Part shown: one piece after another, positions 1-64,000 of the stretch
Layout of the letters: each line of letters starts with the position of its first letter
Position numbering within the stretch: position 1 is the stretch's first letter
Made by a program: the position numbers and the translations under genes
DNA from: Polytrichum commune
Taxonomy: Eukaryota > Streptophyta > Polytrichopsida > Polytrichales > Polytrichaceae
DNA: 64,000 nt
Direction of reading: 5' to 3'
Assembly: GCA_950295325.1 (NCBI GenBank)
Contig: OX485806.1
Span: forward strand, 46,991,169 to 47,055,168
The notes under the pieces: model-generated
Database searches by the model: none
The model's input: only the letters and a program-made list of their open reading frames with translations
What the model was told of the DNA's origin: nothing

Positions 1-1
1 G

Positions 2-3000
2 CCACAAGGAGTACCGGCCAATGAACTTAGGCCACCTAACTTATACTATGACCATAGTAATGCTAGGCAAACTTTTCATCCACCGGCGGGCTTGCAAACT
101 ACAACCGGTTACATTCCAATACAAAATAGACAAGGAGTTCCACCTAATGGTAGTAATGGGAGACAAGCGCCTCCAACGGATCCGGGACCATCTAACTCCC
201 AAGATGTTAGGTTCATGGATGGAGTGTTGGAGGCCACATGTGATGACATGCTTCCTCTCCCAACGAGAATTGGAGAGGAGCAAAGTCAATGGCCTCCTCA
301 CACCAATGCTATTACATATGAGTTAGTGAAGGGTAAGGGTGTGGTTGAAGAAGCACCTGCACTAGCGGTAACTACTAGGGCTAGGAGAGGGGATGCCCCG
401 TTGGAGGTAGGAATAGGAGAGCAAGGAAATTACTCTTCGGATGAAGAGATTAATCTCTCCGAGTTGGATAGGGTAGCTAGAAGAGCTACTAAGGATGTGG
501 AGAGGGAAAATATAATTTTACAAGATAGGGAGAGGACTAATGCGGTACATGACTTGGATAATAGCGATGTGGGTGAATGGGAAGGACCGGGGGTTCCCGT
601 AGACGAATTCGACGTAGTGGGTAATTCTAAGGTGGAAAGATCTACCGGGTACGACTTGTGGGCGGACCTTAGTACACTCAAGGCGGATATTACTTTCGGC
701 CAACTATTGGAAATTTCACCCACGGCAAGGAAAACATTAAAGGAGGGAATGCCGGTACACAAGAGGATGAGGAAGGTGAAAGCTAAAATAGCCGCTAGGA
801 TCCAATCACAAGGTGGAAGAGACGTGAAAGCTATAGAAATAGAAGTTGTTATAGTAGATAAGGTGGTTCCTAATGTGCTAGTCGACGGAGGGAGTAGTCT
901 AAATATACTACCGGAGGATACTATGAAAAAATTGGGACTTGGACTCACGGGGCCTTCACCTTTGGTCATAAATATGGCAAATCAAAGTTCGACTACGCCT
1001 TTGGGGATGATCAAGGATTGTAGAATGACTACGGGAGGTGAGGAGTACTTGGTCACCTTCCATGTCATTAAAATGCACTCCAACAAGGACACCTTCCCCA
1101 TTTTGCTAGGTAGGCCTTGGTTGCGGATGGCGAATGCTATGGTCAATTGGGGTCGACCTAAACCATCCATCACTTATGGTCCGGAGGGTAATAGGGTCAT
1201 AGTGTCCATTGGTTCATTAGAAGGATGGATGAAGAAGGAGATGTATTTGCCATTGGAGAAGGAAATTGATGACTTAAACGAGAATGAGATTGGCAAGGCA
1301 TTGGTGGGAGTCGTCCATCCCGAAGGTCAAAGGGTTGTTATAGATTCGGGCTCGGGAAGTCTAGGTCCTAATTTTTACAATTATGGGGATAATGGGGATT
1401 ATGCCCAATGGCTAAGGGAGTACCCCGAGTCCGAGGTTGATGTAATGGTTACATTTCACCAAGTAGGCTTAGGGAGTGAATTTCCTAGTGTTAGTTTAGG
1501 AGAGGGCTCATTGTTGGAGCCATGTGAGGTGCTCACCGAGGAAGAGTGGATTAGCGGTGGGTTAACACCTTGGGTAGATGACGTGGAAGAGGGTGAGGTT
1601 AGTTTAATTCATGTAGATGGGACTCAAGAGGAGGATGTGATTATTGAGTCATCGAAATTGGAGGAGCCTTTACATTTCAAGACCACGTCTACGGGGATAG
1701 TTGTAGGTCAAGATGTGAAAGATTACCCCAATGTGCCTTCCGATTGGTATCGGAACAAAGAGGAACAAGCACATGTGTCGGAAGCGGATTGGCGGTACGT
1801 GGATGTGAAATTAAAGAATGGAAAAACCCGACAAATGAAGATGGGCTCCAAATTGGGGGAGAAAGAGGTTAGGGAGTATAGCAATTTGGTGGATGAGTTT
1901 AGTGATACTTTTGCATGGTCCTACGATGAGCTTAAGGGAATTCCTAGGGAAATGGTAGAGCACCGGATTCCTTTAATTCCGGGGGCGAGGCCAATTAGAC
2001 AAAAGGAGAGGAGGATGAATCCTCAATTGCAATTGTTGGTGAAAGCGGAATTGGAAAGGTTATTGAAGGCCGGGTTTATCAAGCCGGTGGAAATCACGGA
2101 TTGGGTTTCTCCTATGGTCTTAGTAAAGAAAAAAAATGGGAAATTAAGGGTTTGTGTCGACTATAGGAAATTGAATTCGTGCACACAAAAGGATCACTTC
2201 CCCTTACCTTTTATCACCTTGTTGCTTGAGGAGGTTGGAGGTCATTCACGATATACCTTTATGGATGGGTATGCGGGTTATAATCAAATTTCCATAGCCC
2301 TCCAAGATATCCATAAAACGGCTTTTACTACACCTTGGGGTACTTTTGTGTGGGTAGTGATGCCATTTGGGTTATGTAATGCCCCGGCTACTTTCCAACG
2401 ATTAGTAATGTATATCTTCACCGACTTGTTGTTCAAATCCATGACCGTCTTTGTGGACGATTTTAGCACACAAAGTAATGTGGATGATCACCTACATTGT
2501 GTTAGGGAGGCATTGGTTAGGTGTAGGAAGATGAGGTTAGCATTGAACCCGGATAAGACATTTTTGGGAGTGAATAAGGGAGTGTTGTTGGGTTATGTTG
2601 TTAGTGAGAAAGGTAGAGAACCCGATCCGGATAAGATTGCGGCCATAAGCGACTTGGCAACTCCAACCAATTCCAAGGGGATCTCTAAGTTGTTAGGACA
2701 TGTGGGATGGTACCGGGAACTTATTCCTAATTTTTCAAAGATAGCGGTGCCCATTACCCATTTGCTCAAAAAGGATGTCAAATTCGAGTGGACGGATGCT
2801 TGTCAAAAAGCCTTTGAGGAATTGCGGGATAGGTTGAGCACCTATCCGGTGTTGATACCACCCAATTGGGGTAAACCTTTTCACGTCTATTGTGATGCTA
2901 GTAATGTGGCAATAGGGAGTGCGCTTTGTCAAGCAACGGGAGAAAAAGAGAAGGATCAACCTATAGCTTATGCGAGTAAGCAATTGACCCCCGCCGAAAG

Positions 3001-4570
3001 AAACTACTCTACAACGGAGAGGGAGTGCCTAGCCATGGTGTTTTCCGTTAAAAAGTTTAGGCATTACCTCATGTGCAACCCGGTTGTATTTTTTGTTGAC
3101 CACATGGCTATCAAGTATCTAATTAACAAGGCGGAGTTAAGTGGTAGGTTAGCTAGGTGGGTTTTGTTATTAGAAGAATTCGACTACACGGTGGAATATA
3201 AACCGGGTCGTATGCATTTACAAGCGGACCACTTGTCTAGGTTGTCGGAGGAGATAGGAAAAAATCCGGTAAATGATATGTTAGTAGATGATAGCCTCTT
3301 TGTGGTCACTTCTACACCGGAGTGGTATGTGGGCATAGTGGAATTTCTAACAACCCACAAGTTGCCCAAAGAGTGGACAAAAGAAGAGAGAAGGAAGGTG
3401 AGGGTAAATAGTAGGCAATTTGTTGTAGTGGGCCATAGGTTGTTTAGAAGGGGGTCCGATGGTATTTTACGACGATGCGTGTCAAAAACGGAGGTTGAAG
3501 CGATCTTAATCGCTTGCCACGATAGCGCTTGCGGCGGTCACTTCTCGGGTCAACTCACCGGGCAAAAAATACTTAGAGCGGGCTACTTTTGGCCTACACT
3601 ATTTAAGGACGCCCATGACTATGTAAGGAAATGCGACGCTTGCCAACGGTATGCCCGAAACGACCTTAGAATGGAGATGCCTTTACATGTATCATTACCC
3701 TTAATTCCTTTCGAAAAATGGGGCATCGACTATGTGGGTGAGGTCCATCCCCAATCTTCAAAAGGAATGAAATATATTGTGGTGGCAACCGAGTACCTCA
3801 CCAAGTGGGCGGAAGCCAAAGCGGTGAAGACCGACACGGCGGAACACGCGGCAACATTTATGTACGAAAACATAATTTCGCGGTTCGGGGTGCCGAAGAT
3901 CCTAGTAAGCGATAGGGGTACTCACTTTTTGAATGACTTGATTCGAGAGATGACAGAGAAATTTAAAATTGATCACCGGAAGACTACTCCCTACCACCCA
4001 CAAACCAATGGACAAACGGAAAGGGTTAACGGAATTTTGGTGAGTATACTACGCAAGACGGTTATAGACTCGAAGCGGGATTGGGATACGAAACTAACGG
4101 CGGCACTTTGGGCATACCGTACAACCTATAAGGTAACTACGCGTGCTACACCATTTTCCTTAGTCTATGGTCTTGAAGCGACACTACCAATCGAATATGA
4201 AGTCGAGTCACTTAGGGTGGCCGTGAGTACGAGACTTACCGAAAGTCAATCCTTACGAAATCGACTAACCGATTTGGAAGCACTTGACGAAGGGAGGAGA
4301 ATGGCGGCTCAACATATTGAGGCAATCCAAAGAAGGAGAAAGATTACTTTCGACAAACGACATAAGAGAAGGGCCCTAACACCGGGAATGATGGTCATGA
4401 TTCAAGACGCACGAAAGCTTGAATTTCCGGCGAAATTCAATGCGGTATGGTTAGGACCTTACCTTGTCTATGAGGTCTTTCCTAATAATTCAATTCAATT
4501 GGAAACGTTGAATGGTGAGCTCTTTCCTACCCGTACATCGGGAAGTAGATGTAAGGAGTACCGAGCTTGA
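2..4570 (+). CDS. Ty3/gypsy (Athila/Tat-like) gag-pol polyprotein, 5' end outside window
   Basis: Retrotransposon polyprotein needed for proteolysis, reverse transcription and integration. The frame is open from base 2 and runs without a stop to 4570, so the start lies outside the window; the first ATG inside is at 92. Domains in order are a gag/linker region, an aspartic protease (LVDGGSS, active DGG at 884-892), reverse transcriptase (VSPMVLVKKKNGKLRVCVDY; catalytic FVDD with the two Asp codons at 2456-2461), RNase H (HVYCDAS, TERECLA) and integrase. The integrase has an HHCC zinc site (CHDSACGGHF then CDACQ) and catalytic D, D and E codons at 3728, 3911 and 4019, with 35 residues between the last two. 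There is no chromodomain after the integrase. The stretch FWPTLFKDA with CDACQ and WGIDYVGE is characteristic of the Athila/Tat group. No damage is visible and the LTR begins 61 bp after the stop. Family assignment is from motif recognition only. Confidence 0.95.
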   Translation, partial: PQGVPANELRPPNLYYDHSNARQTFHPPAGLQTTTGYIPIQNRQGVPPNGSNGRQAPPTDPGPSNSQDVRFMDGVLEATCDDMLPLPTRIGEEQSQWPPHTNAITYELVKGKGVVEEAPALAVTTRARRGDAPLEVGIGEQGNYSSDEEINLSELDRVARRATKDVERENIILQDRERTNAVHDLDNSDVGEWEGPGVPVDEFDVVGNSKVERSTGYDLWADLSTLKADITFGQLLEISPTARKTLKEGMPVHKRMRKVKAKIAARIQSQGGRDVKAIEIEVVIVDKVVPNVLVDGGSSLNILPEDTMKKLGLGLTGPSPLVINMANQSSTTPLGMIKDCRMTTGGEEYLVTFHVIKMHSNKDTFPILLGRPWLRMANAMVNWGRPKPSITYGPEGNRVIVSIGSLEGWMKKEMYLPLEKEIDDLNENEIGKALVGVVHPEGQRVVIDSGSGSLGPNFYNYGDNGDYAQWLREYPESEVDVMVTFHQVGLGSEFPSVSLGEGSLLEPCEVLTEEEWISGGLTPWVDDVEEGEVSLIHVDGTQEEDVIIESSKLEEPLHFKTTSTGIVVGQDVKDYPNVPSDWYRNKEEQAHVSEADWRYVDVKLKNGKTRQMKMGSKLGEKEVREYSNLVDEFSDTFAWSYDELKGIPREMVEHRIPLIPGARPIRQKERRMNPQLQLLVKAELERLLKAGFIKPVEITDWVSPMVLVKKKNGKLRVCVDYRKLNSCTQKDHFPLPFITLLLEEVGGHSRYTFMDGYAGYNQISIALQDIHKTAFTTPWGTFVWVVMPFGLCNAPATFQRLVMYIFTDLLFKSMTVFVDDFSTQSNVDDHLHCVREALVRCRKMRLALNPDKTFLGVNKGVLLGYVVSEKGREPDPDKIAAISDLATPTNSKGISKLLGHVGWYRELIPNFSKIAVPITHLLKKDVKFEWTDACQKAFEELRDRLSTYPVLIPPNWGKPFHVYCDASNVAIGSALCQATGEKEKDQPIAYASKQLTPAERNYSTTERECLAMVFSVKKFRHYLMCNPVVFFVDHMAIKYLINKAELSGRLARWVLLLEEFDYTVEYKPGRMHLQADHLSRLSEEIGKNPVNDMLVDDSLFVVTSTPEWYVGIVEFLTTHKLPKEWTKEERRKVRVNSRQFVVVGHRLFRRGSDGILRRCVSKTEVEAILIACHDSACGGHFSGQLTGQKILRAGYFWPTLFKDAHDYVRKCDACQRYARNDLRMEMPLHVSLPLIPFEKWGIDYVGEVHPQSSKGMKYIVVATEYLTKWAEAKAVKTDTAEHAATFMYENIISRFGVPKILVSDRGTHFLNDLIREMTEKFKIDHRKTTPYHPQTNGQTERVNGILVSILRKTVIDSKRDWDTKLTAALWAYRTTYKVTTRATPFSLVYGLEATLPIEYEVESLRVAVSTRLTESQSLRNRLTDLEALDEGRRMAAQHIEAIQRRRKITFDKRHKRRALTPGMMVMIQDARKLEFPAKFNAVWLGPYLVYEVFPNNSIQLETLNGELFPTRTSGSRCKEYRA

Positions 4571-5332
4571 CTAGGCAACTTACCCTTGGAGCAAGAGATG
4601 TTTGGATTCATCCCCCGATGGTCGCCAATTATGTGAGCCCAAAAGGGTGCCCACATTTAGTCTTAGACCCTTGAAACGTTAGTTGATGCACTTTGAAGTA
4701 GCATGTTACTTCACAAAAATATAAAAAGAGTGAAATGTTAGTCTTAGAAGTACCATGTTGTAAGAGGCTAGGATGTGAGTTGTTATTGTGTTTTTACCTT
4801 CGGAAGGATTTGAGTGAATGAGGATAGGTAAGGAGAACTTGGATTGAGTAGTTAGTGAGTAGGCTAGTACAAATGGATGGAGACAACCAAAGTGACTCAA
4901 GAGGCAAGTGCATTCGAATTGGGATGAATGGAGGATCACATGGAGCGCACAAGTGGACCACCTCATCATGGCCACTTAATGGGGAAGGCCCAAGGAAGAA
5001 TGCAAGGTGGAGGATAAGCAAATTCTCAAAGCACCAATCAAATCACGAGTTAAGCATCGTGGTTTGAATTAAGTGGTGAGCGACGATTTGGGAAAGTAAG
5101 GGGAGAAAGTTATGGCGGCGGAAAGCGAAGGAGGCTAAGTTTGGGTTGAAGCATCCCAAGTTTGGTAAAGTGTGGTAGGTAGAAAGCCAAGGCTAGTTAA
5201 ATGTTCGAATTAGGATCCTTGTTGATCATTTGAGGGAGGAAGGCTTAGAAGATAGGATTGGCGCCTACTAAGTAGGAGGAAATCTCAAGGGCTTATCGTG
5301 AGCCTTGAGGGTGCTCACCCCCTCAAGCTTAC

Positions 5333-5339
5333 TATATAA
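5333..5339 (+). promoter_or_regulatory. TATA box of LTR-I promoter
   Basis: TATATAA is followed by a pyrimidine-rich tract with many TC/CT steps. It sits about 700 bp into the LTR, where a plant retrotransposon U3 promoter is expected. Transcription start is inferred to be about 30 bp downstream. Confidence 0.5.
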
Positions 5340-5844
5340 TCCCTCATTCTTCCCTCACTCATCCTCTCTTTCCTTTGTGCTCCAAGGCACCCCACGAGTT
5401 ATAAGTGTGGGTGTGGGAAGCCATATTGGAGCACATGTGTGTGCTTAGTTTTTAGTTTGAGAGCCAAGGCTTGTTAGCCTTGAAGAGGGCTTGACCTCTT
5501 GGTAGAATTAGTGTTGACGTGAAGGATTTTAAAGTTAATTCATGATTCCAATTTGTGGTACTTAAAGTTCATGTTTTGAATACACGTGGTTGCAAGTTCC
5601 ATGTTTAAGAGTTGAGCACTTGATGTTGTGATGAGTGCAAAAATATACTTGTGTGGATTAGTTAGTCTTAGTGAAGTTAGGAAATTCTCTCTCCCCCTCT
5701 CCTCTCTAGGATTTTAGGATTTTAGGATTAGAGAAGAATTGTGTGATTAGAAAGGGGTTGTTAGTAGAATTAGGGAAATTAGGTAGGAAGATTAGTTAAG
5801 GGCTTGAATAATTAGTGAGGTAGTTGGGGATTACAACTACAAAG

Positions 5845-5992
5845 TTGTGGGTTCATGAAGGAGCTGGGTTTATGAAGGAGCTGGGTTTGTTTAGTTAGAA
5901 AGTAAAGAGCTGGGTTTGTTTAGTTAGAAGCTAAGGAGCTGGGTTTATGAGGGAGCTGGGTTTGTTTAGTTAGAAGCTAAGAAGCTGGGTGG
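5845..5992 (+). repeat. Degenerate tandem repeat inside LTR-I
   Basis: Four to five units share GAGCTGGGTTTGTTTAGTTA or the shorter form GAGCTGGGTTTATGA. Unit length alternates between short and long versions. The array lies in the 3' third of the LTR and makes the LTR length variable. Confidence 0.75.
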
Positions 5993-6300
5993 ACGTTAGA
6001 AGCAAACAAAGACAAAATAGCACCCGAGCATAAGGAGGTTAAATAGTTAACTTGTGCATTCTCCACATACGTATTGAAATCGTACATTGAGTTGTTAAAA
6101 GTGAAATTCCAGTTAAATCCAAGACCACTTGAAGGGTGAACCTTGCACTATGGACTCATCCAAGTCCAAATCCAATACCGCGGAGGAATGTGAGCCCAAA
6201 CCCACTACTCGGACTACGGACGCTTAAGGGTGGGGGGTTTGGCCTCACACATTGGGCACCTAAATTTTCAACAAAATGCCTTCCGGCAATGCAATTTAAG

Positions 6301-7283
6301 TGTCGCAACCTTTGCTAGTTCCTTTAACTAACTTGATCCATTTTAAATTTAAGCAAACGTCATGAGCTCTAACCCTTTGCATTCCGCCATGCTAATGGTT
6401 AGCTCCCCATACTACATATTTTTTAGTCTATAGAAGGAGGACCAACCCTCCTACCTTCCATGCGCGACTCACCTCTTAATCGGTAACCAATGCTTAGTTG
6501 TGGACTTCCATCCATGGAAGTCCAATCTTTAGTTGATCATCGTGTTGTCGGAGCAACACTACAACAACCTGAACCATACTAAACAACTATGCCCCCATGT
6601 TGGGCCAATGTTCGTGGAGGCCGTGCCGTTCGGCCTCGGGTAGGTTCGGCGACCACACCACCTCACCCATATAAGTCATTAGGACTTTTGGCAGGACCCT
6701 TATCCCACCATCAAGAAAAATTTTGTCTCTCTACCAAGATTTGGGACCAAGTAAACATTTTCCTTTAGCCGTTAGGGCTAAAAATTCCCAACAGCTTCCA
6801 AATAGCATAAATTCCTAGTATAATCTTTGATGCTCACATGCATTCACTCCATTGACATCTATGTTTTACATAGATGCTCATGGAATCCTCATTTGCCCCA
6901 TTCAAGAAAGTTTTGAGGAAGTTATGCCTGTTCAAACCTTGGCAGTCCCGAGAGGCATTCCCATGCCATTGTTGTACCAAGGCATTGTCCCGGGATAGCG
7001 CCCCATTCAAATTGCCATATCTCCTAGCTCATACCTCCCATTACGGTATTCTTGAGCATTCTAGAATTTGCACGCCATAAGCTATGCATAGCATATAGCT
7101 TTATCCTTGTGACTCCTAGTCTCCATGGGTGGGAGGCGTTCCCAATGTCCGGGGCCCTCATCTACATCAGGATCACTTTGGCCCTCTCTCATGAATGGCG
7201 CCACAAGTCTTGTGTGTCACAACGGGTTCCCCCTTGTGCCCATGGTGTTTTGGGCATTCTTCATAGAGAGGTTGATCTTTTCA
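6301..7283 (+). mobile_element. LTR of family LTR-II (copy 1, probably solo)
   Basis: Begins TGTCGCAACC and is alignable by eye over about 980 bp with the reverse complement of the TSD-bounded solo LTR at 11241-13817. Shared blocks include the start, a block near 6480-6610 (TAACCAATGCTTAG and AACTATGCCCCCATGTTGG), one near 6640-6720, and the block around 7215-7260 (CCATGGTGTTTT). The 3' end is placed by homology at a CA near 7283. The flanking pentamers TTAAG and TTAGA do not match exactly, so solo-LTR status is uncertain. Short ORFs inside are not conserved with the other copy and are probably meaningless. Confidence 0.7.
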
Positions 7284-7665
7284 TTAGAAAAAAAAATTAC
7301 ATGCATTTGCAACACACTCTAAAACCTCCTTATATACAAGTTTTTTTCGTGCAATAAAAAAATACACGTAAAATTTCAATGATTAATATACAAGTTAAGA
7401 TCTGTTTACATATGACATTACATCCATGAATAGTCATCAACATAAATATGCAAATATATTCTTGAATAATAATCAACCCGTATCATATGTAAATTGCAAA
7501 ACCCTTGCATTCATGATAAAATTATTGAGGATTATTTGATGTAAGTCTTAGTCGTCCAATTCAACAATATATGTCTTAGGAGTCAATGCAATCATTGTTT
7601 CAAAAGATTGGTAAGATTATATGGAAATTTTCATCAAATGATTGCTAAGATTGTAAGTCCGTTTG
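7284..7665. other. AT-rich spacer, no gene seen
   Basis: Short spacer between LTR-II copy 1 and the 5' LTR of the copia element. It is AT-rich with no extended ORF and no repeat recognised. Confidence 0.6.
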
Positions 7666-7925
7666 TGTTGAAGGTGGAGCAATAGATTGCTCGTAGTCGT
7701 AAAATTGTGATATAACAAAGAATGAGATTGTAGTAAGCCTACAAGGTTAGTTCGTAATGGAAGAACAATTATCCCATATTGGTTGTAATGAACCAAGTTG
7801 AAAATCAGCAATAAAGGGCAAGGCAAGGGATGAAAAGACTATCTTATTCCAAGCATTGATCATATGCCTTTGTATATGTATATATGCTTGTACAATCTCA
7901 TCTATAGTCCTATTGAGTCCCAATA
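7666..7925 (+). repeat. 5' LTR of the copia element
   Basis: Starts TGTTGAAGGTGGAGCAATAG and shares most of its length with 14417-14676, including AGCAATAAAGGGCAAGGCAA and a TATATGCTTGT block. Both copies are 260 bp with the ends chosen here. The following bases TAGGTAATGGGCCC loosely resemble a plant initiator-Met tRNA primer-binding site. Divergence between the two LTRs is visible in nearly every line, so the insertion is old. Confidence 0.85.
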
Positions 7926-7959
7926 GGTAATGGGCCCATCCATACTAGTGAAGTGCTTT

Positions 7960-9420
7960 GACTTGATTACTTTGAGGTTGCAGAGTGGATTTTGAGGAGT
8001 TGGCGTTTTGGAACTTCAAAGCGTTGGAGGTATCTGAAGTCGCATTTGATTGTTATAAGTTTTTTGTGTTTTGCATTTGCTTGAATGTTTGTTTGATGCA
8101 AAAAATGTTGATTTTTGAGTCATGAATGTTGAGAGGCTTATTTGAGAGGTTTACAAATATTTAGACTTCCAAAGCATCTGACATGAATGATTTGAGTGTG
8201 GAAAAACTTATTTGAGAGGTTTGGAGGCGTCTAGACTTCAACGGCATTCGATATGAATGTTTTGAGTGTTGCAGGGTGTACTTAAGAGGTTTGAAGTTGC
8301 TTTAAATTCAAAAGCATCTACCTCGAGTGTTTTAAGTATTTAAGGGTGTACCTACAAGATTTTGAGGTGTTTAAAATTAAAAAGTATCTAACTTGAGAAT
8401 TTTAGATGTTTAATGGCTTATTTGTGAGGGTTAAGTGTTGAAAAATTGTTTGAAACCATTCAAAATGTTTTGAGTTGAAAGGAATGTCATTTAAATGCCT
8501 GGAGTGTGGAAAAGCTTATGTGAGTGCATTGAATGTGATTTTAGATCAAAAAGATATGACTTGAATGAGTAAATAATGAAAAAAACATATTTGAAAGAAA
8601 ATGCATTCCATTGAATGAAACAAAATCTAATGTGAGTGACGATAAGTCTTAACACTCATTTGAAAGCAAATGGTGTGAGAGATCTGACTTGAGTGATTAG
8701 AGTGTTTTTAGGCACTTTAGAGAGAAAGTGAATTCATTTGAGGTGAAAAAATCTAATTCGAGTGATTTGATAGTTCTAGGAAATGTTTGAGATCAAAAGC
8801 TTTTATTTGTTGTGAACTAGATCTCACTTAAGTGATTTGAAAGTTTAAATACCTATTTGACATCACAAGAGCATTTTTTAATCCAAATGGACCTTATTTG
8901 AATCGATTGGAGTGGAACCACAATGTTTAAAGGTAAAAGGGTTCACATGGAGTTTAGAATGATCTACTTTGGTTATTTGAGTATTGAAATGATGATTTGT
9001 AAGATAGGCTAGTCATTTGAGCTCAAGAGTAGCATAATTGATTTTTTTTGTGAATTGAGTGTTGGAAAACATAAGACACATTTGAGGTGAATTTTATTTT
9101 ACGTGAGCGATTTAATTTGTTTAGACTCTTCTTTAGGTATAGATGATATGATTATATGTATTTGAGAGTGTAGAACACATTTGAAGGGAGGTATATCTTA
9201 TTTGAATGATTTAAGTGTCTTAATTTTTTTTTAAAGTGGAGATGATTTGACTTAAGGTATTTGAGAGTATAAAGCATATTTGAGGTGAAATTGATTTTCT
9301 CTGAGTGATTTGAGCAGCCTAAAATTTTTTGAGGTGAAAAAATATAATTTGAAAGTTATGAACATACATACGCATTCTTTGAACGGAAGACAACATCGTT
9401 TGAGAGCAAACGGACTAGAG
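7960..9420 (+). repeat. Degenerate tandem-repeat leader of the copia element
   Basis: About 1.4 kb of recurring phrases such as TTTGAGAGGTTT, AAAGCATCTGAC, ATTTGAGTG and TTTGAGGTGAAA, spaced roughly 50-100 bp apart. There is no long ORF. The repeats decay gradually toward gag. The array occupies the 5' untranslated position of the element. Confidence 0.7.
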
Positions 9421-9423
9421 TCA

Positions 9424-11240
9424 TGGACAAATTCCATGGAGAGAAATTTAGCCTTTGGAAATTCAAATTCATGATGGTTTTGGCTTCCATGGCTATTTGG
9501 CACATTGTAAGCGAATTCGAAAAGGTTCCACCTTCTCATGTGGATACCAAAGTGTTGAAAGAACACTAAAAATGCACGAATAAAGCCATGTCTATCATCG
9601 GCCTCAACTTGATGGACAACCAACTTGCGCACATTAAGAGTTGCAAACCACTAGAAGGGCCGTGGAAAACCCTTTGCAATATTTACGGGACAAAGAATAT
9701 GTCTAACATCCTTTCATTTGCCACAAATTATTCACATGCAAGATGCAAGAAGGAAAGGATTTATTGGACCACATCAACAAAATTAAAATCTTGCAAATCA
9801 ACCTGCGTGTTTGGAAGTATGCGTGTGGGAGGAAAACATTGTCATGAGTTTGCTCAAGAATTTGTTGACGTCGTACAAATATTTGATCATCGCATTGGTG
9901 ATGATGCCCATGAAAGATTTTATGATGGAATACATGATGGAACATTTGATGCACAAGATGTTAAAGCGTAAGGAAAAAAATAAAAAACAAAGACACAACA
10001 ATGGTGTTTAAGGGCATAAAGACATGTTTCTATTGCAGCAAACCAAACCAGATCGTGCAATTTTGCTACAAAGCAAAGAACAATAAAAAGTAGACTAGCA
10101 AAAGTGCAAAGGACAAGGATAAATTGCACTTGCAACGCAATGTGAAGCACATTTAAGGAGCATTTGTAAATGGATCATGAATTTGGGAGCCTCAATGTAT
10201 ATGATTGCACATAGGGTGCCTTTCGATACCTGCAAGGTAATTTCTCCACGCAACGTTTATTTGGGTGACGACAGTGAGGCCGAAGCCATTAGAATGGGGC
10301 CCATTGTCATTGAGGTTGAAATGAAATGCAAAAGGACAAGAATCCGAACCACAAATGTACTTCACGTGCTTAAGTTGCAAACCAAGTTACTCTTGGTGAG
10401 CAAACTTTTGTTGAATAAGTTGAAGGTGTAATTTCATGTAAACAAATGCTTGTGGGAGGTGTGAATGGCAACGTGGTTGCAATAGCTCAAGGTGAAGCAA
10501 TTTTGTACCAGAGGACCTTCACAAATGCATGTGGTCAACTTTGTGAATTCACATGCGGTAGGCGATCCAACGGAGCTTTGGCACCATTAACTTGGACATT
10601 TAGATGTGAAGAGCATTTATGCACTCCAAAAAATGGTAAAGGACATGAACCTAGGCAAAACCTCTTATCCCACCTCTGCATTGACTTACAACACATGCAC
10701 GGAAGGTAACCCATAGGCGGTGAAGTAAAGAACCTATGCAGAGTGGCATACAACAAAACCCTTAAAGATTGTGCATTTGAGGGTTAGTGGCCCAATGAAG
10801 AACATGTTTGTAAGAGGGCAAAGTATTATGTTCATGTCTGTTGATTTAAAATAGGTATGGGTTTATATGATAAGAACCAAAGAAAAATGGTTTCATAAGC
10901 TAAAAATATTTTGCGCATTTGTAGAAACGCAATCGGACTACAAAATCAAGGCGATCTGGTGGATGAATGGAAAAAAATCACTTTTAAATGATTTTTTTTT
11001 AATTTATAAAACACGGCATTGAGAGCAAGCCTCAAGACATTAGACCAACAATATATCCAAAACAAATTGTTGTTGTAATGGAATAATATATGTTTGAATC
11101 ACAACAACTCGACAAATTGCTTTGGACTGAAGCAGTGACAAATGTGGTTTATACATTAAATTAATGTCCAACAAAGGCTTTACGCTTTGTTACACCCAAA
11201 TAAACACGGAGCAAGAGGAAACCTTGCAATGCACACATAT
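9424..11240 (+). pseudogene. copia gag-protease-integrase pseudogene, 5' segment
   Basis: The translation begins MDKFHGEKFSLWKFKFMMVL, a classic copia gag (UBN2) start. It continues with NLMDNQLAHIKSCK and CNIYGTKNMSNIL, a zinc knuckle with the first two and last Cys (CFYC near 10025) but a lost His, and a protease region containing AHRVPFDTCKVISPRNVYLGDD. Next come a GAG-pre-integrase block near 10590-10690 and integrase remnants near 10780-11240 (AEAVTNVVYTLN-type signature). Several stops and frameshifts interrupt the frame, for example a TAA near 9567. The coding sequence is cut at 11240 by a solo LTR and resumes at 13818. Confidence 0.85.
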
Positions 11241-13817
11241 TGCCGCGCACCTCTCCATGAGTGTCTAAAACACCATGGGCACAAGGGGGACCCCGGTGTG
11301 GCACTCAGAAATAGTGGCATCATTGATGAAAGGGCCCAAGTGATTTTAGTGTGGGTGAGGGTCCCGGGCGTTGGAAACGCCTCCCACCCACAGAGACGAG
11401 GGTAAGGCCATAGGATATGAATAGCTTATAGCATGCAAAGTATAGAATGCTCAAAAACACCTCAATCAAAGGTGTCATCTAAGAGATATGGCAACTTGAA
11501 TGGGACACTGTCCAAAACAACGCCTTAGTACAACAGTGGCTTGGAAGTGGCTCCCAAACTACCAAAGTTTAAACATGCATAAATTCCTTAATATTTGCTT
11601 GAATGTGGCAAGTGAAAAGTTCATCGGCATGTAAGTGAAGCGTAGATGACAATCAAATGGATGTTTATTAGCATCAAACATCAAACAAATAATTTATAGT
11701 GTTTGGAAGCTGTTGGGGGCTTCCAACCCTATCAGCTAAGGGAAAATGCCTACTTGGCCCCAACTTTTGATAGAGAGGAAAAAAATTTCTTGACGGTGGG
11801 GTATGAGCTCTGCCAAAAATCTTAGAGCCTTATGTGGGTGAGGTGTCAGCCACAAACCCCCACCCTTAAGCGTCGTAATCAAGGTGAGAGCCCATGGCTC
11901 ACATGTACACCTTTAGCCTCCTTAACTCCAATATCCAGCTCACAATGCTCCACAATGTAAAACATATAACACCCAGTTTATTATGATGGCCTAAGTTCAC
12001 AAGTGTTTATGAACACTTGATTCCCTTGTCCTGGTGCTCACAATCATCCTACAACTATTACATTCCCCTACTCAACTCATTTAACTAACTCCACCATTTT
12101 AAGAATGGCCTTAGGCTCCTCAAATTCAACTTGGTACCTCCTGATTTACTAATTCTACCAGCTGCTGCCCTAGCCTAATTTCTCCTCTTACCCTACTTGA
12201 TTAAGTAACCCAACTCAGCACCCTAGCTAGTAAACAATAAGTCTTCATCCCAACCGGCAGTCGATGCCAATTCCAGGAAGGATTTTGGCAGCTCTTCGGT
12301 CAGCTGGTCTTACAGAAGTGTGGCCAGAGCTCCGGCACTCGCAAGCTTGTCCAACCTAGAGCCTTTACTTGCCTTACAGCTGAGAAGGTAATGCCGCAGC
12401 ATTGGTTCTTCTCTGTACCCGAATTCAGCTAAGGAAGTCTGCATTTTGATTGCCCCTTCTGTAACCTCTTTCCAACACTTGTATGGTCCCCTTCCAATCC
12501 CTGAATTCGACTGCAACTGTGATCAGCAGACTTCCCGACATCTGGGAATTGTTTGTTGCCCAAGCCCTCCTCACTCAAGGTTTTGGCCATACCAAGCTTC
12601 CATCCAACCTTCCGAGCTCACAGGTAGCAGCCAATTGTATAGCCACTGTTCTCCCGGGCACAGATAGCCCCCTCCGCACTATGTACTGCTTCCAGATTGT
12701 CCACGACATTCTTCAACACCGAGGTAGGTGTGAATGGTTTGGCCATGAATTCTTAGGCATTCTCTTCCTCCTAGTTCACGCTGGTGGGAAGGTTCGAGGT
12801 GGGCCACCTTATCCTCCTACCTTTGATGCCCTCATGTCGCCAATGCCTGCACTAACCCCTTGTTGCATCTCCAATGCCTCACACCTCCCTCAGTGCAGAT
12901 TCGGTTCAGTTGCTCCTCCGCTTGGCAAGCGGCACTTGGAAGCTTCAAGCCACTGTCGGCATTTTCTTCAGCGCCAAATCTCTACTGCCATTCCCCAATG
13001 GGGCCCCCTGCAATCCATGAATTTGGTTTTCTACCTAGCCGCGCCTGATCTCCATTCCGCATCCCCTGTTCTCTCCTCCCGCAACCTCTGTTTTCTGCTT
13101 CCCCGCCGCACTGTTCCCTGGCAACCGTTCCTTCCCTTCTACCGGAATTATCTAGGTTGCTAACCCTGCTATCCTAAAACGGACAGCAACAAGTCCCAAT
13201 ACCAACTAACATAAACCCAGCCACCTAATGTTTAATACCCAAGTCCCCCCACACTTACACTAATGCCCCTACTAACTACTTCCTCTCCTCCAACCACCAA
13301 ATGCCATCATGCTAGGCTAAAGTTTAAAACCGCAATTCAAATCAACTTTCAGTCTTTTTATGTTTTAGAATAATAAATGAAAATTCCAATGCCAAGTGTT
13401 AATCCTCCTAGGCCTAAGGATACATGTGGGCATCGAATTTAGGCTCACATGAGGCGGTGTGGCCAACCAAACTCACCCGAGGCCCAACAGCACGAACTCC
13501 ATGGACATTGGCCCAACATGGGGGCATAGTTGCTTAGTATGATTCAGGTTGTTGTAATGTTATTCCGGCAACGCGATGATCAACTAAAGATTGGACATGT
13601 ATGGATGGAAATCCACATCTAAGCATTGGTTACTGATTAAAAGGAGAATTTTGAATGTAAGAGTAAGAGGGTTGATCCCCTTCATATGGGCTAAGAGGTC
13701 GGCGGTATAGGGAGCTAACCATTCACATGGCAAAATGTGAAAAATTAGCATTTGTGATCCTTGCTAAAATTGGAAAATGACCAAGATTGTTAAGGGGTTC
13801 TAGCAAGGGTTGCGACA
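11241..13817 (-). mobile_element. Solo LTR, family LTR-II (copy 2), inserted in copia integrase
   Basis: On the minus strand it starts TGTCGCAACC and ends GCGCGGCA. It is flanked by a perfect 5-bp target duplication, CATAT (11236-11240 and 13818-13822). Removing it and one TSD rejoins the copia reading in phase across the junction. It is about 966 bp once the nested LTR-I and its TSD are subtracted, which matches copy 1 at 6301-7283. No internal retroelement sequence is present, so it is a solo LTR produced by LTR-LTR recombination. Confidence 0.9.
11844..13449 (-). mobile_element. Solo LTR, family LTR-I, nested inside solo LTR-II
   Basis: On the plus strand it runs TGTCAGCC to GGCTCACA (minus strand TGTGAGCC to GGCTGACA), 1606 bp, with a perfect 5-bp target duplication TGAGG at 11839-11843 and 13450-13454. 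Both termini match the 3' LTR of the Athila/Tat-like element at 4632-6249, but the interior is highly diverged, so it belongs to an older or different subfamily. A 226-codon plus-strand ORF at 12483-13163 is antisense to the LTR and has no recognisable domain. Confidence 0.88.
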
Positions 13818-14240
13818 CATATGTGTGTTTGAAAGCATTGCTCATGTAATGATTTTGGACAAAAAATAAAGAAAATTCAGTGCAAAAAAAATCAAATATG
13901 TGTTTCTCAACTATTACAAAGGTGTTAAGATGTAGAGGTTGTTGTGTTTATGGAAGAAAGTGGGAGCATTAGAAACATTTTGGAAATGCGTCCAAATGGG
14001 AGAAATGAAGGCCCTACGGTGCTGGTGGTGGAAGAATCTTCCAAATTGCCATATTTTTATGGTGGTGAACAGTTTGTGGATGACATCGAGGAAATGAAAG
14101 GTAATGGCATTGAAATTGAAGATGCATGTGAAAAACTAGCAAACAACATCATTATTGTTGAAGAATTTGGCAAAGAACAACAATTTCCCATGAGGAAGTG
14201 GTAACCACTTGAAGAATGGTAGAAGAACCATGTTTTGTCT
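13818..14240 (+). pseudogene. copia polyprotein pseudogene, 3' segment
   Basis: Continues the copia frame after the nested solo LTR. It covers the integrase C-terminal region and the linker to reverse transcriptase, with readable pieces such as KYVFLNYYKGVKM and VVEESSKLPYFYGGEQFVDD. Stop codons occur near 13867 and 13930. An 86-codon open stretch (13944-14204) is a leftover of this frame, not a separate gene. Reverse transcriptase and RNase H are absent before the 3' LTR. Confidence 0.75.
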
Positions 14241-14416
14241 CAAAGTGGTGAGGAATGGGCCAATGTGGCAAGGTGAGAAGTTGTTTTGAGTTGGAACGAA
14301 GCAATTAGATCTTATATTTAGATACTTATGGGAAACGATAAAATCTCATTCTATAAGGTTGGAAACCTAAGAAACTCAATAGTATTACAAGTCTTTGATC
14401 ACTCACAATTTGGGAG

Positions 14417-14676
14417 CGTTGAAAGTGGAGCAATAGATTGCTCATAGTTATAGAATTATAATATTAGAAGAAATAAGGTTGTAATAAGCCTACAAAGTTG
14501 GTTCATAGTGGAAAAATAGCTATTCCTTATTGGTTGTATGAACCAAATTCAAAACGAGCAATAAAGGGCAAGGCAAAGGGTGGAAGAAATTATTTCACTC
14601 CAAACATTGTTCCTATGTTTTTGTGTATGTGTATATGCTTGTGCAATATCATTTCTAGTCCTATTGAATTCCAATA
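14417..14676 (+). repeat. 3' LTR of the copia element
   Basis: Direct repeat of 7666-7925. The first base of the TG terminus has mutated to C (CGTTGAAAG). It is preceded by the purine-rich TTTGGGAG, a candidate polypurine tract, and followed by ATTTG, the candidate target duplication. Confidence 0.85.
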
Positions 14677-17600
14677 ATTTGTTGGTTCTTTTATACCAAT
14701 ATAAGCCAATGTCCATGTTTGATTGATGGTCCATCAAGACAATTGGATTGCTTCACCCAACAATTACCACATTTTATATGTCTTTTACAAACCCTCCCCA
14801 AAAAAACCAAACTTTAATGGGAGATAAATTTTTTGGTCTACCACATTTTGAGAATTCTAGCTTCATGTTTATTTTTGTATTCATTTTCTTTGCCTACATT
14901 TTTTGGTTCTAATTGCAATCAAATGCAAAGTATCTTAAACAAATAAAATTACCTTATCCATTTTATTCCACTTGTTAATTAGTCTTTAACATGCATGCTT
15001 GAATAATGCAATGGCTTAATTTGGAGGCAAGACAAACATTATCCTTTTTATTCAAAAACAAAAATTTAATTGATAGAACAATTTATTTACAAACACATGT
15101 GTTAAGACATTAAACTGCTAATGTGATGACCATCTAAAAGGAGGTAGAGGCGATCTAAAATACATGAAATGATTGAGGAAAATAAATTTTTTTAGCACCT
15201 TTCCAATTTCAACAAATGTTTTAATGGACTCTGTTACAAAACCTAACTTCCAAATCACCTAATGCATGAAATCACTACTTGGATTAAGCATCCGCATCCC
15301 CTTCAATTAGCCTCCACAAAGAAACATGCTCCAATTTTTTACAACCCTAAGCAAAAAGTGGTTTTGTTCTCAACTCAACAACCTCTTCCAAAACCTTAAC
15401 ATCGCCTTTTCTATACATGCATGGATGAAATGAGGAAATGAAGAACATTCTATTTTCATCCAATATTAAAAAAAAATCTTATAGAGTATAGTGACACTGC
15501 CATCAAAGTATACATGTTGTATATGTTGTGGAGGTCTTACATATATGTACATAACTATGAGCTACAATTTGTGTAATATATGTATACATAATATGGAAAA
15601 ATTCAAAATAATACCCCTTTTGTGCACACACATGCACTCATATGTGTTATGAAAGCTACACCCCCATGAACACATCCCGCCAAATATAAATGCTCATTGC
15701 AACCTTTGAAGAGGTTCAACTGTCCCAACAATACTCAAATGTACCATTCAATGACTGTAAAAAAAAATTGGCTCCATTGACCACTTATGCCTCCTCACCT
15801 TCATGGAAGATTTATGATACCCTTCTCGTGCAGCAATATTATAGGCAACATTTATACCATATTTTTTGCAAAAACCTAATTTGTCCTCATCTTCTTAAGG
15901 ACCAACCAAGTGGAATCACTTAGCCCCCACCGATTCAAAGACCTTTACTCCTATGGCATGAACATGACAACTAAAACTACCATGCATTAAACATCCAACG
16001 CACACACTGACTCCATTGCCTCTCTTGGCAACTGGAATAACACTGAGTCACCCAATTTCCCACCATTATATGCCAAAATTACACATTGTTAACACCATAA
16101 TCCACTTGGGTGCCAAATATTTTTTTTTCTCCACACTAAGCTCAATATTCACCATTAAAATATTGGACCAAGGTTTCATACAACTAGTCAAAAAACAAAA
16201 AAAAAATCTTCCAACTTCAACAGATTGTTTTGTAGCAAATGCCCACTCATTTCTACCCAAATACACCTGCAACTCATTTCCAAATCCATTAAAATGCTAA
16301 CACATTCCATTTATTGAGCATGATCTATACCATATATCTAGAATCCAAATAAACCCAATATTTGAATTGTTGAAGGCATTGCAAAAGAGATAAACCTAAG
16401 TATTTGGATGTAGATGGAATTGTATAAGAAAATTGCTTGTAGAAACCAATGTTTACTAATTACCGTAATTCAAATATTGTTACCCAAATCAATGTAATGG
16501 GCAAAAGTTTTTTGCATTATTAATGCAACTATAAAATATAGTTGCATGCATATGATTTGCCAAATCCTAGCTAGTGTAAGTCACGACACAATCATATCCA
16601 ACCCAATCAAACACATGGTAAATTATAATGCAAAGACCTCCTTCGACGTGTTGGTGTGAATGTCACAACTATAACCTTAGAAACTAACATTCACATACAA
16701 TAGAGGACACTATGGGCTAGAATGAGATATTGCTTCCTTCATTTTCATTGAGAATGGTTTAAATCAAATTTAACAAGACATGGTCTAACAAAGTATGAAA
16801 AAACACGGACACATATAGAATCCAAACAAATTATGCACTCAAACAAGATTTTTGAGCAACTATCCAAATTGATTTTTTGTCTTCAAAAGCTAGGTTCAAG
16901 GTGGACATGAACCTACAACAACATGAGTTATTGGTTCATCGCACAACATAGCCAATTTGAATATGACTATGACAAAATTAACTGAATCTGAATATGTTTT
17001 TTTTGAATGCCACTAGATGATGACCACTATGTTGGCACACATAACATATAGAACGGTCCATGTCTATTTTCAACGAGAATGCAATATAAAAGATTTTTAG
17101 ATGTTCATGCATAAATGTCAAGCACATTTTCTCTAGCTTTTGTCAACACCTTGCTTAAGTTTTACATGGCTCCAAGATTTTTTTCATGTCCACATTTTAT
17201 AGTACATTTCTCTGAATATAACCACACCCTCCACAAAACTTGGGTTAAACAATATATCCATACCCTCCACCTCTACCTCAGACAACTGAAATGTTTTGTT
17301 GAATTGAAAACATTGTTGTTACATAGAAAAACATACCATTAAACCCACTCAAGTAAAACCAAACAGATCTGCTTCTATGCAATATTGAATTATTGTAAGG
17401 GTAGTATCCACATGCAAACATAAAAGCAACTCATTGATACCAATCTTTGGAAAATTTGAACCCATATGATTTGACATCATTGTTAACCGTCAAGTGGAGA
17501 AAGTTGGAGATGGTTTCACCTCTCAAAAGTTGGCCAAGCAATCAAAACAAATGACAAATAGAAACTCAAACCAACTCCAAAGTCAAGTAACCTGATGTTG

Positions 17601-19005
17601 AGGTAAATTCCCATAATTTTTTGCTCAACTTTCATGTTCACTATAGTTTATTTGATGAAGATTCTTTGCTATTCCCAACATCTAGGCCACCTAATCCCAT
17701 CCTATTTCCAAGTTTGACAATAATTCGCTATGGAGTCTTGGGGGGAGCACATCAATTTGAGGTTCGCCCCCTTATTGATTCATGTGTGGAAACTTTGGTG
17801 TATTGTAGGGTGTGGGTGGTTGGGGTGTCAACCAACTCCTTTTCCAACTTTTTATGGGCATAGCAATTAGCCATATGCTTTTATCAATAGGTTTTGGGCC
17901 TTCAATGAACCCCCCAACGTTATATGGGCATATTAGTAGTGATATGCTTGTAAGATTGGGCCTAGAGTCATGACTGAAAATTCTCTAAGAAAAATCTAAA
18001 CTAAGAAAGTTGAATGGATCCCATGTAAAATAAAAGCCAAAAATGAAGGAACCAAATTTCACATTTCAAGCTATATGTAACATGGTCAAATAGATCATCT
18101 GCATGGTGATTATTTGGACTAGATTATTTTTGACCCTATGGGCAATGTTGCTAGTCGATTGGATGTTATGAATGAAATATAAGAATAAGCTATATGACAC
18201 GTTTGATAGTTGTTTCCTTCTATAAAATTTGTATGTTTTATGAATGGCACCTCACCATGTAATAGTGGGCAAAACAATTTGGACATCAAAAGTCAACGAT
18301 ATATCTCCACGTATTCCTTACACTAGACTAAGTCCTTCCCATTGATGTTACAAAATTGTGGCTTTGTGTCAACAGACTTTGTCATCACACCACCTTTCAA
18401 CTAAGAATGACCATTCGAAGGTAAATCATTCTAATGATCATCTATAGTTGTTCAGAACATTGATTACGTCCATAGTTTTAAATTCACAAATGATGAAATC
18501 AACCATGTTTGTACTGCATTAACAATTGCAAAATTCCAATGACCTTGATTTGTAGGATAAAATGTGTGCATTCAACCATTTAGTTCCTAAAACCCTCCAA
18601 GCTCAATTGAAGGACCTCCATGAAACACCCCAACCTAATCCAATGTTAGTCTTTCAAACAATGCAAAACATCTAGTTCCTTTAGCATCCAACCATTATGG
18701 AGCTATTTGCCACAATAACGACATATGTAGAATGGATCCCTCTGTTACTACAATCACCACCGTTGACACAATATCTATCATTACCCTCATTTCCTAAAGA
18801 TGCCACATAAATTAGAAACAACACACTAGCTTCATATGGACAAGGGCATTAACTATCAAATCATTCAATTGACATTCATCCTTGGATGCAAATTTGAGAC
18901 TTTATACATATGGCATGGAGGCAGTGTTTGAACAAGAATAACCATTCCATCTATGCTCTCCTAACATTGGTTTTAGTTGGTAATGACCTAATTTTGTCAC
19001 AGTTG
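14677..19005. other. Anonymous intergenic DNA
   Basis: AT-rich sequence with only short unconvincing ORFs and many stops in all frames. No TE domain, RNA gene or ordered repeat was recognised. It is probably decayed transposon sequence, but I cannot show that. Confidence 0.5.
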
Positions 19006-20566
19006 TCAATCACATGGGAACCTCGGCCCATTCAAAAATTCATACAAGATCAAACAACAAGAAAAAAATATAAATTCAAGATTTAAGAAAACATAGTACA
19101 TAGCTTCATCCGAATTTGGATTGAAAATTAACTCATCATCTTCATACATTTGAAAAATGTGATACATGCTTATCACTTCAACCATCCAATGCTCATTAAT
19201 AAACAACATCTTTGAATGAAGCGAGAGAATTTCATAGATTAAATAACACATACTAACCTAGGAACACCAAACATTCATGAGACCTTGTTATGATTTTACA
19301 ATCCTAGGATAAATAAACCATTTTTATAAAAAATAACTTACAATTTCTAAGTAAAATGAACATATTTTATAAACTTGAAAAAAAAATAGTCATTTTGTAA
19401 TACAAGTATAGGATCACAAACAATATCCTACATTACTATCATTTTCATGTAGATTTTTCAACAAACAAATTCAAAGAGTTCCCATCAACCGAATCAAGCT
19501 CAAAGACATTCTTTTCTACATTAAATGACATAGTCATTGTGTAAATTATGCTCTCTTCATCAATCCAAATAGAATATGAGTGGTCGTATTTGATTTTAAA
19601 GTGTCCATGGACTTTTCTAAAATAATTAAGATAGACCATAAAACCAAATCTAGCAATACTTGTTTTTTTACCTTTGTTCACCTCTTGATTAAGAAGGTCA
19701 ATAGGATGTTTGCAACTTCCCCACCTTATACCTACCTTTCGTCTTATGTTTTGAACTTATCCTATACACCACGTGCCTTGGTCAACTTTATTGAGGACAC
19801 ATGTAGGTTGCAAAATTTTGGAAGGTCTTCCCATAATCCTCCTAAGAGCTAATTTAATAGTAGATGAAGAAGTCGTCGTATTTTTTTGTATCAAATACAC
19901 TTCTCAATTTATCCCAAGACCCAAAAACATTCATTCCGCAAAAGATGAAGCATTGATGTAATTATCAACATTATTAAAATAATTATAATTTCTCACTTTA
20001 GTTAGTCTATCCTTAGACAAAATAACTACTAACATTCAACTGGGATATTATAGTGCATTTATAAATATTATGACCATCATATTCAAAAAAAACATTACTT
20101 TATTTGTGAGAAGTGTAATGCTGACTTAAAACTCCTCCAAGTTCAACATCTCTAACATTGCATCTCATGTCTCAGATTCTACAACAAGAAAATTTGGGGC
20201 CCCATATTCAACAATGTCTACTTCTCCTTCAACACAAGGGTTGAAATTATTGTTCAAGCTACGATAATCTAGAGCATTTGCTTCAAGATTAATACGAAGA
20301 ACATCAACATCACCATCTTCCCCCCCCCTCGTTGGTGATTTGGCAAGAACATATGCAAAATTATGCGGGTCTGCTATTTCCACTAACAAAGGTGTTATAA
20401 ACCATACATTGTTTGCACAATGGACTAAAGGTGACATGTTCAAAACCCTAAGCATAGATTGGGTTTTTTTAAAACCTTGTAAGGCAACTATGACATCATC
20501 ATCAATGATAATTAACGTGTAATATGATAGATTGCAAGCAAGTTCTTCCTCAACTAGTTTGCCCAA
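19006..20566 (-). other. Cluster of unrecognised minus-strand ORFs, possibly one decayed gene
   Basis: Three short open stretches lie on the minus strand at 20165-20566 (133 codons), 19445-19681 (78 codons) and 19006-19251 (81 codons), in transcription order from right to left. The first has an even, protein-like composition, with a hydrophobic NLSYYTLIIIDDDVIVAL stretch near its N-terminus and acidic runs near its C-terminus. The second contains RFGFMVYLNYFRKVHGHFKI. I recognise no domain. They could be exons of one host gene, fragments of an unknown transposon protein, or chance. No splice model was convincing. Confidence 0.25.
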
Positions 20567-20576
20567 TACTGCACTA

Positions 20577-20641
20577 CTAATATCTCAATCAATGGAGAAT
20601 AAAACTTCGACCAACAAAGAGACCATCTAGTGATATGACCA
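20577..20641 (+). repeat. Short direct repeat, copy 1
   Basis: About 65 bp beginning TACTAATATCTCAATCAATG and ending TGATATGACC. It is closely repeated about 530 bp downstream at 21107-21172. Origin unknown. Confidence 0.65.
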
Positions 20642-21106
20642 TGTTATAGAGTCATTGGTTCAAGTAAAACTCAATCCCTTTAAATTTATGGCTAATTCAT
20701 CCCAACTTGAAACCCACTAGAGTAAATCACATCCGAAGCTCACCATGGGAGGAACAAGCTTGACAAATCAATGGCACCAGATGAACATCATAAGACATGT
20801 TGTTTTTGCAACACTAAACTTTGGATTCACTTTCATGACAAGCTGAAACAACCTCAAACTTACAATAGCAACACATTTCCCAATCCATCAAAATTCATGC
20901 TAAAAATCCTCAAACACACAACCAGACATAAAATAATCAAGGAAAAAAACAATAAAACTTCTAAAAGCTCTTCAAAACTACACAAACTTTCACTCCTCAT
21001 CTTAAAAACATTTAGAATTCACAAAATAAGAGAGAAGGACTTGGACAAAAATGATAAGCAAGTGGAAAATGGTAAGCAACCAACTTCTAGGTGTAGGTTC
21101 TTTCAC

Positions 21107-21172
21107 TACCAGTATCTCAATCAATGCAGAACATATTTTTGACCAACAAAGAGACTAGTCAATGATATGACC
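21107..21172 (+). repeat. Short direct repeat, copy 2
   Basis: Second copy of the 65-bp repeat. Shared anchors include TATCTCAATCAATG and GACCAACAAAGAGAC. The pair could be relics of LTR or target duplication of a lost element. Confidence 0.65.
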
Positions 21173-24100
21173 TATTAACGCGGCTTTTGCTACTTGTGTG
21201 TGCGTTGGATCGTCAATCCGGTGCTTGAAGAGGGTGTCAAAAATCAATAGCATGTCATTGAAAAATGGGCAATGGAAGGGAAAAATCAAGGAGTTGGAGT
21301 TTGAAATTGACTCTTACCGCATGAGAGTGGAGCAAACTAAATTTTTGGTGTTTGTCAAACACCATGTGTGAATGCTATGGAGTAAAGAAGATAACTCCAA
21401 AAAATGTGTCCTACCTACCGCCTTTGCACCATGCTTCATCGCTTCATGCTTCATCAACACTAAACCTCCTACCCAAACGCTTCACTGCCTTTGTGCTATT
21501 GTGCTTGCCCAAACCTTAAACATGATGTGAGCTCAAAATTTACATTCACATGCTAATTAGATCCTAAAATTATGTTATTGGAAATTGGAGGCAAGTAAAG
21601 GAAATGATAATCACTAAATTTAAAAAAAAACAAAAAAAATAACCAAAAGCTAAGAAAATCTACAATGGGATAGGCCAAGGTGAAAGATGGAGTTTAAAAA
21701 CAATGAAGGACAAAGTGAAAGGGTCAAACCCGGTTTTTTTCCGAATGGCCCTCAAGATGTTGGGCAGAGCAACAAAAATGGGAGGAGCTCGGAGGGATCA
21801 TGAGGTGTGAAAGGAAACAATCTCATTAGAAGAAAAAACGGGGGGGGGGGGGGAGGAGGAAGAGTGAGACAGGGCGTGCGGAAACCCTGCCGCGACGGGA
21901 AGTGGCAGAAGTTACACTGTTGTTGTAGCAAAGGATAGGGGAATGGGAATGTAGTTTCCGCAAGAGAAGAAGCTGGAGATAGGGGGTGGAAGCTCTGCTC
22001 CGTGGAAATTTTTTAGCTTGCTTGTTGTCATGTTGTGAGAGATTGAAGGAACGGATATGGCTGATGGAATGTTTCGGGTGGACGAAAAAACATAGTGGTG
22101 ACACTCTAAAGATCTTCCATGCAATGAGACCTAGACGTTGTGTGCATGGAGGAGAGAGTCGAAACCACATGGAGAGTAAGCAATGTCGAAAAGCGTGCAA
22201 CTAGGAGAGTTGAAATGGAGTGAGGTTGCAACCACAACTATTGGGGGTTTGCTCGATTGTCATCTTGATGCACGGGTGGTGGACAATGCCTAGACCGTCC
22301 GTGCGGCATCTCTGTGGATGCTCGGAAGATTGAAAATAAAGGTAGCATGTTGCTTAGTCTTTCCCCCCAAGAGGCTTAATCATGTCACACGTGTCCGTCA
22401 TGTTCCTATTGAGCTAAGTTGCATTCCTATCTGGGACTCTTTGCTTGACATATTGTGAGGAGAAAGGTCAGTCGAGGTCCAACATTGAGGTGAGTTGAAT
22501 GGCGTGGTTGTCATTGCAGAGGCGAGTTGCACTCACCACATATCAAAGATGTGAGAATCAACAAGAGGGGAAAATGCATTCCCACAAGGCTGGGCAATCC
22601 CATCCCTAAGGAGATTGTTGAGTAGAGCTTGTTGGGTACCTTGTTTTGTTGCCTCTTGCATACTAACGACAATCTAACAGTAGTGAGGAAGGGGTAGGTA
22701 AGTTCTCTGAAGTTGGACTGAGTTGTGTTAGTAGTTCTTTACTTGAGAAAATGCCACTCTCTATGCGGCTCATTGCACAGTGAGATTGTTCTAACTTCTC
22801 ATGAGCCCCTCAAGTCCCATGAATGAGTCTGCGCAAGGAGGGCCACAAAGAGAGAGCCCCTTCTTCCGCTCCGAGTAAGGAGATGAGATCCAATTTTAGG
22901 GAGGGATGAGAACTTTCACTAAATAACATACCTATATTATTTACCTAGCTTAAACTTGCATTGCTCACTATTTGGTTATGTGCGGGAAGGGGACAATTCA
23001 GAACTTGCCTCATCAGCATCAATTTGAATGACATGTTGTGAGTGATGGTCATTGGATATTTGGTTTCGCGTGGAAGTTTAGAGGTGCTCCAGATAACAAC
23101 AATCTACACTAGCATGAGGAATAAGTTGCAGTATAATCTGAAGAAAAACATTTTTGCATCGTCATGAGGTCAAGGTTTATAACAGGGCCATAGTAAGATC
23201 TGAATGTCGTGAGCATGGACAATGTGAATGCTCTGTGGATTTAAGCTTGGAAAAGCGACTCATTCACTTATCCAGTTTTTAACTCAAGCATTAGCAATTA
23301 ATATTGACAACAGAATCCTTAATGAATTATTGATTGACATTTTTTGATGTACTCATGTGAACCCTTAGAGAGGTCCACCACTCTGCATAATCACTTTTAG
23401 TTAAGATGCTAACATTAAAATTTAAAATTAATAGGAAATTTAGGGAAAATAAGTTTATTTAGCATTTAGCCTAGAAGAAGGAAGGTAAATTACCAAGGAT
23501 TTCGGGCCTTCAACCGGAAAAGACAAAAATCTATTGAATGGTAATGTTGGCCAAAATGAAAAATAAGTAGTGCTTAAAAATAGCGAAATAGAAAAAACAT
23601 GCTAGCTAGTAAAAATAACTAGCTAAGATTTAAGTTAGTAGATGCTAGCTAACCAAATATTAGTTTATTAATTAATATGGGCCACACAAAACAATTGGAG
23701 GTGTTTGGCGCTAGAAGGTGAAATTGGCATATATACTTATATTTATTTATTTTAAAAAAAAACTACTTACCCACGTGCCCCTTTGCCAACTCGATGGCAA
23801 AAATTTAGAAATATTTCTAAAATCTCCCGTCGGAGCCATCTCGTTAAGAGGGTGGCAACACCAACCTGAAAAATCCCCGAGCCTAAATTTTAAAGAATGA
23901 TTCAAAAAATGAAGCCAATGGCGGAGGGATCCAACATTTTTTTGAGAGTGTTAAAAAAATTCCATCTTTTCAATTTGTACTATCTATCTTCTTTATAGTG
24001 CTTGGACGAAGCCCTTCTTCTAGGTAGTTAGAAAAAAACTTCTATCTTGCTTTCTTGATAGCTTAATAATAAAACTTAATAAATTCCTCTACTATCTATC

Positions 24101-24469
24101 ATAGTTAGAATGTGTGTTTGTTAACACACAAAAAATTCGTCATTTCTTTTGTAGAGGTAGGTTAGATTGTATGAATGCAAGTGGAGGCATTGTAGACCTC
24201 AGCCGCCGATGGCCTTAACGCTTAGTTCATGATTTAGAACAAAATAATTATGATTTTTTTTCTTATAGGTATTTTCTATAGCTATGTATAGCCGTTTTTA
24301 ATTTGTGAGCTGATTAAAGTAGCAATTAGTTATGAATTATCAAAGATGAAATAGAAAAAAAACAAGGTGTTCATTTGGATAGCGGTTGCTGGATCAGACC
24401 TGCTAGCCTAATAAAAAAATTAATTTTAAAAAATTATATTTTTTCCAAGTAGACATTTTGTCTAGCTTT
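21173..24469. other. Anonymous intergenic DNA with a poly-G tract
   Basis: No gene recognised. A run of about fourteen G lies at 21841-21854. The ORFs around 21826-22204 overlap on both strands and owe their length to local GC richness. The stretch 21.2-23.4 kb is more GC-rich than its flanks but shows no domain. Confidence 0.45.
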
Positions 24470-24870
24470 CCAAGGTTGTTTGAAAAGTTTGATGTGAATA
24501 AGTTATAAATTAGATTTGAATTTTTGAAGGCGGAATACGTAGTTTGATACTTCCTGGTTGAATGTTGCATTACAGGGAGTTTGCTAGATTCATTTTGGCT
24601 TAACTTGCTAATTTCATATTTTTCCAAATTTACTTATAATGTTTGATTTCAATAATAAATGAATTAAATATAAATTTCGAAAGACGGGATACGTAATTTA
24701 AGACTTCCTGGTTGACTGTTGTATTACAAAGAGTTTGCTAGATTCATCTAGGCTTAACTTGCTGATATTATATATTTCTCAATTAGACCTTGTTGATAGT
24801 TTTCTAATGGTGTATGGAAAGCGCAGATCCAAGTGGTAATGAATTTAATATGAATTTTTGAAATTGGAAG
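24470..24870 (+). repeat. Degenerate tandem repeat, unit about 165 bp
   Basis: Two clear units start near 24480 and 24640 and a partial third near 24800. Shared blocks are AAATTAAATAT or AAATTAGATTTGAATTT, GGATACGTA, GACTTCCTGGTTGA, TTGCATTACAGGG or TTGTATTACAAAG, and GTTTGCTAGATTCAT. The array has no coding potential. Confidence 0.7.
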
Positions 24871-27800
24871 TTGCATAGCTATAAGGAGAAAAACAAGGTC
24901 AACATCCGGGAAGTGGAACAAGGAAGGAGGTAGTAGCTCGGCCTACATCGAGCCCAAATAACCAAGGAGAATTGAGGTAAACCAACTAACCCTAGCCTTT
25001 CATTTAGGGTTGGAAGGAGCGCAACCAACGTATGCATCCCTAAATCCACTTACATATCTCGTAAGGTCAAGTGGCTTGACCACTTGACCGCCAAGGAGGT
25101 ACCCAGCTCCAATGTTCTCGGGGCCCTAAGTATATTTTATGGTAGTAACTTTATTTATTAGCAAGTTTCATATGTGGTAAGTCGGATCAATCACCGACAC
25201 AACCACTTTGAATGTTGTTGGTGGAAAGTGAGATTAATGACCCGCAAATTCATTATTGTGTTGTTGGCCCCGTGGATTGGGAATAATGGCCCCAATTTAT
25301 GAAGAATGAACAACAGGTTGAACCTACACGTTGTCTGTCACCCTAGTCCCATTAAATTGCATGTTTTAGTTTATATAGTGTAAACACAATAAACACACTT
25401 AAAAATTAAAAACATGCAAAACAAATCGTAAATCCTTGTTGGCAAGAGACCCAAATCGGAAACTTAATTCGGTAGAGTGACACCACCATTTGTACCGTTG
25501 AAGTCCGAAGGATTTGAGATGTCACTCGACCTTCAAAGGACCTCCACGAGGCCTTAGAAGGTTCCGAGCTAAGGGGTGTACGAACTAGGTAAGGGGTGAT
25601 GTCAAATATATGAATGTAATAAGGTATGATGTGTAAACAAAATTAACTAAATAAGAAGGAATTTGTGTAAAGGGTGGGACTTCAACCAAGTCTCCCCACT
25701 TAGAAAATTAAATATAACTAAGTAAAAAAATAGGAAAAAATTGAATGGTCCATCAAATCGTTGTTATTTCGTTCATTGGGCTAGGGGTGGTATAAATCAG
25801 ACACGGTTGGTGTGTATTATAGCCATCTCAATTCACAAGTTAGGATTGTCTTGGTTCCAAGGCTGGTGTGTTTGCGCTTAGAATAGGTTGTAGGTTTAGG
25901 TTAGAACTAGATATAAAATTGATTAGTGGAGTTTACAGCCACAATAGTAAAAAACTAAGGGCCAACCTTTGGAGGTACTACAACGCATATTTAATTCCCC
26001 TCCAAAAATCTAAGTACTCACGTTATACACCTATCATTTGGATTTGGCTTGGGCACCTACAAGTGCATGCCACCTTCACCGAAGGGCTTGTGTGATACTT
26101 TTAGGCTCCCTCGAAAAGGGGTGGCTCAAAAGCGCCACAGCTCATTAGACTCACATTTTTTGTAGGCATTGGAAAATAAACTGGCCATCTCTAGTTTCAT
26201 CCATTGCCTATAGACCTATGAGTGGTTTGGTAGCGTAGGGCGAAAGGATGAAGCCGCAGACCCTGCAGGTATTCGTGTGCGTCACACTGCCATAATTTTT
26301 GCAGTCATCCGAAGAAGTTCACATTTGTCAATGCCTACTACTATACGAACACCAAATAGTCTAGGAAGGTTGAGCATTGACAAATGGAAGTGATCATTTT
26401 TAGTGCACTATGCTAGCCATGAGAGTGGTGTTGGGAGTTTTTATGGGGGTGGATGTGACAAGTGGTGCAAGGGGGGAGCAGTGATGCTGGTTGGTTTAAG
26501 ACAGTTTCTGCGGGAGCAATGGGGAATTTTCCTTAGATGTTAATGAGAATGGTTCCCATCAAAAGTCAACCGAAGGAGGAACATGAGGGTTGTTTGCACC
26601 CTTCCTTGTAGGGAGGACATTAAAGATCATCCAATAGAAGTAAGTCAGTATGGTTGCAGGGAAATGTCCTATGAGGGTTCCACTCACTTCAATGCATATT
26701 TCACGGGGCGCGCAACTCAATAGATCGAGGTTGGCGAGCAAGGATCCAATGGTCTTAGCATTTTCACAGTTGCCTCTTGACATTAGCTAGTGGTACCTAG
26801 ACTGGTGCAAAGGGATTAGAATGACCAAGGAAAATCCTAAGATTATCTTGACATGGGTCTTAGGTTCCAATGATAGTGGAAAAAACTTAAGTGTTTGTAA
26901 ATGCTTGTTGTTTCAATAATAGGTGTCACGAACACCACTCCACTTACATTCAATTGGAATGAAGGTGCATGTGCAAGTGGTAGCCTAGTGTGTGTGAAGA
27001 ATTCCCCACCCGGACTAGGACGCATTCAAAGGGGGGAAGGATTCTTGCTCACACATGCTCAAGGGCCATTGAAAAATCACAACATTCCTTCCCCAAAAAA
27101 AATCCACAACATTTCCCTCCACACAAATGTGTTTCATTTCATTTTACATTTAATCATGTAGGGGACATATTTCCAATGTTATGGTAGATCTAACAAATTT
27201 ATAAATTCTAGCCTCAACGACTTAAATTGACCCTAATTTTTTTATCTCACGTGGTTTCTAAAATTCCAATAGTCACCTCCTCAAGATGGACTATAGCCGT
27301 GAATGCTAAAGTTGAGCAATCCACGCAATTGTGAGCCCAAATTCGGACCCACATGTGGTTTTAAGCTTGGAAGTTTATTAAAACCTAGACTTTGATTTTT
27401 TTATCTATGATTTTTAATATTGAGTGGATCCAAATATATATTTAATGATTTTTGACCCATTCTTTGTGGGGTTTGGTGTATAATGCTTTTGCTCCCCATC
27501 CAACAATATAGAGTTGTTGTCTTTGCCTTGATGCCACACAAATATGCCATCCTCCGGGGGCCAATTAGGTGATGTGTACAAAACCTTAAATTGCATGGCA
27601 GAGACATCATCATCTCGCAAATATAAGCGGGAATTTTGAGTTTTGTTATGTCCAAGTAGGTGGTCCATTATTCTTGAGCATGAAGAGCTTGATGAAGGCC
27701 TTAGAATATGGTATATTTTAAGTTTTGTGTGGATTTATTGGCACATTGTCCAAATCCATGTATGATTTCATGAGAAGTGGAATGGTAGGAGAAACCTCTT

Positions 27801-29404
27801 CATACAACTACACACTCCAAAGACCAAATGAAGACAATGTACATTTTTTTATTGAGTTTGTGGGTTTGAGGTATGTTTGCATGGAGTGGAAGGGTGAGGT
27901 AAACATGACAGTAGAATCATGCATTGAGGTTAGCAATTAAGGATGCTAAACAAGTAAGTGTGATCATTTATACATAGTGCCTAAATGAGGTATTCATGTA
28001 TTAACATTGCACATGGACTTGGAAATGTTCTCCACATGTCAATGGTTGGTAACACCCATTTAGGGTTATCAGTTGACATCGCACATGAGGGATTTGTCAA
28101 ATCAAAGATTCACGAACTATAAGAAATATTCTAAATTGAGAGGGTCATTTTACAACTCGACATATACAAATGGAGAAAACATAAATTTTGACCGTTCCAT
28201 TGGAGAGACAAGAAAATTTAATATATGCTTGATGCTATAATGACAAATTATATGTAGAGTGCAACTTGTTCATATATTGTTCCTTAGGTTGATTAATTTT
28301 TTGCCACTGTTTTTAAAGGTTATGGTGTTCATGAATATTTGGAATAATTTTGCAACACATGTCATCTCATGTTAATTCCATGAATCTTAATATTCCACAA
28401 CAAGTGAGTGCAAAAATATTTTAGGCAAGACATGTCTACCATGGGCTAGTTAGAAAATAAATCATTTTAACCAATGTTTCCCATCCCATCTTCTCCTTTT
28501 GCCTCCCATCATCCCCATCCCATCCACGTTCGCCAACATCCCCATCTCTATCCCATCACCATTTTGAAGTTGCCACGCCATCCATCCATCAACTCACGAT
28601 CCATCCATGCCCACCTCATTTATGGCTTGTGAGTTCTTGCTCTAAGGGTGGATTCTTCATACAATGTACAAACTAACCTTAGTCCAAAAAAGGGTATAAT
28701 TTGATGCATTACTATACATAGAATACACAAGGAGAGGCATTATTTTTCTATATTATGTACATTTAGAAAGGTTATTAACAATTTTGAGGTAAAGTTAAAT
28801 GTACAAAAAGAGCCTTAAGATTCAGATAAAAAGTTGACAATGAATATATCAATTTCATCTAATTAACATTTTCAATCATTGTTGTCATATGTTTTCAATA
28901 TTCTAAAACAATTATGGGAACCATGCCCCGCATGGTTCAAACAAGGACATGTGTACCATGATGTAGCATGTGAATGGCCACACCCGGAGAGTCCTCGCAA
29001 TGGCTTGGGAATACAACTTGTTGAGCATATTCTCATACAAATTTAAATATGAGCATGGAGTTTGGGGTTGTTGTGGAGTCAATTTTTTTGAATTTTAAAT
29101 TAAACAAGCAAAAAAAGAAGTGAAATGGTCTAGTTACACTACTAGGAAGAGGGGTCTTTTCCACACCACAAGGACAATAAATCAACATTTTTCTGCAACC
29201 AACACAAATGTCATGAAGGTTGCAACCACCGTGGACATACTATCATCTTGGACCAATCTTATTATCTAACACAAATGGGATGTCAAAACCATGTCGTGGT
29301 TTTAGCAAGTAATTTTTACCGCGGTGGTAAATTATGATTATGGATAAATTTCAGAGGTAATTTAATGTAACTTAATATCAATATATATCTCATTAAAAGT
29401 TATA
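24871..29404. other. Anonymous intergenic DNA
   Basis: No gene recognised. At 27330 there is a 28-bp match to the start of LTR-I (TGTGAGCCCAAATTCGG and the following CCCACATG), suggesting a truncated LTR-I relic. At 28480-28620 a CCATC/CATCCC-rich low-complexity tract occurs. Overlapping minus-strand ORFs at 27401-27668 have no known domain. Confidence 0.45.
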
Positions 29405-29592
29405 TATTGTTGGTAGGTCCGCACCTTCTAAACCTCCTAGGTAGGTATAACCTTCAACCTACCACTCACCAACAGGGATAGGCTACTTACCACTCACCTA
29501 TGTGGCAAGGTCAAGGGTGGCGACCAAGGGATTCAAATCTTGCACCTTGTGGCATCCATGCATGTGCCTTAGCCACTAAGTCATCACATCAC
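29405..29592 (-). mobile_element. tRNA-derived SINE-like element
   Basis: On the minus strand a Pol III-like A box, GACTTAGTGGCTAAGG (about 29566-29585), is followed about 45 bp later by a B box, GATTTGAATCC (29529-29539). Both lie in a tRNA-like arrangement with AAGGTGCAA between them. The sequence continues with a tRNA-unrelated body ending in CCTACCTAGGAGGTTTAG. This is the standard layout of a plant SINE. The 3' tail and target duplication could not be set, so the ends are approximate. Confidence 0.6.
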
Positions 29593-29639
29593 ACATGACA
29601 TATATGGAGTGTTTCAAACCTTTCTAGACTAAGGCCACT

Positions 29640-29995
29640 ATTTTCTCTCTACTACCTACTATTTATTGTATAGAATTTATTGTCTTCTTTTTATTATTTA
29701 CTATCTAATATTTATTGTTTATTGTTTATTGTTTGTTTCTCACTATTTATTTTATAATGACTATTATTTACTATTTATTGTATATTATTTAATTTTAAAA
29801 TAATATATCATTTAAATTTCACCGTATATTATTATTATTATTGTCTATTTATAGTGCATATATATTATTTATTATCTACCATTTATAGTACCTTATTTAT
29901 TATTTATGGTATGTTATTGTTGTTTAATTTTTATAATATATTATTTACTATTTACTATGAAATATATAGAGTTTATTATTTACAATGTACTATTA
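29640..29995. repeat. AT-rich low-complexity tract (TATTTATTG/TATTATTTA)
   Basis: About 350 bp of degenerate repeats of TATTTATT, TTTATTGT and TATTATT with almost no GC. No coding potential. Confidence 0.85.
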
Positions 29996-32900
29996 CAATG
30001 CTTTAATGTCCGATGAATGAACATACACTTGTATGCGGTAATTGCTTCTCTCCTACCTTAGTAGTTAATGAAGAAGGTGACTCACATCTAGGTCTAGATC
30101 TAGCTAGAAGATCTATAAGACTAAATAAACATTCTTTCACGGACCTTTTGCATGACATTAAAGTGACACAACTCCCACACATGCAAGAAATATGTCGCAG
30201 AGCTCAAATTTCCAACATGAAAGTTTTTATATCATGGGCCACATGTCAAAGTAACCCTCCTCCCTTGTAGTGTTAGACCTAGGAAATTCAACTGACATGT
30301 GCCATTCGAATCTTTAGCGTAGGAGATCAAAATAGGAATTTTTTTAAAAGGACTGTTGTTTGATTGGAGAGGTCATAGCCTTCAAAATTGTTATGTAGAT
30401 ATAAAATCTATATTCTAAAAGTAAAGTTGATTAGATTGATGTAAGAATAAGGATTGATATTCTATAATTTGAACCTACCACAACTTGTGATTGCTAGTGG
30501 ATGTTGTGAGTATTGCAGGAGGAGTGAACCCTCTGACCATCGTATATGCATCAATCGGATTATAATTGTGACTATTGACTTGGAATGGACTTAGTAGTTT
30601 GGAACCATTTGTATATCTAGAGTCAGACATGTATATTGAGCAAGGAGTAAGTTATAATTGTTTTTATTAAGAAGTTTGATGTGTGCAAAGTTGTAGTTGT
30701 GTATAATGAGAGGGGATTATTTTGTTTGCAAGCTTAATTGATGATTGAAGGTGGAGTGAAGTTACGCTAGCCTTATATGTATGCATATATTTAGACTTAC
30801 ATAAAAATTGAATTGGAAAATTTTCAACAATATACTATCAATCCCACAAAACATTGTTATGGATCTAAGTAATGTTATGCCATGATGCTTGATTGTAAGT
30901 TTCTGGAACCAAGTCCTGATGTGGACCTAATTGCTCAACTTCCTTGTTTCAGACTATTGTCTATAAGATATGTTGTGAGAACCAAAAGAGATGAATTCAT
31001 AAGGATAGTTATCCAAGGTAATGGTCGCCAGTAGAATGATTGAGTGTTCAACAGCCTGAGTGATTGTACTGGTCTAACAATCTTCTCATCATTACTGTGA
31101 TTAATAGAGGATTGTTGAGGGATCTTAGACTGTATCTTACTTAAGGTTGTATCTTAGGCTGGACGGCACTCTTTGAGTGGAATGGGATGCCAAAATGCTA
31201 GAGATTGAATAAAGTAGGCATAATTGAGTAAGATTTGTGAGTGATTGAGTGAAGATTAAGACATCCTTCTTCTTGGGGAATAAAGAGCAAGGATTGTTTA
31301 ATAGTGTGCATAAACAATGGGCGGAATCTTGTGAAAGCTATTGTCTCTAAGTAATTAAGAGGAAGCCAACTCTAAAGATTTTGATTTGAGAAGAGAGGAT
31401 ATGTCGCTTTAATATATAGTGGATACCTTTTGAGTGCAAAGTTGGAGAATCTTGGGTGAACAAGGCTTCAAGAGTTAAAGAGACTATTGCATGTTTGGAG
31501 TAGGTATGCGCTGTGTGATTTCCGCAACTGTTGGCATGATTGGTAGTTGAAGGGGCATATAAATAACTCCATTGACTACCGAAAGACATAGAGGAAAGTT
31601 GATGAGTTCAAGCGATGGTAAATATTAAATCTTCCTTCAAATTAATATGTACATTTTTGCCCTACTACCTTTGAACGATGAATGTGAATTAAAGACCCAT
31701 ATGGGTTCAACCCAATAATCAATAGTCTTTGTCTTAGGATCCATAAAGTAAACACTTCAAAAATTAAGTAATTAGACCATAGAAAAAGCTAATAAAATTT
31801 GTCTAAGATTAACAAATATAGAATAAATAATCAATCCATGGTTTTTTTAATCTTAGTGGTGCATTGGATTTTAAGAAATATTTGGGGAATAGAGTTGGGT
31901 GTCATGGCTACAACTCAATAAAAAACTAGAGCCTGCCAATATATTTATAATAAATGGTTTAATCTAAGAACATTACTAACACTGAGTGGGATATTGTATT
32001 GTCATCTCAAGTTACATTAAAAATGATTAATTATCATGAAACAATTGATTACATCAAAGTTCTTTGGCTTTGGTAAGAGATACAAATATACTCTATACAA
32101 GATAGTTGTCGAAGGATGTGCTTATGCTTGCGCATCGCACAAGGTTCATATAAAATGAATTTATTGTCATATTGTTGATTGGGTAATCAAAGTGAAACAA
32201 GTGATTATCACAAATGCATATACTATGGTTGAGAATCTTCCAAACCTTTATCCTTGCATTAATGAATGAATTAACACGTCTAAATAATAAATATCTTGAA
32301 ATAAACACGTTTTTGTCATGATCAAACTTGTCTAAGACACCTAGATGATGAAAAATCACCTTTTAATTTTGTCTTGAGTGTTTCTCTGGCTATTCAAAAT
32401 ATAAAGTACATTTTGACTTCACTGCAATTGAAAGCTTCAATCAATCTAAGTCTAGGCAAGTGAGTCTTAAAGAGTTTACCTACTTTAATTTCAAATGTGT
32501 TGAGAGGAGATTTCAAGGTCTTTTGTATGTAGCATTTATGGAGTCTAGAAATTTTCTAGATTAGAATGTTGTAGTTGCAACCAAAGTTTAGTTGGTAGGC
32601 ATCTGTACTTCAACTTAGACTTCAGTGACACATGCAAGTAAATATGTGCATTGTGACAAAACATGTTAGTTGGCTGCCTCATGTGAGGAAGCTGGAATGT
32701 ATGTGGGATCTCATTTTGCGTGCATGTCATCATTGCAAAATTGGGGTTGAATGCTTCCATCACAATCAAAACAAATAAAATATTGATCGCGATATCAAAT
32801 ATCTTTACCATTACAGTTTCAATGGGTTGAATAAAAATGTACTGTTGTGTGGCTTGGTACTTGTTGGAATATACAACTTTAAATCAAAAAATCAAAGTGG

Positions 32901-33085
32901 GTGGTGCTCATGAGTATTGCCTATTTTTGTTTGCTATAGCAATGCCCACAAATCTTGTTATTTGATGCTCCAGAGCATATTCTGAAGTTTCTTGCATATC
33001 CCAAGTATGTTGCCTTGTTCAACATTGTTGGTGGTTGATATAGCAAACAAAAAGGCTTATCCAAGTGTTTTTGTTTCATACTTAT
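29996..33085. other. Anonymous intergenic DNA
   Basis: No gene or TE domain recognised. The 85-codon plus-strand ORF at 30013-30270 and minus-strand ORFs near 31.4, 32.1 and 32.6 kb have no recognisable motif. The region may be decayed transposon DNA. Confidence 0.45.
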
Positions 33086-33088
33086 TGC

Positions 33089-33396
33089 CACTAGTAGAAA
33101 ACTATGCTCAAAAAAATCGCAACCAAAATTGGTTGTGGTTCTTTTGACAAGCTTGATTTGCGGTTGTTAAATGACTACTTTTATCTTATTTTTTGCGATT
33201 GGAATTTTAAATTTTATAAGGTCCGTAATATACCGTTGGAAAGATGTTGAAAGTACCGTTCCAATGGTATATTACACGCCTTCAAATTCCTACAAATTTA
33301 GTTGCTAAACTTTTAAAAAACAAAACTACATTCATTTAGCAACTGTAGATCATGCTAGTCAAAAGAACCACAACCAATTTTGGTTTACTACTAGTG
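33089..33396. mobile_element. CACTA-type MITE (En/Spm superfamily)
   Basis: A 308-bp element starting CACTAGTAGAAAAC and ending GTTTACTACTAGTG, with a perfect 3-bp target duplication TGC (33086-33088 and 33397-33399). The subterminal inverted repeats include AACCAAAATTGGTTGTGG with GTTCTTTTGAC on the left and its complement on the right. A second internal inverted repeat (TAATATACCGTTGGAA / TTCCAATGGTATATTA) lies near 33222-33275. There is no coding capacity. Terminal CACTA and a 3-bp TSD identify the superfamily. Confidence 0.88.
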
Positions 33397-34039
33397 TGCT
33401 AGATCCTTGGAGGATCCTACACATTTTCCAACCACTTTTAATTAAAGGAGGTTGAGTAACAAAATCCCATGCAATATGTAATTCATTGCAAGATACAAGT
33501 TTGATGGTTCACATTCTGAAATCTAGTTTCACATCGCCCTCATTGTCTAGTTGACATTTTATGTTGTCCATTGTCCAGGCGACAAGTTGTTGGAAAGATG
33601 CATGCTTGAAAGGGCTTTGATTCATACCATCGTCAAGTTGCATAATTGGCAGGCATGAAATTTGCCTAAATTTGAGATTGTGACTCTTTTAACAGTGTCA
33701 AACAGTTATTGGTTTTATTCACTTCACAAAAGTCTTCGAGCCATTTGAGCTTGGACTCATCCTGCAACCCAAATCCTGTCACTTGCAAAAGTCAGAAGGT
33801 TGTAATATCATCCTTACAAAGTCTTTGCATGTTGAAAGTGTAGAGCAATGATTGTTGTTGTATATTAAGTTCCAACCTAATTCTATATATTTTCTTCAAC
33901 TTGCATGTAGCTCGGAGGCAAATTCTGATTTGTTTTGCATATAGCAATCACTTGAATATGAAGAATTCACCATGCTCTAAATGATGTCACCACCACTACT
34001 ACAACTTGGTGTTTATCTTCTACACTGTGAGCCCCAACA

Positions 34040-34430
34040 TGTCTAGATCCCTTTGTTTCCCATGCACTACACTAAACATGATATTTATTATCATATGGTA
34101 TTTGATGTCACTTTGGTAACTTTTCGGATGAAACTTCTTATGATTAAGTGAACAAATATTGTCATGGATGATGGTAGAGTTCATCCATTGCTCAAAATAC
34201 TACACTCTCTTGTCAGCATCTGGTGATGAAATATTTTTGTGGATAATTGAAATTTGGATTTAAAAAAACCACTTGGTAAGTGGCGTAATTGCAACACTGT
34301 ATATCTACAATCCCCTTAGAAAATTACAAGGATTGACAAATAATGTTGGGTTGACATTCAGTGTTGGTGACACTACACCACGGATTATAATTAGTATTGA
34401 GCAAGACAATTAGAATTGGTGACACCAAAT
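34040..34430 (-). repeat. Unclassified dispersed repeat, copy 1 (inverted relative to copy 2)
   Basis: The reverse complement matches 41472-41865 over almost 400 bp. Shared blocks include TGGTGACACTACACCACGG, AATGTTGGGTTGACATT, AACTTTTCGGATGA and TATCATATGGTATTT. No coding potential. It could be a fragment of an unknown DNA transposon. Confidence 0.7.
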
Positions 34431-34701
34431 ATCATATTTAGTTTACTTCTTGCAACTAAGTGTATGCCACTTTGGTCATTGTTCATCACCATTTGATGTG
34501 GAGTGTTTTGTAACTTTGTCTTGTCCCTAATTGGAATGATCTGACACGACGCTTGTGGGAGTGGACCTTGGGATGGTGCCAAGTTCCGCTAGGCAACTAG
34601 GTGATGGTCACCCTCATGGAGGGGTGGCTAAGAGCATTGGGGCCACACTATGCCTCGTGAAGGCTAAGTGTCAGAGTTGTCCTCACATTGCAACCTAGGG
34701 G

Positions 34702-35619
34702 CAGGGGTGTTTTTTCACAAGGTCCCTAACATGTCTAGGGACATGTTTATAAAAAAAAACATTTCCAGTGGACGGGTTCTTAGAAAATGAACCAGTTTTG
34801 GGACGTGTCAAATTCACTTTGGACGGGTTCTAAAAATAACATTTTTAAAATTAAAAAAATGGTACAAATATCAATTACGTTATGTCATATATGACATGTG
34901 AATATAAGCATAATGCAATCAAACCACTAATACTCAATCAAAATATCCATCTTGAAGTGCTTAATTCACCTGCATACATTAATTCATCAACCACAAAATT
35001 TAAAACCTTTTTAACATAATGTCAAAGATTACAATTGAAGGTAAACTTAGTAATTGAATAAGAATTAGTATATATAAACATGTTAAAAAGTTTAAAAATA
35101 AAGAGCTACTTACCGGTTGAGTTTGAGAAAACACCTGTTGAAGTTCAAGATTGCAGGAGGAGATTGTTCCAGCGACACTCTCCAACTTCTTGAATTCGAG
35201 TTAGTTTCAAATGAACCGGTTCAGTTTGAGTGACTGAGTCTAGTTCAGTTTCTCTGAACTAGTTTGTGGACAAACAGACAAAATGGGGCAGTGGCAGGCT
35301 GGCAAATTGGTAATTATAATAAAAAAAGCATAAATGAACGAACATAGTAAGATACTATTGTTTCCAAGTGGCAAGTGCACCAATCACATGCCGACATCTT
35401 TCGGGTTATCTTTATCGATTTGTTTTTTCCTTTAGCATTTTCATGGACGGGTTGGTTTAAAAATTACCGGTTTTGGGACGGGTTGTTTTTTCTTCAACCT
35501 TTCCATGGACGGGTTGGTTTTGAAATTACCGGTTTTGGGACGGGTTGCAATTTTTTTTGCCTTTCAATTCGAGGTTTTGGGACGTGGACGGGTAAAAACT
35601 TTGTGAAAAAACAGCCCTG
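34702..35619. mobile_element. Non-autonomous hAT-type element
   Basis: A 918-bp element with terminal inverted repeats CAGGGGTGTTTTTTCACAA on the left and the complement of CAGGGCTGTTTTTTCACAA on the right. It is flanked by a perfect 8-bp target duplication CCTAGGGG (34694-34701 and 35620-35627). Termini starting CAGGG with an 8-bp TSD define hAT elements. Many copies of GACGGGTT and TTTTGGGACG occur close to both ends, resembling the subterminal transposase-binding repeats known for hAT. Near the right end there are two tandem units of about 65 bp (35440-35575). No transposase is encoded. Confidence 0.9.
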
Positions 35620-35627
35620 CCTAGGGG

Positions 35628-38600
35628 TAACAACACACATTTTTTAATCTCTCAAAGTCAAGTTCTTATTTGGTTGTATTTACTAAGATTTTCCAATGGT
35701 GCAAAGAATGTCCCAATTATCCCGGGGATGCAACCTATAAGTTTTGTCAAAGTATGCGTGAGCGTTAATCCCATAAGTGGTTTGTTGGCCTCAATTGGGG
35801 GTGGACATTGTAGTCTTTCACCTTGAGGTGGGGGCCCAATATGGAGGACTAAAAGCTTATATAAGTGGGGAAGGGAAGTGAAATCATAGGGTGGTGACAC
35901 TGGACTTCCCCCACTCCCAGGACTAGTGTGGCTAGTCTAGATGGAGTTGGTTGGGCTCCTTACTACCCACACTAGTAAGGACATGTCCCAAAATCTTGAG
36001 AGAAAGAAAGTCTCAAGGCCATGGAATGGTAATGGTATTGTGGGGAGAGTTTAAGGCATGTCCCTAGAACTATGAGTCAAAATGACTCTCAATCCAAAAT
36101 TTTGCTAGCATCAGGGTCGGGCCCATGGGCATCTCAAAGTATGGCATATGCCATGTGCTTTGTAAATATGTTCACCGTAGGAATTAAAAATAATTTGTGA
36201 GTGGTTTTGATTGTGCAAAGTTGGTGGCATCACAAATCCATCGAGTCCCACTTGGCAACAATTGTCGTTACACTATGAGCCACCATTGAACCAAGTTTAG
36301 GTTTGGGTTGTGACAAACTTGACAAAATAGGCAAGTCATTGTGCCATCCTTAATCCTTTGTGCTACCTAACCAATGGTAATTTTTTGACGTTAGTGTTTG
36401 AAGCAACAAATGACTACCTGAATTCATTTTTAAAGCATCGTTGTATCATTTGTAAAGAACTTCTAAGCATAGTGCAACTCTCATTGTTTAACAAGTTATG
36501 TGCACACTTTTGAATGATAGCAATGATTGATGGCTTCATAGAAGTTCCATACAATGAGTTGTCAAGCAACTAGTTGTAACCTCAAAGCAAAAAAGGTATT
36601 TTCTCAAAGTTGTGGGTATTATGAATATTGTGGGAGTGTTGTGTTCTACCAATGGAGTAGGTTATCTTGGACCCATGTTGTCCTGACATGTTGCACACGT
36701 GCACATGAATGAATATGTTCAGCCACCCCACCCCCCTAAGCCCATGCAACCATATGCCCCAATGCTTATTCATACTTGCCATACGCATGTAAGGCCGAGG
36801 CATCCATAGTTGACCATGTCCATTTAACCACTCACGAGAGTTATGTAATGCCGACATGGATGAGATTTATAGTTTTTAGGTGAACACGGTTAAAGTTTAT
36901 GTGTTGGTGGCTTGTGATTTATTACCTTCATTGGAGTTTTGACAAATTTTCACAGCCAATAATTAGCATTAGATGAGCGGTTATGAATTGACCTATAGAT
37001 GGACTGCATGTTACCCTAAAATTTACCAATTCAAATTTGTAACAATTTCCATGATCATGAAAACAAACTTCTCCCTAGAACATGTTTCTCTTCACAAGAA
37101 AATTGATTCCCCACTGATATTCTTTTTAGACAAACGCAAAACTCTTTTATTTATCAATTTTAGATGCCTCAACCTTTTGTCCTGTACCCCCACCTTCCCC
37201 GTCGTGACTTGTCACCATGCCCACTATGGGCCCCTATCCATAACATGGCCACCACCTCCCCCAGTTTTCCATACCATACATACCTTTTGCACTCATGGTC
37301 CCCCCCCACCTCTCCAACTTCTTTTGGTCACATGTTTTTTTAGGAAAAAATGTTTGAGATGTGACCGTTTAATTTTGGAATTTGCTTCTCATTTTTAGCA
37401 AGAACAATGGGGAATGGAAAGGTGATGGCCATTGCCACCACCATCCACATCTTTTGTTGTGTCAAATAACTTAGACTTGTGTTGTCCCAACCTTTTGCAT
37501 TGGTGGTCCTCTAGGTGGTGCTTGGCTCATTGCATATATGCATGGTTGTTAACAATATTGATATTAACTTAATGTGATTCCCCACCTTTCCAAAATGTTG
37601 GACAATTGTGGAGCAATGATACAACTTGAACCCGCTACACATGTGCATATGAACAAAAGGTATGTGGGTGTTATTTGGTTTGTTTCCATGTTCTTTAATT
37701 TATACTAATTAGATTTACACAAAAAAAACTTATGTTGCATAAACAAAACTATAATCAAACATTAGCAATAATGGTATTGAAAATCAGACTTTCTTTGGGT
37801 TAGGTATGGTTATCACAAGTGTATAATTGTGGATTGCCTAACCAACTACATTGTTTACACCTATTACTAAGGTTTGCCATTTGGAGTTACATGTTGCTAT
37901 AAGGTCATACTAAGGATATCATTCTTTACTAAGTCATTCATACTATGTTCCTTGATGTGCACACTATATATATGGATAAGAAATGGTACTATTGGTATAT
38001 CGTTTAGCAATGAGTTACTCCAAATGGTAAACCGCAATAGTAGATGCAAACAATGTATACATGTCCTCCCAATTGTGTTCATTATTGAGTGTCACGTAGT
38101 TTATAAAAATTTGGAAACATGGTCCAATATCTTTTGAACATGTGACTTTATGATTTTTTTCTTCAACCCTCACCTAACCACTCATCGCTCAAATACATGT
38201 TTCTGATTAAGAAAAATACACCCACATACTTCAAACATACTTCAAAAATGTATTTGATTTTTTTCTTTTTTTTAAATTCCCTCCTATATTCATTATTTCC
38301 CTTAACTTATTCAATACCAAAGGCTCCACAATGCAAAAACTGGGACCAACCTAGTGGGGAAATATTATCTTCAAAAACCTGGTCTTAAATACACCCCCAA
38401 ACCCTTGTGGTGAACCCATATGACAACCTGCTCTCGTCCCCACCCTGATCATGTGCATCCCCACCCTAAGCCCATGCCCTTTGCCCTTTGGCACCCACCT
38501 CCCTACCCCCCATTTTTGTTGTTTGCGTTTCCCCTCACCCCCTCACCCCCCACCCCCCACCCCGCGGCCATTGTACCCTCTCCATGTGTCCATTTAAGTT

Positions 38601-40420
38601 TGGGTTTGTTTTCTTTTTGATTTTGGGATTTTTTTGGAATGGCAACTAATGGGATACAATGTTTTTTAAAATAAATTATTCACATTTTTTTTGCCAAACA
38701 TTGTTTTTTTCTTCACCACCACCTCGTCGGGCTCCATTGTATATATAGATTACATGGAGTGAACATGATACTTGTAATCTAATTTCAAAATACTTATATG
38801 AACAAACTATTTGTATAGAGGATTATTACAAATCTGGATAGGTGTTGTGGTTGTTTTAACCATTGTGTGGTTGATTTAAAAATCCCCTTCATATAAAAAC
38901 ATTCAAACAATTTGTCAAAAACATTTTAGTTTTCCCTTGACCTCGAATGTGCCACTCGCAAATAATACAATACTAATGTGAAGTTCTTGTGATGTTTGAC
39001 AACAAAAAAATGGGATCTCAAAGCCTTGGCTCAAGCGATTTGGTGTTATGCTCTTTAACCTTTGCCTTATTCGATATGGTATCTAGTGCCTCTACTCTTG
39101 GAGTGGCCAATACTATTTTCAATTATTTTTGAGGCTGACCAATGGGCCGCTTCATAACTTCTACTTCATCTCTTGTTTTTCCTTTGCATTACATCATTCC
39201 ATTGAGCATCCTAGGTGGGTAGGGTTGGGAATTTGTCAATTATTATTTCGAGATATCCCATGGTTATTCTCTCAACAAAGCAAATTTAGCATGATAAACT
39301 TGTGTGAAGAATTCTCATTGATATTATTACAATGGAACAATTGACAGTAGATGAATAGTGTTATGCGACTTGGCATTCAATGTCGCAAAATTGTGTTGTA
39401 AACAAATTTCCATCTCATCTTTGTTCGCCCCATAGTGGAGGGAAATAATATAATTAAAGTTGAAACAAGAAAACATTAAGTTATTGAGCATTCCCAATTA
39501 TACATAATGAGATGTTCCATGAAATACTTGAAGTTAGTCCTCTATTCTTTGTAATGTAGCAATGATTAATTAATGAACACTATTGGTAGTGTGGTCTCAC
39601 TTTCAACATAATATATATATAATAAAGATACTTCTAGAATGTTAGTTTAATTAATTTGTTGTAGATATGATTTGGCACAATCATCAAAGGGGAGAAAGAA
39701 TAATGGGCGTTCCACTAGAAAATGTAGTGCAATTAAAAATAGGGTCTCACTAAAAAGCTGAAAGTAAAATGATAGAATTAAAAAACGAGGGTATACTATA
39801 TACATATATTCCAATATTCATTTACATATGTAGAATATTCAATAAATATTCGAATTACTTTATAGCCTCTATGAAAATACCCCATCATTGCACGTGACCC
39901 GTTGAATCCCAAGGGAGTTACCCCCAAGGCTAGTGATGATCTTAAACTAAATTCATAGTGGCTAGTGTATCTCAACACTCTAAGAGTACAAATTTTATGT
40001 CTCAAATTGAAATATAATGTCATTTGATTCATGTCAACTATGTGTTATCATTTGGTTTGGGTGAAAATGTTTGTTGGTATTATGTCATTGTTGTGTGTTT
40101 AGTTTTCAAATTGCTTGTATAAGTTTGTTGATGGGGTCAAACTTGTTTTCCTAGTATTTATAAGTAGGGTGGCATGTTGGAAAAACAAGGACACCAGATT
40201 ATGAGGTATTAAAGGGTACCAAAATTTGGTCAAAATGTTGCCATTTATATTTCAAGGGTCTCAAGAAGTCTTTGAATCTAACACAAAAGCCCTTTATGAA
40301 GACCCAGTTAATGCACGTGTATAAAAAACATAAGGAAGGCCCCCCCCTACCCCCATGTGTTCATTGGCGAAAACAAAAAATATTGCGTGAATTCAAAGTT
40401 TAGGTGCTACACTTATTATG
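35628..40420. other. Anonymous intergenic DNA
   Basis: No gene recognised. Pyrimidine-rich tracts with runs of C occur at 37180-37320 and 38430-38590. The ORFs overlapping them have compositional bias and no domain. Confidence 0.45.
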
Positions 40421-40423
40421 TTA

Positions 40424-41468
40424 GGGTTGTTTTACACTACGGTGGAGAAGTCCACCGGTCATGAAAAAAAGGGCGTTTCTCAATTGTGATTGGTCGAAAA
40501 TGCAACTCTTGACCAGTGGGTGTTTACACTAGGTGAAGAAAACAATGGCGGTGAACTTTTCTCATGGATGATAAAATGACATGGCCGCCTACATGGCGGC
40601 ACTTTTTGGAGTTGGGCTTGTCCGGAGGAGGAGTTTCTTGTCCGGCCTCAAGAGGCCGGACAAGAAACTCCTCCTCCGGAGAAACCCAACTCAATAAAAA
40701 ACAAATTTTCAAAAACAAATATGGACCGTAGATTTCCGATCTGGTTTTTTTCAAAACCTAAGGTGTTGGCAAGCTTCTCTCTCTCTCTCTCTCTTTCTCT
40801 CTCTTTGCTGTAGTAGCTCCTTAGCGATTTTTTTTGTGTAATTTTTTTTCACAATGGTTGGTAACTCACAATAGTTTGTATCGCCATAGTTGAAACGATA
40901 AAATACTTCAAAACCATAAAGATCATAAGAGAGCACAAAATCTCTCTTCTTCGATTATCCATGATTGAAGATCAAAGATAAGAAGAGAGAAATTGATGAG
41001 GACGATTAAGAGGAGAGCATGTCTTAAATAATACCAAAGAGTAGTGCTTTGTCCAATGTGTATGGGTTTTCCCCTCTTCATTCTTAAACACCCAAGGAAA
41101 CATTTATTTCCTACATGGACCAAACTTGACAATTGGCAATTTGGCAATTTTCATTATCTTGTGAATAAAATTGAACATTATATTACACAATTCTTGTTGA
41201 AATCTTTTGATACAACGTGAATGTAGAGAATTATGGTTTTTTATCACAAAAAATCTTCACCATTAGGTGAACTTCTCTTCACCGGTGGACTTCTCCGCTA
41301 AACTTCTCCTCTAGGTGTTTAGACTTCAACCGGTCAAGACTCCTTAAGAAATATTTTATTGCCTTTAATTCTTCTCCGGCACATCCACCATTTGCCTCAT
41401 ATAACCATGTATTGGCCAAGCATTCTTGACCGACCGGAGGCCTTCTCCACTGTAGTGTAAACCGGCCC
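40424..41468. mobile_element. Non-autonomous PIF/Harbinger-type element
   Basis: A 1045-bp element with imperfect terminal inverted repeats of about 37 bp. Both ends read GGG, then four variable bases, then TTTACACTAC, then GTGGAGAAG after one variable base, then CCGGTC further in. The target duplication is TTA (40421-40423 and 41469-41471). A 3-bp TTA duplication with GG-starting termini is the PIF/Harbinger signature. The interior holds a long hairpin (40606-40695), a CT microsatellite (40774-40804) and no transposase. A related terminus occurs at about 48152 next to the degenerate Harbinger transposase, a possible source of mobilisation. Confidence 0.85.
40606..40695. repeat. Near-perfect palindrome / long hairpin
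   Basis: Arms 40622-40649 and 40652-40679 are perfect 28-bp inverted repeats separated by only AA. Each arm runs between CCGGAGGAGGAG and GTCCGGCCTC. The pairing extends imperfectly to about 44 bp through GAGTTGGG on the left and CCCAACTC on the right. The DNA is much more GC-rich than its surroundings. Confidence 0.93.
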
Positions 41469-41471
41469 TTA

Positions 41472-41865
41472 GTTAGTGTCACCAATTCTAATTGTCTTGC
41501 TAAATACTAATTGTAAACCACGGTGTAGTGTCACCAACACTAAATGTTAACCCAACATTATTTTTCATTCATTGTAATTTTTGGGGGGATTATAAATTTA
41601 CAACATTGCAATTACTATCACTTACAAAGTGTTTTTTAATTCAAATTTGAATCATCCATGACAATATTTCATCACAAGTTGCTGACAAAAGAAGGTAGGG
41701 TTCTAGCCAATGGATGAACTTATTCACTTATTTGTTCACTTATTTGTAAGATGTGTCATCCGAAAAAGTTATCATTGTGATAAAAAATACCATATGATAC
41801 TAAATAACATATTTAGTGTAGCATTGTTATTGATTGATATCAATATTTAGTTGTGTGACCATGTT
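41472..41865 (+). repeat. Unclassified dispersed repeat, copy 2
   Basis: Inverted copy of 34040-34430, directly abutting the target duplication of the Harbinger-type element. The Harbinger-type element may have inserted at the edge of or inside this repeat. Confidence 0.7.
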
Positions 41866-42449
41866 AGGTGGGCTTGGAATATGTCATGTAAGGTGCTAGA
41901 ATTATATCTTACGGATGCTTGTTGATAAGTAGATTCAACCTGAAAAATGAGTGAGATTCAAGTGAAACATTGTCATCGAATATTATTAGAATGGAACGGT
42001 TGGTAGCAACCAAATAACATTACGATGTTGTTAAGTGCGACAAATATCTTTTTCTTCATATTATATATTAGAAACATCACACACAATTTCCATAATATTA
42101 TATGCAATCCATTATAAACGCCAATGCTGATGAGCGGTATCTGGAAAACTGCCACATGTGAATGTCTGCAATCTGGATGACAATGGTCCACGTGACCCTT
42201 TTGTGCTCTCACAACGTCCTTTAGGTGCTTCCAAAATTCCTCCACAAAATATGTTCATCTTGAAAGAGGTGTCCGAGACCTTTAAATGACACGTAATCAT
42301 CCCAGTACAGACGCACTAGGAGCTGTCTAGAATTGGGAACATTAGACAGCTCGATGGTCTTGCACCTCCCACACTGATGAACTGGCCTTGCAAACTTGTT
42401 CATCAATATAATTTTTGTGGCTTACACACTGGGGAGTGTAGGTATAAGT
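41866..42449. other. Upstream flank of the RWP-RK gene, no gene recognised
   Basis: Three short overlapping minus-strand ORFs (41973-42406) share the region but show no domain. Base composition becomes more GC-balanced toward 42.4 kb, where the host gene probably begins. Confidence 0.4.
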
Positions 42450-43336
42450 ACGATGTTAGTCTTCGACCAGACACTAGACTCCTGTGCGTAAGAGCGAGGG
42501 GCAGGCTGCCCTGCAATCTCTTGTTGCTGAGGAGCTGATGTACCCCCTTACCTCTACTGAATTCATTTGGACTGGAGAAACCATGCCGTGTCTTTTGAGT
42601 ATCTGGCTTTAGACTGCGTTTCCACTATGCATTCTGGTCCTGCACTGAAAATTCATTTTCCTTACTTCCGAGCGGTGTCATTTGTCCTTCCTATCGCCGA
42701 ACATACAAAGATGGGCATCTCAAGCACGTGCGCGTCTGCAACCACAACACCACACGGTCCTTTATGTGCGCTAGCCGTTTTCCAACATTTATCCAATTTA
42801 GGTCTGTTAATCCGCTCTTACCTGGTGTCTGGACTCTTGGTCATCGTGGTCCTCCTCGCGGCCATTTCTTACTTGTTCCTCGGAAAATATTTCGATCGAG
42901 GTTCCGATGCACGTGTTTCCTAAAAACAGGGTACAATTTGGTTTTGTTCATCTTCCTTGGAAGCTTATCGCTGGAGCAACTACTGCACTTTCTGATAGAC
43001 TTAGTTTGACGGTTTTCCTGCTACAATCGATCTCACGATTTGAAGAATGGCGACTAGTAGACACGGTTTGCATCAGCCTGTAGATTCATTAGCATGTTGT
43101 CTAAGTTGTGCAGAATTTAGTCTATCCAGTCAGAAACGGAAGGGAATTTTTCATTATTTGGGGTCCTTTACCTATCTTGTATGTTACTTTCTTGATGTAA
43201 ATGGTCGCCCTCGGCCCTAATTGTTACTCTTCTGAAATGCGGGTAAGGGATATCAAAGAATCTGATCTCATGTTCTTTCTAATGCCTCGGTTTGTTGTTT
43301 TAGGAGAAACTAATGACAATCTATAATTTTTGAAGG
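42450..43336 (+). promoter_or_regulatory. Probable promoter/5' UTR region of the RWP-RK gene
   Basis: Composition here resembles the following gene rather than the AT-rich intergenic DNA. Two overlapping plus-strand ORFs (42567-42923 and 42728-43009) have no recognisable domain and could be upstream ORFs, 5' UTR or a missed first exon. An acceptor-like TTGTTTTAG lies at about 43297-43305. All frames after it meet stops before the ATG at 43337, which fits a non-coding 5' exon. No clear TATA box was located. Confidence 0.35.
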
Positions 43337-46300
43337 ATGGGAATAAGTCGATATCTGCCTGGTTTAGTGCTTATAATTGGATCAGCCTCTAACATCTCAC
43401 ATCATTTTGCATCAGAACTTATCAAGAGTGTGCACTTGTACATGGGTGAGGGCCTCGTCACCGCTGTTCAGCAAGAGTTTCTTCTGTCGCCTGATGTCTA
43501 CACTCAGATCAGTGAGCCCACGCCATCGTACTTCAGCAAATTTGCTCACAATGGTGCCAAGCAGTTCATAAACACACTGAAGCAATTGAATGAGGCGGAC
43601 TTATGGCAATGCGTACTGGAGTATTATGTTCATACGCCCCAGGATACGTCCATAATCCCTTTGTTGAGTGTATCCAAGTATGTGTCATGTCGTGCACTTC
43701 TTCGGGATAATGACATGCTTTAGACAACATGTTTCCATACCTAAGCCGTGGATCTAAGTATCTGAACTGAGCGTTCTATTTGGTTTGTATATGTTCTTAA
43801 AGGAAATGAGTGTCCAAAACAGGGCTCAGGTTTGCAGACCAATCTAACCTGGAATTTGCATTTTATGCAGGAATCCATCTCTTTATTACATTCCATCTCT
43901 GGCTGAGGACCTAGTTGAGGTTGAAAGAGCTGTCCAGAATCTTGTGCAGGGGCAGCAGCAATGCATTCCTCTTCTGGGTCTGGCTGCTTTGAATGAACAG
44001 CAGCATTTTTCTGGCAGCAGCAGCCAGTCCTTCACAAAATGTGCACATTACTCTGGAAATTCTCCAAAGTGGAACTTCACTGGCTTATCAGGTTTGAATG
44101 TTGATTCAGCTGGTATGAGCGACTCTATGGTGGACGGAGTACCCAGTGAGACGAATTCACAGGTGGAAAACCTGCATGACTGGGGTTCAGATTTGGAACT
44201 GGCAAGTCCTCGGATGTTCGAGACATGTGTGTTAGGTTCCTCCTGGAGCACAAGCATCTCCAGTATGCCTTTAACAGGTTAGAACGTTAATTTATGGTAA
44301 ATGAAATCGACTTGTGAATCTTTATTTTCCTAGTTGGTCAGGACTTGGTCAGGGATGTTTAGTGCGGCTTAAGGTGAATTATAAGTTCACAATTTGTTTT
44401 GGTCATCTTAGGGGTTCTTCGTTAGTTCAGATTAATTCTGCTGTCTTGTATACTGCTGCACGTATGACATTCTTCTTGAATGGTAGGGCTGATATCAGCT
44501 TCAAGTCTGACATCGAGCATGGTCACCAACCACAAGTCCGACTACACCTCTTGGAGCCCTTCGTCGCTGGTTCTAGAATCACAGATGGCTGGAGCATATA
44601 CTTTTCATGACTCCTCATTATTGTCCGATGACAACAGTTTTGGTCAGGCTAAGCTGGTTACTGTCAGCGACGCATCACAATCAGGAGATCTCTGTCATTC
44701 CGGGTCTTACCTAGGTCCTGCCTGTGCAAGTGCCATGGTGTCTGACACAGTGAGTTCTCATGCGGTGAGGAGTATGGCTGAAAGGACAATCTCCTATTGC
44801 AGTGACGAAAGTGTTGGTGAACAGGCTGGGCCTGAGAGGTTGCCTTCAGGCTTTTCTTCTGTTGTGTTGCCCTTTGGATCTTTAAATTGCATATCTACAG
44901 AATGCAGGGAAGAGATCCTTCGACAGCAATTTTCTTCATTTGAGCCTACTCAACTAGGGAATGATGTTGGTCTCAGGGTAGAAAACTTTCCCATGAAGAT
45001 ATTGGGCGAAGAGGCTGAGCTTCCCAACCAGCGAGGGGCGACGGAGAGGATGACGGAGATTACATTGCATGAACTGTCTCATTATTTCCATATGCCTATT
45101 ACTCAAGCCTCCAAAGAGCTCAAGGTTGGCCTTACTGTTCTTAAGAAGAGGTGCCGGGAATTTGGAATTCCTAGGTGGCCGCATCGTAAGATGAAGAGCC
45201 TCAACAGTCTTATCCAAAACATCCAGGTAAATTGCTTGCCTTGTTTACATTGGGCTCAACTGAATATCAATCCTAAAGTGTACAAATTACTAGCTTGAAG
45301 ATCTTGATTCAGGAGATTGAATCCTCTCCTTGCACCTCTGGTACGTACATTTCAGAGCTATTGCATCATAGATGAGCCATCAGACCTTAAAGGAGTGTTA
45401 AATTAAGCCAGTTTCTTCCTAACTTCTACTGATTGGTAGAGCCCAGCGGGAATTTGAAAAGGAAGGTTTGGGTATCATCCTACTGACAAGTTATTCTTAC
45501 ACATTATCTTTCTTGACATTGTAAGTCTGGTTGAGTTCATTTGAATTCACTTAGAAAGAGGCACCTACTTTCCTATCTGAATGTTTATTTTCACTGGGCA
45601 TGCTGGTCATGTTGGGCACATTATTTCTGCACATGTTCATTCTCTTGCTGAGCGCTGCACTAACTGAGTAGTGCATTGAGCAGCCTGTAGCTCTCTTCCT
45701 TGAGTTGTAGATGTATTTTATGATTGTTTTTCTAAGTTTGGGGTGTAAAGTTGTGACTGTTGTGTTGTAAAAAGAGATAACTCGGTTGACCACTGTGCTT
45801 CAGTTCTAGACAAGAAGTTTGCTTTGAAAGCTGCTGGAATATAATGGACATAGATCTGAGTCTTCAGTTTAAGCAAAACTGGGCAGATTGACTGCAATGA
45901 AACTTGCGTCAAATACTTCAAGCATGGTACTCAGGGGATGTCTCAGAAGCGTTTGTGATAATGGCCACATTGTCTGCAGAAAGCATGAGCAGGCATGATT
46001 ATTTTATTCTTAGAGAATCCCTTAATGTTGTCTTCAGACAAGTACTTGGATCTGTCAGGAAGTGGGCAGTGTCTTAACACATTGAGAGGTGCTTTTCCTG
46101 GGCTATGCTACAGTTAGACACTCCATTTTAATCAGGTGTGCCTCCTGAGTTTGTAGCAAAGTTTATGGCTCGTGGTTTTTCAAGAAGTGTTGCAGGAGCT
46201 TGGTTTGTTGAGAATTTTTAAGTCAACAGACTTTCCTATGTATTATAGCTGAACCTTTATCGCTTGTCTGAAATTGATGAAGTCAATCAAGAGTTTCAGT

Positions 46301-47228
46301 GATGTATGCATGGTGGAGATAGTATCTTAAACATTGTGAGCAACAGTCACAAGGTTAGAAGCGCACCTGACCTTTTGTGACAGGGTTGGTTCTAAAGTGG
46401 ACCTCTGCAACTTTTCTAGTCGCAAAAAATTGCCACTGTGATTTTCTTTTTGTAATGTGGTATATGTTGCATTGGACCCATCATTCTTCCTCCATGCTGA
46501 TTGTTGTCCGTATTCAGTCTTGGGATACCAACAAATTTATCGTTCTGCCCAAGGCAACTTCATTGTTCTGCCCAAAGCAACTCCATTGTTCTGAACCCAA
46601 TAATTGTTGGTGTACTAGAAGATTGATGCTATAATATTTTGAATTTTATATCAGCTTTTCAGTTAGCAAAGTGTATGTGTGATGCAAGTCCTATTTCATT
46701 GTCTCTATGTCATCTGGCCCGTTGTGCATGTTCTACCTTGCCAAGATTTGAATAGGATTTGGGTCCTCATTTCCATTTTGACAGAGTTGATGATGTGTCC
46801 ATCAATTTTTTTAAGATAATCCATTTAAAACATTTCTGGCCAACTTTACTGTTGACTTTGGTCAAATCAGGTTTTCATGAATTTGCTGCTTACTCTGCTT
46901 TGCAGGCATATGTAAATTATTAACAATATCTCTTCACATGCTGAAAAATTTGAAACAGGAATTAGCACGAGGTCCAGAGGGTGGAACCTCAGCACCAGTG
47001 ATGTGTGCAGTGAAGGAGCTGGAGCATCAGAAGAGGCGAATGGAAGAACGCCCGGGCATTGAGCTGGCTGAGCGAACTAAGCGTTTACGACAAGCCTGTT
47101 TTAAAGCCAGCTACAAGAAACGTCGTCAGGCATTAACAAACCTTCTTCAGCAGGATGCAATAGATGATATTGTCAAAGATGAAGCTGTTGGTATGGCTGG
47201 CGAGCTCCCTTCTGTCCAAATACGGTGA
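43337..47228 (+). CDS. RWP-RK domain transcription factor (RKD/NLP class), four coding exons
   Basis: Predicted nuclear DNA-binding protein of the plant RWP-RK family, whose known members control egg-cell/gametophyte identity (RKD) or nitrogen responses (NLP). Coding exons are 43337-43677, 43871-44277, 44487-45226 and 46959-47228. Introns are GT-AG and phases agree at all three junctions, giving about 585 residues. The RWP-RK domain starts near residue 441 (ITLHELSHYFHMPITQASKE), reaches the signature RWPHRK at about residue 479, and runs across the third intron into exon 4. Exon 4 carries MEERPGIELAERTKRLRQAC and a basic ASYKKRRQ tail. The region before it (residues 1-440) is Ser-rich with no PB1 domain and no GAF domain that I recognise, so an RKD-like identity is more likely than NLP. 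The start is the first ATG after an in-frame TGA at 43331; an upstream exon is possible. The last intron is about 1.7 kb. Confidence 0.88.
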
Positions 47229-48120
47229 CATTTAGCATCACCAAACTTTTTCCAGTATTAATAGACATGCGTAATTTTATTACAAATATTGATAAGAGTA
47301 TAGGTTGGTGCAGTTGTCAAATACCTCCTTTTGCCTTGAAGATATACCTGTGAAAAGGTGGGGCTTCTGGAAATTGGAGGGTGATTTCTTAGAAACTCTG
47401 ATTTGGGCGGCGTCCACAAAGTAGTGAACATCTTCAGAACTTTGTGTAGAGTATTGGCCGAATATCCTTTTGCAGATACTATTTCCAGGAAGGTACCCTT
47501 GTTTGTTATTTAACTTTTGATGTTGTGCTTGCTACCTATCTGCAGAACATTCTCTTGTATCTTAGTTGCTTAGTTCCCTTGAAATTTATGTACATACTGT
47601 TCTTCACACCACCACCAAGCAATTGTTGTTGTTGAATCCACATGAGTATACATGAGATTATTCTGCAAATAGGATGTTGTATTTACACTGGATGTGATAG
47701 TGATGGAATATTCAGTATAGCAACCTGAGCCCCCACACTTGGTGATACTATGGGAATTTCTGGAAACTTAAAACAAAGTCCCAATGTCCTTTTTCGTATT
47801 TGGTGTTTTTTAAAAGCCTGAGATAGTGTCTTAGATAGTGTGGACCTGTTTCTTTTCTCTAGCTGTTTGTAATCTGTGACACCAAATACGACCACCTAAT
47901 AGACAACACAGTTTCCTGAATCCTCTTGCTACTTCCAGAGTTGTGTAGCAGAACTTAAGGTTATGATCCACTATTGAGAATTGATGGAAGTCAGTGGTAG
48001 TTTTGTGGAAGGTGGTTTTTTTCATGTATGTTTTGGATAGCCTCTGGTGAAGGGATTTGCCACTCGATGACCATTACATGTGTTCTCGTTTGTTTTATTC
48101 ATTGTTTTGAGCTCTGTTGT
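47229..48120 (+). other. 3' UTR/downstream flank of the RWP-RK gene
   Basis: T-rich sequence with several candidate polyadenylation contexts but no decisive AATAAA. No second gene. A run of thirteen C lies at 48122-48134 and marks the return to repeat DNA. Confidence 0.4.
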
Positions 48121-48151
48121 GCCCCCCCCCCCCGGCCTATATACTGGACCG

Positions 48152-48250
48152 CTTTACACTACGATGCACTGGTTGGTCAAGAATTTTATGCTGGAGAAGA
48201 GGAAAGGACAATAAAAAAATCTTTATGACGTCTTGATTGGCCGTAGTGTA
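48152..48250. repeat. PIF/Harbinger-like terminal sequence with internal inverted repeat
   Basis: GGACCGCTTTACACTACG matches the terminal inverted repeat of the element at 40424-41468. An opposing copy, CCGTAGTGTAACC, occurs about 90 bp later (near 48240). It is either a tiny MITE or the left terminus of the dead Harbinger transposon whose transposase follows. No clean TTA/TAA duplication was found. Confidence 0.5.
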
Positions 48251-48639
48251 ACCACTTAGAGGAGTGTATTGGACAACTTCATCAAAAGAAGTAGTCCACG
48301 GTATGACTTCAGTCATAGTTGGCCATAGTAGAAACCTTACCCTTTAAAGGACCATTATATTGAGATTTAAAAAAATTGTATTGAAATGAAATAAGTTGTA
48401 TATAACAATGTTTTAGAATTTCTTTCATGACCTTGTAAAAAAGAGTCCAAAAATGTAATTGTATTTATTTTAACTGTCATAATCTGTTATGCCATGCGGT
48501 AAAAACAATCCAAAAAAATTCCATAGATCTGTTAAAAAATCCAAAACAAAATCCTACGGTTGGAAATTAAATGGCATGTGTTTTTTTCCCCGGTTTTGCT
48601 CTTTGTACTTGTAAGGCAAATTTTGAGGGATCATTGGAG

Positions 48640-49798
48640 AACATAGTTATAGTCTTTTAGGAGTGAAGAGGAAAAATTTCATATACATTGTAGGAAACAC
48701 TACTCTTCTTCAATATATAATACACAAATTACTCCAAATCATTTTCTTTAATTTCTCTCCATTCTACATTGATTTCAATCAAGGACAATCGAAGAGAGAT
48801 TGTTCTAGTTTCATTTGGGATATTTATGGTTATGAAGCATATTATTGTTTCAGTTATGGCGGTTTAGAAAACTGTCATCTAACAACATAATGTTGCAATT
48901 ATGATGATGAATTTATTTTTAAATTTGGAAGCAAAGAGAGAGTGGTGTGGAAATTTGATCGTCCAAATGGATATGTGTCACAAAATCTTTTTGGATCATA
49001 TAGTACAAGAATGCTTCAAGATTGTCTATGGGTGAGTAGACTTACATTCACATATTTATGTCATTTGCTTGGATCCATTTTAAACGAGAATGATACAAAA
49101 TTTAGATCTTGTATCCCAATAGATGTTAAAATTTAATTATATTGCATCGATTTGGTTTCGTTGATACTTTGCACATACTTGCAGATGTGTATGGTATATC
49201 AAGGCCAATTGCTTCAATCATTATTACAAATACTTGTGAGGGAATAAAAATTTGATGGGACTTTTCGTTTTCCAAATACCAACATTAAAAAAGATGAAGC
49301 AAATAATTGTAAAATTCGATAGTTTGTATGAAATTCCATACATCCTAGGGACAGTAGATGGTAGCCACATTCCAATTACTGCTCCAAGTATAGATCATGC
49401 TTCATATTATTGTAGAATAAAAAATTATTCACTTTTACTTCAAGGTGTAGTGGATTATTAATGCAAATTTTGGAATTACGATTCTGGGTGGGCAAAAAAT
49501 TTATATGACTGGTCCTTATTTCAAAAATAAAAAATGCAAAAAAAACTATGAATAAAGCATATAGACCATACAAACTAATTGAAGATGTTGCATAACCAAT
49601 ACGTCCATGGTTTTATTCGTTTTTTAACGCAAAAATAGGTTTTTCAAGAAAAAAAAACACTGGAATTTTATCCTATCAAACACTTGCATGACAATTCAAT
49701 GTGCATTTGAGATCTTGAGGGGGGATAAAAAAATATTATTGAAGAGAGTTGATATGATATTACGAATTATCCTAGATATTGTTATAACTTGTTCATGT
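48640..49798 (+). pseudogene. PIF/Harbinger DDE transposase pseudogene, N-terminal and core part
   Basis: Cut-and-paste transposase of the PIF/Harbinger (DDE_Tnp_4/HARBI1-like) family, dead. Recognisable pieces are the N-terminal VSRLTFTYLCHLLGSIL and NDTKFRSCIP near 49032-49125, and the catalytic-core block IPYILGTVDGSHIPITAPS then YSLLLQGVVD near 49330-49460. A degraded AFEILRGDKKILLKRVDMIL follows near 49700-49760. Stops and frameshifts separate the pieces. The reading breaks at 49798 within the conserved T-C-x-x-LHN segment, where a 12-kb retroelement complex is inserted, and resumes at 61863. Residue positions cannot be given reliably because of the frameshifts. Confidence 0.85.
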
Positions 49799-50346
49799 TG
49801 TCGTGTAAATAACGATCGTGTGTCACTGCAGCTCGAGTACCAACCACCACTAACAAACAACACTAAAACATAGTAAAGTCACACATAAACAATACACCTC
49901 GACAGAGAAGGAAGAGAGTAGAACACTTATAAGAGCTCTAAATCTCTCTTCAAATGCATACAACTAGTCAAGCTATCTCTCACTCCACCAAGGGAGAATC
50001 CAAGAGTGTAAGTAGGGGAAGAAGAACTCAAGATTTATTGCAAAATCATGCAATCTATACCTCAATCAAGCTGTCTCCACACACTAACTCACAAGATTTG
50101 ACTTGGCAAGAATGCCAAGCCAAGGAGGAGGCTCCTCACTTAGGAGCCTTCCTCTCCACATCTAGATTCATCCATCCAAATCTAGATGGATGAAACCCAA
50201 CGGATAAGGTGCGGCCGTCGACGCCACATACCGTGACAACTATCGTGTAAATAGCGATCGTGTGTCACTGCAGCTCGAGTACCAACCACCACTAACAAAC
50301 AACACTAAAACATAGTAAAGTCACACATAAACAATACACCTCGACA
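49799..50346 (-). mobile_element. Composite 3' terminal block (LTR) of the methyltransferase-encoding Ty3 element
   Basis: On the minus strand the block begins TGTCGAGGTG directly after a polypurine tract and ends ACACGACA at the Harbinger target, so it has LTR-like TG...CA ends with inverted TGTCG/CGACA termini. Internally it is A'-B-A. Two 106-bp direct repeats, A (49799-49904) and A' (50241-50346), enclose a 334-bp sequence B (49905-50238). B also occurs, without A, at the right end of the complex and at 63055. The polypurine tract beside A' argues that the LTR starts there; the position of B as a terminal repeat argues otherwise. Both readings remain open. Confidence 0.65.
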
Positions 50347-50360
50347 TGCCCCCCCTCAGC
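50347..50360 (-). promoter_or_regulatory. Polypurine tract (plus-strand primer site) of the Ty3 element
   Basis: On the minus strand CTGAGGGGGGCA immediately precedes TGTCGAGG. A G-run directly upstream of a TG terminus is the expected plus-strand priming site for reverse transcription. Confidence 0.75.
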
Positions 50361-50630
50361 TGATTATGAAGTCCCACCAAACAGCTAGGACCAATGCCAA
50401 TCTAAAGGGCATGGATAATGAAAGATTGCTCCGCAACTAACTAGTGTGGTAAACGTTGTTCCAAGGAACTGTAGGCTGCGTGCAAGGTGAGCCCCATCCT
50501 TAATCGCCTCTGATGTTTGGCCATCAGATCCCAAAGAATTAAATCCACCGCCTCATGTTGATTGCGTCTCTAGGTCGTAACTCCTCATATTCCATTTGGG
50601 CATGCACAAGATGATGAAAACCACACAGGA

Positions 50631-52307
50631 TCATTGAGTACGATTGGTGGAAGCACCAAGTACCGAAGATCCTCGACAGCGAGGACAACTCCACTGTCCA
50701 GATGGTAGAGAAGTCAAGGGTGGCCGCAAGCATGCCATGTGCCAACCGCGTTGACACTGATCACACAAGAGCATAGTAGCCGCTCCCTTCTTCTCTCCAC
50801 ACATAAAACATGGAAAACCCTCTGGCACGACGGCCAGTTCAGGATGAACTGTACCCTCAATAGGTAGGTGACATGGGGCACAGTTTTTGGAATGCTCGCG
50901 ACATTCCCTGGCATCCTTGCCTTCCAACAACAACAAACCACTCGGCAACACCTCCTTCACCCGAAGGATAGTGCGCCCCGCCCTGACATCCAATGTCGTA
51001 GGCGCCTCACGTTGGAGATAGACATAATCTCCCTGCCGGAATCTTCGCAACTGAGGTCGGTAAGCACCACTGCGAATGCGTGCATAACGCAATGTGTCAC
51101 GGTGCTGAGCAATGGACAAATTCTCCATGGCCATAGGCATGGCCCTCTGGAAGAATTGAGCCCGCTCCTGCAAACACTCTGCCCAAAGGTCTGGGTCATC
51201 CAAGTTCACAACAGGAGCTAGTTTTTCCCGAATAGAACTTGGGAGTATAGGCTCACGTCCATACAACAACTGATACGGGCTGTAGGATGCCAAAGAGGCC
51301 TGCCTACTAAATCGATAGCCCATAGCAATCCAAGGCAACATAAGGTCCCAATCCCGGTGGCTTCCCCGAAGTAATCCATACTTCCTCAAGCCACGCTTGG
51401 TTGTTTGAACAACTCGTTCAGCCAAGCCATCTGCCTCTGGATGATCCCGAGAGGTGGTACGGTGATCTATGAGCGCCTTAGTGCATAATTCCTCAAAAAC
51501 ACCAAGGAACTCCCTCCCTTGGTCCGTCAACACTTCAGCCGGTGCTCCAAAACGTGCTAACACACGATCCAAAAAGGCGGCCGCGGCCAACTCTGCAAAG
51601 TTTTGGGGTAGAGCAACAAGCTCAATCCACTTGCTAAAATGCTCCACCATCACTAAAACGTACTTTGCTCCACGTGGTGTAACCACCAACGGCCCTGCAA
51701 AGTCCAACGACCAACGGTAGCCCAATCCCATGATAGGTAAAGGCTGTAACTGAGGTGATAAGGTGTTAAAGCTAGACCTAACCCGGTCACAAACTTCACA
51801 CCTCCCGATATAGGCAGCTACCTGCTGATACATGCCAGTCCACCAATATTGGCCACGCAATATCGAATGTGTCCTGCGTATGCCAAAATGGCCAAGTTCC
51901 TCGTGCACTTGTCGCACCAAGGAGGCCCTCTGATCCGGCCTAGGAACAATACGCCTTGTCCCATCCGGCCACAATCGAAATAACAAACCGTTCTCCCAAC
52001 GGAACCTTGTTATTCGATGTCCAATCCTATCCCTTTCCATTGCCGAAATAGACAAAGGAAAGGTACCCTGTTGAAGCTTATGCAATACGGGAAAATCCTC
52101 CCATATATCCACAATAGCTTGAGGCCGATCAGACTCATCATCCGAACCCTGTATCGGAATCTCAACAGATGCACCAGAAAATAAAGTAAGGTAGGCAGCC
52201 GCGTGCCAACTTGGAATCGCCTCTCGATCACAATTTCCATGCCATCTGGCCCCGGTCAAGTCCTCATCTGAAGGACTTGGATTGCGTGAGAGTCTATCTA
52301 CATCCAT
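50631..52307 (-). pseudogene. Integrase with C-terminal PHD finger of the methyltransferase-encoding Ty3 element
   Basis: A 558-codon uninterrupted stretch, frame-shifted relative to the upstream RNase H. It starts with the end of the RNase H/connection region and continues as Ty3 integrase. The zinc-binding HHCC site is H135, H140, C170 and C173, and the catalytic residues are D202 (WSLDFAG), D262 (LTDQGREF) and E297 (ADGLAERVV). Where chromoviruses carry a chromodomain, this protein has a PHD finger at about residues 497-547. It is a complete C4HC3 set, C500, C503, C515, C518, H523, C526, C541 and C544, with the core LLCDQCQRGWHMACLRPP and a W two residues before the last Cys pair. The finger resembles plant nuclear PHD modules such as that of ATXR5/6, which bind histone H3 tails. 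All metal ligands and the catalytic triad are intact in this stretch. Integration targeting through chromatin is inferred, not shown. Confidence 0.93.
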
Positions 52308-52707
52308 GTTGGTAATCCCAGCTGTAAGTACGGTGTATCACCTCAAAGTCATACTCCTGGAGCAATAAAACCCACCTGGCAAGCTTGCCAGTAAGCTTAT
52401 CCGACTCCATGAGCCACCGTAACGGCTGATGGTCAGTCACTAAAGTAAAGTGTTGACCATAAAGATACGGCCGAAAATGGGCAATAGCCCATACCGCCAC
52501 CAATGCTTCTCCCTCGTAGGATGAATAATTAGCCTCCGCCGTGTTATTGCTTCGCGAAGCGTAAGCAACAACATACTCCCGACTAAAATCATCCTTCTGA
52601 GTGAAAACTGCTCCCAAACCCAATGAACTCCAATCTGTATGCAACTGGAAAGATTTGGAGACATCTGGACGTCGAAGCACTGGAGCCGTACCCAGTTTCT
52701 GCTTCAA
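52294..52707 (-). pseudogene. RNase H segment of the methyltransferase-encoding Ty3 element
   Basis: Degrades the RNA strand of RNA-DNA hybrids during reverse transcription. Visible features are LHTDWSSLGLGAVFTQ, YEGEALVAVWAI and VTDHQPLRWLM, carrying the expected acidic residues, followed by the connection segment KLARWVLLLQEYDFEVIHRT. It is in the same frame as the reverse transcriptase and separated from it by a premature TAG at 52720-52722. A net frameshift near 52330 then throws it out of frame with the integrase. Confidence 0.9.
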
Positions 52708-52719
52708 TGTCTCAAACGC

Positions 52720-53778
52720 CTATTGTTGCTCACGACCCCAAGTCCACGGTTGGTCCTTGCTCGTGAGAATGGTGAGAGGCTTGGCGATCAAGCTAAAGTT
52801 CTTGACGAATCGCCGATAGTAATTCGCCAAGCCCAAGAAAGCACGAAGTCTCGGCACATCAACTGGTGCCGGAATCTTCTGCAAGGCGTCCACCTTAGCT
52901 TGTTGTACCCCAAGACCTCTTGGAACAATCATATGCCCCAGATATGCCAGCCGGTCATGGAAAAACTTGCACTTGCCGTGGTGAAAGCGCAATCCCCACC
53001 GCTGCAACCGCTGCAACCGCTCAAAAACGGCTTGAAGATGCCTTACATGCTCCTGTGGTGTTATACTGAAAATGATAACGTCATCAATGTAACACCGAGC
53101 AAAGGGTAAGCAAGAGAGAACTTGGTCCATCACTCTCTGAAACTCCGCAGGTGCATTTTTCAGGCCAAACGGAAGAAACTTCCAATGGTATAGTTGATCC
53201 TTTCCATCTTGATCAACTCCCCAGAATGCGGTTTTCACTCGGTCTCCCACAAGTAATGGGAGTTGGTGATAGCCGGATCTCAAGTCCAACGTGCTAAAGA
53301 CTCGAGCAAATCCGAGGGCATCAAACAACTCCTCCGGGATTGGCATGGGATATCGATCCGACTTGGTCTTCCGATTAACTGGACAGTAATCCCCACACAT
53401 CCGCTTCTCCGTCCAATTGCCAAAGATATCCTTCTTCGTTGGCATAACCGTAGCACAAGCATACTCCCCGTTGGAAAGTTCGATTAGCCCTGCTGCCAAG
53501 AGCTCTCGGCAACGAGCTTGAACGCCAATCCGCTCGGAAACACTGAGCCTGTAAGGTCTCCGAAAAATGGGATGGTCGTCCTCCAACTGAATGTGGATGG
53601 GTTTTCCTTTATAACCTTCAAGATCCTGAAGGCTAAAAGCAAAACATCTACGGTACGAACAAATAAATGCTCGTACCTTCCGTGCCTCAGCACCCGTGAG
53701 ACGAGGGCCTAATTCAAGTGGCCAATCATCAAACTCTCTAGTCTCCCTCTCCACCAAAGAACCACTTGATGTTGGCAT
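52720..53778 (-). pseudogene. Reverse transcriptase segment of the methyltransferase-encoding Ty3 element
   Basis: A 352-codon reverse transcriptase of Ty3/gypsy type. Landmarks are FRRPYRLSVSE (73-83), MCGDYCPVNRKT (127-138), catalytic D165 in FSTLDLRSGYHQ, FLPFGLKNAPAEFQRVM (201-217), and the catalytic YIDD at 230-233, followed by LGHMIVPRGL and FLGLANYYRRFV. The catalytic triad is intact. The stretch is out of frame with the upstream protease-methyltransferase ORF because of an indel near 53780, and it ends at a premature TAG inside the RT-RNase H connection. Confidence 0.93.
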
Positions 53779-53783
53779 AGACT

Positions 53784-54062
53784 CTAATTGCTAATGAGAG
53801 GAGGGGGCATTAACCATGCCCCAGTCTTGGTGCTAGTACTAGAGTCTGACATTTCTTCATCACCACCAATATGTGATGATGAAGCCACCACCGGAGGCGA
53901 AGAAACCGAAGCAGTGTAAAAATGTTGAGCTCGAAGCTCCTCCATCACATGCTGCTCGAATTGAAAAATTCGTTCGGCTTCTCCAACCATGGCGTGAATT
54001 CCCTCTTCCATGGGTGTGGACCGCTGTACCCCCTGACCATAGTCCTCTGCCCCCAGAAACAA
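53784..54062 (-). pseudogene. Linker between methyltransferase and reverse transcriptase
   Basis: About 92 codons in the same frame as the methyltransferase ORF, separated from it by a TAG at 54066-54068. It contains FQFEQHVMEELRAQHFYTA and a Ser/Thr/acidic low-complexity part (GGDEEMSDSSTSTK). No domain recognised. It probably joined the methyltransferase and reverse transcriptase in the ancestral polyprotein. Confidence 0.7.
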
Positions 54063-54065
54063 CCA

Positions 54066-55727
54066 CTAGTCACCAGGATGCCTTTGCAATGAAAGGCATA
54101 AAGCAACAGTCCACACCATAGTATGAAGATCCATAGCTTGGCCCAACACGAAGCGTCGTTGGCCCTCAAAAAGGCCGGGAGCTGCGGTGGTGCCAGTGCG
54201 GAATCCCATGGCACACTCCCGTTCGTCAGCCAATGGTTCGGTGTGGGTTTTGGTGTGAACATCCCACACCATACCCGGCCCCTTATCGCGGAAAACGAAT
54301 GACTGTGGAAACGTCATAAATGTGGGAAAGGCCTGCCGTGGTGCCCCCATTTTGTTGACCAATGCCAACGGGGGTAAATCATCTCGAACAACCGACAAAG
54401 AGGTCCGGTTTGGATCCAAGATGTCATCCACCTTCTGATCCAAAGGTGGAGACAGTGCAGAAAATGCTGTAGCTAAAGTAGATGACGGTGCGAGGTTGGT
54501 CCAAATCCACCGAGGCCGGTGGGCATAAGAACCAATGCTCGCAGCATCCACAAAAATGGGATCTCCAAGGTGTTGACGAACATAATGACCGCCTTCCAAC
54601 ACCTTGTCCCGAGAGTCTCCCAACAAAGGTACATTCTCGAAGATATACCTTGGAGGGGAAGGTTGGTGGGTAAACCACCACTGCATAAGCCAGATGAGGT
54701 CCCAGAAAAGGCTGGACCTGGGATCCTCTAAACCTCGGCCTGCTCCAGCACGTGAGTGGCCTTGGCATGGCCAACCCGCAATCACCATATCCACCGGGCC
54801 CAAATGTCGTAAGTCGGCCTCACTGATGTGTGTAACATCACGAGGGAGACGTGAAAAACACCCATGAATGGCAGTTGGGTGTAACTCCTGGGGGTACAAT
54901 ACCATTAACTGGTGAAGATGGTGACGAGCCACACGGGTGGACACTGGAGAGTTGTCCACATAGACATACCGTCTGACCGTGAGGCCAGCCTCCAAGATGG
55001 CTGCTAAGCCCGTGCCGATGCCCCCAAACAGTTCCACCAAAATAATCCCCGCGTCTGGCGGCTGCCATAAAATGGGATGTGCCAATGCCGAGAGGACACC
55101 CGGTATGACCGGTGTCCTAGAAGTGAGAGAGTGAACAATATCCTCGCACCTCCGAAATAGCTCGGCGGAATCACGCCAAGGAGGAATGGGATCCTTGGGA
55201 TGGCGCACCAATGCACCCTTAGGTGCCATATCCTGTTGATCGTCTATACTCCCCATGAATGCCAATGATTCCTCCAACAATGCGGAACCATAAGGCAATG
55301 TGTCCACCATAGCACTACATCCAAAAACCATAGATAATGGTGCTATGGTCGCGGCCGCCGCGAAAGCCACGGGAATAAGTTCCCTGCGGCCATCCCTAGC
55401 CGACCAACCTGGTCGGATCCATGCTTCCTCAGTCCAGTTGTCCAAACCAAAACCAAGAGGGTAAAGTGATTGCTGACCAACTAAAATGTCATAGTTGGTC
55501 GCATCTGTCACCGCACACCTAAGAAGAAGAGGTGCGGGTGAATCTCCAGGCTTCACTCGATAGCTAAGCTGTAATGGCTCTCGAGTATAACCCATGGCCC
55601 GCTCCACGTGACCAATGGATGTGACAATGGTAAATGGACAAGGAACCAAGTCGTCGGCCATCAATCGCAATTCCTGCGCAAGCTTTTTGCCGATCATAAC
55701 AGGTTGTGCTCCTGAATCCATCATCAC
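54066..55727 (-). pseudogene. Aspartic protease fused to DNMT3/DRM-like C5-cytosine DNA methyltransferase
   Basis: A 553-codon stretch of the Ty3 polyprotein. Residues 1-100 are a retropepsin-like protease with active DSG at 4-6 and DILVGQQ at 80-86. Residues about 225-545 are a C5-cytosine methyltransferase. Motif I is VELFGGIGTG (231-240, SAM binding), motif IV is GWPCQGHS with catalytic C321, motif VI is FENV (363-366), motif VIII is AHRPRWIWTN (402-411), and motifs IX-X run from ERECAMGF to LGQAMDL (502-533). The AHRxRxxWxN form of motif VIII and the order and spacing resemble DNMT3, with DRM as its plant relative, rather than DNMT1/MET1 or CMT. There is no ADD, PWWP, BAH or chromodomain. 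All key catalytic residues are present. The methyltransferase replaces the usual short protease-RT spacer. The ORF begins just after a premature TGA at 55743-55745 and ends at a premature TAG. Confidence 0.95.
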
Positions 55728-55742
55728 ACACTGGGGAGCAAC

Positions 55743-56468
55743 TCAAATAGGGTTGCCCCCAGTCCGACTGACCATCAAAATGCCAGAATCATTCACCATC
55801 CGTACAACGCCAGGTCGAATGCCTCGACGCTCGCGAGCAGGTCGAGCAGCTACATCTGAAAGACAAGCGGCGCCTGCAGAGGCTGGTGAAGCAAAAGATG
55901 AGGTTGGCTCTTGGCCATCCAAGGTGTGTGCGTCAAAAGACGCAATGGCCTCAACCGCAAGCCTTGCTCGCCATTTGGCCGCTTCTTCCAAATTTTCCGT
56001 GGTAGGAAGGTCCACGGTGGCTTGAGCCACAGTCAAAGAAGGCGGGAATGCCTTGCCCTCCAAAATCCTACCTGCTAGGTGGAAAGCCTTAGCGGGTTGG
56101 ACATAAAGATGATGACCACTCCATGGCCGTGAACAAAGGTGTGTGCAACACCTTGGATGCCAACGTGTGCGCCACATTGGTCGCTGAATGTGAAACCTCA
56201 TTGTGCGGATGACGACCACTGACAGATTGGACGGCATCGGCCAATCCAAAAGATAATGGTAGTCGTGCCTGACCAATTTGGTCGGCGGGCGCATTGTCCC
56301 GAGCTCGCGAACTTGCCACATATTCATTTGTGGTCAAAGGTATGGATTGTGACACGGCTTGAGCACGTGTCACGGCCGCGGAACTCACCACCTCGCCCGA
56401 GGCTCCGAACATATAGTAATCCGAAGTGGAAGAACTAGCCTGAGCTCAGGTCGGAAAAAGGACGTTTC
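55743..56468 (-). pseudogene. Gag-protease spacer with two compensating frameshifts
   Basis: Joins nucleocapsid to protease. Reading in the gag frame is lost by a one-base shift near 56480. It runs in another frame through 56412-56110 (AVTRAQAVSQSIPLTTNEY and following residues), then returns to the gag frame by a second shift near 56110. There it continues as AKAFHLAGRILEGKAFPP and EEAAKWRARLAVEAIASF up to the TGA at 55743. No domain is recognised. The return to frame shows that gag, protease and methyltransferase were originally one ORF. Confidence 0.7.
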
Positions 56469-57782
56469 TCAGGATGGAGAGCAAAGCAGTTCTCTACCCG
56501 CGTGATTGTTCCGCCCACAATGGGAACACTTCAACTGCTTGGGTAACTGATTACCCGTCGTCCCCTTCGCCGAGCCCTTAGCGGGAACAAATGGTTTCCG
56601 CTTCGGAGTAGTGACTGTCTGGGCTTGCCTTTGCTTCGAAGGACAGTCTTTCTTAGCGTGGCCGGCCTGCCCACAAGACCAACAATACATGGTCTTGTCT
56701 ACCTCGGCCTCCGCCAATCCCGCAGCCGCAACCGGAACTCTTCGGGATTTGCTAGAATCTACTAGCAGGGAGACCAAATCAGTGGCGTCGTGCTGACACA
56801 ATGCACGATCACACTGCTCCACAATGGCAAATGCCTCTGCGAGTGTCGCCCGACCACCATAATCCATGATGATCCTGGGTAGCGCCAAGTCAAGGAGGCG
56901 TTTGTCAATCTTGGACAAAAACACCTTCACCAATTGACTTTCCGCAAACACACCTCCAGATTCTCTAGCAAACCTCGCCAACCTCGTATACATGGTACGA
57001 GGTGTATCGTCCTTCTCCCGTCTAAAATCTTGTATCCGCTGCATCTGGTCCCGACGGAAACCTCCGTACTCCTCATGTAGATGTAGCTCAAATACCCGCA
57101 ACGGCTCAAAAACTGGCGGAGCCCCTAAAGAGGCTAAAGCCGCTTGGGTAGCCTGGGCATAACGGGAGAGTGGAAGAATGGGGCTCGACGTACTCGCCAC
57201 AGCGGGAGCAGATACCTTATCCTTGGGTTCACCAGGAGAAACTCCCTCCACGTCCACCACAAATACTCCCTCCGGTACCTCCGATTTAACCTCAGGGACG
57301 GCCATGAAACTAGAAGTTGCGCCTTCCTTCAATGCGGATACCAACTCAACCCGAGTCTCCCAGTACCGCTCCACCTGGCGCAACTCCATTCAATGAGCCT
57401 CCGTCCACTACTCATAAGTTTGGAGAGCTTCATGCTCTAAATGCTGAGGCAGAAGCTCGAACACATACCAATCGTTAAAATTGGTATTGCGTTGGCGTTT
57501 CTCTCGCATCCACGTACGAAACCGGATTTTCCAGTCTTGCTGAGAAATGGTCCCTGCTCGACCGGAAAACCGGTCCCGTATCCCTCCCCTAGTCTCCTCC
57601 TCCATATCGCCAAAGGTTCCCACCCACAGGACGTGAGACCGAGTGATAGTCCCCCACGCCGAAGTAGGCTGAAAAACCTCGTTGGGTGCGACCACTGGTT
57701 CAACGTCTGAGAGGTCCGAGGAATGACCTTCCGATGCTCCTGGAGACGGAGAACGATAGTGTTGAGTACGAGTTGTAACCAT
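56469..57782 (-). pseudogene. Gag (capsid and nucleocapsid) of the methyltransferase-encoding Ty3 element
   Basis: Starts at the ATG at 57782 (MVTTRTQHYRSPSPGASEG). It has a retrotransposon gag domain spanning both halves, with landmarks such as FRTWMREKRQRNTNFNDWY and, further on, FRREKDDTPRTMYTRLARFA. The nucleocapsid carries one complete CCHC knuckle (CWSCGQAGHAKKDC near 56650-56692). A second begins CSHCGRNNHAG and is broken by a one-base shift near 56480. Two premature stops, TAG at 57408-57410 and TGA at 57390-57392, are in the same frame six codons apart. Confidence 0.88.
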
Positions 57783-58774
57783 AAACCCACAATGGGATGG
57801 TCACCGAATCAACAACCCAAATGAATTAGTATCCACGTACAAAGAGAAAAAGGGTCAGAGGCAACCTGCACCTGCAACCACCACCAAAACTTATGGTCTG
57901 CTGGTCATTAACCCAGCCTCACCACAAGTGAAAACAAGCACCGCCCACTTGGTGCACAAACAAAGGTCCCGTCGGTCATTAATCCGACCTCACCTCCACA
58001 GTACCTTATCACAATCTAGGACTACACAAAATGGGGCAGTGCTAGAACACTCCAGCACTACAGCCCGCCACAGGGGAAAGTACCAAAACAAAATACAAGG
58101 AACAATGCAAGAACAACACTGGATCCTCTTCCCCAAAACAACATTCAAACAAAAATTGAAAACGACCGCAACCAACTGGCACCCGCTTGCAGTTGGTGGT
58201 CAAAATGAAGAGCCCCTGTTGCTTAAGAAAATGAAATGCTACCTATGCACATCTCTCATCTTCCCACTACAACCTAAGAATCCCTCCTCACAAGAATGCC
58301 GAGAATATGTGTTGACAAACACAATTCGACCTTAATAATAATTTATTTTAGGCCGAACGAAAATTCCACATGCCACCCAATTCCCAATGACACTCCCCTC
58401 GGAAATTTCGTACAACACAACCCCTAAAAATGATCCCAAGTATTTTTAATATTTCACAAGAGCTTCGGTTTTCTTCCTTGTATCCTTGATTAATGAGCCC
58501 AAGAAATTAACCTCTTAGAGAGAAAAGAAAAATTAGAAGTTGAAAGGAAATTATAATAAATAATAAAAATGAAAATGAATGAAATTAATTATTTAATTAT
58601 TTAATTAAATGAATTAAATTAAGTCCGGTTTTTAATTCATTAACGCATTGATTAATTAAAAAAACAAAAACAAAAACAAAATAACAATACACAACCGGTT
58701 GGACTTACAAACACTAGGGTCTCAACCAGTTGGGCTTGCAAACACTAAGGTCTCAACCGATTATACCTACAATC
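57783..58774 (-). other. 5' leader of the methyltransferase-encoding Ty3 element and adjoining sequence
   Basis: No long ORF. On the minus strand it lies between the right-hand repeat and the gag start. A 31-bp tandem repeat (about 2.5 units, key phrase AAACACTAGGGTCT) lies at 58692-58767, and AT-rich DNA at 58530-58680. At 58765-58783 the minus strand reads GTAGGGGGAGATTGTAGG, which looks like a polypurine tract followed by a TG terminus. A remnant of another LTR element may therefore be embedded here. No primer-binding site was identified with confidence. Confidence 0.45.
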
Positions 58775-59073
58775 TCCCCCTACTGCCAGCTAAGGTGGCT
58801 GGCATGCTAGCTAGCAGGCAGCCGCCGCCGCTGCCGCAGGCTGGCAGGCAGGCAGCTGCCAGCAGACAGGGACCAACAGCAAGGGAGGCAGGCCGCCTCC
58901 CTCTTGTTCCGTTTTTTTTTGTGTGTTCTCTTTGTTTTTGTCTATTTGATTCACAGATTTTGCACTTAGAATCACAAATTCGCTTCCAAAAACTCAATGT
59001 CACGAATTCAAGCTTGAATTCGAGCCAAATAACATGAAATTCCGTGGAAAATTGAAGAATTTGTCATCACAAT

Positions 59074-59193
59074 TCACCTCATTGTGACATTCACAAACAA
59101 GCGTGTTTCTTCTTGTTGTTTCATGAATTGTTGGTGTTTTTCCTTCCACAACTCCGACACTTCGTCGCTCCTTGCCTTCACGCCCTTCCTAGC
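59074..59193 (-). other. Forty-codon conserved reading frame in repeat B
   Basis: Reads ARKGVKARSDEV through LFVNVTMR and a stop. It aligns without gaps and with the same stop to the frame at 63446-63565 in the other full copy; about 21 of 39 residues are identical. It could be a remnant of a captured exon or of a gag-like ORF. No start codon is conserved. Confidence 0.4.
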
Positions 59194-59458
59194 GTGTTAA
59201 ATCTCAAGAATGAAGAAGAAAACATAAAAAAATAAAGCATTCTTGCCAAGTGAGAAGGAAGAGAGTAGAACACTCATAAGAGCTCTAAATCTCTCTTCAA
59301 ATGCACACAACTAGTCAAGCTATCTCCCACTCCACCAAGGGAGAATCCAAGAGTGTAAGTAAGGGAAGAAGAACTCAAGATTTATTGCAAAATCATACAA
59401 TCTATACCTCAAACAAGTTCTCTCCACACACTAACTCACAAGACTTGACTTGGCAAGA

Positions 59459-61729
59459 TGTTGAGTACCAACATTATGAGAGAGAAATAAGTCACAACAG
59501 AGCACCTAAGGGCATCAAACATCACCAAAAGGAAGAACATCATCACCAAAAGGAAGAACATCATCACCGAAATGAAGAAATGAAGAGAGGAACACGAAGA
59601 GAGCTCTCCGAAGCTCGGCCACGGAATTAGGCCCTCCTTCCACGGAGATACAAGACCGACGCGCGGTTATGGGGTCCCTTACCCACGGGTATAGGGCCAT
59701 CAGCGTTTTAGTGAAGGAGAACTTAGGAATTGAGTGGGAGGATATTATACTAGTATAGAGGAGTTAATATTGAGCATTAGGAGGCATAAAGAAATATAAG
59801 ATTTTGGGTTTAAAAGACTATTTTGAAAAGGCATTATGAAGCCTTTAGGAGATAGATAGAATATAGGATTTTGAGGATGAATGATTATCCGAATAGACAT
59901 GATTATGGAATATATAGAATGAAGAATTTGAGGAAGCATGATTATGAATTATGTAAGAATTTTAGATTCTTATGATACAAAAACATTATGAAGATGCATT
60001 ATGAGCAAGGATAGATTCTACTAGTATGTTTAATACAAATCATTGGAATCAAGCAAATGTGAAGACTTGATGGCATTCTCAAAAGGAATTACAATGTAGC
60101 CACGACAAAGATATAGTAGAATCTTAGAGATTTGAACATTCAAATGGTAAAACGGTTATAACCGTTTAGGTTAGATATCATCTACATATGATGGAGGAAT
60201 TTAGTTATCTAGGAAAGCGGAGATAACAACCACTCTTAGTATAGATTTTGGATAGGAAGAAAAGACTATATAAGGGAAGCATTTTAGGAGACCTACACCT
60301 CATTTTCTACACAACGAAGTTATCATAAATTTGAGTGTCAAGAATCACTTGAAGCTTTTGTAACTCTCCTCCCGGAGCACTTTTGCAATACATTATCTTT
60401 TCTACAAATGCGTGTGACCTTTCTACCTCTCTCTCAAATTGTCTTACAAAGTTTGTCAAGCGGTACTTGGAACTTGAGTGATTAAGCAACCGAGAGTAGA
60501 GTAGCTTGAGTAGACTCTTTTAAGAAAGAAGTCAATAGATAGTGCGAGGGTGAGAACAAAGCGCTCAAGACAAATTGGAGAATCAATGGAACTTTGAGAG
60601 AGATTGAATTAAGAAAACGATTGTCAAACTTGAGTGAAGGAAACAAGATTATCTCTCAAAGTGGAACTTATCATTGATCTCCTAAAAAAGGAATTATAAA
60701 TAAATATATGTGATTGAATTCTTGAAGAATTATAATGCATGAATGATTAAAGTAAAACCTCTTAACGAATACAAAGTCCTTTAAAAGAGGAAGAACTTAT
60801 TATTATAACTACATAATCGACTTATAAGTATTGCACATATTATACTACATATTGATTGTTGAACTTATGATTGACAAGAATGATGAAGACATTAATTCAC
60901 ATCAAAGTTTGAATACATATGAATGAAGTAATATTGATATAAGATAATCTACTTACTACAATTGTTATTGAACCTCTTTCTTTTAAGATAATTTGTGAGT
61001 TGTTGGATGTCATTATAAGTTGAAAGAGTTGTCTCTCTTGAACAAACACTCAAGAGAGTAATGTAAGAATGATGTTCAAATCTTCTCGTCATCAAGAAAC
61101 ACTTTGTAGTAAAAGTGCTTCTTCTTTTAAGATACTTTGTGAGTTGTTGGATGTCATTAACAATCGAAGAGTTCTTTCTCTTGAATAAACCTCACGAGAG
61201 TTATAATTATTCTTTTTATAAAAACACTTTGAAGTTAAACGTGACATTGCAAAACAATCAATGATGTGTTCATGAAATTATAACTACTATATGTATACAT
61301 GTCAAGTTACAATATTACAAGTAGTAACACTTGAGCTTAAAAAGGAAGACTCAAGAATATTAGATCTTCTTCATCATTATAAGATTACTTTCAATTGCGT
61401 GATTGATGTTTATGAACTACGAACCTTAAGGATTCATATTGAAAACTATATTATTATCGAGGATATTGTTACACCTCTTAAAGCTTTCTTTAAATCTAAT
61501 GGTTCTTATTATCAATGATGCCTTACATTGAGAGTAAGAATTAAGATAATGAGATTGTGTTCACTCCAATAATTATATTCATATCATAAGGAGAAGAGAA
61601 GGATTATTAATCCAAGACCAAACATATTAATGAGGCACGGTAGTTCTTAAGCGAATATAAATTTACGTGATGTTTCACCGTGAGTCTTCTTGAGCTAATT
61701 TGCAAGGGAACGACCCACGGGGTGCATCA
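59459..61729 (+). mobile_element. Solo LTR of a third family (LTR-III), nested in repeat B
   Basis: Runs TGTTGAGTACC to GGTGCATCA, 2271 bp, with a perfect 5-bp target duplication CAAGA (59454-59458 and 61730-61734). Excision of element and one TSD restores the continuity of repeat B, as seen in the uninterrupted copy at 49905-50238. A TATA box at 60267-60273 suggests plus orientation. Inside are a 21-bp tandem repeat (CATCACCAAAAGGAAGAA, 59519-59577) and a degenerate tandem duplication of about 145 bp (60974-61110 and 61118-61245). No coding domain. Confidence 0.9.
60267..60273 (+). promoter_or_regulatory. TATA box of LTR-III
   Basis: TATATAA followed by GGGAAGC and a pyrimidine-rich CACCTCATTTTC stretch, positioned in the middle of the LTR as expected for a U3/R boundary. 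Confidence 0.45.
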
Positions 61730-61862
61730 CAAGAATGCCAAGCCAAGGAGGAGGCTCCTCACTTAGGAGCCTTCCTCTCCACATCTAGATTCATCCATCC
61801 AAATCTAGATGGATGAAACCCAACGGATAAGGTGCGGCCGTCGACGCCGCATACCGTGACAA

Positions 61863-62200
61863 TGCCTCCACAACTTGTGCATCATACATGGTGATGAATT
61901 TGACTTAAATTGGACAAAGGGTGCAATAGAAATTATAAAGATGATATCATTGGAAATATTTGGTGATTTTAGAATTATAGATATATTTTATGTTCTAGAA
62001 GCAAGTATAGCTGAGATGAGGTATATATAAAATCAAGAGGTACAAATAAAAGTCAATGACCTTGTAGAGAATGATACAAACAAATTGGATATTGTACAAT
62101 TCAAAGAAAATGTTGTTGAAACAAAAGTAGACTATGAGAAAAATATCAAAAATATGTTAAAAGAAGCTACCCGAGTTTATTTGATGTAGGTAAAATCCAA
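61863..62200 (+). pseudogene. PIF/Harbinger transposase pseudogene, C-terminal part
   Basis: Resumes the transposase cut at 49798. It reads CLHNLCIIHGDEFDLNWTKG, the conserved C-terminal LHN-x-C block of PIF/Harbinger transposases, then a tail without recognised motifs. Joining the sides restores the block with the expected spacing, and an ATGT/ATGC pair (one mismatch) at the junctions is a possible 4-bp target duplication of the inserted complex. Confidence 0.85.
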
Positions 62201-62274
62201 TTACACGAAGTAGTTAGGAAAAAAAAAACAAAACTATCATTTCCAGCGGATATTATTATTGATATAGAAAAATA

Positions 62275-62730
62275 CTAGATCTTATCAATGAGCCGATCCA
62301 TTTGATAATCTACCTTCTGCAGCAATTCATTGGTCTTGGCAAAGTGGTCCAACATAGCGGTTCCATTGTCTATCATATTCTCAAAGCAAAATAAAACTTT
62401 GTCTTGAAATTTGTTTTTTTTAGTTAATGATGGTTCGGATTGAAATTTGCATTCTATTTGTATATCCTAATATATATCTTGATTTGAATAATTACAATTG
62501 TTTTGTATATCACCAGTTGTATTATCTATCGTAGTTGCACTCACATGCTTCATTACGGAGCCGGCTTGGTGCCACCACTGATCCAAAAAATCATAGAATT
62601 TACATTTATGCCCATTATTTCTGGAAACCGAATTAGCAAGTTTGTCCTCTTTGTACAACTTAAAAATAATATCAAACTTCTTTTGATATGCTTCAACCAT
62701 ACGAGAAAATCCAGGGAGTGCAACCAACAT
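62275..62730 (-). pseudogene. Myb/SANT-like ORF of the PIF/Harbinger transposon
   Basis: Companion DNA-binding protein that PIF/Harbinger elements encode beside the transposase. Visible are KKFDIIFKLYKEDKLA, HKCKFYDFLDQWWHQAG (trihelix/Myb-like helix) and a C-terminal coiled-coil-like NELLQKVDYQMDRLIDK near 62275-62335. It lies in convergent orientation to the transposase, as is usual for the family. The open part is 62467-62730; the N-terminus is missing and the middle is broken by stops. Confidence 0.75.
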
Positions 62731-63054
62731 TCATGCTCGAAGCCAAATCATATATAATTTTCTGTTCAAAATGAATTATAACATTAGAATACTATGCAAT
62801 ATGATATGTTGGAGAATGTTAAAATGCTTTAAAATAAAATTCAAATCTTAAAAAATGGCCTTGAAATATTTAGGGTAGTACATGCTTGGATAGTGTAGAA
62901 TGAATATAAAAACAATATATGGATCTTTTAGCATCAAGAAAAGAGAAAGGCTAAAATTTATTTGGTTGGTGAAGTGTAGAGATAAGGCTTTAAATCCATA
63001 AGGTCCATAGTTTGATGCTCGGTAACATTGTTTTGATTGAACCTCCATTTGATT
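62731..63054. other. AT-rich spacer, probable lost right end of the Harbinger transposon
   Basis: No ORF with a domain and no terminal inverted repeat matching 48152 was seen. The right terminus was probably lost or replaced by the repeat B insertion at 63055. Confidence 0.4.
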
Positions 63055-63750
63055 TGTCACAGTATGCGGCGTTGGCGGCCGCACTTTATCCGTTGGGCTT
63101 CATCCATTTAGATTTGGATAAATGAATGTTAGATGTGGAGAGGAAGGCTCGTAAGTGAGGAGCCTCCTTTTTGGCTTGGCATTCTTGCCAAGTCAAGTCT
63201 TATGAATAAGTGTGTGGAGAGAGTTGGTGTGAGGTGAAGATTGCATATTTTTGCAATAAATCTTGAGTTCATCTCCTATTTCTTACACTTTTAGATTCTC
63301 TCGTGATGGAGTGAAAGATAGCTTGACTCATTGTCTGCATTTGAAGAGAAATTAAAGCTCTTTTAAGGGTTTGACTTTCTTCCTTCTCACTTGGCAAGAA
63401 TGCTTCATTTTTCTTTTTTTCTTCTTCATTATTGAGATATTATGTGCAAGGAAGGGCGTGAGGACAAAGAGTGACGAAGTTGTAAAATGTTGGAGCGAAG
63501 AACACCGCGGATTTGTGGGGCAACAAGAAAAAAATTGGTTGCTTGTGAATGCCACATCAAGGTGAATTGTGGTGATGGATTATTGAATTATCTATGGAAT
63601 TTCTTGTCATATATTCACTTACAAGCTTGAATTCACATCATTGAGCTTGTGAAGAGCATTTTGGATTTCGATTCAAGTTTAATTTCATTCAAAAAAAATT
63701 AAAAATTAAAATAAAATAGGAGAGGCGGAGGAGCTCCTCTGGGATCTCCT
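63055..63750 (+). mobile_element. Third copy of repeat B, opposite orientation
   Basis: Begins TGTCACAGTATGCGGCG and follows the right-hand copy through GCAATAAATCTTGAG, CTTGGCAAGAATGC and the 40-codon frame, diverging after about 650 bp near a purine-rich GAGGCGGAGG block. It is inverted relative to the two copies in the retroelement complex. The TGTCAC terminus again forms an abrupt boundary with unrelated DNA, supporting it as a true element end. Confidence 0.75.
63446..63565 (+). other. Forty-codon conserved reading frame in repeat B, second copy
   Basis: Reads ARKGVRTKSDEV through LLVNATSR and a stop, colinear with 59074-59193. Here the frame is open further upstream, to an ATG at 63371. 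Confidence 0.4.
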
Positions 63751-64000
63751 ATTTCATCAAGGTAGCTAGTGGCCGTCTGAAGGCACGCGGCGTCAATCCG
63801 CTCCCCCCTCTCCCGTCCCCATTCCTCCCCCTCTATCCCAGCTAGCCCCCCCTAGCCTCCCCCTACCTAGCCCCCTAGCCTATCCCCTAGGCCAACGCAC
63901 CTAAGCCTCTCCCCCCTAGCTAGCCTAGGCCCCCCTAGGACCACCCCCTAGACCCCTACCCCCCCCCCCCCGTCTACGTTTCCCCTCCCCCCCACCGACA
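63751..64000. repeat. C-rich low-complexity tract with CTAG motifs
   Basis: Mostly CCCC runs interspersed with CTAG and CCTAGG, ending in a C run near 63960. The corresponding position of the other long copy of repeat B (58800-58890) is also GC-rich simple sequence, so this may belong to the element. Confidence 0.7.

What the first reader, a model, noticed from the sequence alone, without database searches (positions are those of the whole stretch)
54066..55727. Ty3/gypsy retrotransposon carrying a DNMT3/DRM-like cytosine methyltransferase between protease and reverse transcriptase
Seen: protease DSG, then complete methyltransferase motifs I, IV (PCQ), VI (ENV), VIII and X in one open stretch, flanked in order by gag and by RT-RNase H-integrase on the same strand. 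Known: retrotransposons that captured C5 methyltransferases have been reported in dinoflagellates and in the charophyte Klebsormidium, where self-methylation of the new DNA copy was proposed. Inferred: the motif VIII form (AHRxRxxWxN) points to DNMT3/DRM rather than DNMT1 or CMT. An element encoding its own methylation writer in the host of this window may be an undescribed lineage or an independent capture.
Basis: partly seen in the sequence, partly recalled or inferred. Interest (0 to 1): 0.93.

Follow-up and report, generated by a model that had tools for sequence, protein, structure and literature searches.

The report
Plant retrotransposon carrying a DNA methyltransferase
A jumping gene present in many copies in a plant genome carries its own enzyme for marking DNA with methyl groups, the kind of mark that plants use to silence jumping genes, and natural selection has kept that enzyme.

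Summary
Minus-strand 55742-54066 is protease plus a C5 cytosine methyltransferase (MT), motifs I-X unpermuted. It belongs to a Ty3-type retrotransposon, not a host gene or assembly join: the host assembly (unnamed, 407.8 Mb) gives 79 matching stretches to the fused protein. Of the 30 best, 28 have gag upstream and RT downstream; a second subfamily with about 64% identical MT keeps the layout. The MT is under purifying selection (dN/dS 0.29, 95% 0.20-0.41); its modelled fold matches DNMT3A/B first. New anatomy: ORF1 is gag-protease-MT; a UAG in TMV-type leaky context (CAR-YYA) precedes ORF2, RT-RNaseH-integrase-PHD finger. Ends are split direct repeats (B...A-B-A) with TG...CA termini and 4-bp target duplications (7 of 8 copies exact), plus a self-priming duplex covarying between subfamilies. 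This copy is broken. The kind is known: KnitGypsy-Dnmt3 of Klebsormidium (PMC5890265), with DIRS-like repeats. This is a variant in another streptophyte, probably a land plant; common origin with it was not testable, and the MT is not a recent copy of the host enzymes found. Self-methylation remains inference.

The parts
59252..61861 (-). 5' terminal repeat B (61861-61730 and 59458-59252), element starts TGTCACGG; interrupted by a 2,271-nt nested insertion 59459-61729 (TG...CA, 5-bp duplication CAAGA)
   Evidence: 18 of 18 other copies whose fetch reaches it have a full B at the 5' end and none has A there
59237..59251 (-). Putative self-primed primer-binding site, complementary to nt 125-139 of B
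   Evidence: pairing kept with compensatory changes in subfamily 2
56469..57800 (-). gag with CCHC zinc knuckle (in two frames in this copy)
   Evidence: (PF00098 E 6e-4, 20.2 bits against cut-off 20.8)
55743..56445 (-). Linker between gag and protease, broken by frameshifts and a private stop
55413..55742 (-). Aspartic protease (DSGAQ)
   Evidence: (below cut-off)
54069..55052 (-). C5 cytosine methyltransferase domain, DNMT3-type fold, motifs I-X unpermuted
53785..53793 (-). Leaky-stop context TAG CAA TTA between ORF1 and ORF2
   Evidence: TAG-CAR-YYA also in subfamily 2
52720..53790 (-). Reverse transcriptase (YIDD)
   Evidence: PF00078 3e-25
52294..52719 (-). RNase H
   Evidence: PF17917 5e-36
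50631..52337 (-). DDE integrase (H2C2, rve)
   Evidence: best PDB chain Ty3 Gag-Pol 5.9e-21
50676..50810 (-). PHD finger at the integrase C terminus
   Evidence: PF00628 1.1e-10; zinc pattern found in 5 of the 8 fetched 3' ends and in both subfamily-2 ends fetched
50347..50357 (-). Polypurine tract directly before A
50243..50346 (-). Repeat A, internal copy
49905..50238 (-). Repeat B, 3' copy
49799..49904 (-). Repeat A, terminal copy; element ends CACGACA

Best explanation
A Ty3-type retrotransposon family of a streptophyte plant that carries a DNMT3-type de novo cytosine methyltransferase as the last domain of its Gag-protease polyprotein. Shown: MT fused in frame to gag and protease in many copies; MT under purifying selection; a conserved UAG in a leaky context before RT-RNaseH-integrase-PHD; split direct repeats, TG...CA ends and 4-bp target duplications; a covarying self-priming duplex. 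Inferred: most ribosomes stop at the UAG, so the MT is made at Gag level and packed into the particle, and RT-integrase is made by readthrough. Reverse transcription starts from the RNA's own 5' region. The cDNA ends up as a circle-like form that the integrase opens at the A|B junction (palindrome GACAGCTGTC), losing 2 nt. In the particle or nucleus the MT methylates the new DNA before or at integration, and the PHD finger steers the integration complex to chromatin with a given histone H3 tail state. The likely benefit is that the copy enters the methylated host genome looking like resident DNA.
For: Copies: 79 matching stretches, two of them pieces of one copy, 41 of 79 without an internal stop. 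Layout: gag or linker upstream and RT downstream in 28 of 30 loci. Second subfamily: 3 of 3 fetched integrase-bearing places missing from the MT list do carry MT, two of them subfamily 2. Selection: MT dN/dS 0.29 (0.20-0.41), RT 0.135, linker after MT 0.695, 8 copies; between subfamilies MT identity 0.63-0.65 against spacer 0.35-0.38, dN/dS 0.11-0.14 with dS near saturation. Fold: pTM 0.79, all 50 listed PDB matches DNMT3A/B entries. Leaky stop: TAG-CAR-TTA at +92 codons in 28 of 30 loci, and out of frame in the window copy; TAG-CAA-TCA in both subfamily-2 loci fetched; CAR YYA essential for TMV readthrough (passages of PMC2754532). Ends. Self-priming: 15-nt and 14-nt complementarity against 0 of 5,150 control windows reaching 13.
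Against: No enzymatic activity, expression, particle or methylome data. The published Klebsormidium enzyme gave no methylation in yeast, judged inconclusive by its authors (PMC5890265 section 10), who also note that retrotransposons without an MT move in the same genomes (section 11). PCQ in place of PCN departs from DNMT3. In the window copy the A|B junction palindrome and one of four target-duplication bases are changed, and 1 of 6 readable subfamily-1 3' ends lacks the B-A part. Complementarity of the putative primer is perfect over 15 nt in only 10 of 18 full-B copies (1 mismatch in 4, 2 in 3, 3 in 1). Readthrough, circular intermediate and PHD ligand are inferred from sequence alone. Selection was measured on 8 copies with a simple method.
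Confidence: 0.7

Rival explanations
1. The MT works on host chromatin rather than on the element's own cDNA: guided by the integrase PHD finger, it methylates the insertion site or silences competitors or defence genes.
For: PHD finger at the integrase C terminus in both subfamilies; most of the listed PDB matches of that protein are PHD fingers of chromatin proteins.
Against: MT sits in ORF1 with Gag, the PHD in ORF2, separated by a stop, so most MT should be made without the PHD.
Confidence: 0.2
2. The MT was taken from a phage or bacterium, not from a host DNMT3 gene. (Raised from 0.35 to 0.4.)
For: PCQ and DPRSxLF are shared with phage enzymes, not with DNMT3B; tblastn reaches E 9e-14 against phages; BLASTP gives 78 bits with a phage enzyme and 67 with a DNMT3B fragment over the same part. 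Two host DRM genes and a host DNMT3-like exon match DNMT3B (E 3e-14, 1e-12, 2e-12) but not the element MT (E 0.6, 0.5, 0.07).
Against: The closest fold is DNMT3; the one phage enzyme tested itself matches DNMT3B best in the PDB; a clade of element + DNMT3B + DRM is not rejected (AU p 0.32); fast evolution in an element would also blur a host origin.
Confidence: 0.4
3. A host methyltransferase gene next to or interrupted by a Ty3 element, or an assembly join.
For: Only that this single copy has stops and frameshifts around the MT.
Against: 79 stretches with the same protease-MT fusion on 7 chromosome-size contigs; gag or linker upstream and RT downstream in 28 of 30 loci, the two exceptions (L086, L108) lacking one side within 1.5 kb.
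Confidence: 0.01
4. A decaying passenger without function.
For: 38 of 79 matching stretches have internal stops, and the window copy's other frames are broken; MT changes faster than RT.
Against: MT dN/dS upper bound 0.41; exact motif strings kept in 24-28 of 30 copies; kept across two subfamilies.
Confidence: 0.04
5. An ordinary LTR element whose 5' LTR happens to lack A, so that 'split direct repeats' is only truncation.
For: PPT before A, conserved site after B: A-B behaves as one 442-nt LTR for reverse transcription.
Against: 18 of 18 copies whose fetch reaches the 5' end start at exactly the same base of B and none has A there; 7 of 8 copies with both ends read have exact 4-bp duplications at B-start and A-end, the window copy 3 of 4 bases.
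Confidence: 0.04

Closest known systems
KnitGypsy-Dnmt3 of the charophyte Klebsormidium nitens (PMC5890265; abstract, sections 9-11 and passages read; figures and supplements not seen)
   Same: Gypsy domains, DNMT3-type unpermuted MT, intronless copies under purifying selection (Ka/Ks <0.2 reported there), repeats described as DIRS-like.
   Different: Another streptophyte host, probably a land plant; MT in a Gag-protease-MT ORF before a leaky UAG, where the paper's text places it in the Pol polyprotein ORF; PHD finger (the term is absent from that paper's main text); target duplications and self-priming shown here. Sequence relationship untested.
SymbioDIRS-Dnmt3 of dinoflagellates (PMC5890265)
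   Same: DNMT3-type MT in a retrotransposon; active on CG in yeast there.
   Different: DIRS class, unrelated to Gypsy according to the paper; this element has a DDE integrase and target duplications.
Tcn1 / Tf1-Sushi chromoviruses (PMC6317226, passages)
   Same: Ty3 superfamily, self-primed; Tcn1 known from non-seed plants (PMC3350952, start of abstract in the listing).
   Different: PHD finger in place of a chromodomain, MT, split direct repeats.
DIRS / PAT elements (repeat layout recalled)
   Same: Split direct repeats.
   Different: No tyrosine recombinase found; DDE integrase; 4-bp target duplication.
RIRE2 of rice, a gypsy element cited as a readthrough candidate (PMC2754532, passage and reference list)
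   Same: gypsy element with suspected stop readthrough.
   Different: Details not seen; no MT known to me.

Membership tests
Ty3/gypsy LTR retrotransposon | Domain order gag-PR-RT-RH-IN on one strand | tested here: met
   gag/linker-PR-MT-RT in 28 of 30 loci
Ty3/gypsy LTR retrotransposon | DDE integrase, Ty3-like | tested here: met
   Ty3 Gag-Pol best, 5.9e-21; DDE residues read by eye in the sequence
Ty3/gypsy LTR retrotransposon | Identical LTRs at both ends | tested here: not met
   Ends are B and A-B-A in the window copy and in 5 of 6 readable subfamily-1 3' ends; one copy ends in A alone
Ty3/gypsy LTR retrotransposon | TG...CA ends with 4-5 bp target duplication | tested here: met
   7 of 8 copies with both ends read; window copy 3 of 4 bases
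DIRS-like retrotransposon | Tyrosine recombinase, no target duplication | tested here: not met
   No YR domain among the 8 window ORFs scanned; target duplications present
DIRS-like retrotransposon | Split direct or inverted repeats | tested here: met
KnitGypsy-Dnmt3 kind | DNMT3-type MT inside a Gypsy polyprotein with DIRS-like repeats | tested here: met
   definition
KnitGypsy-Dnmt3 kind | MT within the Pol polyprotein ORF | tested here: inconclusive
   Here MT is upstream of a conserved UAG, in the gag ORF; the published figure was not visible
KnitGypsy-Dnmt3 kind | Common descent with the K. nitens family | not testable with these tools
DNMT3 | Unpermuted motifs, DNMT3-like fold and motif VIII | tested here: met
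DNMT3 | Motif IV PCN | tested here: not met
   exact PCQGH in 27 of 30 copies and in both subfamily-2 loci
DNMT3 | De novo methylation activity | not tested
   bench work
DRM | Permuted motif order | tested here: not met
   motif I precedes IV, VI, VIII, X; the host's own DRM genes show motif X before I
DNMT1/CMT | Closer to DNMT1/CMT than to DNMT3 | tested here: not met
   none among 45 PDB sequences at E<=1
Chromovirus (Tcn1) | Chromodomain at integrase C terminus | tested here: not met
   PHD instead; no Chromo family at E<=1
TMV-type readthrough | UAG followed by CAR-YYA | tested here: met
   28 of 30 in frame; CAA-TCA in both subfamily-2 loci fetched
TMV-type readthrough | Readthrough product in cells | not tested
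   bench work

The most novel reading that the evidence does not exclude
A Ty3-type retroelement with a full epigenetic kit: a DNA-methylation writer made at Gag level through a plant-virus-type leaky stop, a histone-reading PHD finger on its integrase, and a DDE integrase that works on a circle-like cDNA junction instead of LTR ends. New copies would arrive already methylated and chromatin-targeted, as a standing, selected trait of a plant transposon lineage.
Probability: 0.4. Interest if true: 0.88.

Novelty: new variant of a known kind. Interest (0 to 1): 0.72.

Why it matters
Cytosine methylation is the main mark by which plants silence transposons, so a transposon that encodes and keeps a methyltransferase inverts the usual relation. 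The phenomenon was reported in one charophyte and in dinoflagellates; here it is a multi-copy, recently moving family (A and B repeats within single copies differ by 0.7-2.5% in the six copies measured) in another streptophyte. The leaky stop, the PHD reader, the self-primer and the circle-type ends give precise, separately testable predictions about when and where the enzyme acts. They make the open question of what such enzymes do for the element directly testable.

Tried and rejected
Single-sequence structure prediction of the MT was useless (pLDDT 36); the aligned one worked. A scan of viral contigs with the element's own protein found nothing, and a scan of bacterial and archaeal genomes gave no relative. 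NCBIfam only repeats the generic C5-methylase result for the MT. Origin of the MT: a tree of 57 rows left it on a long branch of its own, and the AU test did not reject a clade with DNMT3B and DRM (p 0.32), so host or phage source is open. Species of the host: seven contigs of 42-78 Mb, an RWP-RK gene and two permuted DRM genes point to a streptophyte; n=7 would suit, for instance, a polytrichaceous moss (chromosome number recalled), but one search gave nothing to confirm it, so 'land plant' is a guess. Papers on PHD in Ty3 integrases: searches returned Ginger DNA transposons and unrelated work. Number of B repeats in the genome: not completed. Assembly-join and host-gene readings were rejected by the copies.

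Full report
What is in the sequence. The named stretch lies in a minus-strand element. Stop to stop it is 55742-54066, 558 codons; simulated sequence of the same kind gave at most 306 (500 simulations). Pfam finds C5 DNA methylase, RT, RNase H, H2C2 and rve integrase, and a PHD finger above cut-off, in that order, with a gag zinc knuckle just under cut-off upstream. The aspartic protease is below Pfam's cut-off (E 0.051) and rests on the DSGAQ motif. The copy is broken: the frames of gag, linker, RT, RNase H and integrase are separated by stops and frameshifts, and a 2,271-nt insertion with a 5-bp duplication sits in its 5' repeat.

It is a real family. The host assembly (407,808,757 bases, 64 contigs; the window is C4:46991169-47055168) gave 79 matching stretches for the protease-MT protein, the window's own included and the last two being pieces of one copy; the others are 76-93% identical and 41 of 79 have no internal stop. 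The tool calls this a lower bound. Of the 30 best loci, 29 have gag or linker sequence upstream, 29 have RT downstream, 28 both; L086 lacks RT and L108 lacks gag within 1.5 kb. The integrase-PHD protein gave 77 places; 12 of these are a second subfamily at 84-85% identity, and 21 of 77 have no internal stop in a frame of 1,045-1,048 codons. Three integrase-bearing places missing from the MT list were fetched, and all three carry the MT. A search with a DNMT3B fragment gave 146 matches in the host; by my reading of the table 142 cover the part that the element MT covers (about residues 49-164), which fits a copy number above 79, though they were not checked one by one.

ORF layout. In 28 of 30 loci an in-frame TAG stands 92 codons after the MT, followed by CAATTA (25) or CAGTTA (3). 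The window copy has the same TAG CAA TTA out of frame (53793-53785), and one locus (L086) is rearranged there. In subfamily 2 both loci fetched have TAG CAA TCA. A plant study states that the six nucleotides CAR YYA after UAG are essential for tobacco mosaic virus readthrough, about 10% in vivo (passages, PMC2754532). So ORF1 is gag-protease-MT and ORF2 RT-RNaseH-integrase-PHD, and the MT should be made with Gag, not with RT. Readthrough itself is inferred.

Selection. Of 26 equal-length loci out of 30, the 8 with at most one stop in the next 499 codons were used (the others were dropped for stops or frameshifts). dN/dS (Nei-Gojobori, codon bootstrap): protease 0.35 (0.15-0.79), spacer 0.48 (0.26-0.86), MT 0.29 (0.20-0.41), linker after MT 0.70 (0.39-1.33), RT 0.135 (0.09-0.19). 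Between subfamilies (4 loci against 2) MT identity is 0.63-0.65, protease 0.70-0.71, spacer 0.35-0.38; MT dN/dS 0.11-0.14, with dS near saturation. Exact motif strings are kept in 24 (I), 27 (IV), 27 (VI), 28 (VIII) and 27 (X) of 30 loci. The MT is constrained, less than RT.

What the enzyme is. By sequence the best PDB matches are DNMT3B and DNMT3A (3e-10), then DRM (3.5e-6) and HhaI (about 1e-3), with no DNMT1 or CMT at E<=1. A model from 52 aligned sequences (window, 6 copies, 45 of the 80 viral loci, picked by hand from the ORF list) has pLDDT 73 and pTM 0.79; the 50 listed PDB matches are all DNMT3A or DNMT3B entries. The alignment behind the model holds viral enzymes of a kind that is itself DNMT3-like (one phage enzyme tested), so the fold result is not independent of them. 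Against a plain DNMT3 filing: motif IV is PCQ and a DPRSxLF stretch follows, as in phage enzymes; DNMT3B and DRM2 have PCN. BLASTP gives 78 bits with a phage enzyme and 67 with the DNMT3B fragment. The tree does not settle it. The unpermuted order excludes DRM.

The host's own enzymes. The DNMT3B search also hit two places that prove to be DRM genes, 51-53% identical to DRM2, with motif X before motif I and PCN, and one exon with ENV and RRRVYWTN that looks like DNMT3. The element MT does not match them (E 0.63, 0.46, 0.069), while DNMT3B does (3e-14, 1e-12, 2e-12). So the MT is not a recent copy of these host genes. DRM is reported to be restricted to streptophytes (passage of PMC12344493), which places the host; that it is a land plant is likely but not shown.

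Ends. Of 20 copies fetched on the 5' side, 18 have a full B repeat; in the other two (L130, L131) the fetched piece ends before or within B. None of the 18 has A there. All 18 begin at the same base, TGTCACGG. Of 8 copies fetched on the 3' side, two gave no match (L135, L137), five show PPT|A-CAGC-B-A ending CACGACA, and one (L136) shows PPT|A ending CACGACA. In all six readable copies the 4 bases before TGTCACGG equal those after CACGACA: CGGT, ATGC, GTGT, GGCT, TATC, CCTT. A subfamily-2 copy gives CAAA. The window copy gives GCAT against ACAT. So a DDE integrase made these ends, and they are not LTR ends. The internal A-B junction equals the two ends joined with two extra bases, GC, in the palindrome GACAGCTGTC, kept in both subfamily-2 ends but altered in the window copy. 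B...A-B-A is what a two-repeat circle gives when opened at one A|B junction, and B...A what a one-repeat circle gives. A circular or end-joined intermediate is therefore inferred. de Mendoza and colleagues state in a figure legend that the K. nitens element has the repeat structure of a DIRS element with Gypsy domains (section 9).

Priming. Directly after B, 13 bases are kept exactly in 18 of 19 copies while the leader beyond diverges. Their complement starts at nt 124-128 of B, with the 15-mer exact in 17 of 18 full B repeats; pairing over 15 nt is perfect in 10 of 18, with 1-3 mismatches in 8. The complementarity is 15 nt in the window copy and 14 nt in the subfamily-2 copy with changed bases on both sides; 0 of 5,150 control windows reach 13 against either B. 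This fits self-priming as in Tf1/Sushi and the plant Tcn1 clade (passages of PMC6317226). No start site was mapped.

PHD. The zinc pattern is found in the 3' ends of L138-L142, 5 of the 8 fetched (not in L136, and L135 and L137 gave no match), and in both subfamily-2 ends. Its nearest solved relatives include CHD4, PHF12, KDM5, ATXR5 and UHRF1, several of which read the unmodified H3 tail (recalled). The main text of the plant survey PMC6317226 does not contain the terms PHD or methyltransferase, nor that of PMC5890265 PHD. Searches found no Ty3 integrase with a PHD finger; PHD was reported in a Ginger1 transposase.

How it most likely works. The MT, packed with Gag, methylates the element's new DNA, so that it enters a methylated genome already marked. 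The window is strongly CpG-depleted (observed/expected 0.41 at 5000-49800 against 0.74 inside the element), which fits a methylated genome and a young element. Nothing here shows methylation. The published Klebsormidium enzyme failed in yeast, which its authors call inconclusive, while two dinoflagellate copies worked (section 10). The authors also weigh protection from recognition, RNA methylation and self-restraint (section 11).

Novelty. Retrotransposon capture of DNMT3 is known, also in a streptophyte Gypsy element with DIRS-like repeats; [quoted passage not shown] its supplement was not seen). The listings showed no report of a second streptophyte family. New here, within those searches: another streptophyte host in high copy, MT in a Gag-level ORF ahead of a TMV-type leaky stop, the PHD reader, integrase-type target duplications on split repeats, and the covarying self-primer. 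Some may also hold for the K. nitens element, whose figure and sequence I could not see. Hence a new variant of a known kind.

Noticed in passing
window 2-4570 (+): A long open frame of another Ty3-type element (protease, RT, RNase H, integrase; 1,522 codons, runs off the window start), about 27-38% identical to this element's pol.
   Followed up: partly
window 44480-45298 (+): RWP-RK domain ORF (PF02042, 7e-25), a sign that the host is a green plant.
   Followed up: partly
L151, L152, L153: Host methyltransferase genes: two permuted DRM genes and one DNMT3-like exon.
   Followed up: partly
window 63054-63667: 5' end (B repeat 85%, leader 78% identical) of another related element on the opposite strand, running towards the window end.
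   Followed up: no
window 59459-61729: 2,271-nt TG...CA insertion with a 5-bp duplication CAAGA inside the 5' B repeat, probably a solo LTR of another family.
   Followed up: partly
L116 / L136: Copy with B at the 5' end and only A at the 3' end, yet with a 4-bp target duplication: what a linearised one-repeat circle would give.
   Followed up: partly
L144 300-1000: Subfamily-2 copy whose 5' part holds an inverted gag fragment next to B, a rearranged but duplication-flanked copy.
   Followed up: no
L001: A phage C5 methyltransferase (Psychrobacillus phage Perkons) matches DNMT3B at 2e-29, better than HhaI or HaeIII: suggestive for the origin of DNMT3.
   Followed up: no
window 53630-53800 (-): RNA around and downstream of the leaky UAG folds better than shuffles (z -2.4, 5 of 200 as good); a stimulatory structure is possible.
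   Followed up: no
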